DNA from: Impatiens glandulifera
Lineage: Eukaryota; Streptophyta; Magnoliopsida; Ericales; Balsaminaceae
Length of the DNA stretch: 64,000 bases
Assembly (NCBI RefSeq): GCF_907164915.1
Contig: NC_061862.1
Location: 91,064,051-91,128,050 of the forward strand
Direction of reading: 5' to 3'
Shown: positions 1-64,000 of the stretch, one piece after another
How positions within the stretch are numbered: position 1 is the stretch's first letter
Layout of the letters: the number at the start of each line of letters is the position of its first letter
The notes under the pieces: generated by a model
What the model was told of the DNA's origin: nothing
What the model saw: the letters and a program-made list of their open reading frames with translations, nothing else
Databases searched by the model: none
Program-made: the position numbers and the translations under genes

Positions 1-591
1 TAAAAAAATAGACAACGTATTAATAGTTCGCAAACACAGTTAATCATTTAATTAAACGCAGAATTTATCGCATCATCTCTTATTTTATCATTATATATTA
101 ATATCTTTTAAATATTTTTATTAATAAAAAAAATTATCTCCTCAGATCATCATGTAACATTACTTTTTTAAATCTGAACCAGATCTAAGTTTGGGTTAGG
201 TATAAAATGATCATTCTCTTCTTTCTTTAATTCTTTAGAGGTGGTTAAGGACAATTTTTTGATAAAATCTTGTATGGAGATTTAGATTACTTAAAATTAT
301 TTGGCAATATTCAAATAATCACAAGCCACAAACAAGTTTTGGTGTTATCATGATATCATATCCATCTCTAAGATTTGGACAGCTCAATTAAACATTTTGT
401 TAGGAATGTGTTATTAACATATTTAGTTATATGTCATGTCTTCTAAATCAAATGTTTTAGTGTTATTTGATTTAGTGTTTTAGTCTAAGTTATTCTTTAT
501 AAGAGGCTAATACAACCTTACATTTTCATGATTATCAGGTTTTCACTTCGATTAAGTTATTTTTATTATATTTGATTGTGTGCTTAACCAA
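1..591. other. AT-rich intergenic DNA, nothing recognised
   Basis: I see no convincing open reading frame, RNA gene or transposon end here. It may be the decayed interior of the copia element whose 3' end follows, but no protein similarity survives. Confidence 0.4.
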
Positions 592-704
592 TGATATATA
601 TGTTTATTATATGTGTTAGAAAAAATTAAAGTAAGTCAATTTTCAAATCGGCCAACACTTACAAGTTTTTAATATTTATTCTAAATAATCAAAAAAGGAG
701 AAAT
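592..704 (+). mobile_element. 3' internal end of a truncated copia element with polypurine tract
   Basis: A purine-rich run (AAAAAAGGAGAAAT, about 691-704) lies directly before an LTR that starts TGTTAG, as expected of the plus-strand primer of a Ty1/copia element. About 90 bases upstream (around 613-640) is a near copy of the LTR start, so the purine-tract/LTR boundary seems to have been partly duplicated. No gag or pol coding sequence is recognisable upstream, so the element is truncated or its body has decayed. Confidence 0.6.
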
Positions 705-1882
705 TGTTAGAAAAATTAAAGTAAGTTAAGCTTAAACTGGCTAAAGTACTTAATCAGCTTCAAACTCCCTTGTGCAGGTACAGCTCAAGTCGCACCGGAC
801 CGGTTGAAACCTTCTGTTCCAATGATCCGGGCATAATCAAGTAAACCAGACTGACTTCAAGTAAACCGGTTTTGTCTCCCCTCACCGGATCGGCTGAAGT
901 ATAAACCATACGAAGCATCACTTCCGGTTGGCTCATTATATCGAAGATCTTAAGGCCAACGGGAAAATCATTCAAAGTGATGAAATCTGTGAAGATGACG
1001 TAATGAGTATTTCTTGGAACTACACAAAGGAAGGATCCGAATCAGAAGCATGCAGCAAAAGAAATTATTGCTGATTGTCCAAGATCACAAGCAATCTTCT
1101 GAAATAGGCGGTCGGCTAATGCATGTCTACCAGATGTCCGAAATGGCAAGGCGTGCACGCCACCTAATCCTGACCGGCACGGCTTCAGATGAACAATCCT
1201 ATAGAGAGAGAGAAATATGACTGTTGTCATATTTCTCTTATAAATAGAAGCCTAACAGTGCTGAAGAACAAAAGAACAGTGCGATCATAAACAAGACGAA
1301 CCTTACGCGCGACCCTGAATATTGATTGAGATTCTTGAATTTATTTAGAATTTTTTGTGTATTTTACCTTGTGTAAAAGTATTACATCATTTGTGAGAGG
1401 TGTAACCGACGAGCAGTAAATAATACTCAATCGGAGTGTTTGATTGAATATTCTAGTTAGTGAATATCCTTCTCATTGTTTGAGAAGAAGGGGTGACGTA
1501 GGAGCTTCAAACTCCGAACATCCATACAAACCTGTCTTGTGTTCTTTCATTTATTTTCCAGCTTATTTACTCTAACTAACCGAACCGAAATACTACTCAC
1601 TCCAACCGAACTGGCTTTCCCTTAATTCAAACCGAACCGGCTTTCTCTCCACCTTAACCGATTTCTCCTAATACCTTCCAAACCAAATTGTGTGAGTTGC
1701 TTCAGATTGAAATAGACATTTCCGCCCTTGAACTCGGTTCAAGAGTCTGTGACAATCTGTGTAGTGTTAAGAACGGTTCTAATCTTTAACCGGATTAGTA
1801 GCAGTGTGTTGTGTGTATTGTTTTGTAAGCGATTTACCTTTAGCCGGACCCCGGTTCCCTATCGGCGATCCCGATCCTAACA
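705..1882 (+). mobile_element. Copia-type LTR (3' LTR of a truncated element)
   Basis: The block starts TGTTAG and ends CCTAACA (TG...CA), about 1.18 kb, and is much richer in G+C than its surroundings. It follows a purine tract directly, which marks it as a 3' LTR rather than a solo LTR. The five bases on each side (GAAAT and ATATG) do not match, as expected if the 5' half is gone. Its end (GATCCTAACA) resembles the ends of the LTRs near 30.7 kb and 53.3 kb. The short open frames inside it (for example 760-975 minus) are chance. Confidence 0.75.
1239..1247 (+). promoter_or_regulatory. Putative LTR TATA box
   Basis: TATAAATAG lies in the middle of the LTR, where the U3/R border would be expected. 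It is a good match to a plant TATA box. Inferred from position and motif only. Confidence 0.5.
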
Positions 1883-3236
1883 ATATGAATTATGTTCAGA
1901 AAATAAAAACTAAAATATATTAATATTCAACATATTTACATGTAAACAATTTAATATATGTGGAATAAATCATTTGTGAAGTAGATGCAACTCTAGTAGG
2001 AAGAGTTGTCATTGGCAATTCCAAAGTTTTGAGTTATTTAAAAATAATTTAACATAATTCACAATACCATTTTGTATCTTATTATTAATTATACTATTAA
2101 AATGTATTCTTTTTTATTTATTTATTTATTTATTTTTAAAGTCACTGTATTTATCTTTTAAAAAAATTACCAAATTTTTTTAATCAAAGAACATTATTTG
2201 AATTTTAACAACTCCTAATAAAAATAAATAAAACATTCAGACTCTACATCCTACCCATATCAAGAATAATCTAATCAAAATCTGAACATACCATTGAATA
2301 TGTAAAGTGACGTGTTACTAACAATTTCGGCATCAATCTCCCTAGTCTATCCTAACAATCAAATTCAATCTTTGTTTTGCTACTAATGAGTTGTCTCTAT
2401 CAAAAGTTACAAATTTAATTCCTACAATTGTTTTAAATTTAGTGGTAGACATGAAAAGATTAACCTCTCAAAATTTACTTTAATTAATTTAATAAAATTT
2501 TATTAGCTTTAAGCCTTTCTCAATAGTTGAGAACCAAAAAACCCAATAGTAACCATTGTAGATCTATTGATGCCTCTATATTAGACAATTTCTTTCACAA
2601 AAAACTCAATACAATCTTAGTATGAGCTGCCAAAGGCATTCAATGCCAAAAACTACTTCATGATCTTGGTTCTATTTCAATAAGTTTTAATTTTATATTC
2701 TATTAAGAATTTTAATAATATTATATTAATTGCTTCTAATATTACTTATAAAATTTATTGCTTAATATATATGAAACTGAAGTACATACACTAATGTTCA
2801 CTCATATAACTCTAGCAAAAATTGTTCGCACATTTGAATCAAAATATATGTTCTATTTCAGTATCTTTTGATTTTATATTGTATTAAGGATTTTAATCAT
2901 ATTATATTAATTGTTTCTAATTTTACTTATAAAATTTACTAATAATTTTATCATTATTTTGTTGATGAGGGATAATAATAATATATGGTTACAAAAGTTT
3001 GGATAAATTTATTAAAGACTAAGAATTAGTTAATAATGAAAAATTAATTCATAAATATAAAACTTAAGGTTAATTAATAATACCAAAATTAGTAAACCCA
3101 CTATCTATATAATAATTTTGTTTGAAATAGGATTAAAAAATTAATACATACACTAATGTTCACCCATATGATGTACTCTAGTGATCAAAGAAATGTCCTC
3201 AAATGTATAAGTTTTGTATATTGTGTTAAAAATTTT

Positions 3237-3239
<3 letters not shown>
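1883..3239. repeat. AT-rich DNA with a duplicated repeat unit
   Basis: Two related copies of a roughly 90-bp unit lie at about 2670-2762 and 2851-2945; each runs from TTCTATTTCA to AAAATTTA. The second copy continues to about 3030 and is matched again near 7800-7945, in front of a Helitron-like terminus. A short phrase (ACACTAATGTTCAC) also occurs at about 2790 and 3150. This is debris of one dispersed repeat family. No gene is visible. Confidence 0.5.
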
Positions 3240-3308
<69 letters not shown>

Positions 3309-3383
3309 ATACTTAAAATTTAAACTCACCACAATCCTACAGATTAAGGAGGACAAGATCCGAGATTCCTTATAATTATTTTT

Positions 3384-3449
<66 letters not shown>

Positions 3450-3695
3450 TTTAATATACATATATTTCTCTCTTCTACTCTTTTTTTAATTTTAACCATT
3501 TTTTTTATATTTCTCTCTTTTTAATTAACTTTTTTTTACCATATATAACTATATTTTATCTTATATTTTTTTCTTTCATTAATCATATAAAATATATATT
3601 ATCTTATATAATAATTCTATAATATATATATATAAAGTTTTTATAAATGATAAATAATAATAACTAATTTTTCTTTTCAAATTATTTTATCTCTC

Positions 3696-3750
<55 letters not shown>

Positions 3751-3883
3751 TTACTAATCATATAAAAATATATATTTTTTCATCAATAATTTATATATAT
3801 ATATATATATATTAATTATATTATTTTTCATCATTAATTTTATATAAATACATTTTATCTTTAACCATACATTTTCTATCTAA

Positions 3884-3953
<70 letters not shown>
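3240..3953. repeat. Cluster of (TA)n microsatellites
   Basis: Long nearly pure TA tracts occupy roughly 3240-3303, 3391-3447, 3698-3748 and 3886-3953, separated by AT-rich DNA. Open frames across them encode only alternating Ile-Tyr and are not genes. Confidence 0.9.
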
Positions 3954-3954
<1 letters not shown>

Positions 3955-3957
<3 letters not shown>

Positions 3958-6359
3958 CTGTGACGCCAAGGCGTTCTTCACCCATTTCTCTCATATAAGG
4001 ACGGTCGAGACACTCTGAGACCTCTATCTTTATGGTCGCACGATCTTCACCATTCCTCAATTTATTTACTTGAGTCACGACTGAACAAATTTCTTGATCT
4101 TTGTGGTCGCGAAGAGCAATGAGAGGTTCACCACGCACCGCACTCAATTTAATGATCAAGCAAATAAGTAAGAAAAATCGATTTTATTTCTTTACTCAAT
4201 TATGTAAGAAGGGCTCAAGCGCATATATATAGAGAGAGAGAGGTGCAAAGTTGTCTTTCTTTCTTTAGTCTTGGTTTTGATTGATACGTTAGTCTTAGTG
4301 GGTCGTTGGTTTCACCCGTTATCTTCTTCTACGACATGTTGTTGTTGTCGCTTTCGTGGTGGTATTTGGGTGCTCTAGAGGGGAACAATTGATGTAGCAA
4401 TTCTGGAAAACCGCGTAGTGGGTAAAAGATCGAGAATGTCCCATGTCTTGCGATCCCTCTTTGGGTTTGTGGATTAGGACCAATCCCTTCTTTTTGCAAG
4501 CTGCAAAGAGCCGCTTGTATTGATTGAAGAAGTGACTTCTAGCTCGATGCCAAGTTGAACTATCGTCTCTCATATTTCTCGATATTCCACTTCTCTTCCG
4601 TCCCACATCTGATGAAATAGCACCGGAGACTTAGCTTTCGTTGCTGCTGGATTTAATTTTCCTTCTTGAATGTTAAAGAAAAACGAAAGCCAAAAATAAA
4701 TGCCTTAAGTCTTTTTGGGTCGTTCTAGCTATAGAATAAATAGTTGATTAATAATAAAAAATGACTTAGGAAACTCCATAGATTTATAGATTTATAGAGT
4801 CAGTTACTATTTTTTAATCTGAAAAAAAGAGATAAAAATTGGGATGGCCAAATAGGTGGGCAAACTGAGAAGGTCCAACAATCTCGAACTCAGATTCATG
4901 CCATATAAATGTGCATACTCTTTCAGAGAGGGACCTAAGCGGGGCCGATGAGTGATACAAATAAAGGTGCGTTATCGCTTTAGTTTGAAATAAGGGGCGG
5001 GAAAAGAAAAGCGAACCTATCAGAGAAAAAGTGCTAGTTATAGCGCGCATTTTACTAATAACATAGAAAGTCAAGGCTCCCTCCCACTCGTTGCTCAGAG
5101 CCTTGACTTGAGCATTGTACAAGGAAATTGCGATCCTTAATCTCGAATCTCTGGTACCCATTCTTTCTTCATTTTTTTCCTAAAAAGTTTGAATAGCAAC
5201 TCTTTCAATAGTTTGATAGGATCAGGAACCGCTATAATGACAAATAATCTTGTAGCTATCTTTTAATGCGTTCCCACCTGCATGTCTAACCTCCCTTGAA
5301 CCAACCTTAAGTAGGGCTCGAAGAACGGGCCGAGTCGTGCAAGGACTTTCCAGGTCCTTTGATTTTAGTGCTTCGACCCGAAGCGATAGCTTAACGCTAG
5401 TTCAGTGGATAAGATGGCTGTGCTCCAGCTCACTCAAGAATGGGACGGCAGTAGTCCGCCGGCAAGCTCGTTCTGATCTTGGGCGCAGTACATTGGAATC
5501 CTGAAGCACCACGTTCATACGATGATGCTCTGTCTCTATAGATTGATATGAGAATCACTTCCTGAACCTTAATAGGATTATATATGCCTATAACTCTAAC
5601 GAACTGAACTAAGCAGTCTAATCATCCTTGTCTGTCCCCCTCTTCTTTCAACGGTTTCTATAGTTGATGTAATGGATTCAGACTCCCTACGATTCTAACG
5701 AATCTCCTGGTATCTCTATCTTTCTCGGCGAGTTGATGAGGCCTGCTACGTCAAGAGATAGATAGGCACCACCTCTAACAAGGTACTTAACCTCCCCCTT
5801 TTACGCAAGGCTAAACTAACTAACCTAGCAACTTAGAACTTTTTTCTTTCTTTATCTCGCTTGCCCTTAGTCCGTCTAGCGCCTTTCGGTTGGGGTTCGC
5901 TTGGCACAGATTTGAAGGAAACTCAAAAACCCGTAGCACCAACGAAAAATAAAGCGGCAGACTAAGATAAGCAATAGAATATTGTTTATACTATAAGTGA
6001 AGATGTTGGGATAAAGAGCAAGAGGTTCAACTATCAGGTAGTTGACTTAAAGCATCTCGGATCGCCACGCCAAATAATTGTATCCGGCGTATTAGACTTC
6101 AGTACGGTTTCACTAAAAAGTGGATATGAGTGATGCTAAGATTCGACTAATGAATGACAAATGGTTACGGTTGCGGAAACCATAGAAAGTTGGGAACCTT
6201 CGGTTAACTTTTGAATCAAAGTAGCGACGAGCTGAGAAGTTCAGTCCCTATCTTAAGAAAGTGACATTTAATCTTCTGGAATTCTGCCCGATAATGCAGT
6301 TAGAAGTTTCCTTTCCGGCTTTTTTCCCCATAGTCTATCTAGTTACATGGTGAAATAGT
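3955..6359. other. Probable nuclear insertion of mitochondrial DNA (NUMT)
   Basis: Base composition changes abruptly at the edge of a (TA)n tract to about 40-45% G+C by eye and returns to AT-rich at the palindrome near 6360. The texture is that of plant mitochondrial intergenic DNA: balanced base use, no plant nuclear repeat signatures, and phrases such as CGAAGAACGGGCCGAGTCG. I recognise no complete mitochondrial gene. Unidentified open frames occur on the minus strand (about 3955-4159, 4319-4606, 4814-5161). The assignment rests on composition and remembered sequence style, not on an alignment. Confidence 0.5.
4814..5161 (-). CDS. Unidentified 115-codon open frame in the mitochondrial-like block
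   Basis: This is the longest non-repetitive open frame in the block. It starts MGTRDSRLRIAIS and ends with aromatic-rich sequence. I recognise no family, and there is no clear signal peptide or membrane segment. It resembles the anonymous open frames common in plant mitochondrial genomes and need not be expressed in the nucleus. No intron borders or promoter are evident. Confidence 0.2.
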   Translation of the reverse strand: MGTRDSRLRIAISLYNAQVKALSNEWEGALTFYVISKMRAITSTFSLIGSLFFSRPLFQTKAITHLYLYHSSAPLRSLSERVCTFIWHESEFEIVGPSQFAHLFGHPNFYLFFSD

Positions 6360-6555
<196 letters not shown>

Positions 6556-6557
6556 TG

Positions 6558-6609
<52 letters not shown>

Positions 6610-7650
6610 GTGTTGATGAGTATAAATAATTTATTGGTTAATATGAAAAAGTGTGAGTCACAAGATGATGGTCAATTGGTAATAATATTAAATATAAAAT
6701 ATATATACATAAACTAAATAATAAAAATATTTCAACAATCTCAAGTGGTCTAACGGTTAAAGTGTGAGTCACAAGATGATGGTAAATTGGTAATAATTTA
6801 TAATATAAAATATATATACATATGAAAAAGTGTGAGTCACAAGATGGTGGTCAATTGGTAATAATAATAAATATAAAATATATAAAATAAATAATAAAAT
6901 TATTTCAACAATCTCAAGTGGTCTAACGGTTAAAGTGTTCACATTTCATGCATAAGACTAGGTTCAAATCTCAAAATATACAAATTTAAATTTTCAAGAA
7001 TACATTCTTGACTATAATATATGGTGACACAACTTTTAAACAAATGATACGAGACATATGAAAGTGTGAGGTCGGAATTAATGTCTGGTTTGATGAGCAT
7101 TTAAAAGTGTGAGGTCACGAGATGGAGGTCGGGTGGTGGGTAGTTTGTCGGTCGTAGAGATAAAGAGACATATGAAAAAGTGTGAGTCACAAGATGATGG
7201 TCAATTGGGGATTAGTGGTTGGTTTGACGTTGGATAAGAGGTATGTGATCAATTGAAATTGGTTATTGGTTTTACGTTAAATAAGAGGTCATTGATCAAT
7301 TGGGTCAATTAGGGGTTAGTGGTTGGTTTGTTTGACATATGAAAAAGTGTGATTTTTCAAGGAATAAAGAGAGGTCGACTAAGATTAGTGAGTGATTTTT
7401 CAAGGGATAAAGAGACATATAAAAAAGTGTGAGTCACAAGATTAGGGTTAGTAGGTGGTTTGTCAGTGAGATAAAGAGGCATAAAAAGTGTGAGTTACAA
7501 AATGATGGTTAGTTGGGGGGAGGAGTGTCATCAATTGAGGTCGACTAAGATTGGTAAGTGATTTATCGAGGGGGATAAAAGTGGCATATGAAAAAGTGTG
7601 AGCCACAAAATAATGGTCAATTTGAGGGTTTAAAAACGGGTGCCAAGGGG
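6610..7650. repeat. Degenerate cluster of a GTGTGAGTCACAAGATGATGG repeat
   Basis: A phrase close to AAAAAGTGTGAGTCACAAGA followed by TGATGGTCAATTGG recurs about ten times (near 6646, 6762, 6828, 7068, 7106, 7177, 7346, 7424, 7484 and 7592) with varied spacing. Between the early copies lies a tRNA-like stretch (about 6735-6765 and 6910-6980: TGGTCTAACGGTTAAA, then GGTTCAAATCTCA) resembling the A and B boxes of a pol III promoter. The open frame 7463-7708 (minus) is made of this repeat and is not a gene. Confidence 0.6.
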
Positions 7651-8306
7651 ATAAAATATATATTAACATTAAGTTTAGATTAAACTTAATTTTACAAACT
7701 AAAACCAATTTTAAATTAATCAGTTTTAAATAATATTAATTTTATTTAAAATGTTTATAGATAAATAATACTTTGTATATATTCTTATCCGCAAATTTAA
7801 TCATCTAGTTATATTAATTACTTCTAATTTTATTTATAAAATTTACTAATAATTTTATCATTATTTTGTTAATTAAGGATAATAATAATAGTATATATGG
7901 TTACACAAGTTTAGATATGCTTATTTAGGACTAAGAATTATTTTTATATTTAAAAATGTGTTATTTTATTTTAACAACAAATACTTAAGTAAACAAAATT
8001 AGTATAGCTCTAATGTTAAAAATCGGGTTTAAGTGATCAAATATTATGAATTTAATTACCACTAAAATTGTTATATATTTAAGTATATTATGATTATGAG
8101 AATTGTGCTAGCTTTTTCTAAATTAAAAAAATAAATTATTTGAAGATAAATCTACCGTTTGTGGAATATTTTTGTGTGCTTTTAGTTGTTTTAATTTTGT
8201 ACGACTATTTATGATTGAGATAATTTTAATAGAATTTATATTTTATTTGTTGTCTTTAACTTTGTTTTATGACTCAACTATGCAACACATATTATCTTTA
8301 ACTAGT
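7650..8306 (+). mobile_element. Helitron-like 3' part ending in CTAGT
   Basis: This segment shares extended similarity with 16380-17241: both begin around TATATATTAACATTAA and contain ATAATACTTTGT-like phrases. Both end with a short imperfect stem followed by CTAGT (here CTATGCAACACAT ... AACTAGT) and then T. Plant Helitrons end in CTRRT preceded by a small hairpin and insert between A and T. No coding sequence is present, so it is non-autonomous. The 5' end is not defined. Confidence 0.45.
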
Positions 8307-9176
8307 TTTATAAAATTAATGTGATTAACATGCGTCTTAATAAATACATCAATAACTTAATTTTCATTAAAACTAATATTGTCAAGTGTTTAATATCTAT
8401 CCGGCATATCAACAATAATAAGGGTAGAAAGTGTCAACAACTTGACAATGGTGTTAAAACTCATCTATTGGTTAATGAAAGATTACAAATGTAGTTGTGC
8501 GTTCTAATTATAATAATTTGGATCTTAGTGTGAGTGTAAATGAGTATGGACAACCTATTGATCCATATATAGATTAAATTATGAGTTAAAAAATTTCTTC
8601 GAAAATATATATTTATACACAAAATTATAAATATAATTTAACATTATAATTATTTGTTAAAATGTTCTTACTCCACTATTGAGACCATAATTCAATTTGT
8701 AGCAAGTACGAATTTGAAAGAGTTATATGTGAAGAAATTATGTTTTAAATCTAGTTTTTGCGAATTTGAAAAATTATTTACAAAATTATAAAAGATTAAA
8801 TGAGAAAATAAATTATTTAAAAAATTATAAAAGATTAAATGAAAAATGATTTTAACTTTGCACATAGTGTTCATAAGGTCATAATTGTTTTTAGAAGTGG
8901 CCACATAATTACTAAATATGGTATAAAATCTTTTTATTGTATTATGAAAAGTTATAGAAGATTTATTTGAATATTATTTAGAGTTAATTTTTCTAATAAT
9001 TTTTAAAATCTATTTTACAATTTTAAGGATGAATTTTAAACACTATAATTTTGATGATAAGTATAATTAATTTTTAGGTGTATATAATCTTTAGGATTAT
9101 GTGAATTTATATTAAATTGTGTGAATCCATATATGAAGGGATAAATTAATGATTTGAAAAGTCAACATATTCCATG
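8307..9176. other. AT-rich intergenic DNA
   Basis: No gene, RNA or clear transposon end is seen. A local repeat (AAAAATTATAAAAGATTAAATGA, near 8777 and 8818) accounts for the short open frame 8692-8904. Confidence 0.5.
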
Positions 9177-9500
9177 TACTAGTAGAAAAAGATTCTTTCG
9201 TAATGAATATTATGTACAATTTTTTTCTTGTTTTTTTTTTTTTGGTTGTGTGTATAAGTAAGAGCTCTTAGCTCCGTTATTGATATATATTTATCAGTGA
9301 CGGCTTTATATAATTGTTACTGATATAGTGACGGCTCTTTCTTATGGTCGTTACGGATAACATGATTTTTTTCTGGTTTTCGAATTAAAAATATTTATAA
9401 AGATTTTTTGAATGTCGTTACAAATAGTATATAATCATCTGTAATCCTCGTTAAATTAATATTTGTAACGAATTAGAAAAGTTACAAACACTCTATAATT
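9177..9500 (+). mobile_element. Possible CACTA-like terminus
   Basis: TACTAGTAGAAAAAG at about 9179 is one base from a typical CACTA end. It is followed by repeats of GTGACGGCT and GTTAC/GTTACGG type (about 9295-9360 and 9415-9490), like the subterminal repeats of CACTA elements. A broken gene exon (WAV3-like) follows. I found no matching right end, so this is only a candidate. Confidence 0.3.
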
Positions 9501-9741
9501 CATAACATTTCTTTTCTTCTTCTGGCTGCTTATTGAAGGTCAAAACTCAAATATCATGGCCGCCAGACCTTATTCCATTTTTACCCTTTAATACCTCCAC
9601 TTTATCTTCTATCTTCTTCCTTCACTTCAGTAGATGTACGCCATCAGGTTTTCATCTTTGAAGAACATGTCGGTGACCTTGAGATCCACTCTGTGAAGAT
9701 CTGTGATTATTATTATTGTTTTTTCTGTTTACAAAGGTGGA

Positions 9742-10172
9742 ATGGGAAGCAAATGGAGGAAAGCTAAGATGGTTCTTTCATGTCTCTACGTGCCGAGCTC
9801 TACGGATGACTCGTTGCCGACAAATCGGATCGGTGAAAGATTCTCCGACGCTGTGTTGTTGTCTCCATCTCCTTCATCTGTAGGGAGGAGCTCGGATGTC
9901 TCAATGCCTAAAACGCTGTGCCGTTGTCCAGGGCCGTCTCGTTCATTTTTTAGGCCCTCGGCGATCTAAGAGATTTGGAGCCTAAATTTTGAATTCAAAA
10001 ACAATATTTAATAAGAAAAAAAATATAATTCTGATAATACCTATTTTTTTTTTATAGTACTGCATAAAAAAAAAATTGGGAGCCTTCTTAATTTTGGGAC
10101 ACTGCGCGTTGGCCCATCTTGCCCACCCTGCTGGCCTCCTCCTTCCCAAACACACCTCTCCAAGTCTTCCAA
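9742..10172 (+). pseudogene. WAV3/WAVH-type RING E3 ligase, first-exon fragment interrupted by an insertion
   Basis: From the ATG at 9742 the frame reads MGSKWRKAKM...LYVPSS, followed by a Ser/Pro-rich stretch. This is the characteristic N-terminus of plant WAVY GROWTH 3-type proteins (RING plus von Willebrand A domains, ubiquitin ligases in root gravitropism and auxin responses). Homology breaks near 9925. It appears to resume at about 10128-10172, where a frame reads LSKSSK just before a GT splice donor (AAG/GTCCGT), as at the end of this exon in the family. No RING, VWA or later exon follows, so this is a dead or captured exon. The annotation rests on a short N-terminal signature. Confidence 0.55.
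9926..10128. mobile_element. Possible hAT-like insertion in the WAV3-like exon
   Basis: The AT-rich segment starts CAGGGCCGTCTCG and ends CCCACCCTG, giving short inverted ends (CAGGG/CCCTG) of hAT type. It splits the WAV3-like exon. I could not find a matching 8-bp target duplication, so the borders are uncertain. Confidence 0.35.
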
Positions 10173-11632
10173 GGTCCGTATTCTACTCATGTCGAATCAT
10201 TTTAGTGTAAATAATTGTTTGAAAACAGGATTATATATGTTGATAAGTTTCCTTCTAAAGAGCTTATGGACATGAAATTGTTTTTAAATTTCAATATTTT
10301 TTTGTACCTTTATAACAGAAGACAAAAGTTATTAAATCTTCCTTCATAGATTCTAATTGAGCTTTTCTTATCTTTTTGTAGTAGCATTGGTAGAGATGCT
10401 CTAAAAACTCACAATTCCAAGAATATTTTACTTGATTTTCTTGGTAACTTGTCATTCTTTGATGTTGATTATATGGATAGAGAGGTGAAAAAGATTTATA
10501 ATATTATAAATAAATTCATTTTTAATTTTTAAAATATTTATAAAAAGTTGAGATTAGTATTATTTTTAGTCAAAGTTTTTACCTTTTTAATAACTTTTAA
10601 TAAATACAATTTTTGTTATTAAATCAGTCATATTATATTAGTTAATTTTTATACTCATCAAGTTTATATTTAAACATATGATTGTTTGGATTTGATTTTT
10701 TCAAATAACTTAACAAAATTAAATATCATTTTACTTCCCTCTCATTCATCAAATTAATAAATTAATTAAATGAAATACTAAAATACCCTTTATTTTAAAT
10801 TATTATATATTTTTTTCATATATAATAATTCTCTTTAAATATATTTATCAAAAAAACATCATCATTTTCTCAAATAACGCTTAATTTAAAATATTGGAGG
10901 TGTAGAACACGCTCTCTCCACAATTATCCAAAAATCATGTAATTTCTCTTTCCTAATTTATTTATATATTTTATATGAATTTCTCTCTACCGTCATAATT
11001 ACATATGCATAATTAGTAATTTATCTTTTTTTTAATTTTTATTTTATTTTATTTTATCTCTCATATAAATATATTTTTTTTTCATTAATTTTATATAAAT
11101 ATATTTTTTTAACACAAATTATATAAAATATATATTATCTTATTAATAAATAAACATTTATTTTATATTATTTTATGTGTAATATACATAATAATAATAA
11201 TAATAATTTTTAAATTATCTCTCATAATAATTATTAATTTATCTCTTCTTCAATAATTACTAATTTCTCTTTCCAAATTAATATTTTTATTATTTTATTT
11301 TTCATATATATATATATATATTTTTCTTCATTAATTTTATATAAATTTATTAATCATTTTAATATTAAATCTTTATTTATTTTTATATTTAATATTTAAT
11401 AATAAATATTTATTTATTTTTATATATAAATATTTATAATATACATAATAATATTATATAATATATAATAACGTTTAATACTCACAATACAATTATAAAT
11501 TTCTCTTTCTATTATTGTATATTATATATTTTTTCTCCCTTCTAATCAATTACTTTTAATTTTTTAATATGCATTTCTTTCTCCTATATATAATATATTT
11601 TCTAATTAATTTTTATTTTTATTTTCTTTTTC

Positions 11633-11636
<4 letters not shown>
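10173..11636. other. AT-rich DNA, no gene seen
   Basis: The first few hundred bases may be intron sequence carried with the WAV3-like exon. The rest is TA/TTTA-rich low-complexity DNA. Nothing else is supported. Confidence 0.4.

Positions 11637-11712
<76 letters not shown>
11637..11712. repeat. (TA)n tract
   Basis: Nearly pure TA dinucleotides run directly into MITE copy 1. Confidence 0.9.
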
Positions 11713-11717
<5 letters not shown>

Positions 11718-11893
11718 AGTGATAGAGTGAGGGAATTTAGTGAGGGAATTTGGTGAGGAATGACTTGACATCACCTTCATTGGTTGTAAAATGTAAAAAT
11801 GGAAGGAAAGAGAGAAAAAAGAGAAATTATTTAATTTTTTCAGCGAATAAGATTATGCCACGTCATTCCCTCACCAAATTCTCTCACCTAATC

Positions 11894-11895
<2 letters not shown>
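11713..11895 (+). mobile_element. Micron-like MITE, copy 1
   Basis: An element of about 185 bp with long imperfect inverted ends. The left end runs TGAGAAGTGATAGAGTGAGG; the right end is the complement of GGTGAGAGAATTTGGTGAGG. The middle carries CTTCATTGGTTG and a purine-rich GGAAAGAGAGAAAA stretch. It is bordered by (TA)n on both sides. Copies occur at 11931-12116 (inverted), 44948-45136 and, decayed, 46283-46425. Length, ends, absence of coding sequence and (TA)n residence resemble the Micron class of MITEs, a comparison from memory. Confidence 0.75.
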
Positions 11896-11930
<35 letters not shown>

Positions 11931-11935
<5 letters not shown>

Positions 11936-12116
11936 AATGATTAGGTGAAGGAATTTGGTGAGTAACTTGGTGTTGGTGAGGGAATAACTTGGCATAATCT
12001 TATTCGCTGAAAAAATCAAATAATTTCTCTCTTTTCTCTCTTTCTTTTCACTTTTACATTTTACAAAGATGATGTCACGTCATTCCCTCACCAAATTCCC
12101 TATCTCTATCACTCAT
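11931..12116 (-). mobile_element. Micron-like MITE, copy 2 (inverted)
   Basis: The reverse-complement copy of the element at 11713-11895, separated from it by a (TA)n tract (about 11897-11930). It starts TGAGAAATGATTAGGTGA and ends CTCTATCACTCATCTC. The two copies form a long inverted repeat able to fold back through the TA spacer. Confidence 0.75.
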
Positions 12117-12318
12117 CTCTCTATATATATAATTAATTATGTATCTCTAATAATTAATTTATTTTTTTATATTATCACTCATCATTTTTATATTAATTTT
12201 TCTTCATAACTATTTTTTTTTTTATTTTCTCTTATCTTATTTTATATTATAATTTTTTTATGTTATCACTCCTCATTTATATATTAATTTTCTTTCTTAA
12301 TTAATTTTTCTCTCTCTC

Positions 12319-12369
<51 letters not shown>

Positions 12370-12706
12370 TATATATTTTATCTCTCTTCATATCTATAAT
12401 ACATTTTATAATTAATTTTATATAAATATATATTTATTTCTTTATATATTAACTCCTATATTTTTTTATTAATATATTTTTTTAAATTCTTTTCATATTT
12501 ATTATAAATTATTTATTTTTAATTTTTTTTGTATTTTCAATTTTTATTTTATCTCTCATCATATATATATATATATATATAAAATTAATTTTGTATCTCT
12601 AATAATTAATTAATTTTTTTTATGTTATCACTCCTCATTTATCTATTAATTTTCCTTTTTAATTATTTTTTTTTATTTTCTCTAATTTTATTTATATATA
12701 TATAAG
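12117..12706. other. AT-rich low-complexity DNA with (TA)n
   Basis: TTTA/TTAT-rich DNA with a (TA)n tract at about 12326-12364. A phrase around TTTTTTATGTTATCACTCCTC recurs (about 12255 and 12617), a small local duplication. No gene seen. Confidence 0.5.
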
Positions 12707-13494
12707 ATTTGTAAGGGAGTGAGAAATATATGATGACGATGAAATACTTTTTGCAATGAACTCTTTCGATTCACATCCGTAAATCTTGACTACATTACTA
12801 AAATGGTAAAAATTTAAAATCATTCAATTTTTTCTATTGATTTATCATTATTATCAGGTATGATTGTATGAAGATTATAAAACATTAAAAGATTGTTCAT
12901 TTCATGTGTTTGATTATATTTTAATATGTCACTTGATTTAATGTATTTAACGATATTACAATTATTTTTTTCTTCTATAATATAGGTCCACGTTTTCAAT
13001 CTTCATTGCCTTAGTTAGTGAAGAATCGTGCAAATATTTACACCTTATATATTGCTTTAATATGGCCCAAGGTTCTCATATTTTTTGAGTGTGTGTTGCA
13101 CTAAATCGTAATTTGTAAGGGAGTGAGAAATATATGATGACGATGAAATATTTTTTGCAATGAACTCTTTCGATTCACATCCGTAAATCTTGACTACATT
13201 ACTAAAATGGTAAAATTTTGAGATCATTCATTTTTTTCTATTGATTTATCATTATTATCAGGTATGATTGTATGAAGATTAGAAAACATTAAAAGATTAT
13301 CAGTTTCATGTGTTTGATTACATTTTAATATGTCACTTGATTTAACGTATTTAACGATATTATAATTGTTTTTTCTTCTATAATATAGGTCCACGTTTTC
13401 AATCTTCGTTACCTTAGTTAGTGAAGAATCATGCAAATATTTACACCTTATATATTGCTCTAATATTGCTCAAGGTTCTCATATTTTTTGAGTA
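12707..13494 (+). repeat. Tandem duplication of a ~400-bp unit
   Basis: Unit 1 (12707-13090) and unit 2 (13111-13494) both begin ATTTGTAAGGGAGTGAGAAA and end CTCATATTTTTTGAGT, with only scattered differences. The offset is about 404 bases. No protein-coding potential is apparent; the open frame 13224-13436 (minus) lies inside unit 2 and is not conserved as a gene. Confidence 0.85.
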
Positions 13495-15565
13495 TTTTGG
13501 TTTTAAAATTTCTATAAAGACTTTTTTAGAGGAGCTGAGTAAATTTAGAGATATTAAAAAACTTAAATATTTATGACAATTTTGCAGATCAAATGGTAAA
13601 AAACTTTTACGTCAATAAATTTTCTTAATTACATTTTTTTTTAGATATCATTATATAAAAAAACAGCATAATGCAAGTTTGCAACATCTATGTCCAAGCG
13701 AGGAAGAGCATACATCAAATTTACTAAACAATTTGAGTGGATGCTTGATAATTTTCATTGACTTTATATAAATAATATTAACATTTTTTTTATTAATATA
13801 ATCATAAAAAAAAATTATAATGATTTATGAGGATTCCCAACATCTCATAAATGATAGACTTTCGTAAAGACATATGTAGTCAGTGCGAGAAAATATATAT
13901 AATCGTTGTGCCTATTATAACATTATGCATTTCAAAAATGTTGATAGTTAATGAATTTATATTATTTTTTATTCTTAATAATCAAATCTTTTTATTACTA
14001 CTATCACAAAAGTTAACACAAAAGGTAACTACTTTCATGTCGAAACTCCTAAAATAGAATTAAGGATAACAAAATACACTTTTTCCATTATTATTTTTTA
14101 AATAATTTATACACATTTTATGGCTTCACGACGAATTATCCTAAGAAGTAATTGTGAAGATGATTTGTCCAAACTAAAAGTTGAGTCATCTAATAAAATT
14201 TTGTCATTTTAACTTATATATTAAATTATTCTTTATTCGTTTTAAAATTTGTTTGACATTATGCACATATTTATTTTTAATATGCTAAATTATAATACCT
14301 TTTGGTCAACAAATAATGTTTTTGACATTATCTAAAATTGATTATAATACTCATTATCTCCTAATAATGATCATATTAATTTTTAAATAATTTATGCATA
14401 TTTTTTAAATCTTCATACACCGGTTAGTGAAGAATCCATGCAAATATTTACACATTTTATAGTTTTCAGACGAATTACCCTAAAGTGTACTTGTGAAAAT
14501 GAATTATCCAAATTTAACCTTGAGTCATCTAATAAAATATTGTCATTTTAACTTATGTATTAAATTATTTTTTATTCGTTTAAAAAAAATTACATTATAC
14601 ACTTATTTATTTTTAATATGCTAAATTATAATATCTTTAAGGTCAACAAATAATTTGTTTTAACATTTTATATCTAAAATTGATCATAATACTCATTATT
14701 CCTCTACTAATAATCATAATACTCATTATTTCCTAATTTTTTTATATATTTGTTTATTTTAATTATGAGAATGTTTATTTTAATATGTTTTCTAAAATTT
14801 ATGATTATTTTCAGTTAAAAAATTTATTTATATTTACACATAAATTCAATTTTATTAAAAATATTCAAAGTGTTACGTAAAAATATATTGGTGGTTAAAA
14901 TATATAAATTCAATGAGTCGGTTTGAGTAAGATTACTAAACGAGAAATTGATTAAATTTATGAATAAATATGAAATGAGATGTTTGATTAATAAAAAAAA
15001 TTAAATTTGGAGTATAATATTTGATAAAATAATATTATTAATATAGAAGGGAGCTAATATTAATATTTTTAAAATTAAAAATTATTTATATTATTTTTCT
15101 TTCAAATATATTTAACTTATTTTTGTATTTTAATATTCATATTTTAAAATAATTAATTATAAAAAATATAAAAAATATGTAATATATATTATTAAATAAT
15201 AAAATTAAAAAAAATATATTTTGACATATTTTAAATTTTTAATAAAAAATTGTTATTTTAATTTATAGTTGTCTCGTATAAATTTACTAAAGTATTATAC
15301 TATAAAATTGATTTTATTAAATAAAAATAATAATTAATGTTATTATTTAATATAAAATTAATAATTATATATATATATATTAATATATTATTAAATAAAT
15401 AAAATTAAATAAAAAATAAAAAATCTTAAAAAGAATTAAAAAAAGCAAAAATAACTTAAGATAAATAATAAAAAAATTTAAACATTATATATATTTGAAA
15501 ATATATTTAACTAATTATGTTATGTTTTAAAATGATAAAGAAAATTTGAGACTTATTTATTATTC
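13495..15565. other. AT-rich DNA outside the tandem repeats
   Basis: Apart from the duplication at 14.1-14.7 kb, nothing supported is seen. The 68-codon frame at 13851-14057 is AT-driven and has no recognisable domain. Confidence 0.4.
14106..14680 (+). repeat. Second tandem duplication, ~220-bp unit, ~345-base offset
   Basis: The sequence from TACACATTTTATGG (about 14110-14330) is repeated at about 14450-14675. Shared phrases include GAGTCATCTAATAAAAT, TTGTCATTTTAACTTAT and GGTCAACAAATAAT. The second copy is preceded by a piece of the 12.7-kb repeat (GGTTAGTGAAGAATCCATGC near 14420), so the two repeat families overlap. Confidence 0.75.
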
Positions 15566-16090
15566 ATGACAAGTTGGAGACGGCACTTTTATTCCTACAT
15601 GAGATGACACTGCTTTTGTGGAGGAGGCAGGGACGGACCTAGGATTTCGAACTGGGGTGAGCTTGAAAAAAATTTAAGGTTGGCTTTAAATAATAAAGAG
15701 AAAATTTTGAAAAAAACAAGTATATAAAAGTAAAGTTTTATCATTTTTTAATAATTAAATAAAAAACAATGAATTATATTAATTTTTTTAAGAAATTAAG
15801 GGTAATGTCATATTTCTACCGTAAAAAAAATAATTTTTGTTTTCGTGGTGGGCTTCAGCCCACCCGAGCCCCTACATAGATTCGTCCCTGGGAGGAGGCG
15901 AGAAGGAGATATTGAACGAGGGACCTTGAGGATGGAAACATGGGAAGACTTCAAGACTGAGTTCAAACGTCAATTCTTCCCAAAGAATGTCAAGTACGAG
16001 GCTAGGAAAAGGTTGAGTCAACTTGTGCACAAAGGGACCATTCAAGGAGTATGTGAAGGAGTTATAGGAGTTGATGTTCGAGTTACCTAG
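15566..16090 (+). pseudogene. Ty3/gypsy gag fragment split by a MITE
   Basis: Read across the MITE at 15628-15890, the frame has the order typical of the Ty3/gypsy capsid region: a W-R-R motif, then METWEDFKTEFKRQFFP, then a YEARKRLSQLVHKGTIQ stretch. Here the Trp and Arg residues, the ETWEDF core and the G-T spacer are recognisable. After residue ~80 frameshifts end the frame in a short off-frame tail with a TAG near 16090. Nothing of protease, RT or integrase is nearby. It is a degraded fragment of about 260 coding bases. Confidence 0.7.
15628..15890. mobile_element. hAT-type MITE with 8-bp target duplication
   Basis: The 263-bp element starts CAGGGACGGACCTA and ends TAGATTCGTCCCTG, imperfect inverted repeats of about 14 bp. 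It is flanked on both sides by GGAGGAGG (15620-15627 and 15891-15898), an exact 8-bp duplication as made by hAT transposases. It has no coding capacity. Removing it rejoins the gypsy gag frame, which fixes the order of events. Confidence 0.92.
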
Positions 16091-16379
16091 TCTAACTATA
16101 TATTTAATAATTAATTAATTATATTAATTAATTTATTTATTTATTAATATTTTTTGTTGTTAAATATATATTTTCACTAAATAGTCAAAATTAATATAGT
16201 TATAAAAAATGCAAATAAACTCAACATGTGTTTTTTAGTATTTTATTTTCTAAATAAGTAAATCAGCACTGAGTAATATCATAATAAAGTAGAATTTTAT
16301 ATAATTTAATTGGTAATATTATTCAAAACTTAATATTTGAAAAAAAAAATTCAAACTTATATAAATGGAATTTTATATT
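16091..16379. other. AT-rich DNA
   Basis: Nothing recognised. Confidence 0.4.
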
Positions 16380-16804
16380 TTTAGATATTTGATAAATTTA
16401 AAAATATATATTAACATTAAATTTTAATTAAAATTATTTTTTGTAAAAATTAAACCAATTTAAAATTAATTAAATTTGAATAATATTAGTTCTCTTCAAA
16501 AATATTTATATATAAATAATATTTTGTTTATATTTTTATCTGTGAATTTTCAAAAAAAAAAAGTTAAGTAATGAACATGAAAATAAAAATGAAGACATGT
16601 TTAAAGAATATAAATTTTACACTTTCATGAGAATAAATGTATAGAGATACACAACAATAACAAATATATAATAACATATATTTATTTATGGGAAAATAAA
16701 TGAGTTTCGAGCTATAATATGATTCTCTACCTAGCATAGTCTATGATACATTTTGTGCTTCCGTGACATGCCATAAAATTTGAACATTGATACAAGCCAT
16801 TCAT

Positions 16805-16875
<71 letters not shown>

Positions 16876-17241
16876 AAAGTTTGAATATTTGAAGAATAAT
16901 GATTATTTTTATATTTAAAAATATGTTATTTTATTCTTACCAAAAAAAAAAATACTTAACTAAACTAATTATGTTAGGTTAAGACATCAATTACTGATTC
17001 ACTTTAAAAAGGTCTTAAATGGAAGTATATTATGATTTTGAAAATTATGTTAACATTTTAATTATTTTTTGAAAATGTGAAAGATAAATTTTAAGGTATA
17101 TGTAATTTTTTAAGTATTTTTAATTGTTTTTCTTATAACTATTTATGAATAAGATAATTTTATAAAATTTATTTTTTATTTATGTCTTATTTATCTTTAT
17201 TTTATAACTATAACCGTGCAACGCATGGTATCTTACCTAGT
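16380..17241 (+). mobile_element. Helitron-like element ending CTAGT
   Basis: Related to 7650-8306 over several hundred bases. It ends CCGTGCAACGCATGG ... ACCTAGT: an imperfect 6-bp stem followed by CTAGT, the classic 3' end of plant non-autonomous Helitrons. A (TA)n tract (about 16812-16873) interrupts it. The next Helitron-like module begins three bases later at 17245. The 5' border is only approximate. Confidence 0.55.
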
Positions 17242-17244
17242 ATA

Positions 17245-18111
17245 TCTATAATGATGCTTAATTTTGAAAGTGTCCGTATTGTCGGGGTCGAGAGTTGTGG
17301 TTAATTTGGATATATATTTGATAGTAAATAAATATTTGGGTCGGATTGTGGGTTGATCCGCACATTAACTTAAAACGGTTAAAAATAAAATTAAAAATGT
17401 TATAGTTATGGTTTGAACTTACAACCTAACAAAACAAGTACAACCCTTTAAACAACTAGGCTAATAACACTTTATATTTTAAATTCAACACCAAATTTGA
17501 TGAACGCGGGACATTTTAACAATATAAGTTCAATTTTTAACTAACTAATCTATATATATAATGATGCTTAATTTTTAAAGTGTCCAGATTGTTGGGTCGA
17601 GAGATCTGGTTAATTTGAATATATATATAAGAGTTAATGGATACTTGGGTCGGATTGTGGGTTGACCCGCCCATAAACATTAAACGGTTAAAAATAAAAT
17701 TAAAAATGTTATAGGTATGGTTCAAACTTGCAGCCTAACAATATAAGTACAACCCTTTAACTAACAAGGCTAATAACACTTCATATTTTAAATTCAACAC
17801 TAAATTTGATGAACGCGGAACATTTTAACAATATAAATTCAACTTTTTAACTAACTAATCTACATATCTATATATATATATATAATGATGCTTAATTTTT
17901 AAAGTGTCAGAATTGTCGGGTCGAGAGCTGTGGTTAATTTGGATATATATGTGAGAGTAAATGGATACTTGGGTCGGATTGTGGGATGACTCGCCCATAA
18001 ACTTAAAACGTTTAAAAATAAAATTAAAAATGCTATCCCATTTTTACAGTAATATTTTTTTCACGATTTTTTATAATATTACTCGTATAAATGCACGGGA
18101 TAAATGCTAGT
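17245..18111 (+). mobile_element. Tandem Helitron-like array A1 (three 5' modules, one CTAGT end)
   Basis: Modules of about 305 bp begin TCTATA...ATGATGCTTAATTTT at 17245, 17549 and about 17859. Each carries GTCGGGTCGAGAGCTGTGG-like sequence, GGGTCGGATTGTGGGTTGAC, and a minus-strand tRNA-like stretch (B box GGTTCGAAC, A box complement CTAGTTGGTTAAAG). The last module instead runs into ACTCGTATAAATGCACGGG and ends CTAGT at 18111. The base before the array is A and the base after is T, the Helitron target rule. The pattern suggests repeated 5' units with a single terminator. Confidence 0.6.
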
Positions 18112-18844
18112 TTGTATAATAAATATACACCATTTTTTTTATTAAAGACTTATCTTTATTGGTTGATATTTCTATTCCTCCAGATAAATCATTTCCATCT
18201 CTTTTGTAACATCACAACTTGTATTTCTGAAATATCAAAGACAAAAAAATTTGATGGCGCAAGCTACTATATAGCTTAGCACACATGAAACTGTTTTAAG
18301 ATTGTTAGATATCTTGTCTTTAAATTACAAAAATATATAAACAATACAATGTATCAAATAAATAAAATAAACGAAATGTATACGACGAACAATATCACTG
18401 TATAAGAGGTTGATTCGAGGCATATGCTTAAAACATCTCCCTTGAAATAGTTTCATTGTCTCCCGTTTGTGCTGGAGCCTATCGTAGATGGCTGTCTCCC
18501 AAGGTACAACTAATCTAATAGTGATTCTGCAGTGGAATTACTACGCATCGAACTTGATCAACGTACATGAACTATCACCAGGTTTCAACGAAAAATATCG
18601 AGTGATGAACTCGAAAAACACTCACAAAATAAGAAGAGGGCTTTTGGAATTCTAAAGTGATAAATGATAAGAGGTTAAAGTGGTTTGTGATTAGAGATGA
18701 GGGGTTTTATAATGTTGAAAATATAAACTTTCATAAAAATAAAATCAACAATTAACTTTTAATCTAAATGGCTGACATTGATTGTCTCTTCATTGCCCTT
18801 TGTATTTTATCTTCATTAAAAAAGAGAAGTAACATGATTTTTCT
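18112..18844. other. Non-repetitive segment between Helitron arrays, possible gene fragment
   Basis: About 18370-18720 is less AT-rich than its surroundings and looks like exon/UTR material; on the minus strand a frame includes VPWETAIYDRLQHKRETMKL. I do not recognise a family. Its position between two runs of Helitron-like modules would fit transduced host DNA, which is inference. The 62-codon plus-strand frame at 18091-18279 is not supported as a gene. Confidence 0.3.
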
Positions 18845-19521
18845 AATTGTTAATAAATTAAAAATGCTATAAAATGGTTCGAACTTGCAACCTAACAAAA
18901 TAAGTACAACCCTTTTAACCAACTAAACTAATAACACTTTATATTTTAAATTCAACACCAAATTGGGTTGGATTGTGGGTTGACCCGCCCATAAACTTAA
19001 AACGGTTTAAAATAAATTAAAAATGCTATAGATATAGTTCGAACTTGCAACCTAACAAAACAAGTACCACTCTTTAACCAACTAGGCTAATAAAACTTTA
19101 TTTTTTAAATTCAACACCAAATTTGATGAACGCGGGATAATTTAATAATATAAGTTCAAATTTTTAACTAACTAATCTATATATATATATATATAATGAT
19201 GCTTAATTTTTAAAGTGTCCGGATTGTCGGGTCGAGTGCTGTGGTTAATTTGGATATATATGTGAGATCAAATGGATATTTGGGTCGGATTGTGGGTTAA
19301 CACGCCCATAAACTTAAAACGGTTAAAAATAAATTAAAAATGCTATAGGTATGGTTCGAACTTGCAATCTAACAAAACAAGTACAATCCTTTTAACCAGC
19401 TAAGCAAATAACACTTTACATTTTAAATTTAACACCAAATTTAATGAACGCAGGACATTTTAACAATATAAGTTCAACTTTTAAACTAACTAATCTATAT
19501 ATATATATATATATAATGATG

Positions 19522-19556
<35 letters not shown>

Positions 19557-20341
19557 GATGTTTAATTTTTAAGGTGTCTGAATTGTCGGGTCGAGAACTG
19601 TGGTTAATTTTGATATATATGAGAATAAATGGATACTTGGGTCGGATTGTGAGTTGACCCGCCCATAAACTTAAAACATTTAAAAAAATTAAAAATGCTA
19701 TAGGTATGGTTCGAACTTGCAACCTAACAAAACAAGTTCAACCCTTTAACTAACTAGGCCAATAAGACTTTATATTTTAAATTTAACACAAAATTTGATA
19801 AACGCGGGATATTTTAACAATATAAGTTCAATTTTTTAACTAACTAATATATATATATATATATATATAATGATGCTTAATTTTTAAAGTGTTCGGATTG
19901 CTGGGTCGTGAGCTGTGATTAATTTGGATATATATGTGAGAGTAAATAGATACTTGGGTCGGATTATGGGTTGACCCGCCCATAAAAATGCTATAGGTAT
20001 GATTCGAACTTGCAACCTAACAAACCAAGTACAACCCTTTAACCAACTATGCTAAAAACACTTTATGTTTTAAATTTAACATCAAATTTGATGACCGCGG
20101 AACATTTTAACAATATAAGTTCAATTTTTTAACTAACTAATCTATATATAAATATATAATGATACTTAATTTTTTAAAGTGTCCGAATTGCCGGATCGGG
20201 AGCTGTGATAATTTGAATATATATGTGAGAGTAAATGAATACTTGGATCAGATTGTGGGTTGACCCGCCATAAACATTTTTACCGTATTATTTTTTTCAC
20301 GATTTTTTATATTATTATTCTTACACGAAATACATGTTAGT
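18845..20341 (+). mobile_element. Tandem Helitron-like array A2
   Basis: The same ~330-bp module as at 17245-18111 recurs, beginning with a partial unit at 18845 and then units starting near 19176, 19494, 19848 and 20141. One unit carries a small internal duplication of its TA-rich start (about 19494-19570). The array ends near 20341 in a sequence like the A1 end (TTTTTTTCACGATTTTTTAT, then TTAGT, a degenerate CTRRT). Open frames here (for example 19495-19722) are repeat-derived. Confidence 0.55.
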
Positions 20342-21018
20342 GTACTTAATAGTACACTTACATCCAACTTATAAATAAATATTTTCTTTAACAAAAACAA
20401 AATATCTCAACTAATAAAATTTTACTACTCTTTACAAATATATATTTTTTCTTTTTAGAAAAGAGGGCAAACAAATGTGAAAAGTAAAAATTATAATATT
20501 GATATTAATTTTCTATATTAATATAATCAATAAAGGCTCAATTTGATTTTTTTTTATGTCATTTAATATTTGAATTTTTTCATATGTGATTGGAACTATT
20601 ATATTTTTATTAATTTAAAGTTTTATCTCAAATGGACAAAAGATCAAAGAAAAGATTTGAGTAAATTCGAATAAAATTAAATTTGGTATTTATTTTTAAC
20701 ATAACTTCAAAACGAAATAGTTTTGTGTTCGGTTTATCAATTTGCACGTATTTGTATTTTAAATTAATTTTTTTTTTTTGTAAGATTATGTGTTTCAAAC
20801 TATCGAATGTGGTTTAAATGTTTAAAAAATGTGTGATACATGAAAATAATTGAAAATTTTAATAGAAAAACATAATTGTTATTTTTTACTATTGTCATAA
20901 ATTAGTTAAGAAATAAAAAATACTCCGTTAAAACAAGAAGACAAACAAGTTGATTTGTTTTGAGAAAAACTTCTAATTATTAAAATTGTAATAACTAGAA
21001 TCACATATGGTATACTTT
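20342..21018. other. AT-rich DNA
   Basis: No gene or element recognised. Confidence 0.4.
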
Positions 21019-21032
21019 AAAATCGAGTCTCA

Positions 21033-21226
21033 TCCCCTCTTCTAGCCTAGTGGCAACAAGAGGTGGATATCCTCCAGGCCTCCATGAGGTCCTGAGTTCG
21101 AGCCCGTCAGGCGACAAGTTCTGCGCCTGGTTAATTGGTTAAGTATGTTTGCGGACTATGTACTTAACCCGCGGGGATTAGTCGCACTCCATAGGAGTAG
21201 CGGAACCCAGCGTTCTCAAAAAAAAA
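21033..21226 (+). mobile_element. tRNA-derived SINE with target duplication
   Basis: The ~190-bp element has an A-box-like region (TCTAGCCTAGTGGCAACAAG), a B box (GAGTTCGAGCCCG) about 45 bases later, a GC-richer body (CCGCGGGGATTAGTCGCAC) and an 11-base A tail. It is flanked by AAAATCGAGTCTCA on both sides (21019-21032 and about 21225-21238), a 14-base duplication typical of LINE-driven retroposition. The GGGATTAGTCG phrase near the 3' end recalls the tail shared by several angiosperm SINE families, a comparison from memory. Confidence 0.93.
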
Positions 21227-21238
21227 AATCGAGTCTCA

Positions 21239-24200
21239 ATTGTTGAAAATGGACGTTTGAACATATAGAAAATCCATCTAGCCCACATTTAATTTCATTA
21301 TTCTATAACCTAAAGAAACTTTTAATAATAATTAATTTAATTTAGTTTAGTTTCTTATACATTAAAAAGTTTGTATTTTTTTAAATTAAAAAAAAATCCA
21401 TATAATCATTATTAAAACCATTCTTCTCATTCTTTGAATCCGATCTAATACTCACATTAAATTTGCTTTATGATAGTTAGGTTTATCATAAAAAAATTAA
21501 CTTAAACATTTTCTTGATTATAAAAAACACTTATTTCCCCTATTTCATTTTTTTATTATCTCAATCTAAATTCAAATTATAAAATAAACTTTGGACATAA
21601 ATTTAAAACACATAGAAATTATTTGAATTTAATCTGAGCTCAAAAAATATTCCGGTGAAGTGTTTGTTTTATTGTCAAAACTAATAATATATTAATTAAT
21701 ATTATAATCAATGAATAAATTTGACCAAACTTATTAAATTTTATACTTTTGTTTAATATTTTTTTTTTGTGTAAATTATTATTATATTAGTATTTTTTTT
21801 ATATTATTTATTCAATAAAAATATATGTATATATATATAAACTAATGTTTAATACATTTTTTCTCTCTCCTTTTGGTCATAATTTTATTCAATTATTTAT
21901 TTTTTATATTTTAATACAAATAAAGATTTTGTCACCTAAAATTATTTAAATTTGTATTTTAAATATTATTTTATTCAATATTTTAAATAATAAATTAGTT
22001 CACACTTGATTTGAATTCAACTAAAAAAAATTATATATATATATATATATTTAAAAATAATAATTAAGTCTATATATATATTTGAAAATTAAAAAATTAT
22101 ACAAATAATAAATGTTTTTTAAATTATAATTTTGTAAATTTTAAATTAATAAATATATTTTAAAATTATATAGCTTATGTGTATATATATTAATAATAAT
22201 TTACATATATAATTGTAAATTATTTATATAATTGAAAACTAATTAATAAAAAAAATATATAATAAAAATAAGTTTAAAATAACAATTAAAGTACTATTTT
22301 TCTTGATTTTTTTTTAAATTATAACGAGTTGTTATTTGAATAAGAAGATTAGTTGTTAATAATTTAATAAAATATTTTATAATTTAAAATTAAATAAAAT
22401 ATAAATATATGATTAAATATTTTTAGTTGAATGATAAAATTTTGTTAAAAAATAAATGTTAATAGAGAAGAGAGAAGAAAGAATAAATTAACTTAACATG
22501 AATAATTGTAATTAGAGGAGCTAAATGAATATTTTTTTTTATGAATAAATATATTTAGATAAATTTTTAATAATTTGTAAATGTATACTATCGTATATAT
22601 AAAAAAAATTATGGAAATAAATTAGTTTTGTTTTGCTATAGTTTAAGTTAAGTACTAACACATAAATTATTTAGATAATTCATATTCTAATATATTTAAC
22701 TCATTTAATAAAATAACTTTTAAAGAATTATCTCAAAATTATTTTATAAACTATAAAATTAAAAATTAATTCAAACAAATTGAAAGAGGTTGAATTCCAT
22801 CAATTAAGGCAAAGGCAGCTTGAAGGACTATTAGATGGAGCTCAAGTCCTTCTCATCGGTCATAAGTACGTACTATGAACTGATGTAAGATAGTTTATAA
22901 TAAATGGGTAATTAATTAAGGTTGTCAATTAAAATAATTTCTTACTATTCAACTACAATGAAAGTATGATGGTTTTATGATAAATATTAAACTATTATAT
23001 TATATTTATTTATAAAAACACAATTATATGTTGAAATTTAAAAATTATACAAACAAAGTGATTTTAAATAAAAAATCAAATTTTATATGTATAAAGTACG
23101 AAAAAACTTTAAATATGTTTGATAAAATTAAAAATCTAATTCTTATTCCTGATTAATTTTGTTTTTGTATAATAAATAAATTTATATTTATTTATAGTTT
23201 AATTTTAAAATAAGTTTTCATATAAATAAAATAAAATATATTATATAAATAAAATTGGAAATACGATAAAATTATATAATTATATAAACATTATATATTA
23301 AAAAATAAATTATAATAAAATATTTTTATAATTAGGATAAGAGATATAATTATTATTTTTTTGAAAAAAAAAATCATATATATTAAAAATGAAAAAAATA
23401 AACTGTTTAAACATATCGACAAAAATTAACATGAAAATAAAAATAAAAAATAAGAAAAATTAAAAAATACTTAAAAAATTATCTCGTAAATTCTCGAGAA
23501 AATCTTTACTAAAGTAATCTAAAAAACATTATAAAAATATAGTATTATTAATAATACTCATCAGTACTATCAGTACTATCAGGTAGTCCACCAAATAATA
23601 ATTTGAATAAAAGATATAATTTTTATTTATTATTATTTTTAAATAGTTAATGTATATTATAAATGATAAAAATAAATTTAAATACAACTAACAAAAATAT
23701 GTAAGGGAAAATAAAAAATTCAAAAAATATGAAAATAATAAAATAATAAAATACAAATAAGTTGTTATATATGTAATAAATATTTATTTATTATATATAT
23801 ATATATATATAAATTTATATTATATATTAAAAATTAAATCAGTTGAAAGATATTTATTTATTTTATGTTTTGTTCTATATGACTAATTGTGGTGAGAGAG
23901 AAATTTGATTTTTTTTTTTTGTCAGCTTCATCAATTGAAAGTTATATTTCATTTATATATAGCCACGTAATCCAGTTTTCTTATACATTACAGGAGATTA
24001 TGTTAATTTTGTAATCTAACTATTAAAATGACCATGATTTATTGTTATTTATTTAAATTTAAGATGTTAACACATGGACTTATTGAATAATTAGAGTTAG
24101 AGTGATTTTAAAATAGAATGAAATTTAACTAAATGAAAAAGAAATTATTAATTAAAAAAGGTCATTAAGGTGAGTTCTGTTGCATTCATTCTTTATTTTT

Positions 24201-24688
24201 TCTTCTTCTCATTTTTAATTAAAAAACAAATAATAAATTAAATTAAAAATACATATGGGTAATGTCTCCTTCTTCCATTAAAAAAAAAGTTATTATTATT
24301 ATTTTGTTCGGGTTGGCATAAGCCTCCGCAGCAGAGTAACGTAGATCCGCCATAATTTATGAGAAATAATTATAATTTATTATTCAAATTGAAGATATTA
24401 TCAAATAATATATTTATGCAGGGTTAATAATTTAATTTATTATTTAATTTAATATATTAACGATTTTAAATATGTTTCATATTTTATAATCACTTATTTT
24501 TATATATTTAAATTAAAGTGTGTTAAAAATAATAAATTAAAATATCAAATTTATTTTAAAGTGAAAAAAAAAGTTAAAAACACTACTATGAAATAATCAC
24601 TAAAAATCACATTATCTTTCAAAGATTAATAAAATTACCACTTTATATAATGTTGTATTATATTTTTTATTTTTTTTCTCGTTACAAG
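21239..24688. other. Long AT-rich stretch without genes
   Basis: About 3.4 kb of very AT-rich DNA with short TA tracts (for example near 22030 and 23790). I found no open frame, RNA gene or transposon end I could support. A short G+C-richer patch near 24305-24350 (GGCATAAGCCTCCGCAGC) is unexplained. Confidence 0.5.
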
Positions 24689-24690
24689 TA

Positions 24691-25581
24691 TAGTAAAATC
24701 TCGATAAATTAATATTCGATACATTAATAACCTCGATTAATTAATAAATTTTTGTAGTCCCAACTCGGGACCATTAAGATAAATTAATAATTCGCTAAAT
24801 TTATAAGATAATATATTTTTATTAATTCATATAAGTCCCGTATAATATATAAATTAATAATTTCATATTACATTAAAATTATAGATATTTATTCTAAGAC
24901 GTATTTTTATAATCCAACTCAAATGTAATTTGTTTTCCCTTAAAATTGATGTCTCCTTGTACTTCATCTTAAATCCTTCTTAATGTTTATGCAGTTGTGG
25001 CGTACTATGTTCATATTGCAAGAGAAAATTATGCAATGTAATTGTTGCTTGAAGGACATTCTTTCGTGAGACCGACTCCAACTATGTATTGTCATCTTCT
25101 TTCTCATTTTTCATAACACTGCTAATGATTTATTCATCATTCAAAAATTCTGCAGCGACTTCATTTTCACCAGGATAATCAACTATGTACGTGTACATGA
25201 ATGTGTTTATTTAATTATTATTTATATTAATGAACTTAGTTTAAATTCATGAATGAATTAGGTTTAGCAATATTTATGAATGTATTTAATTTATTTAAAT
25301 TCATGAATCTATAATTTTATTAAAATTAATGCATTTATAATTTAATTACATTCAGAAATTTATTTAATTTATTAAAATTCATGAATATTAATTATTAATT
25401 TATTTGATTAATTAATAAATTATTAATTTATCGATGAATTAATAAATTATTAATTTATCGATTAATTAATAAATTATTAATTTATCGATTAATTAATAAA
25501 TTATTAATTTATCGATTAATTAATATTTCGATTAACTAATAATTTTCCCGGTCTTGGTGTTAATTTATCGAGATTTTACTG
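24691..25581. mobile_element. Emigrant/pogo-like DNA element with TA duplication
   Basis: The 891-bp element begins TAGTAAAATCTCGATAAATT and ends in the complement of CAGTAAAATCTCGATAAATT, flanked by TA on both sides (24689-24690 and 25582-25583). The ends resemble the Emigrant/Lemi1 (pogo-type) ends of dicots, from memory. No transposase frame is present. The right part (about 25409-25525) contains four tandem copies of a ~27-bp self-complementary unit (AATTAATAAATTATTAATTT plus ATCGAT). Confidence 0.8.
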
Positions 25582-25847
25582 TATAACAAACATTTTTTCT
25601 AATTATTAAATAAGAAATAGATGAAAATATATTTTTATTATTATCTCTCATATATATGAGTTAAAAAAATATTAGTATTTATTTTAATTATTTTCTTATT
25701 TAATATATTAAATTATATTTTTAATATATTAAATTATATTTTTAATATATTAAATTAATTTTTAAAATTAAGGAGAACTATCCTTACCCACCACATTAAT
25801 GACCATCTACTTTTAGACTCCGGTTACTCTAGTGGGTTTATTATATT

Positions 25848-26922
25848 TAGAGATGTGTCGGTATGGTATACTTTAATGTATTATTCATACTTTATACATT
25901 ACCGAAAAATTTGGTATAAAAAAAAATTATACATTTATCTTACCTTGATTTCGGTATACAAAAAATTAATACATTTACTTTACCTTTATTTCGATACGGT
26001 ATTATACCTTTTATACCTAAAAAAACATATTAACTTTAAAAAAATCAATTTAATATAATTACTACATAAAACTAAAAAAAATATTTATCATAAATTAAAA
26101 TATTCGTTTTAAAATTCATCATTTGTAAAAACTAACAAATATTAAAAATTAAAGTTAGTTAAAAAAGTTGGAGTTAACAAGAATAAACATAGATATAGGC
26201 TTCAAGTTAGACTAAAGTAGAGGCGAGAGATTGAAATTCAGAACAGTCTTTAATCATATTTGTATCTGTAAATTTGTTTTATAAATTGATAATGAAACTC
26301 ATGTTAGATAATAATATTAATGATAAATATTAGTTAATTTAGACTTAATTAATAAAAAAAATTACTCTTCATTTTTTTTTTCAATTTTTTAAAACAATTA
26401 AAGTTTATCATTATCTATAAAAGTGTCCACTATCATTTACCAAACTAAAAACAGACTCACTAACAACTGTTAACGATGAGATTGTAAAAATATATTTCAC
26501 AATAATTGAAAGGATTGATACCAAATTTCATTTCCTTTTCACCACTCGAAGAGATTGAAAGTTTGATTGGATTTGTTTTTTAATCTCATGGTAAGGTAGA
26601 GATTGCATTGAATAATATTTCAGTATAATTATATTTTGATATTATTTAAAAATTATATTTTTATAATTAAATTAATATCAAATCTATTTAATTATTTCCT
26701 TATAATTATTATATATATTTAATTTATAAATACTATTTCAGTATTTTGGTATATCTCGATATACCAAAATTTTAAAAATCTAATACCTTTACAGTATAAA
26801 TAATTTTGGTATCGGCATCATACCTTACATTTTTTCGGCATACCTTAAAAAACGATCTTTTCAATATATTGCAGTACAGTATTTTCGATATACATATAAT
26901 ATCGGTAATTTTCACACCCTTA
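25848..26922. mobile_element. hAT-like non-autonomous element, 8-bp duplication
   Basis: Inverted ends TAGAGATGTG (left) and the complement of TAAGGGTGTG (right), flanked by ATTATATT at 25840-25847 and 26923-26930. Both subterminal regions are rich in GGTAT/ATACC motifs. Size is 1075 bp. The only open frame (25855-26058) is low-complexity Tyr/Leu/Lys sequence from the TIR-proximal repeats, not a transposase. Confidence 0.85.
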
Positions 26923-26930
26923 ATTATATT

Positions 26931-27828
26931 AAGTTTATTAACTAATATAAATAATATATAAGATTATAATAATGTTAAGTAATTTTTCAAATATGATCAA
27001 ACTAATTCAAATATTAAGTACTTAATATTTATTTATTTATTTAAAGAAAGAGAATATATTTAATAAACAAATAATTTATCATAAATAAACCATATATATA
27101 TATATATATTTATTTAAAGTTTTGATAACGATTGGACATTGAGTAAATTAAATTAAATGCTTACAACTAATTTAACTAATTTTAAATTAAATGTTTACAA
27201 CTAATCTAACTAATTTTCTAATTGTACAAAAACATTTATAATGTTAGCATTTTTTTTAGTTTTTATTATTGCACTCCAACTTTACGATGAAATATTAACC
27301 TAGGATTTTTTTTCCACTCAAATTGCTCGATAAAAGACAACTTAACTTAAATAGTTTGAGGTTATCTTAAAATCGAATATAAACATAGTTAGAACATTCA
27401 ATTATTTGCTCAAATACTATTCAATAATAAATAGTTTATAAATATTTAAAAAAAATAGAACATAATATGATTCAAAAATATGAAAGATATATTATTTTTT
27501 AAAAAGATTTATCGTCAAATTAGTGAGAATTCAGCAAAAATATGTTTCTACACTAATATAAAAAAAAAAATCAATTTTAACTCCCAACAACACAACGAAC
27601 ATTTTTCACCCTATTACTTTTATTAAACGAGATCTGAAATAAGAAAACGTCTATGTGAATATGATATTAATATATGAGATGAAATAAGACGTCATATTTT
27701 TTTGCCGATTACTTGTCACTCTATATTGAACCACGTTTAGTTAATGATATAGACGTAAATTATTTAATAGATGAGTTTTGTGTTTAAATCTCGTAAAATT
27801 TAATATGTTTAAACATTATAATATATCA

Positions 27829-27866
<38 letters not shown>

Positions 27867-28077
27867 TTACATTAAGATAAAGTTTATCACCTTTAATTTA
27901 TATATTTGTAGATACTAACATAGTGTCTATTTTTTAATAATTAAACATCTCGTTTTGAAAAAGTTTCATGCTTGGCTTAAACCAAACAAGCTCAAAAGTT
28001 TGATTTGGTACCTCAATTACATCTAATTAATCTTAGAATAAAAAAACATAATAAATTGTTGAGGATAGTAAGAAAAC
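26931..28077. other. AT-rich DNA with a short (TA)n tract
   Basis: No gene seen. A TA tract lies at about 27836-27862. An imperfect duplication of AAATTAAATG...TTACAACTAATCTAACTAAT occurs around 27150-27215. Confidence 0.5.
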
Positions 28078-28681
28078 CTTTTGCTTCCTTGATGCATTAG
28101 TCCTTGAGTTTTCAGGATTCTTCTTGTGGCTGTTTAGTATAACTCCTGAATTTGGTAGGTTACTTTTTTCCTCATTGATTGATTTCGTAATCTTCGAAAA
28201 GCTACCACTACATGCACAAATTAAAAAATCAATGTAATTTACAGATATACAATTGAATAAAAAAAAGTTTTGCAAGCCAAATCAAATGTGAGAAAACAGA
28301 CAAAAAAAAAATGCACTTAATACAATAAAGAAAATTTCAATAAGGTGAGAAACAAAAAAAAATACATAAAAAAACTACAATGCAAAAGCCGAAGAAGAAA
28401 CTTTAGAGGATCTCAAAATAGTCAATTTGTTATTCAATTTCACGTTAATAACCTATCAATTTCACGATCTCAACCTCAATCCCAAATCTCGTCAATTAGA
28501 TTTCCAATAAAACGCACCTATTTAAGATTTAAAAATTCGAGATAGACTAAAATACAATTTTGTACCTTCTATTTGTAGGTTCAGTATCGTTTTCTAGTCT
28601 TTTTTTCTTTATATCTTTGTCATTGTGAGTGCGCGCTAGACTATACACAGCCGATCGTTTCTCCGTTCTCTTCGTCCTCAT
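28078..28681 (-). pseudogene. Two-exon gene fragment of unknown family
   Basis: On the minus strand an ATG at 28681 opens an exon (28566-28681, 116 bp) reading MRTKRTEKRSAVYSLARTHN and ending at a GT donor. A second exon (28078-28201, 124 bp) starts after an AG acceptor, continues in frame across the split Ser codon (SFSKITKSINEEK) and ends AAG/GTTTTC. The 80-residue product is Lys/Arg/Ser-rich and highly basic, like the N-terminus of a nuclear protein. I do not recognise it. No further exon is visible downstream, so it is most likely truncated. The matching splice phase is the main support. Confidence 0.45.
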
Positions 28682-30696
28682 TTTTCTTCCGGGATGGCCG
28701 CCTCCTTGTTGATATTTTTTGCTTTTAAAAATTAGGTTAACATATTAGGTTAAACGAAAAGCTAACTTTAATGTTGTCAAAATTTTGGTGAAAAATATTT
28801 GTAAATTTAATTTAATTCTTATATTTGAAAAAAAATATAGAGTTATAATTTTTATCATTTTTTAAAAAAACAATTATGATTTTTTTAATAATAATATATT
28901 TAAATTATAAAAGTAATAAATATTTAATAAGATACTTTTTAATAAAAAAAATTTATATGTTTCATATTTCTGACAAATAACACACTCGTTGAATGCGAGT
29001 ATGTTTCTTTGGTTAAAATAATTTATTATCATTCACATTATTTAGATTATTAATTAAAATATATAATTAATAATATTTTTAGTCATATAACATACATATT
29101 TTTAATAACACGTGCATCAAATAAGATTATTTGAAAAATAATTAAGAAATGTGGTTATTTTGTAATGTTTAGATGTCACTAATAAATATGTAAATAAATG
29201 TTTCATGTTTTTTCATAAAAGTAACACAATTGGTTATTTAATGTTTTATTACTAAATTTTCCTTTTGAATAAAGTTTAAAATATAAGAATATAGCTCTTA
29301 TTTTAGTATATTGGATTATGATTTTAATTGATATGATTAGTTGTGGAATTTAGAGTAAAGTTGTATCGAAATATACAATCAAATTGCTAAAATCGATTTG
29401 AAAAAAAATCAATTTTCATTCATAATTCGGTTCGTTTGATCGATTTTCATTCATAGTTTGTTCAATTTGATTGATTTTATTCCTTCTCAAAAAATTATTT
29501 CTATATAATCCAATTATACTTAAAATTACTTTGAAAAACTAATATCAATATGTATTTGTTTTGAAATAAATAAGAAAGGTATACATATATTGTAGTTTAA
29601 TGGTTAAAATTTTAATTATTAAAAGACAATGTTTATGTATCAACTATATATTGTAATCAAATAATTTATATTTTTTAAATTTTAATCATGACCGGTTAGT
29701 CGGTTTGATGGTTCGATCGTCGTTAAAACGATTAACTGAACCATGAGGTTCAATTTACCGATTTCATCGGTCATTCAATTTGATTGGTTTTGGTTCGGTT
29801 TAGGAAAATTTGATTTAATTCAAACTTAGTCGATTTTACTTACACCCTAAAGGAGTTAATAATTAAATATTTCTAATAATTAATTCATTTGTCAAACAAC
29901 TCAAATCAAACCAGACCTAAAACAACCACAAGGCTTGTTTGATCATGGGTTTTCTAAACCATAATTTATAATTTTAAAGTAGTCCCCGGCCAATATTTGA
30001 TTTCTACTCATTATACGGGATGAAAATAATAATTAGTTTAGAAACGTGTATCAACCATTTTTCAAATTAATAAATTAAATTTCAAATTATTTTAAAATAA
30101 TCAAAATTGATATAAATAAATATAAAACTAAATAAATAAAATTCTCAATATCAATGTTGTGCATATTTTGAGAAAAAAAATAAAATAAAAAATAAAAAAA
30201 TATAACCCGCGTCACGAACGACACAAATAAGCGGGGAAGTAGTACGATCGGTGAGCGTTGGAAACAGAGCTTCAGTACAATTTTCGCGAAGAGGGAAACC
30301 AAATTTTGAGTTTGTGAGAAGGTTCTAGATCATTTAGTTTAAATAAGATCATAGTTCATTTTAGTAAAAGAAGGAGAAAGTCTTAGAGAAATAATCGAGG
30401 GAAAATTAATAAATAATCACCATTGAAGCCGCTCTTTTGAATTGTTTATAAGTTGTCATTATTGATGTAAGTCCGATTCTAAACAAACAAAAAAAATCTA
30501 AGAACTTGATTTCAAGCTTTCGTTTATGACTGTTCGTTCTTCAGTTTTATTGTATATGACTATCCCTACGTTGATTAGAAACTATTTCCTGAATCAATTT
30601 GAACAAAACGAGCTTAAATCAGAAATGTCTAAAATTGAAATTAATTTTCTAAAAAATAAGTTGTTGTTCTTGTGCTTTGGTTCAAAATAGTGATTT
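28682..30696. other. AT-rich region with a possible hAT-like remnant
   Basis: About 29350-29855 contains facing repeats of ATCGATTTTCATTCATA and ends TTACACCCTA, resembling a hAT end, with TAGAGTAAAG as the possible left end; no target duplication was found. About 30195-30480 is less AT-rich and looks like 5'-UTR-type sequence. No gene is supported; the short frame 30087-30302 has no recognised domain. Confidence 0.35.
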
Positions 30697-31756
30697 TGTT
30701 AGGATCCGATACAACAACAGAAGGGGGTTGAATGTTGTTATGTTAAACATTGTCTTTCAATGTGGTTTTACATCTTGTTAGAGATTAAAACATGTTTCTA
30801 TTCTCTTGATAAATCTTCGCAAGCTCTTGAAATAGATTCAATTGCGGAAACGCTTGCTGGATTTGAAGCTTATGAATGCAAGATAACAAGACGGTAAGTA
30901 AATGACACGGAAAGTTGTATGGATGTTCAAAGATAAAACACTAACGTCACCCCTTCTTCTGTTTTCCAGAAGGATTTCAATAGAAGGCTTTGGTTTGTAT
31001 AACTTCTACACAAACCCAATCAGAAACCCATTACTTAACAACTACCTGTTATGAACTTCTAGTAATCACTCTCTGTTGAATAGACAACTTCTGTTCAACT
31101 TACAATACTTAATATGCTCTTAGATATTACAATATTATATCTCTCAACTTACATAATACACTTATGAAGTATGAGCTAGAGAGAGTAAGTAGATTGAGTA
31201 TTCGTAGATTGTTGAATCGTTTTGAATGCTCAGTTGATCTCGTATTCGTTGTGTGTATGTATTTTTGTGTAACCGCTTTCGTCGTTGGGCTTTAAAGCTC
31301 TTTAGATAATATGCATGACAATGGTCGAATTTTGTCGGCAATTCATAAATCTTGAATTGACTGATGAGGATTCAACATTAAATACTCCCATTTAATGCCT
31401 TTGTAATCTAGGGGATTAGGTAACCAAGAAAACCACTGTTGTACAATAGTAGACTCCATTTTTTGAATACATGTCATCTTTCTGTTGGTTACACTTTTTG
31501 TCAACTTTGATCTGCTAGATGTGGCAGTCTGATCTTGGATTGACTTAAAGATTTCGGCAATTAATGCTTGAGTAATTCAGGGGTTAGGTAACCAAGAAAG
31601 TTGTCGTTGTACTTTGTTGTCTTTTCGTAGCAACGGTCGACTCCGTTTCTTGAATATGTGTCGTCTTTCCATTGGTTGCACTTCTTGTCATCTTGAGTTG
31701 ATGTGGCAGTTAGTTGTTAGCGCCGCTGATACTGTAGAAGAGTGGTTGGCACAACA
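30697..31756 (-). mobile_element. Copia-type LTR in reverse orientation (solo or truncated)
   Basis: The block starts TGTTAGGATCCGAT on the plus strand, so on the minus strand it ends ATCGGATCCTAACA, like the LTR ends at 1882 and 53285. The right border (…GGCACAACA) is tentative and the flanks (GATTT and CTGCT) do not match. No primer site or purine tract adjoins it. It carries an internal ~190-bp duplication: GATTAGGTAACCAAGAAA...GATGTGGCAG occurs at about 31410-31520 and 31577-31712. Confidence 0.6.
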
Positions 31757-31813
31757 CTGCTAGTTAAGAATAATAATCTTTTTCTCTCTTCAATTTTTTA
31801 AATAAAACTGGAC

Positions 31814-31825
31814 CATATATATATA
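31814..31825 (+). promoter_or_regulatory. Putative TATA box of the SDR gene
   Basis: ATATATATATAT lies about 30-40 bases upstream of the SDR ATG and about 60 bases after the tentative LTR border. It is a plausible TATA element but leaves a very short 5' UTR, so transcription could also start further upstream, inside the LTR. Confidence 0.3.
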
Positions 31826-31854
31826 TTCGAGAAACTAAATTAACATTTTCAAAG

Positions 31855-32856
31855 ATGGGAGCTTCAACACTTTTAGTTTTCGCTGCCAAAAGGTATGTAT
31901 GTATGTATATGGTTTAGATAAGCCCTCGTTGATTCAGCTTATTCGCTATCGAAGAGAATAAACTTAATCGAATTGCGCAGCAAACATTTATAAAATTAAA
32001 CCTTCCTTGCTCATTTATTTCTTCTATACATTTTTTCAGGCTCCAAGGAAAGGTGGCCCTAATCACCGGTGGTACAAGCGGCATAGGGAGAGCAACGGCA
32101 CAACTTTTCGCAAACCACGGTGCTAGAGTTGTCGTGGCCGATATCCAAGACAAACACTTCCCTTCCCTTTCCGATCAGACCAGCCCAAACGAGACCATAT
32201 CATTTGTCCACTGCGACGTAACAAATGAAGCTCAAGTGAAAAATGCGGTAGATTCCGTAATGGACAAGTACGGAAAGCTCGACATAATGTTTAGCAACGC
32301 TGGGATCACAGGGGACACCGGTCCCACCATCATGGACACGGATCTCCAAGGTATAAAGAGTGTCTTTGATGTGAACGTGTATGGCGCATTCATGTGCGCC
32401 AAATATGCGGCTAGAGCAATGGTTCCAGCGAAGAGCGGGAGCATTATTTTCACGGCTAGTTCCGTATCGGTTGTGACTGCCTTCAGTAGCCATGCTTATA
32501 AGGCGTCGAAGCATGCTTTGGTGGGTCTGACTAAAGGGTTGTGCGTGGAACTCGGTGGAAATGGGATCAGAGTGAATTGCATTTCTCCACATGGAGTTTA
32601 CACTCCGTTGGTTGCCTCGACAATGCAATTGTCGAAGGAAAAGGCGGATAAATTAATTTCGGAGACAGGGAACCTTAATGGTGTGATTTTGGAAGAAAAT
32701 GATGTGGCGGAATCGGCACTTTTTTTGGGAAGCGACGAGTCTAGGTATGTTAACGGGTTGAACCTTGTCGTGGATGGAGGCTATAGCACAACTAATCCAG
32801 CATTAGTAGATGCTTTTAAGAAGATTATGTCTAATGATACAACTAATTATAATTAA
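31855..32856 (+). CDS. Short-chain dehydrogenase/reductase (SDR110C type)
   Basis: This is the only intact host gene seen. Two exons: 31855-31892 (MGASTLLVFAAK) and 32040-32856, joined by a GT-AG intron of 147 bp inside an Arg codon, giving 284 residues, normal for the family. Classical SDR signatures: TGGTSGIG (22-29) for NAD(P) binding, VADIQD with Asp47 favouring NAD+, CDVTNE, SNAG (98-101, usually NNAG), catalytic Ser about 154, and Tyr166/Lys170 in YKASK. Plant relatives oxidise terpenoid, lignan or ABA-pathway alcohols (isopiperitenol, borneol, secoisolariciresinol, xanthoxin dehydrogenases); the substrate here cannot be named. No transit peptide is evident, so it is probably cytosolic. 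The start is chosen by exon-1 similarity to the convergent SDR copy. Confidence 0.93.
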
Positions 32857-35703
32857 GGTTGGGATGAAAACATTATTAAAAGAATAATTATTTGAATGTT
32901 GTAAGTGGTTTGTTTAATAAGAAAGAAAAAAGTTTTGCTATAATTTAATATATTTGGATCAATTCATGAAAGAATATGCTTTCATGGAAGAGAGAAAATG
33001 ATTATTTGAATTATAAGCACACGGGTTTAGGATTGAGGGGATAGTTTGGTGATTCTAATTGAAATTGTTTTTATTTGATTAATTGGTAAAGATAAATTAA
33101 TTTTAAGATTAATACTTTTTTAAACGAGTTGATCTAAAATGAATTTTGTCCTGAAATATATTATATTATGTTACTTGCTCATGCTAAAAGATAGAGTGAA
33201 TTTAATTTAGTAATATCTTAATTAAATATAATTATTTTTAAATATAGTATATATTAATATTATATTAATTAGGAAATATTATTCTAATCTCTTATAAAAG
33301 AGTTGTAAAGAACGTTATTAAAATCATTCCAACAAAAAAATCATTTTTAAATTATTTTGGTATAAATATCATATCAAACAATAATTCTTCTCCAACCGAA
33401 AAATCATTATCAAACTCAAAAGAATATTCTTATAATATATCTTTTTTACATTAACTTTTATAATTTTTTAATATTACCCAATATATTTTACTAACTTATA
33501 AATTACATCACAATATTATAATATCCACAATATTATAATATCATCCAATTATTTTAAACTTAATTGTAAATTTATTATAAAAATTTATTATTATAAATTT
33601 GAAACATTATTATAAATTTATGTTATATAAAAAATATTATATAAATGAATTAAATTGTATAAATAAATTAAATTAATAATTATATAAATAAGTTTATTAT
33701 AAAATATATGATAAAAATAAAAATATAAACAAATAAAAATATAAATAAATAAAACATATAAACAAATTAAAATATAAATAAATTATATAACTAAGTTTAA
33801 TATACAAAATTAATTAAATAAAAGTTTAATAACTGAAATGTAAATAAAAAAATTGTGTGTTTTTGTATCATAGGAACGCATATATGCGCGCTTTGGAGAG
33901 AGAAAATGAGAAATCTCATTTTGGGTTCGATTGGATACCTGAAATCTCATTTTGGGTACGAATATGCATCTCAGATGGTAATTGGTTAGTGTCTATTTTT
34001 CTAGCGTAAGCTGATGGATCAATCTTATATGGTGCATTTTACTTATAAATACAAAAGTTAATTAAGTAATTGTGGAGTAAATAATTTTTATATTTAATAT
34101 TATAAAACATGAAATAAGAATAATTTTATATTTTATACTTTAAATAAATAGTTATAAAATTATTAAAGTCATTTAAAAACAACAAATATCACATAAAAAA
34201 TATCCCCAAGATATGAAAATTTTGAGAAAAAAAAAAATGTTACACATCAAATTATTGGACAAAAGTATCTTCATTATTAAGCTCCGTCAACGGATTAAAC
34301 CGACATTTTAACATGTATATAAAAAAAGTATTATAATAATAATATATGAATGATATAATTGATAATTGAAATTAGGTTATTGGTTACTATACTTGAGGAC
34401 AACTTTTTCCTAACTATGGTGTCCAATTTTAAAAAAATAATTACGATGACAACTTTTTCCTAACTATTGTGTCCAATTTTAAGAAATAATTATGTTTGGT
34501 AACCTTGTAATTTGTATTGGAATTAAAATTAAAATTTTGGTAGTTCAATTTTAATTTTAAGTTTGGTAAACTATTTAATAAAGAATTTGAATTAGAATTA
34601 AAATTTTAATAAAATTCAAATTTAGTATAATTTTATAATTCTAAATTCCACTATTTTTAACTCGAAATTATAGTTCTAAATTTATTTTATTTTTATGTTT
34701 ATTTCAATCAAAATAACATATTATTTTATCATTTAAAACACGATTTAAATTTCAATTAATAAATATATTTTTGAATTTATTATTTTAAAATATTGAACCT
34801 ATATTATTTTTTTAATATAATAAGTTCACATTTTGAACTGATATATATTTTCTTTTAATTTAAAAAGATAACATATTGACTGATATTTTTTTTTAATTTA
34901 AAAAATTAAAATGTCGAATCGATTTTTTTTTTTAAAATATATACAGTTAAAATGTTGAACCGATATATATTTTTTAAAAGAATCGAAAATTAAAAGAATC
35001 TCTTGATAATTGAGTTATTGTCTCCGTTGGTTGCCTCGGAAATGCAATTGACGAAGGAAAAGGCGGACAAATTAATTTTGGAGACTGGGAACCTTAATGG
35101 CGTGATTTTGGAAGAAAAGGATGTGGTAGAATCGACACTTTTTTTGGGGAGCGACGGTCTAGGTATATTAACGGGTTGAACCATGTCGAGAATGGAGGTT
35201 ATAGCACAACTAATCCAGCATTAGTAGATGCTTTTAAGAAGATTATGTCAAATGATACAACTAATTAGAATTAAGGTTCTGATGAAAACATTATTGAAAG
35301 AATAATTATTTGAATGTTGTAAGTGGTTTGTTTAATAAGAGAGAAAAAGTTGTTACTATAACTTAATATATTGGATCAATTAATGGAAGAATATGCTTTC
35401 ATGGATGAGAGAAAATGATGATTTGAAATATAAGCACGAGGGTTTAGGAATTGAGGGGATCTATCAATATTGAGTTTGCTGATTCTCATTGAATTTGTTT
35501 TTATTTGATTAATTGGTAAAGATAAATTAATTTTAAGATTAATACTTTTCTAAACGAGTTGATCTAAAATGAATTTAGTCCTGAAATATAATATATTAGG
35601 ATTACTTACTCATGTTAAAAGATAGTGGATTTAATTTAGTAATATCTTAATTAAATATAATTATTTTTAAATATAGCATATTAATATTATATTAATTAAG
35701 AAA

Positions 35704-35764
<61 letters not shown>

Positions 35765-37670
35765 AGTTGTAAAGAAGGTTATTTAAAACCATTTAAACCG
35801 AAAAAATTATTTGTAAACTCATTTCGGTGTAAATATCATATGAAACAGTAATTCTTCTCCAGTCAAAAATTCATTCTCAAACCCAAAAGAATATTCTTAT
35901 AATATTTTTCTTTACATCAACTTTTATAATTTTTTAATATTACCCAATATATTTTACAAACTTATAAATTACACCACAATATTATAATATCATCTAATTA
36001 TTTTAAACTTAATTATAAATTTATACTAAAAATTTATTATTATAAATCTGAAACATTATTATAAATTTATGTTATATAAAAAATATTATATAAATGAATT
36101 AAACTATATAAATAAATTAAATTATATAAATAAATTAAATTAATAATTATATAAATAAGTTTAATATAAAATATAAGATAAAAATAAATATATAAACAAA
36201 TTAAAATATAAATAAATAAAACATATAAACAAATTAAAATATAAATAACTTATCTAAATTAATTATATAAATAAATTTAATATATAAAATTAATTAAATG
36301 ATAGTTTAAGGACTGAAATGTAAATAAAAAAAATTATCCGTTTGTATACAGTAGGAATGCATTTAGGGTGCTTTGGATAGTTTGGTTGAAGGTGAAATCT
36401 AATTTTGGTTATGAATGGAGATGGTAATTGGGAGAGGTAATTGGTTGGTGTCTCTTTTTCTAGTGTATGCTGATGGATCAATCTTATGCTTTGATTTGAT
36501 TGCTTGATTTGATTAAGGTTTTAAAAAAAATTCAAAATATAAAAAAATAATGATTAACGATGATTTTGAGAAAATAATAATTATTTTTAGTAAAAAGACT
36601 TAAAAAAATATTAATATATATAAATAAAATAAAAAATAATAATTTAAAATTTATAATATTTTAGTATTTTGGTTAATTAAATTAGTGATATAATTGTTAA
36701 AAAGTGATTAATTAAAAAAATGATTTTGTTTAAGTTATTTTAAAAACTCAAAGAAAATAAGACGGTACATTTCACTTATACAAAAGTTAAGTAATTGTGG
36801 AGTGGAGTAAATAATGTTTATATTTAATATTATAAAATATGAAATAATTTACTTTAAATAAATTGTTATAAAATTATTGAAGTCATTTAAACACAACAAA
36901 TATGACATAAAAAAAATGCTGCAAAATATGAAATTTTTTGGGATTGGAAAAAAAACATGTTACACGTCAAATTATTGGACAAAAGTATCTTCATTAGTAA
37001 GCTCCGCCGATGGATTAAACCGACCTTTTAATATGTATATAAAAAAATATTATAATAATAATATATGAATTATATTTGAAATTAGATTATTGGTTACTAT
37101 ACTTGCGGACAACTTTTTCCTAACTATTGTCTCCAATTTTAAAAAATAATTATGTTGGATAACCTTGTAATTTGTATTGAAATTTGGTGATTTAGTTCCA
37201 ATTTTAAATTTGGTACACCCTCTAATACTAAGAATTTGAATTTGAATTATAATTTTAATTAAATTCAATTTAGTATAATTTTATAATTCTCAATTCCACT
37301 ATTTTTAACTCGAAATTATAATTCTAAATTTTATTTTATTTTTATTTTTATTTTAAACAAAATAAATTATTATTTTATCATTTAAAACACGATTTAAAAT
37401 TTCAATTAATAAATATTTTTTTGAATTTATTATGTTAAAATATCGAATCGATATTTTTTTTAATATAATAAGTTAATATTTTGAACTGATATATATTTAC
37501 TTTTAATTTAAAAAGATAACATATTGATCAATATTTTGTTTTTTAATTTAAAAAATTAAAATGTCAACCCAATTTTTTTTAAATATATGAAGTTAAAATG
37601 TTGAACCAATATATATTTTTTTAATCAAAATTGAAAATTAAAAGAATCTCTTGATCTTGAGCTATTCTAA
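32603..37670 (+). repeat. 2.4-kb tandem segmental duplication starting inside the SDR gene
   Basis: The sequence from CTCCGTTGGTTGCCTCG in SDR exon 2 (32603) to about 35010 is repeated from 35022 to about 37670. The copies share the gene's 3' coding part, its 3' flank, and far-downstream landmarks such as ATTATTGGACAAAAGTATCT (about 34250 and 36972) and AAAAGAATCTCTTGAT near both ends. The second copy has gained a (TA)n tract (about 35704-35760). The offset is about 2419 bases at the start. Only AT-rich non-coding DNA accompanies the gene piece. Confidence 0.9.
35022..35269 (+). pseudogene. 5'-truncated SDR copy
   Basis: The last ~80 codons of the SDR gene recur here as the start of the second duplication unit. 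The sequence has changes relative to the source (for example GACGAGTCT shortened to GACGGTCT, a 1-base deletion that breaks the frame), and the conserved VVDGG motif near the C-terminus is lost. It lacks the nucleotide-binding and catalytic parts and the first exon, so it cannot encode an enzyme. Confidence 0.92.
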
Positions 37671-37818
37671 TTAGTTGGGTTAACCCAATACTTTAATAAA
37701 ATATATAATATTAAAATTATTTTTATTATATTTTTTCTCTAAAACATAAGAATTGAAATGTAATTAAATGTCAATTTTTATGGAATTGGAATTCAATGTC
37801 AATTCTAATTTTAATTCA

Positions 37819-40375
<2,557 letters not shown>

Positions 40376-40638
40376 ATCAATTGTGCTTCCACTCCTCCAA
40401 ATATACCCTAATAATTTTTGCTATTAATTTGTGTATTTAAATAAATTATTAAGAAAGTTAGTTATATATTGTTATCTTCATTAATTTCTTATTCTTCAAA
40501 TCAAATATTTATGCTTTTATTTATTTTGTATACATTTATTTGTTATTGCAATACATTTGAGTGTTGTTACACACCTTCATATTACAAATTGGTGTCAAAC
40601 TTGTAACTAAGAATTTAATCGGTAATAAAAAAAAAAAT

Positions 40639-41525
40639 TTAATTTGCATTGTGTATGCTAAATCCCCCATCAACCACCAAATTGAGCCCACTCACATACT
40701 TAGCATCATCACTAGCCAAATAAAGGGCAGCCTTAGCAATATCATCTTCTTTCAATGTCACTCCTTTTAGATTAGCTTTGGCATTCGATATTAATTCAAG
40801 CCCTTCCCTATCCAATTCAAGGTAATCCCTAGCCATGGGCGTTGCCGCAGTGTAGGGAGAAGTGCAGTTGACCCTTATTCCAAACTGACCTAACCTAACC
40901 GCCAAATTCCTAGTTAGCCCCAGTACTGCGTGTTTCGAACAACAATAGGCATGAGTACTCGTCCCACCTAATATCGAGGCTATACTTGCGCTTGAAATGA
41001 AGTCTGACTTAGCCGGGACCATGACACGAGCTGCATGTTTCATGCCTTGGAAAACACCCATCACATTGACGGCTAGAACTTTCTCGAAATATGACTTCTC
41101 GTTTTCAATGATCTCTTGTTTGAATTCATCGATTATGCCAGCGTTGTTGAACATTATGTCGAGCTTTCCAAAGGTCTCAACTGTCTTGTCCATTGCGGTT
41201 TTAATATGGCCCTCATTCGTCACGTTGCAATGGACATAGGTGAAATCTTTTGCGCCTATTTTCTCACGCAATGATTGTCCTAATTCGTCTTGGATGTCGG
41301 CAATGACGATTTTTGCCCCGTGTTCGGTGAAGAGCTTTTCCGTGTATTCACCGATACCACTAGCTCCGGTTTAGCTCCGGTTATTAGAGCCACCTTTCCT
41401 ACAAGTCTTAAGAAAACATTTATTATAGAAAAAAATTGTATTAGTTAAGTATGTTATTATTAGAATTTAAGAAAACATGATAATTATTACTTTTTCCCAA
41501 CTCCAGAGAGTAATGATGCTGTCAT
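40639..41525 (-). pseudogene. Near-intact second SDR gene disabled by an 11-bp duplication
   Basis: Exon 1 is 41491-41525 (MTASLLSGVGK), followed by an 84-bp GT-AG intron; exon 2 is 40639-41406. This is the same tiny-exon structure as the intact SDR. Right in the cofactor motif (ITGA...SGIG) the 11 bases TAGCTCCGGTT are repeated in tandem (about 41370-41391), shifting the frame. Subtracting them leaves a 792-bp frame (263 residues) with no other break: ADIQD, CNVTNE, NNAG, Ser in SSASIAS, Tyr/Lys in YCCSK, and VVDGGFS at the C-terminus. One Gly before the active-site Ser appears missing (KSDFISS). It converges on the intact SDR and diverges from it in sequence, so it is an older paralogue. 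Confidence 0.9.
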
Positions 41526-42073
41526 TTGTTGTTTGTTTTAATATGAAAATTGGGTGATTAAATATATAGATTCTTAAAGTTAAGGCACCATGTCAGTTGG
41601 GGTAAACAAATATGAGAAATGATACGACAAGAAAGGGAACAACGAAAGGGATCTGATCTGACACATGTGCAAAAAAGATTAAAAACGAAATTATTTCATC
41701 CCTTCTCTCAACTCTCTCCGACAAAAATATATTTTGTTCATTTTTCTATCCGGAGACTGACAAATTAATTTCATCTCACTTATAACGATTGGTACTAACT
41801 TCATATACCAATCGCTCTCAATCGACAGAAGCCTTCTTGTTGTTGCCTTAATTGGCAACGACGACGGGTAGATAATCAATCATTATAGCCTATAACGATT
41901 GGTGTAATAATCAATCGCTACTTCCTTTAGCAAAACAATTTTTTTTTTAAAATTTTGTTATAATTTTATTCCTTTAGAAAGAAAAGCCTTTTATAAATAC
42001 ATTTTAACATACAACATCTTTCAACGTAATGAAAAAATCTATCAATTCCATACCTAAATCCTTGCCAATAGTC
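41526..42073. other. Intergenic DNA with CCAATCGCT / AGCGATTGGT inverted repeats
   Basis: Between about 41785 and 41925 the phrases ATAACGATTGGT and CCAATCGCT alternate in both orientations, as in subterminal regions of CACTA or Mutator-like elements. The same motif occurs at about 60064-60092. No complete element could be delimited. The short frame 41691-41879 (minus) is not supported. Confidence 0.35.
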
Positions 42074-44471
42074 CACTAGAAAAAAAGTAACATTTAGGGG
42101 CGGTTTTTACCGCCTTTATTGCATAATTTACCGCTGTTAAAAGACAATTACGGCGGTAAAATTACCGTAGTCAACCGCCGTTAATAGTTTCGCCGTTAAA
42201 GAGATTTTGACATTTAAGGGTGATAAATTTACCGCAGATAATAGCCTTTAACTACGGTTTATAAAACCGTAGTTAATAGTCTCTAACTGCGGTCTATAAA
42301 ACCGCAATTAATAGTCTCTAACTACGGTTTATAAGACCGCATTTAATAGTCTCTAACTATGGTTCCTAAAATCGTAGTAAATTGTTTACTTATAAATGCG
42401 AGATTTTCACCGCAAGTAATAGTTTCTAACTGCGGTTTAAAAACCGCAGTTAATATTGGTTATAAAGGCGGTGCAAAACCGTAGTTAATAGTTAGTTGGC
42501 TATATATAAATGCGATATTTTTACGTAAGTAATAGTTTTTAAGTTCAGTTTAAAAACCGCAATTAATAGTGGTTATAAGTTAATAGTTAGTTGACTATAT
42601 ATAAAAGTAATATTTTTATCGCAAATAATTGTCTCTAATTACGTTTTAAAAATAGTGGGGTTATAAGTGTAGTTAATAGTCAATTGGAAACAATAAAAAT
42701 CATTCAAAATAATAGTATATAATTAACACTCCATTTTTATATTATAATATTATCTAAAAATATAATTATATCCAAATATAATTACATCAAAATATAATTA
42801 TATAGTATTCAAATTCATACAAATAAACATTATTATATCAACAAAAATTATCAAATCCCAAAATTTTAAACAACTTCTCTTCCTTCTCTCCGGACCTATA
42901 AAACATTCAAATAAAAATTTATCAATTAGTAACAAATTACATTTTTTTACTCTCTTTTAACAAGCAAGAACTAAGTTAAATATTTCCTATATTAAATAAA
43001 TTGATATAAATCACATATGATAAATTCATTGGAAGAGAGAATTCATACTAACCTGCTAATGCGCTGCAAATTTCCCTCAAAGAAATTTTATTGTTTCATC
43101 TATTTGTCATTTGAAGTAAAAAGAGATCACTGAAATAAAATCATGGAGAAAAATGAGGAAATCAATTTATGTTTTGAACATTCATTAATTCTTTTAAATT
43201 TATATTAATGACAACCACATTATGATCAACCTGAAATTCATGAATAATGTTAATTATATTCAATGACCCAATTTCTTGTCATGCTTCTATTAATACACAA
43301 TAACACAACTTAATAAATGAATCTTTACAAACCTACAAATAATCATTATCTCCAAGATGGAGGACCTGGCCGATGAAACAAAAGTACTATACTTACAATT
43401 ATGCGCATAAATCTTCTTCAAATGTACTTGTACAAGAGAGTAAGGTGAAGCGCGAGAAAGATATTAGGGAATGTAGATAATGTTGTTAGGGAATGTAGAT
43501 AATGCGCAAAAGAGAATAGGGAACGTAGGTAATGCTCGATAATAGGTTGAAGCTCCGCACAAAGAGGAAGGTGAAACCGTGTAGAAGAAAATGGAGGACT
43601 GTGTGAAGTGGAATAACCCTTAATTCCTTAATATTTTTATTATTTTATATAATTAAAATTTACATAATATTAAATGCAATAATTCTCAATTATATTTATA
43701 AATTTACATATTATATATTTCAAAGATATTATATGCATTTAATTTTTTAATTAAATTCTTATATTTTTTTATTCATATTTAAAAATTATAAATATAATTT
43801 TATTTTATCTACTTATAAGTACAAATATTATAAAAAAAATACAGTAATATTAATTAAATTATCTATTTTCTATAAAAAATATTTATATTCTCGTATTCTA
43901 CAAAGTTTATATTTGTTTAGTTGCTTTTATTATTATTTATGATTAACAGATTATAAATTATAAATAAAATAAAAATTACTTTCACGCACTTTCTTAATTA
44001 GTTTTTGATTGTTTATTTTTTTAATTTTCATTATTTAAAATCTGAAAATAATTTTATTGTATTTTATAATTTATAAATTAAAATACAGAAATATTATTAA
44101 TAATTAAACAAATTACAATTTTAAATACCTTTGAGTTTAAACTAAATTCAAAAACAAATACAATAAAAATGCTAAATAAATAATTGATAACAATTTATTT
44201 CCATTAATCAATAAGAAAATAGTTATTGAAATTATCAAATCTTCATTAAACATATTTTAGGAATGTAAATGAGATAAAAATAACTAGTCCTCTATATTTT
44301 AGAATTTATTTAATAAAGAGTTTATCTTAATATATATATCAAATTATAAAAGTACACAAAAATGATAAAGATTTTATCTTAATATATATATATATATGAT
44401 TTTATAAAAGTAATTTAGATATAAATTTTAATTTAAAATGATAGAGAGTTTATCTTCAATTAAAATATATG

Positions 44472-44531
<60 letters not shown>

Positions 44532-44947
44532 AATTTTATATTATTTGAAATTTAGATATATTATTTGTAAATGTGATTAAATTATTTAGTATAAAATTAA
44601 TCTTAAATATAAAAATAAAATAAAAATATTTATAAAATTGTTATGCACCTGAAAAATTACCTAGTTTTTATGACATTTGTTATCTATATAAATATAAATT
44701 TATAAATTAGACTTTTGTTATTAATTAAAATTTTATTTTATGAATTAATTTGTGATGAATTAGTCTATTATTTAATTTATTATTTAATTAGTGATTAAAT
44801 ATGAATAAGATTTAATATTATTTTTAGTACTATTTATAAACTAAATTTTTATAAAATTATGAAACCAAATTTTTTTTATGGATATAATAGGTTAATATTT
44901 AAATTTATAATATTATATAATTATTGACTCAATCACTATATATATTT

Positions 44948-45136
44948 TGAGGAGTGATAGAGATAGGGAATTTGGTGAGGGAGTTTGGTGAGAGAATGAC
45001 TTGGCATCACCTTCATTGGTTGGAAAATGTAAAAGTGAGAGGAAAGAGAGAAAAGAGAGAAATTATTTTAATTTTTTAGCGAATAAGATTATACAAGTCA
45101 TTCCCTCACCAAATTCCCTCACCTAATCATTTCTCA
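44948..45136 (+). mobile_element. Micron-like MITE, copy 3, nested in CACTA
   Basis: The same element as at 11713-11895: it starts TGAGGAGTGATAGAGATAGG and ends TCACCTAATCATTTCTCA, with the same purine-rich interior. It lies in AT-rich DNA inside the CACTA element, so it inserted later than, or travelled with, that element. Confidence 0.75.
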
Positions 45137-45212
45137 TATATTTTATAATAATAAATATATTAGTGGTTATAACTAATTTTATTACCGTTTAAAGTCTTGA
45201 TAATGTTAATTA

Positions 45213-45219
<7 letters not shown>

Positions 45220-45303
<84 letters not shown>
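45220..45303. repeat. (TA)n tract within the CACTA element
   Basis: One of several TA microsatellites inside the element; others lie at about 44480-44526, 46424-46505, 47342-47396 and 47774-47806. Confidence 0.9.
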
Positions 45304-45308
<5 letters not shown>

Positions 45309-46282
45309 TATATTATTTCAGAAATTTAATTAAAATATAAGTTAAAAAACTAATGCAACACAAATGCTAAGTAAATAATTGATAATAATTTATCTCCATT
45401 AATCAATAAGAAAATAGTCTTAACAATATCAAATCTCTATTAAACATATTTTTAAAACCTAAATGAGATAAAAATGACTATTTATCCTTATTTTTAAAAT
45501 TTATTTAAGCTAAAAAAAGATAATAGTTAATACCAAATTATATAAAAGTGTATACAAATATGATAAATAGTTTATCTTAATATATATAATAATTTAAATA
45601 TAAATTTTGATTAAAATGATAAAAAATTTATTTTCAATTAAAATAAATATAATATATATATATATATATTATATTATTTGAAATTTAGATATAATATTTG
45701 TAAATGTGATTAAAGTATTTACAATTACATGAACTAATCTTAAATAAAAAAAATATGTTTTTTTTTTTGTATATTATTGTGATAATTACATTAACTAATC
45801 TTAAAAAAATATTAAAAATTATAATTAACTAATCTTATAAAAAAATATTAAAAATCTTTACATAATTTTGATGCACATGTCAAATTACTTTTTTAAGACA
45901 TTTGTTATATATAAATATAAACTTATAAATTAGAATTTTGTTATTATTTAAATTTTATTTTATAAAATAATTAGTGATGAATTAGTCTATTAAATTAATT
46001 AATGTGAAAGAGAAAAATATTAATAAGATTTAATATTATTTTTAGTATTATTTATAAACTAAATGTATATAAAATTATGAAACTAAATTTAATTTAAATT
46101 TAACCGATATAATAGTTTAATATTTTAATTTATAATAATATATAATTATTGATTCAGTCACTTTTTTTAACTTATATTCTAATTAAATTCCTAAAATAAT
46201 ATAAAGAAATAATTTTAGCTCCTTAAAATTAAGTCAATATTTATTTTTAACTTACTTTTATAAAAAAAATTATATATACATA

Positions 46283-46420
46283 TGAGAGAGAATTGAGAAG
46301 GAACTTAGTAGAGAGAATGATATCCTAAATAGTTGAAAAAACTAAATAACTTTCTCTTCTCTTTTTTATCTTTCCTTCCACTCTTTTATTTTTCAACTTG
46401 ACATCATTCCCTCGTATCGT

Positions 46421-46425
<5 letters not shown>
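46283..46425 (+). mobile_element. Decayed Micron-like MITE, copy 4
   Basis: A shorter relative of the same family (TGAGAGAGAATTGAGAAGGA ... CATCATTCCCTCG) directly before a (TA)n tract (about 46424-46505). Ends and interior are partly deleted. Confidence 0.5.
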
Positions 46426-46514
<89 letters not shown>

Positions 46515-46901
46515 TTTTAATTAATAAATATATTAGTCATATATATATATATACTTGTAACTATATACATGTTATAATTTCTTTCATTACGGTTCAAAAG
46601 TATTGTTAAAATATATATATATATATATATATTACATTATTTCATTAATTTAATTAGAATATAAGTTTAAAAAATAATACAACAAAAATTCTAAATAAAT
46701 TCTAAATAAATAATTGATAACAATTTATCTCCATTGATTAATAAAAAAAGAGTATTCATAATATCAAATCTTCATTAAACATATTTTAATAATGTATATG
46801 AAATAAAATAACTAATTTTTTATAATTTTAAAATTTATTTGACTTAAAAAATATAATAGTGCATACCAAATTATAAAAGTTAAAAAATAATAAATATTTT
46901 A

Positions 46902-46938
<37 letters not shown>

Positions 46939-47338
46939 TTTTAAAACTAATTAGTGATAAATTAATCTATTATTTAATTAGTCATTAATTGTAAGAGAGA
47001 AAAATATTAATAAGATTTAATATTATTTTTAGGATTATTTATAAATTAAATCAAGTACGTAGGAGGATATACAGTCATATATAAATATGAAGTCTCAATA
47101 TAATATTTTATTATTTGATTTTTCTTTTTTATTGTTAATTCAGGTAAGGTATATTTATTGAACTAATGATAAAATAATATTTTAGAAGTATATATATTTT
47201 TTAATTAACTTATCTAATATTATATATATATATATGAAGAGGTTGGCATAAAAGATTCATTAAAATAGTTTTGTTTGAAGATAAATATGTTTTTTTTATA
47301 TAAATATAGTTTTGCAATATCTAACCTACTTTTATAAA

Positions 47339-47400
<62 letters not shown>

Positions 47401-47769
47401 TTTAAGTATGAATATATATAGGTTAAATTTAAACTTGACTCTCTATACTAGTTGAATATATAAAATATGAAGGTTTCATAGTTTTACATAAATTTAATTT
47501 AGAATTAATACTAAAAAAAAACATTGATTAGAAATAAAATTTTATATTAAATAAATATAACAATAATTAAATAGACTATAAAGAATAAATTAATTCATTA
47601 CTAATTAATTTATAAAATAAGAATTTAATTAATAAAAAATCAAATTTATAATTTCATATTTATATATAACATATGCCATTGTCAAAATTACGTTCATATA
47701 ATTATAAATAATTTAATTATATTTATAACATTATATTATATATATATATTACTCTACTAAATCTATATA

Positions 47770-47811
<42 letters not shown>

Positions 47812-48693
47812 TATATTACACAAATATATTTATTAATTCTTTATAATTAAACTTTTATAATTTTGTATACACAACTCTTTTGAAAATTATCTCAATTAAT
47901 TTTTAAAATAATAAAAATTAAAAATTATTAATAAGACTTTTTTATGGTTTATAATCATATAAGACTTATAACATTTTTTATTCAGTTAAATGTAAGACTT
48001 TTAAATGTGAATCTATATACCGCAGTTAAATATAAGACTTTTGACTGCGGTATAAAAAATCGCACTTAAAGATAAGACTTTAATTACGGTATAAAAAACG
48101 TAGTTAAAGATAAGATTTTTAACTACGTTTTTATATACTACAGTTAAATGTAAGACTTTTAAAGGCGGTTTTATATACCGTAGTTAAAGATAAGATATTT
48201 AAAGGCGGTTTTATATACCGCAGTTAAAAATAAGGTATTAACTACGTTTTTAAATACCGCCGTAAAATTTTACCGTTAAAAACACTTTTTTTACTAGTGG
48301 TCTGTACAAATAAACTAAAAAGATTAACTTTAAATCAATCATTTGGAACAAAATGTGATGCTTGCTTGCCTTTAACTTCAGCCTGATTTCACCTCTTAAG
48401 CAACAAGAGTGCCGACAGTGGTAGATTCACTACAAATATATAAAGTTCATCCTTGTCACAACTCATATTAATATACAACAGCCTTCAACATAATTGAAAT
48501 TCTTAATAGTCCATAACCCTTGCTATTGATTCAACTTATTTGAATTGAAGATGCATATTAATGTTACTAATGAACAGTCGAGAACCTATAAGCTTTTTTG
48601 TGATCGGGGTATCCATTTCAATCAGAAAATGGGCAATTAGTTGAATACACGAAAACAATAGATAGAGTTATTTTAAAGAATAACAAACATCTT

Positions 48694-49983
48694 TGTTTGG
48701 TTGAAAATTTTAATTAATTTAAAAATAACTTAACAATTTGATTTGATGTGTGATGAAATAGTTTTTGGATAAAACTAAGTTCAATAATTGTTAGTCATAT
48801 TAAATATATAAATATATATTTAGATATCAACATCTAAAGTGATGTAGTGCTAAGCATGCTCGTCTGTCAAACAGGTGACCTGGGTTCGAATCTCACCAGG
48901 TGCAGAATTAATAATTAGATTTTTGTTAATTTGCAGGCACAGCTGAAAGTCAACGCGGAGTTAGACCGATTTTATGAAAGAGTCTAATAGAAAGAGAAAG
49001 TTAGACGTGGGGTCTAATGTTAGTTCAGGCGTCTAATAGACTGTTAGATGGGGGCGTCTAATAGACTGATCAGATGAAAAACGTCTAATAGACTAATCAA
49101 ATGGGGGCGTCTAATGGACGGCTAAGATGATCAGATGAGGTGTCTAAGCAGATGAACGGCCAAGATGAGGCATCTAATGGACGGCTAAGATGATCTGATA
49201 GGCATCTGAAGGCAGATGCTCTTCCTGGCAGCTGGTAGTAGAGTATTCCAGGCAGCTGACAGCAGAGCTCAACAAATGAATAACCGCCACGTATGCCATA
49301 ATTCAAATTGCATGTACTGTATTGTACTACCACGATCTCAAGAATCTTTTTTTGATGTACTAACCAGTACCTCATGGATAGTATATCCAACGGAAAGGTG
49401 ACATGTGTCCAAAAGAAGGATTTGACCGTTGAAGCTTTTCAAGAATAAATTGCTGCCTAAGACAACCGACAAATCACAGGCTGAAAAATACAAGAAACAG
49501 AGAGAGAGCTACTTCATTCATTTTTCATTAAAGAAAATTCCTGAAATCAAACATCTCACTTATTATTTAGCTGTGAATACATTGTATTACATACTGTCTT
49601 TTCGGTGAGAAAACTTCAGTGTTGTAAGTTGAACAAAGGTTGTTTTGTTCAACAGAGAGTTAGCTAGATTAGTGAACTGTATTTGATTCAAAGAATTATA
49701 GTGAATCTTTCCGGTGGTTAGAAGAAGGGTGACGTAGGAGAGTTTGCTCCGAACATCCATAAACAAATTCTTGTGTTCTTTACTTTCTGCCATTCATCCT
49801 TCTTTGGTTCTTAGCTTCAAATCCGACGAACATTTTCGCACTTGAAAATCTGTTTCAAGAGTTCGAAGGATTTGCAAAGAATAGAAAGAGATATTAATCC
49901 CTAACAGGATTTTATCAAACTGTTTATCCGAAGTCGTCATCAATAGCCAGACCCCGTCTCTATTGGTGTCGTCGATCCTATCA
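48694..49983 (+). repeat. 5' LTR
   Basis: It begins TGTTTGGTTGAAAA and ends GATCCTATCA. It contains a tRNA-Asp-like segment (48838-48904) and a short tandem array of GGGGGCGTCTAATAGACTGA-type units (about 49010-49200). It is about 100 bases longer than the 3' LTR, mostly because of this array. Open frames at 49097-49390 and 49216-49401 are LTR sequence, not genes. Confidence 0.95.
48838..48904 (+). other. tRNA-Asp-like sequence inside the 5' LTR
   Basis: The segment reads like a degraded tRNA-Asp(GTC): a D-arm/A-box region (TGTAGTGCTAAGCATGC), anticodon region CGTCTGTCAAACAGG with GTC in place, then TGACCTGGGTTCGAATCTCA with a good B box. The acceptor stem no longer pairs properly and some anticodon-stem bases mismatch. 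It occurs in both LTRs, so it is part of the element, not a separate later tRNA gene. It could derive from an old SINE or from template switching to a tRNA. Confidence 0.7.
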
Positions 49984-49985
49984 AT

Positions 49986-49997
49986 TGGTATCAGAGC
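49986..49997 (+). promoter_or_regulatory. Primer binding site for initiator tRNA-Met
   Basis: TGGTATCAGAGC, two bases after the 5' LTR, is the complement of the 3' end of plant initiator tRNA-Met and is standard for Ty1/copia elements. Confidence 0.95.
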
Positions 49998-50035
49998 CTC
50001 GTTTTCTATTCTCAAGCTTCTAAAGAATCTGAATC

Positions 50036-51707
50036 ATGTCTATGGTTGTCATCAACAATGTTCCCATGTTCTCAAAGGAAAACTATGTTGTGTGGAAGGC
50101 GAGAATCCAAGCTCATCTAGCTGCCATAGATGATGACATGTGGTTTGTCATCACCGACGGTCCGATAAAGATTGAGAAGGCTAGATTTGAGTGGACCAGT
50201 GAAGATAAAAGAATGAACAACCTCGACAACATAGCAAAAGACATCCTCTACAAGACATTGGATGACAACATGGCATTCAAGATCATTACATGTCCCACTA
50301 CCAAAGATATTTGGGAGAAGCTGACTAAAATGTGTGAGGGCAACGAGCAAACAAAAGAAAACAGACTCATGGTTGCCACTCAACAGTTTGATAACTTCAA
50401 GATGCGTCCTGGAGAGACGATGACTGAGTTCGATGAGAGATTCAGTAAGGTTATCACTTCTCTATCCACTCTGGGCAAGACTTACAGCAACAGAGAGGTT
50501 GCGATCAAAGTCATGCGTGCTTTGCCCAGAGAGTGGGATATTAAGACGATGGCGATGAGGGAGTCTAAAGACCTCAATAGGATGGAGCTCTTTGACTTGC
50601 TGGTCGATCTAAAGGCCTATGAGTTCGAGTTGAATTATATAAATGAAGAGAAGCACCCCCACATCCACCATCATAACAAAGGCATTGGTGACTGTTGAGG
50701 AGCCATCTACTGTCACTGCTGTGAAGGCTACTGCTATGCAGATTAGCAGCAATGCCATGGCTCTTTTCATGAAGAAAATATGCAAATTCATGAAGAAGAG
50801 ACACTTCAAGGAAGGAAACAGCAAGCCGAAGCGTAATGAGAAAAAGAAAGATGAGAAAAAGAACAAGAAAGAGCTGAAGACTCTCATGGCGGCTGAAAAC
50901 AAAGCCAAGTGGGCCGACAACGACTTAGATGATTCATCATCCAACGTCAGTGATGATGAAGAGGTCACTTGCTTCATGGCAAAAGAAGAAGTTGATTCTG
51001 AGGTATTTGATTTCTCCTCTGAAAAATTCTCAAGAGATGAGTTAATTACTGCACTCAATTACGTGGTCATTGAGTACAAGAAACTGTCAAACTCTTTTGA
51101 TGAACTAAATTTGAAAAACAAATCTGACAGCTCTTCTTCATCTCAAAACAATGATTCTAAAGTTTTTGAAAACAAAATGGCTGAGCTCTCATCTGAGAAT
51201 GAGAAGCTCAAAGAAATTGTTCAAACTCTGTTTTCTGAAAACCAACGTTTGACATATGTGGTCGGTTCCTAGACGAAGTCTGGAGATGCAGTCAGACAGC
51301 AGATAAGTATGTTGAGGCCTGCCGGATGCAAATCCGGTTTAGGATTTGATGGCAATGACTCAAACAAGACTTTTGAAAAGTTAAACCCAGAAACTGATAA
51401 GTTTAAGTCTATAAACTTTGTCAAAGGGAGCTTAACTGAGAATGGAACTGATCCAAGCTGTGATGAGTTAACCTTAAAGGATGAGATTACTTATGTTCCG
51501 CCAACTGTTAGCTGGCTGAAACTTAAGATGGAAGCAGCCAATAAGTCTAGCATATTAAAACTTGACAGGAAGTCAAGGAGTTTTAGACAAAAACCATCCT
51601 CTAAGATTAACAGTTCAGCTGCTAGCAGAAAGACGTTTGCTAAGCATAAATCATACGCACCAATCACAATGCAACATGAAAAATCCATAAAAATAATCAA
51701 AGTATGA
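50036..51707 (+). pseudogene. gag: Copia gag, frameshifted and lacking its zinc knuckle
   Basis: The ATG at 50036 opens a frame with DUF4219-like F-x-x-ENYVVW near residue 13, followed by a UBN2/gag domain (about residues 70-190: DIWEKLTKMCEG, LPREWD, AYEFEL). The frame shifts near 50640-50660 into another frame (TKALVTVEEPSTVTA, FMKKICKFMKKRHFKEG, WADNDLDDSSS), which ends in an in-frame TAG near 51270 and then continues (MLRPAGCKSGLGFD) to 51707. The CX2CX4HX4C nucleocapsid knuckle expected after the basic stretch is missing. The product would be the capsid-type structural protein of virus-like particles; two breaks make full-length Gag impossible. Confidence 0.9.
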
Positions 51708-51849
51708 ATTCCCAAGGGACTAATAAGCCATGGACCCAAAGAAAAATGGGTACCAGATTCGTTATTGTCTTTGAATGTAGGTAAAACAGGAAAGCAGCTT
51801 GGAAGAGCTAGACGGCATCTGGACAACCGACTGCTCGGACATAGCATAT
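51708..51849 (+). pseudogene. Gag-pol linker and deletion junction
   Basis: A frame reading GPKEKWVPDSLLSLNVGK matches the linker that usually precedes the protease in this copia group. Soon after, about 51800-51850, the sequence jumps to the pol end. This is the internal deletion point; a single junction removed protease, integrase and RT. Confidence 0.6.
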
Positions 51850-51950
51850 GACAATCAGCAGCCTGAAGTGGCTGACATCTTCTCAAAGCCACTTCTCGAG
51901 TCTAAGTTTTCTTACCTTAGAAATATTTTTAGGATTGTTAGATTATGATA
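51850..51950 (+). pseudogene. C-terminal remnant of copia pol (RNase H end)
   Basis: The frame reads EVADIFSKPLLESKFSYLRN, the usual end of Ty1/copia polyproteins (ADIFTKPL...F..LR). It ends in a stop about 150 bases before the 3' LTR. Nothing of the catalytic RNase H core is left. Confidence 0.85.
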
Positions 51951-51976
51951 ATGCCTAGATTATGTTTAAATCATGA

Positions 51977-52097
51977 ACTCAACTAGTTTTGATAATTTAA
52001 TTTAAATAATCAAAAAGGGGGAAATTGTTGGTTTGAAATTTTTAATGAGCTCAACAGGTTTTGATAATTTAATTTAAATAATCAAAAAGGGAGAAAT
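51977..52097 (+). repeat. Duplicated purine tract / LTR-start boundary
   Basis: About 74 bases are repeated in tandem: GAGCTCAACAGGTTTTGATA-like sequence, ATAATCAAAAAGGG(G/A)GAAA, then TTGTTGG. The second purine tract (about 52083-52097) directly precedes the 3' LTR and is the presumed functional one. The first is followed by a few bases resembling the LTR start. Confidence 0.85.
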
Positions 52098-53285
52098 TGT
52101 TGGGTTGAAAAATTTAATTAATTTCAAAATAACTTAACAATTTGATTTGATGTTTGATGAAATAGTTTTTGGATAAAACTAAGTTCAATAATTGTTAGTC
52201 ATATCAAATATATAAATATATATTTAGATATCAACATCTGAAGTGGTGTAGTGGTAAGCATGCCCACTTGTTATACAGGTGACCTGGGTTCGAATCTCAA
52301 CAAGTGTAGAATTAATAATTAGATTTTTGTTCATTTGCAGGCACAGCCAACGCGCGCGAAAGTTAGACGTGGGGGTTCAGGCGTCTAATAGACTGATCAA
52401 ATGGGGGCGTCTAATGGACGGCTAAGATGATCAGATGAGGCGTCTAAGCAGATGAACGGCTAAGATGATCTGATAGGCATGTCTAATGGACGGCTAAGAT
52501 GATCTGATAGGCATCTGAAGGCAGATGCTCTTCCTGGCAGCAAAGTATTTCAGGTAGCTGACAGCAGAGCTCAACAAATGAATAATCGCCACGTATGTCA
52601 TAATTCAAATTGCATGTACTGCATTGTACTACCACGATCTCAAGAATCTTTTTCTAATGTACTACCCAGTACCTCATGGATAGTATATCCAACGGAAAGG
52701 TGACATGTGTCCAAAAGAAGGATTTGACCGTTGAAGTTTTTCAAGAATAAATTGCTGCCTAAGACAACCGACAAATCACAGGCTGAAAAATACAAGAAAC
52801 AGAGAGAGAGCTGCTTCATTCATTTTTCATTAAAGAAAGTTCCTGAAATCAAACATCTCACTTATTATCTAGCTGTGAATACATTGTATTACATACTGTC
52901 TTTTCGGTGAGAAAACTTCAGTGTTGTAAGTTGAACAAATGTTGTTTTGTTCAACAGAGAGTTAGCTAGATTAGTGAACTGTATTTGATTCAAAGAATTA
53001 TAGTGAATCCTTCCGGTGGTTGGAAGAAGGGGTGACGTAGGAGAGTTTGCTCCGAACATCCATAAACAAATTCTTGTGTTCTTTACTTTCTGCCATTCAT
53101 CCTTTTTTGGTTCTTAGCTTCAAATCCGACGAACATTTTCGCACTTGAATCTGTTTCAAGAGTTCGAAGGATTTGCGAAGAATAGAAAGAGATATTAATC
53201 CCTAATAAAATTTTATCAAACTGTTTATCCGAAGTCGTCATCAATAGCCAGATCCCCGTCTCTATTGGTGTCGCCGATCCTATCA
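52098..53285 (+). repeat. 3' LTR
   Basis: It begins TGTTGGGTTGAAAA and ends GATCCTATCA. It matches the 5' LTR along its length but differs by scattered substitutions, a shorter GGGCGTCTAATGGACGG-type array (about 52375-52520) and small indels. So the insertion is not brand-new. Confidence 0.95.
52239..52309 (+). other. tRNA-Asp-like sequence inside the 3' LTR
   Basis: Counterpart of 48838-48904. The A-box part (GTGTAGTGGTAAGCATGCCC) is closer to tRNA-Asp than in the 5' LTR, but the anticodon region (CACTTGTTATACAGG) has lost GTC. The B box (GGGTTCGAATCTCA) is intact. Each LTR has kept different tRNA features, so the ancestor was probably a better tRNA match. Confidence 0.7.
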
Positions 53286-53537
53286 ATCTTCAATGGCAAC
53301 TCCATTGGAAAGATCAAAAGCAGCGTCTCAACCTGAATTCTAAAACCTGAATTGAATTTCAAAGTTCAAAATAATTGCACCAGCAGTTAATAACATCAAT
53401 AATAGTTTCATTAACCAAACCCTAAATTAATATTCATCGAAATCATAATTTGGAACTTTAGTGAAAACGTTCTAACTCTTTCTTCTCCATGGACATTAAT
53501 GCGGAGAATGATAAGATGATAAAGAAATAGAACATGA

Positions 53538-53614
53538 AATCTGCATCGAGGCTCTAATGCGGTCGAGTCATGAACCATTTGGAGAATGAGAGGTCTTCTA
53601 GTTCCCATTTCCAC
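53538..53614 (-). pseudogene. DRP5A-like dynamin, second-exon fragment
   Basis: The frame reads EMGTRRPLILQMVHDSTALE then PRCRF, a hallmark of plant dynamin-related DRP5A-type proteins just after the P-loop exon. Homology stops after RCRF. On its upstream side it is fused to the RFC1-like fragment without a recognisable intron. The matching first-exon fragment is at 59755-59905. DRP5A relatives act in cytokinesis; this piece is not functional. Confidence 0.8.
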
Positions 53615-53639
53615 TTCACAAATTCTTCATCATCCTTCT

Positions 53640-54036
53640 CATCAACTATGTCTCATCAACTATGTGTTGTTTTTTTGTGAGGGAGTGGTTTCAATTCAGC
53701 TTCTTCCTTTAGAGATTTCCGTTTTTCTGAGTTCTCAATCTCTTGCTCTTTATCACTCTTAGTCTTATCATTGGCAAAATATTTGCTAGTTTTCTTTCGA
53801 CCGGAGTTCTAATTGCCTCCAGGATCCTAAGCACAACAATGACATATATACAAATTAGAATAATTACTACGGAGACAAATGAAATATTATATCACTCCAC
53901 ATAGAGAAATTTTGTACGCTTATAATCTTCTCCTGTTGTGAAGTAGCTGATGAAGACTTTTCAGATGTTGATGGCTATGTGTATTGCCACTGTCCTTGTC
54001 TTTTTTTCATAAACCACTTCCGAATATCCGACTGAT
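53640..54036 (-). pseudogene. RFC1 (replication factor C large subunit) N-terminal fragment
   Basis: Two exon-like pieces on the minus strand. The first (about 53935-54036) reads SDIRKWFMK followed by KDKDSGNT if one extra A is discounted; the start Met is lost. The second (53640-53826) begins at an AG acceptor and reads GRKKTSKYFANDKTKSDKEQ, the RRKTSKYF signature of plant RFC1, followed by a Glu/Lys-rich tail. The BRCT domain and AAA+ clamp-loader domain are absent. It is fused downstream to the DRP5A-like exon. Confidence 0.8.
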
Positions 54037-54040
54037 AAGT

Positions 54041-54317
54041 TAGACATGCAACACACAACAAGTATAATTAAATAATGATTCAGATAGATAAGTCTATAAA
54101 TGATGTCTTGTGCAGTTCTAATACAATACAATGGTGCAAATATGCCTTAAATGGTGTCTCATTCATTCAGATATAGTCATTGGAAGTTGATAACAAAAAC
54201 AAAAAAATAGGTATTAGAACTCACCATTTTCGAGTATCCAAACAATTCAACTAATTCTTTTCTTGTTCATTTCACAAGTAGACTGCCACGAAAAAAAAAT
54301 TCAAACTCAAAAGAAAT
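54041..54317. other. Intervening DNA left of the CACTA insertion
   Basis: Unassigned sequence between the RFC1-like fragment and the CACTA left end. It ends AAT, which is the target site. Confidence 0.5.
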
Positions 54318-55109
54318 CATTACAACAAAATATAGTTTCAGCAACGCTTATATGCCCACACATATTAAGTGTGGGTAAAAGTCAAGAAAATAAAAAGGTT
54401 TTGCCAACCTTTGATATACTAACAACTTTTATTATTTATTTTTTTTTATATATACTTGTTGACAAACTTATAATTTATTCACTTAAAATTTTAATATTTT
54501 TAACTTTATAAATATTTTATTTCATTATTTTAATTTTTATAAATAAATTTTATTTAAAACTTTATTAATATTAAAATTTAATTATTAATTTTTTATAAAT
54601 AACTAACCTTATCTCTTTTAATTAATTATTATTTAAATTTAATTAAATTAAAAATATATATATAAACTAAATATAAATTAGATATTATATTATATTAAAT
54701 TAATATTTTAGATTTTTTATGAAAATAAATATATAGATATTTGAATCTAACCTAATTCAATTTTTTTTTCTTTTATATATATATTTTTTGACAACCTTAT
54801 AATTTAATCACTTAAAATTTTAATATTTTTAACTTTTACAAATATTTTATTTCATTATTTTAATTTTTTCTAAATAAATTTTATTTTAAAACTTTATTAA
54901 TATTAAAATTTAATTATTAATTTTTTATAACATAACCAATTATATGCCTTTTAATTAATTATTATTTAAATTTAATTAAATTAAAAAAATATATAAACTA
55001 AATAAAAATTAAATATTATATTATATTAAATTAATATTTTAGATTTTTTATGAAACTAAATATATAGATATTTGAATATAACCTAATTGAACTATATTGT
55101 TTTGTTTCT

Positions 55110-55560
55110 CTCTCTTATGAAATGTTTCGCGGAGGCTCGTGCGAAGAAGATGAATATCTTGAGCAGCGACGAAATCCAACACTAAGAACAAGAGAAGGAG
55201 CTTCTAAAATAGCTGACTCCTAATTTGGCGATGGGCGGAAAAGGACAGACCGAAGCCGACTCTCGATTTGAGATCAAGTCGTCTTCATTGTTGCTGGTTA
55301 CGGTTCGAATCGTATGTTACTAGTCCTCTTCTCCGCTACTAGTTGGAGATCGATTTGAAGAAAGGCATAAGGGGTTTACCCCGCATTTCATCATATTTCT
55401 TGGTAAGTTGTAAAAATAGCAATAAACCTGTAATGAATCATAGCGAGTTTATTGAGAAATTTGGTTGGTCAAATGTACCTGTTGTTTCAGAGCAATTCGA
55501 TATAGCTTTAACGTTTTGGTTTTAAGTCGAAATTGGTTTATGTTTATTTCAATTTGGACG
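55110..55560 (+). other. Exon/UTR-like segment in the Pack-CACTA, unidentified
   Basis: This part is less AT-rich and has the look of a gene 5' region (GGCTCGTGCGAAGAAGATGA ... CGAAGCCGACTCTCG). A 60-codon frame (55343-55525) is open, but I recognise no family. It may be a promoter/first-exon piece captured with the FVE-like fragment or from another gene. Confidence 0.3.
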
Positions 55561-55977
55561 ACTATCAGTTTGATTAGTTGTTACTTTTCTGTTGTTCCAT
55601 CCACATGTTTGATAAAATGCTTCAATCAATGAGATTTCGTGTTTGAACTTTCCTTGCTCATCTGGTTTAGAGATTTTAATAAAATCGCATGCCACTATAC
55701 ATTCTCCCTAATGTACGTTTCACCGTTATTTGTTTTTAAAGAATCCAGGTGATGGGACAGGGAGTTGAAAGTGGTTTCTGACTAAATTTAGTTGAAGTTG
55801 GTATGAATTTAGTGTGAAGTGTTGCTGATGGATGAAATGTTAATCACTCTCCGAGTCTTTCCATTACCTTCAAGTATTTATTTGGTCTTTCAAATGCATA
55901 TTTTTATCATCTTCTTAATCCCATGTCTAATTTATTCTTACTCTAAGTCAACATTTGTTGCATATATGCACTATTTA

Positions 55978-58915
55978 TGGGAGAACAACCACATAGTTCT
56001 TGTCAAGAGGGATTTCATTCTTATTCAACTCATGGATGGTCAGGAACCTAACCGTAAAAGATTATGAGGTATTTATTTTTTATTACATTCTTTTGAATCT
56101 CATGAACTGTGCTTCTCATTTTTTTTAAGAATTTATTGCCTGCCCTTATAAATGAAACAAAATTTGGTGGAAGTTAAATGTGAGGAGATGTGGTTATGCA
56201 ATTGTTTATTCATTAAACAGTTTTTGGTATATCAACTAGAAATGTTGATACTTTTTTCTTTAACTTTTTTGATTTTTTTACAAGGAATAAGAGGCATTTT
56301 TCCTTTAGGCTTTATCCCTTTTTAGTTGTAGCGAACCCCTTAAGTGAATATTTGCGACAAGAAATGAATCCAAATTTTATGATGACTGACACTTTTAATC
56401 AGAAGATAATTTGTTCTTGGATTGGAAAGCTATGGGGCTTATGTTTAGAGGAAAATTTTTTCCTTTACCTCGTCAAACACCCTTGAGATTTTCAAGTGAT
56501 GTGTTTGGTTTATTACACCATTTAAAGAGAAATAGGGAATGAATTCTGATCTCAATTTGATTCTCACCCATCCATGCTCCAATAGTACTCTGTTTTGTTC
56601 TTTTAAATGTAGATAAATGTCGTTCAGTTATGGGGCATGTGTTCTGTATTTACCAAGGGCATCTTCTAAGTCTCCAGGATCTGTTGGTGTTAGCTCCAAA
56701 ATCAACTCAAAGGTTGCTAAGAAATCTGTCGATGGCCCTAATCTTTGTCCTAGAGGTACATACCAAGGGCATGATGATACTGTGGAAGATGTGTAGTTTT
56801 TCCCATCAAGGTAGGAAGAGTAGTATCTACAATCAAGACCCTTGATCTAGGGTTTTTTGTTGTTCTTGAACATACAAGTACTATACATGTTTATTCTTTA
56901 TGATTTTTTTACATTTCTCTCTAAATATTCTTGCTCGTTTTATAGAGACCAGTAACTTTACATGTGAACTTGTGTTACAATATCTATGAACATTAAGTCC
57001 ACTATTTTAAAAAATGTCAGTAGAAAAAGGTTGTGAACTGGAGAATTATCAAAATCTTGTTTTATAGTTCCTACATTTGTTATTAAAATCATTACTCTCA
57101 CAAAAGTATAGATCATGTTTGCTGCATTAGGAACTGCCTTCCCAAACTCCAGTTCATAATGAAAGTCTAGCTTAGTGAAATCTGGAAATTTAGCAAATAT
57201 GGAGCACTATTTTTATGCATTTTTTTTTGTTTCTAGTCATAAAATTGTTATATGGATCATCTGTATTATTATATATTTGTCAGGGTATTCCCGTGTAGAA
57301 CTGAGTAAATTTTATCATCCTGGTTGCTTGCCTTTTTCTTCTGTCGTATATATAGCTATTAGTCGTATATATAGCTATTAATACTGTTTTATCTGACTCT
57401 CTTTTGTACTAAAGTGGGCAGAAATTCTGTAGCGTTGGTAGGTACATTATGTTGTAATTCACTTCACGAGCTTAATAATTTCAAGTTTTTCTTAGAAGTG
57501 ATTATGATTATTACTACATGATTGGGACAATAAAATCTACTGGGTACTGCCTCAATAAAGTATACTATGCTTTAGAACCAGACTTAGTACTTCTGAAAAC
57601 TAAGGCAACTATTTTTTAGGATCTTCTTTTGTGAATTAAATCTAATTGTAGATTTCAATTGAAAGCGGAGAAATCAAAAGTTTATCTTTTTCTTCGTCAC
57701 ATTCTTTACTCATTTCATATTATGGTAATAAAGGAGCACAACCATAAGCATTTATTATAAAATGCGTATATAATCAAATATGAAAAGAACAAAATATAAA
57801 TAATATTTTATTCTTATCATCTTTCAAGGTGCAAACACAAACATTACCCAACCTTTTGCAAAATTATCCATCAATACATGATATATACAATATTTATTTT
57901 GATGATTATAACTATTGATAACATCTAATAAATAAGTGTAATAGCATGATTATAAATAATATATAAGAGTTCATGTTTGTATTAAATGAATTGTCATGGA
58001 GGCTGCTAGTCAATTATACGAACCACTGAGGAAAAAAGAATGACCCCCTATAAAGCTATTCAAGTTAAAAATAACCATCCGAATTCATGTTTCCTACTTA
58101 ATGTGACCGCCTGCCATTTTTGTTGGAAAAAATCCCCACTTTGCTCAAAGAGGATGAGCTATTTGGAACCCTACTTTATAGTTTACAATAACTTTATTCT
58201 GTTTTTTTCCTTGCTAAAAAGGAAGGATGCGGGTTTAAGATCCCTAAATGCTTACATGCAACATTATTACCAGTTCATCTTTTGCCTATAGTCCTGATCT
58301 ATCAATGACATTCACTTGTCTCTTCTATCGGTTGAGAAAGTTCACGATGCTGACCTTTATTGTGTTGATTGGAATCCACACAATGTTAATTTTATTCTGA
58401 CAGGGTATGTAATTTCCTTGCCATTATGTGATTTTTCAGTAAATTTGTTAGAAGTTAAGTTAACACGAGTTCATATACACATTTCTACTTTTTGTACATG
58501 AGGATGTAACTTCATTGATGCGTTGCTGAGTATTTTCTATAGTTTTTGATTCCGAGTTTCATTTAATTTGCATGGTATTCAACAGATCGGCTGATTATAC
58601 CATACGCATGTTTGACCGTCGAAATCTTAAGTCTGGAGGGGTTGGATCACATGCTCATGTATTTGAGGGTCATGATGTTGTTGTTCTCTGTGTACAGGTT
58701 TGCAATATATGATCAGTTATTCTTTTTTTTTGGTTGATTTATCTATTGAAAATAGCTTCTGACAATAAATGAATTGCAGGTTGATTTTTACAATAGCTTC
58801 TGACAATTGTTTCAATGATTTATTATTATTATTTTTGTAGTGGTCTCTAGACAAGTCATCTGTTTTTGGCAGTTCAGCAGAAGACGATATTTTTAACTTG
58901 TGGGATATTGAAAAG
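55978..58915 (+). pseudogene. MSI4/FVE-like WD40 gene fragment
   Basis: Several exons of a plant MSI4/FVE-type WD40 histone-binding protein are recognisable. A weak match lies near 55978-56067 (LMDGQEPN ~ QTDGSVPN). About 56613-56811 has VVQLWG and, in another frame, PRGTYQGHDDTVEDV followed by a stop. 58325-58404 reads VEKVHDADLYCVDWNPHN. 58586-58697 reads SADYTIRMFDRRNLK. 58841-58915 reads WSLDKSSVFGSSAEDDIFNL. The last three are joined in phase by proper GT-AG introns. The exon between ~56811 and 58325 (SVGDDSCL region) is missing and the C-terminus is cut off. FVE acts with histone deacetylase/PRC2-type complexes in flowering control; this copy is dead. Confidence 0.85.
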
Positions 58916-58924
58916 GTCTAAAGC

Positions 58925-59220
58925 CTAATCTACTAAATTATAGATTGTGTATATGCAATGAATAGACACAACTTTAGGATGTATTTAATGGTTTTCATAT
59001 TTTTGATTAAAAACTTTGTATCTCATTAGTATTTCTTATGTATTTAGAATTTTTGTTTAAATTTGAAAATAATTATTAAAATATATAAATAATAACTGTA
59101 AAAAAATGAAAATATAATTGCATGAAAAGCATAAAATAAAATCTGGAGAAAAAAAATATAGACCGAATAAAAAAAATAAAACAAAAAAACCGAAAAAATA
59201 ATGGGCTAAGAATTAATTCA
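58925..59220. other. AT-rich interior of the Pack-CACTA
   Basis: No coding sequence; it leads into the right subterminal repeats. Confidence 0.5.
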
Positions 59221-59646
59221 AAAATATATGGTACTGGCGACGCTTATTTTAATTTTACCAACGCTTATTTAAGCGTCGCTGAAAACCTACAACGACCCTG
59301 CTTTTGGTGACACAAGTTTAAGCGTCGGTGATATCTTTGGCGACGCTTTTAAACGTCGGCAAAAGTCTTTTTAAACGTCGGGGATGTCTAATTTGTTGTA
59401 GTGAATGAGACGTAATGATAGTTGTACAATGTCAGTTTATATTAACCAGGACAATATATATTCAGATTCCAAAGTTTTCTAAGAAGAAAGTTTAACGAGT
59501 GAAAAATAATACGACAATTTAGTGTTTTAAGCACCCATACTGAAAAAATAAAAAATAAATAATAGTAATCTCATCGATTTTAGATGACAAAAATGAAATA
59601 TAAAAAAAAATCAAATAAAGGAAGACTAAGAGGAAAATAATTGACC

Positions 59647-60027
59647 TTAATTTTGACTTGCAAGTTTTGAAGAGAACGTTTTAGGCTGAAAAATGACGTC
59701 CTCCGCTATGGAAACAGAACTCGACGCAATAGATAGAGAGAGGATTGTATTGACCAATAGATCTTCCAAGAGTGAGCTCTTGTCGTTGGACTGAGCTCCT
59801 AGGACAACGATCTCAGGGATAGGGAGCTTCTCACCGAAGGCAATTGCTGCTGCCTGTACACGATTGTAGGCCTCGATTCTAGCCTTGAAATTTGAGGACA
59901 TCCAATTTTGATTGGTCGATTGGCGGTGTTGATGTTTTCTGGAACAAATTATAAGCAATAAGATTGTAAGATCTATTGAGCAGTCGGCGCGCAGGGGAAG
60001 GGAGAAAGAGAAACAGATTGGGAACAT
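59647..60027 (-). pseudogene. DRP5A-like dynamin, first-exon fragment
   Basis: In the 126-codon frame, residues ~47-92 read ARIEAYNRVQAAAIAFGEK, LPIPEIVVLGAQSNDKSSLL and EDLL. That is the N-terminus and P-loop region of plant DRP5A-type dynamins; the usual GGQSDGKSS P-loop is here GAQSNDKSS, losing the Gly before Lys. After LLEDLL a GT follows (59754-59753), fitting a splice donor. The remaining residues (VNTILSLSIASSS...) are not dynamin. The first ~45 residues also do not match. The downstream exon is at 53538-53614, beyond the Pack-CACTA. Confidence 0.75.
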
Positions 60028-60102
60028 GGATGCTCAAAGGTTAATTTAATTTTTTTATAGGTAATAGCGATTGATATATGTACCAATCACTAATACAACT
60101 TA

Positions 60103-60275
60103 CACTACAACAAAAAAGGCTTTCGGAAACGCTTAAATAAACTTTTGTCAACCCTTAAAAGCGTCGCTAAAAATATTACCGACACTTATCTTAACGTCGC
60201 CAGAAGCAGGGTGGGCGTAAGTTTTAACAACGCTTATTTAAGCGTCGGTAACATTAAAATAAGCGTTGCCAAAAG
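60103..60275 (+). mobile_element. CACTA left terminus of a second related element
   Basis: CACTACAACAAAAAAGGCTT is followed by several GCGTCG/AACGCTTA subterminal repeats (to about 60275), the same type as in the 54318-59403 element. The element should extend to the right. No matching right end is seen before 64000, so it either continues past the window or is truncated. If complete, it would enclose the captured fragments at 60.5-64 kb. Confidence 0.75.
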
Positions 60276-60540
60276 TGTATTTCATTTTTTACAATTTTAT
60301 TTTATATTTCAATTTTTATAATAAAATTTTTTATTATTTTAAATTAAATAATCAATAAAAAGAACATTTAAAATATCATTTTTTTACTCGTTATTAACAT
60401 TTTAAATAATAAAAAATGAAATATAAATAATCTCAACAAAATTATCTCATAAAATCATATTAATACTTAAATAAAAAACATTAACTAATATATTACAAAT
60501 GTTCTAATAGTTTAAAAACAATTAAAAGACAATTTTATAC
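60276..60540. other. AT-rich DNA
   Basis: No features seen. Confidence 0.4.
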
Positions 60541-60549
60541 ATCCTATTT

Positions 60550-60665
60550 TTTTGGCACCAACTCCACAGCATCTCTAACACAATTTGGAAATGATATGTG
60601 ACCACCAGACATGTAATTAGATTTTGCATTGCAGCTGAATTAATAATGTGGTATGTTGCCTGCAA
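60550..60665 (-). pseudogene. Exon-like fragment of unknown gene
   Basis: After a TTGCAG acceptor (about 60659) the minus strand reads ATYHIINSAAMQNLIT and, one base shifted, MSGGHISFPNCVRDAVELVP. The two-frame continuity suggests a real exon with one indel. I do not recognise the family. It has the same orientation as the other captured pieces. Confidence 0.35.
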
Positions 60666-61376
60666 TGAGATCCAAAGAAAAACATTTCATTGCCCAACAT
60701 AAACAAATGGTAAATACAAAGTAAATTTCCTTTAACTAAATGAGAAAAAGAAAGTAAATTTCCTTTTAACTTAATGCGAAAAAAAATGTCAAACACACCA
60801 CTTCTATTCTTAAATACTCTCAACAAAAAGTGTTTGGATAATTTTTTCACACCAATGCATTCCAAAAGAGACTTTAATACTATATTATACAAAAAGACAA
60901 TTCTATATCCAGCAGTTGAGTCAAATAAATCTCTTTTAACTTACTCAATCTTCACACACTATAAAACAAGAAATCCCAATTAATAGAGATTTACTCAACT
61001 AAAGCTTATGTAATGTAACCTGCATAAGTATCTCCAACACCAATCCCAGTAAACCTAGTCTTTCATGTTCCAATGGAAGTTGTATGTTAGATTTTTCTAT
61101 TGAAATTGGAAGTAGAGGAAATAAAACTCAATAGTTCCACTTGTAAGTATCAACATCTGTAATTGGTATCAACAACTCTCTTTGGACTATACTTTGTCAG
61201 AAGACCTTTTAACCGTGAATACATAAATTTCCTTTCATCGAAATCAACAAGAAAAAAATGATAAGAATTATAAAAGTAACAGATAAGTTCACAGAAAGCT
61301 AGTTACGGACTTATATGAACAACAACATTTTCAATAATTGATTATCCCACTGCAGATCTGAGCTCATTTTAAGCAT

Positions 61377-61994
61377 CCTAAGTAGAATCAGTATTAAATG
61401 GACAAGAAATATAAATGCTAAGAGTTGGACGCTCATAAGGAGCATCCTGAAAGCCAAAAAAGGTCCATCATCACAAGTACTAATAGTGATGACCAAAATG
61501 AACGAAATCAAAATCAAATAGCAATAACAAATTAACAATATACATGAAAAAGACAAAAGATGCAGGGAAAGTCATGCATACCGCTTCTTTAGAAATAATT
61601 GCAAGCTCGCCTGACTTAACACCCTCTTAACACCCTGTTGCTAGAACTCTCTAGCAGCATAACCCTAAAATAATAATACAATATTGCATCAATTCATTTT
61701 GGTGGAGTTAGCAAAAATTAGGGTGGAAGGAAAGAAGTTTTCAGTCATATGAAGCCAAAATGTGCAATATGTTTGACATTAGTTGGAAACCCAATTCAAT
61801 CTCTCATTCCTCGACAACTGCAACGCAAATAATGATATATGATAGCACCTGAGCATAACATAATTAAGATATACAATGGATTCGGTATCTTCGTCCTACA
61901 TCAAACTTCGATTAGAGTACGATAATATCAGAATTGCGCAACTTACACCAGCGTTACTGCCTAGGATTACGTATTTTAAACTTTTCTCCGCCAT
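61377..61994 (-). pseudogene. Monodehydroascorbate reductase (MDHAR) fragment, three exons
   Basis: Exon 1 (61947-61994) reads MAEKSLKYVILGSNAG and ends at GTAAGT. Exon 2 (61582-61664) follows an AG acceptor in phase and reads GYAAREF, then a stop and a small insertion, then VKSGELAIISKEA. Exon 3 (from 61446 down) reads DAPYERPTLS before it decays. This is the N-terminal FAD-binding region of plant MDHAR, which recycles ascorbate using NAD(P)H. The FAD motif GGGVSAGYAA is shortened (GSNAGGYAA). The rest of the enzyme is absent. Splice sites are preserved, so fragments could be spliced if transcribed. Confidence 0.9.
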
Positions 61995-62280
61995 TGATTG
62001 ACTGCTCGTTGGCTGGCTTATCCATTCAGATAAGAAAACAGACTGAAACGCAGTTCAACATAGCTAATCAATTTTATTGTAATTATGTTATAATATGGAA
62101 CGCGTGATAAGCTTGAAAATCACCATAGCGTGGATCTGCAAAGGCTTGTTCGATCTTGGGTTATTTGAATAACCAACTGGTTATTTCAAAATAACCTTGT
62201 TGGGAGTATATATGTTTTGTAAATTTGGATATATATTTACATGAGATAATCTGACATGAATTATTGACTAAATTTACTAC

Positions 62281-62392
62281 CTGCTGCCAGCCAAGATGTG
62301 TGAGCTTTGCATCAAAAAACTCTTCTGACATGTATGCACTATGTTCTTTTTCTCCTGCTACATTATGGAACCTTGGGCATGCCTTACATGTT
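62281..62392 (-). pseudogene. Phosphoglycerate-mutase-like protein, single exon fragment
   Basis: The minus strand reads FHNVAGEKEHSAYMSEEFFD then AKLTHLGWQQ, ending at a GT donor (62280). This matches the exon after the RHAQG/RHG motif of plant phosphoglycerate-mutase-like proteins. Just upstream the histidine motif is broken: VRHAQG is readable only after a one-base shift (…GTAAGGCATGCCCAAGG). No other exon of the gene is nearby. Confidence 0.8.
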
Positions 62393-62399
62393 GTATACA

Positions 62400-63080
62400 A
62401 TACATAATAATTAACCAATCAAATGGCATGTTTTCAGATTGCAAAAAACATAATAAACGTGTTCAAGTTCTTAACAAATAAAATGAGATGTTAAAGAAAA
62501 ACTCCACTAACTAGATGAACTGTTTAACAACTATGAAGTGAGTATAAATTAGTTATACTGAAAGTATCAACCATGTATGCAACTTAACAGAAAATGTACA
62601 TCACAACAACAAAAACTCAAACATATCTTAAGAATTATCAGTGTAGAGGATAATAAAGCTCCTCTGTCTCTCTCTTTTCATTTTCATTTAATTGAATTGA
62701 ACTGTACACTACTATTTTAAAATAGCTCTCACTTGACCTAAATTTTGAGCTAAAGATAAAGATTATGGAAGAATTTTAATCTTCTGGTCTACTTTCAGAT
62801 CTAAGAACAATACAAAGAATATAAGGTGAAGTCTAGCCCAATCAATCAATCAATATTAGCAAGTTATGCATATCAGGGCAATCAAATCAAACAAAGACAA
62901 TACGATGAATTGGAAGTTGATAAATACGTGAAGAAGAGGAGATTGACATGCAAAATGAATCGTTTAAATGATATAGCAATGGCAAATAAAGAAATAGAGA
63001 GATTACCGGAGAAGAGAATATAGAGGAGAAGTTAGCAGTAGGATAAAAATTATGCAAATTTACAAAGAAAATAATTTTTC
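62400..63080. other. Unassigned sequence between captured fragments
   Basis: AT-rich, intron-like DNA. The plus-strand frame 62826-63023 has no recognised domain and opposes the orientation of neighbouring fragments; I treat it as chance. Confidence 0.4.
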
Positions 63081-63084
63081 TGCT

Positions 63085-63195
63085 CGGTAAGCACCAACTT
63101 TATGAATCCACCCGTCGTTCTGCAATTTAGCTTTCGAAGCTCTATATCCAGATCATTAGTCATACCTTGCATCTCTCCCTCTCCAACTATATCCA
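63085..63195 (-). pseudogene. Possible exon fragment of unknown gene
   Basis: The minus strand reads VDIVGEGEMQGMTNDLDIEL then RKLNCRTTGG over about 35 codons without a stop, with less AT bias than the flanks. I do not recognise it. It has the same orientation as the PPIP5K-like exons just upstream, but it does not match the next part of that protein. Confidence 0.3.
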
Positions 63196-63471
63196 CAATA
63201 AAATGAAATAACATGAACATCTATGCAGCATTGTAATCAATTTATAGTATTGTGTAATAAGAGAACATAGTAAAGCCAACCGAGGTGTGGATGTAGAGAA
63301 TCTAGGTCAAGAACTAAATCAATTGATGAATATAAGTGCAGAAAATGTTAGAAAACCAGTAAATATTAGATTCTCACTTTAGTATAGTGAATCATGCGAT
63401 TAAAGTTGAGTAAGTGACATTTACCCTAATCACATTATTGTAATAAAATAATATAGATTAAAAGCATATAC

Positions 63472-63983
63472 CTTATACACTTTACTTCGATCATGAAGAA
63501 GGTGTTGTTGTTTCAACTCATTCACAAGAAAGGTCCTGAAAATAGAACAACCGCCCAAGCCATAAAAGCGTGTAATGTAAAAGAATAACAGTAACATGTT
63601 TGCTTTCTCAATGCAGCATAGGCCTCTACTTTTTTAAGAGTAAATCCAGATAAATAAAAGGAAAACAAGCAATCACATACAGGCCATCTGGAAATTTAGA
63701 TTCACAAACAGATTATGCTGACATACATTATAGGTTTATATCAAATCCACTCTCAAAAGTGCCAAATATACTATGATAATATCGTAGAATCAAATATACC
63801 TTTCAATTGGATCCCCCATAATAACTTTATCCCCAAATATACCATCTACAGAAACGCTAATAACACATAATAAGACTAAATATAGCATATCAAGAGATCA
63901 TGCAACATTAAATGATGTGAATAGCTTAAACTCGCCAAAAGCCTCTAATTGACTCAAAATTCGTCCCATAGGATTGAGCGTGC
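63472..63983 (-). pseudogene. VIP1/VIH-type PPIP5 kinase, N-terminal exon fragments
   Basis: Three exon-like pieces on the minus strand. About 63930-63983 reads LNPMGRILSQLEAFGEFK after an AG acceptor. 63800-63845 reads GIFGDKVIMGDPIER between AG and GT. 63472-63535 reads TFLVNELKQQHLLHDRSKVY between AG and GT. They match successive parts of the N-terminal ATP-grasp domain of plant diphosphoinositol-pentakisphosphate kinases ([38 protein letters not shown]). At least one exon (CDCLIAF region) is missing and the catalytic part does not follow. Further exons may lie beyond 64000. Confidence 0.8.
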
Positions 63984-64000
63984 CTGTAAAAATCATCTTA

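Follow-up and report, generated by a model that had tools for sequence, protein, structure and literature searches.

Host gene fragments in a probable cluster of Pack-CACTA-type transposons of Impatiens glandulifera

How did pieces of at least six ordinary host genes come to lie together in a transposon cluster, at 53.5-64 kb of a 64,000-nucleotide stretch of Impatiens glandulifera DNA (the window)? A preliminary description had read this debris as a single train of exon fragments, all on the minus strand. It is not a single train: there are three units, namely at least two separate CACTA elements, A and B, and a DRP5A-RFC1-DRP5A mosaic around A (Table 1). The interval probably holds several clustered CACTA (En/Spm-type) transposons of the Pack-CACTA kind, which captured pieces of host genes as DNA and later decayed. 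Transposon capture is supported by the CACTA ends, 3-bp target site duplications (TSDs), subterminal repeats that are strong at the right end of A, the retention of introns, and full-length genes related to two of the source genes.

Table 1. Transposons and host gene fragments in the window (coordinates in bp from its first base).
Feature	Position	Strand	Remarks
CGATT/AATCG motif cluster	about 41776-41930	+	candidate left end of a putative element D
Element C, CACTA-type	42074-48299		family other than that of A and B; TSD GTC
Copia-type LTR retrotransposon	48694-53285	+	gag present; TSD ATCTT; adjoins mosaic
DRP5A-like exon 2 piece	53537-53617	-	fused straight to RFC1 exon 3
RFC1 5' part	53617-54240	-	ATG exon, exons 2 and 3, two introns retained
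Element A, CACTA-type	54318-59403		ends CATTACAACAAAA / ATTTGTTGTAGTG; TSD AAT/AAT
MSI4/FVE-like fragment, in A	56665-58917	+	five collinear exons; sequence match
MSI4-like exons	56665-56810, 57415-57437, 58331-58404, 58586-58697, 58841-58917	+	
DRP5A-like exon 1	59755-59901	-	dynamin family match
Element B, CACTA-type	60103-64000 (window edge)		A's family; exact end CACTACAACAAAA
Pyruvate dehydrogenase E1 beta fragment, in B	60573-61206	-	sequence match
MDHAR exons 1-3, in B	61417-61994	-	sequence match
PGM-like exon, in B	62281-62382	-	label assumed
Exon-like stretch without assigned gene, in B	63064-63186	-	AG...GT borders
PPIP5K/VIH fragment, in B	63472-63969	-	four exons

Element A is bounded by CACTA-start terminal inverted repeats of 13 bp, with CACTACAACAAA at the right end and one change inside CACTA (C-to-T) at the left. 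Since AAT makes up 5.1% of the triplets in the window, its 3-bp duplication could have arisen by chance and is by itself weak evidence; the corresponding background is 0.7% for GTC among triplets and 0.2% for ATCTT among 5-mers. Subterminal repeats of the CGACGCTTA type are strong at the right end, and one such motif occurs at the weakly aligning left end. Beyond the terminal repeats the two ends of A are barely alike, with a score of 13.0 that one shuffle in 100 attained, and the left end scored 16.0 against the end of B, again attained by one shuffle in 100. The host DNA carried by A is a 2.25-kb piece of an MSI4-like gene (MSI4 being, we take it, the same as FVE), with exons covering about residues 209-374 of the reference protein P0003 and a stop in exon 1. 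A CACTA-like end near 58835-58842 coincides with an MSI4 splice acceptor and was not counted as an element end, and a candidate extra plus-strand exon at about 55.2-55.4 kb was set aside after giving no PDB match.

Element B is seen in part, with an exact left end and its partner end beyond base 64000; that right end would resemble TTTTGTTGTAGTG, followed by TTA. A and B have one end type in common. Over its first 169 bp, B agrees at 76% with the right end of A taken in inverted orientation, and the two form an inverted repeat of about 170 bp; the local score is 69.5, whereas none of 100 dinucleotide shuffles exceeded 14.5. From its left end rightwards, B carries pieces of pyruvate dehydrogenase E1 beta, MDHAR, PGM-like and VIH genes and one piece without an assigned gene. 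Two names in the preliminary description are borne out here: PPIP5 kinase, for which VIH is presumably the plant name, by Pfam PPIP5K2_N (E 5.4e-9, raw minus frame) and the PDB PPIP5K2 entry (E 1e-17, exons joined by hand), and MDHAR by a match to the rice protein (E 1.1e-17, exons joined by hand). MDHAR exon 2 contains one stop and one frameshift. Of two exons formerly left without a name, one can now be assigned to pyruvate dehydrogenase E1 beta (E 3.7e-5, hand-joined reading), and the other, at 63064-63186, gave no PDB or Pfam match in either of its two readings. The PGM-like exon, presumably phosphoglycerate-mutase-like, likewise had no match in PDB and Pfam, and the label drew no support from any search.

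Both elements hold host gene DNA, and Pfam detected no transposase domain in the stretches of A and B that were scanned; this is a weak negative, since B lies only partly in the window and the scan also failed to detect, in these very frames, the MDHAR, WD40 and dynamin pieces.

The element ends bear directly on a different account, in which one large element, a Helitron or a single Pack element, captured all of the fragments in a single orientation. Within 53.5-64 kb, seven of the eight groups of fragments do lie on the minus strand, but the five collinear MSI4/FVE-like exons, overlooked in the preliminary description, lie on the plus strand and CACTA ends split the interval into separate units, which makes capture by one element very improbable. 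The hallmarks of a Helitron are TC at the 5' end, a hairpin and CTRR at the 3' end, an insertion site between A and T, and the absence of a TSD; the ends recognized in this interval are of the CACTA type. The earlier proposal of capture by Pack-type elements or Helitrons thus keeps its core, transposon capture, on the strength of the CACTA ends and TSD, and loses the argument from uniform orientation, which the opposed MSI4 piece contradicts.

The third unit is the mosaic around A. Its RFC1 piece, correctly named in the preliminary description, is 76% identical to an Impatiens RFC1 (E 4.1e-18) and has stops in exons 2 and 3 and a 14-bp tandem duplication. The flanking exons had been called DRP5A. 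Membership of the dynamin family was upheld (E 5.3e-9 with exons 1 and 2 joined through X; exon 1 by itself is weak, E 0.018), and the DRP5A subtype, which we assume here, found no backing in a protein search that returned 13 candidates, none at E <= 1. The P-loop reads GAQSNDKSS, with DKS where the aligned dynamins show GKS.

The mosaic would have arisen by template switching in gap repair or by an earlier capture, perhaps within an older element, D, that encloses it. The candidate left end of D contains five CGATT/AATCG motifs in 155 bp, a density unmatched elsewhere in the window (0.18 would be expected, and the runner-up has 4), and two of its motifs, picked after the alignment had been seen, recur inverted only at 60065-60087. 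The candidate D ends scored 15.5, which 4 of 200 shuffles reached, and a direct-orientation control scored 13.0. The mosaic could also be pictured as an end-joining rearrangement outside any transposon that received insertions of A and the Copia element, B and C lying close by. We give this a little less than an even chance: the shuffle result is weak evidence for D and no splice border separates RFC1 exon 3 from DRP5A exon 2, but the motif cluster and its inverted recurrence speak for element ends, and the order DRP5A, RFC1, DRP5A is that expected of template switching. An end-joining origin of the mosaic is compatible with the Pack-CACTA explanation of A and B.

To the left lie two further elements. 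Element C has CACTA-start inverted ends, CACTAGAAAAAAAGT and CACTAGTAAAAAAAG, with a 3-bp duplication (GTC/GTC), and no Pfam domain was found in six frames of 42001-47000. The LTRs of the Copia-type element are identical at 1122 of 1169 ungapped sites.

The introns retained in the fragments indicate capture from DNA. For both the RFC1 and the MSI4 piece, the closest relative is a full-length gene of Impatiens glandulifera; the proteins are coded on two different large contigs of 68,082,729 and 65,853,558 bases, respectively; the pieces share about 72-87% protein identity with Impatiens genes. The impression of working-looking splice borders held up, GT or AG being kept at 25 of the 28 exon borders counted (pyruvate dehydrogenase pieces and outer fragment edges excluded), a count biased towards GT/AG because borders were placed by eye. 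A coding function was rejected: no stop-to-stop frame in the interval exceeds 128 aa, and the stops in RFC1 exons 2 and 3, MDHAR exon 2 and MSI4 exon 1, the frameshifts and the altered P-loop argue against protein products, so the captured pieces probably yield no working protein.

Surviving splice signals would nevertheless permit a chimeric transcript, as judged from sequence. The locus might be the source of a spliced chimeric RNA, or of small RNAs acting on the source genes. There is a precedent in Tgm-Express1, where five gene fragments are spliced as extra exons (PMC1947982), and the A and B ends form an inverted repeat flanking a DRP5A piece. That piece, however, would fall in the loop rather than the stem, and the lesions, the short reading frames and the divergence of the RFC1 and MSI4 pieces from Impatiens genes weigh further against such a role, which we consider unlikely.

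The sense strands of the MSI4, VIH, PGM-like, MDHAR and pyruvate dehydrogenase pieces have a common direction relative to the matching end of A or B. A bolder proposal is that A, B and the 699-bp stretch containing the DRP5A piece make up a composite in the making, in which two same-family elements turn their matching ends inwards around host-derived DNA, and that capture or retention of genes follows the direction of the element. We hold this to be rather improbable; if true, A and B could use their outer ends to move the composite as one unit.

Set beside known systems, the locus illustrates a known process well and represents no new kind of system. One close likeness is to Tgm-Express1, a CACTA element in the soybean wp allele that holds pieces of five host genes unrelated to one another, with exons and introns kept (PMC1947982). 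Tgm-Express1 is seated in an intron of a gene that is expressed, and splicing of its fragments has been demonstrated, whereas the several elements here are decayed, close-set and known from sequence. Pack-CACTAs of Arabidopsis and maize share the CACTACAA-type ends and captured coding DNA, with DNA of several loci often present in one element (PMC8903248). Unlike those, two same-family elements here have matching ends face-to-face, 699 bp apart, flanking the DRP5A piece. The packFinder method clusters Pack-CACTA copies; the present comparison covers A and B in the window. CACTA elements of Chenopodium also captured gene fragments, which are described as lying next to the element's coding sequence, itself bearing a TAD domain (PMC8978399), whereas here no transposase domain was detected and B is partial.

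The locus records, for Impatiens, CACTA elements that took up DNA of several genes; of nine papers listed for Impatiens with CACTA and transposon, none has a title on gene capture. A and B provide a clear neighbouring same-family pair for checking the neighbouring-insertion model of gene capture. For annotation, the eight gene-like exon groups within about 10 kb should be regarded as debris. Four sites in the window have at most one mismatch to the terminal inverted repeat, and the one at 62602 is probably a chance occurrence.

The interval holds fragments of six identified genes, PPIP5K (VIH), MDHAR, pyruvate dehydrogenase (PDH) E1 beta, MSI4, RFC1 and a dynamin family member, together with two further exon groups without a match. 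The region 53.0-64.0 kb was read on the minus strand and the fragments were translated in three frames. With raw minus-strand frames (54001-63998), PPIP5K2_N (E 5.4e-9) was the only Pfam match, and Pfam was silent on raw plus-strand frames of 53001-63000; all other identities come from short exon queries. These matched MDHAR (rice enzyme, E 1.1e-17), VIH (PPIP5K2, E 1e-17), PDH E1 beta (E 3.7e-5), an RBBP4-type WD40 protein (best E 8.1e-15), narrowed to MSI4 by a later protein search, and the dynamin family (E 5.3e-9 with exons 1 and 2 linked via X; E 0.018 for exon 1 by itself), scores that are favoured by hand-joining of the PDH, MDHAR, VIH, MSI4 and dynamin queries over exons or frames. Among eight short peptides, only that of MSI4 exceeded its curated Pfam cut-off (WD40, 29.8 bits vs 27); neither Dynamin_N (E 0.038) nor Pyr_redox_2 (E 0.047) reached its own, and the PDH peptide had no Pfam match. 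Neither the PGM-like exon, whose label, like the subtype DRP5A, is tentative, nor the exon-like stretch 63064-63186 matched PDB or Pfam.

The nearest relatives found for the RFC1 and MSI4 pieces are Impatiens glandulifera proteins. Two RFC1 proteins, P0001 (76%, E 4.1e-18) and P0002 (74%), were the sole RFC1 matches at E <= 1 among 53 candidates. For MSI4, the top of 28 matches (30 candidates) was the MSI4/FVE-like protein P0003, at 78% across 94% of the query; the runners-up reached 76% across only 55%, or 61% across 91%. In tblastn with P0003 the MSI4 pieces are collinear on the plus strand, which contradicts the preliminary description of a train of fragments lying entirely on the minus strand.

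Coordinates of transposons and gene fragments in the window
Feature	Position	Strand	Remarks
Element C (CACTA, second family)	42074-48299		ends CACTAGAAAAAAAGT / CACTAGTAAAAAAAG; GTC duplications; AT-rich
Copia LTR retrotransposon	48694-53285		flanked by ATCTT duplications
DRP5A-like exon 2	53617-53537	minus	fused directly to RFC1 exon 3
RFC1 ATG exon, exon 2, exon 3	54240-53617	minus	two introns; on far side of A
Element A (CACTA)	54318-59403		ends CATTACAACAAAA (54318) and ATTTGTTGTAGTG (59403)
MSI4, P0003 residues 209-262	56659-56820	plus	tblastn
MSI4, P0003 residues 259-267	57413-57439	plus	tblastn; 9 residues, E 4.0; accepted only for position and splice borders
MSI4, P0003 residues 285-311	58325-58405	plus	tblastn
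MSI4, P0003 residues 299-348	58548-58697	plus	tblastn; exon proper from 58586
MSI4, P0003 residues 352-374	58850-58918	plus	tblastn
DRP5A-like exon 1	59901-59755	minus	between A and B
Element B (same family as A)	60103 to beyond window		exact CACTACAACAAAA; TTA directly before

The whole 64 kb was scanned on both strands for CACTACAACAAAA with up to two mismatches; of the ten sites obtained, four differ from it at no more than one position. Two of these four bound element A, which is flanked on both sides by AAT, a common triplet (5.1% of window triplets); a further site, at 62602, probably reflects chance. When inverted, the right end of A aligns with B's left end along about 170 bp at 76%, scoring 69.5 against a maximum of 14.5 in 100 shuffles. 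Past the TIR, the left end of A resembles the other ends weakly (13.0 and 16.0, each reached by 1/100 shuffles), and the second end of B lies outside the window. Element A also contains a tandem pair of a 331-bp AT-rich unit (54431-55095) and, on the plus strand at 55177-55402, an exon-like stretch with one stop and a terminal GTAAGT that had no match in a PDB search.

Stops are present in RFC1 exons 2 and 3, MDHAR exon 2 and MSI4 exon 1, whereas the VIH exons and the PGM-like exon are each open in a single frame. RFC1 exon 3 carries a 14-bp tandem duplication, and the DRP5A P-loop reads GAQSNDKSS. The retention of GT/AG borders noted previously holds: GT or AG is kept at 25 of the 28 borders counted (VIH 7, the 63064-63186 exon 2, PGM-like 2, MDHAR 4, DRP5A 1, RFC1 4, MSI4 8; PDH pieces and outer fragment edges excluded), although placement by eye biases this count toward GT/AG. 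The exceptions are the donors of VIH exons 1 and 3 and the acceptor of MSI4 exon 3. Since the fragments hold introns in place, their source was DNA rather than spliced RNA. The preliminary observation holds in part, and its interpretation has partial support: the reading as a cluster of CACTA elements draws chiefly on the match between the ends of A and B, the gene fragments and their introns, and loses the uniform minus orientation.

Multi-gene capture of this kind is already described for CACTA elements. Soybean Tgm-Express1 is reported as a CACTA element of 5.7 kb that carries pieces of five unrelated host genes, and these appear as extra exons spliced into the host transcript (PMC1947982); captured gene fragments are likewise described in Chenopodium CACTA elements (PMC8978399). 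Accounts of Pack-TYPE elements state that one element may contain DNA of several loci, most so in maize Pack-CACTAs, and propose uptake by re-mobilisation of neighbouring insertions (PMC8903248; PMC13317346). The A/B pair is mildly unusual in that matching ends of one family stand face-to-face, 699 bp apart, enclosing a DRP5A piece. All five labelled captured genes in A and B are directed toward the matching end, which could be chance: once the first is given, the other four would agree with it about 1 time in 16 if directions are independent.

At 53617, RFC1 exon 3 passes into DRP5A-like exon 2 at an uninterrupted junction. The order DRP5A, RFC1, DRP5A would be consistent with template switching during gap repair.

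Of the insertions to the left, the Copia element encodes a gag domain (Retrotran_gag_2, E 6.1e-21) and its LTRs are identical at 1122/1169 ungapped sites; six-frame translation of 42001-47000, most of element C, gave no Pfam domain. Left of C, 41776-41930 holds five CGATT/AATCG motifs (expectation 0.18; four in the second-densest cluster of the window). Two sequences from this segment, ATTGGTAC and ATCAATCGCTA, picked after the alignment had been viewed, recur only once each in the window, inverted, at 60080 and 60065. The motif cluster and the inverted recurrence suggest an older element D around the DRP5A/RFC1 mosaic, running from 41.8 kb to past B; this is a guess from sequence, because the end alignment score of 15.5 is reached by 4/200 shuffles and the direct orientation scores 13.0. 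Farther left, two reading frames of the short-chain dehydrogenase type (Pfam adh_short_C2) lie on opposite strands, at 31933-32856 and 40639-41370, and two arrays of related repeats, at 17241-20277 and 38098-40270, align with one another when inverted, at roughly 78-90% among the listed pairs.
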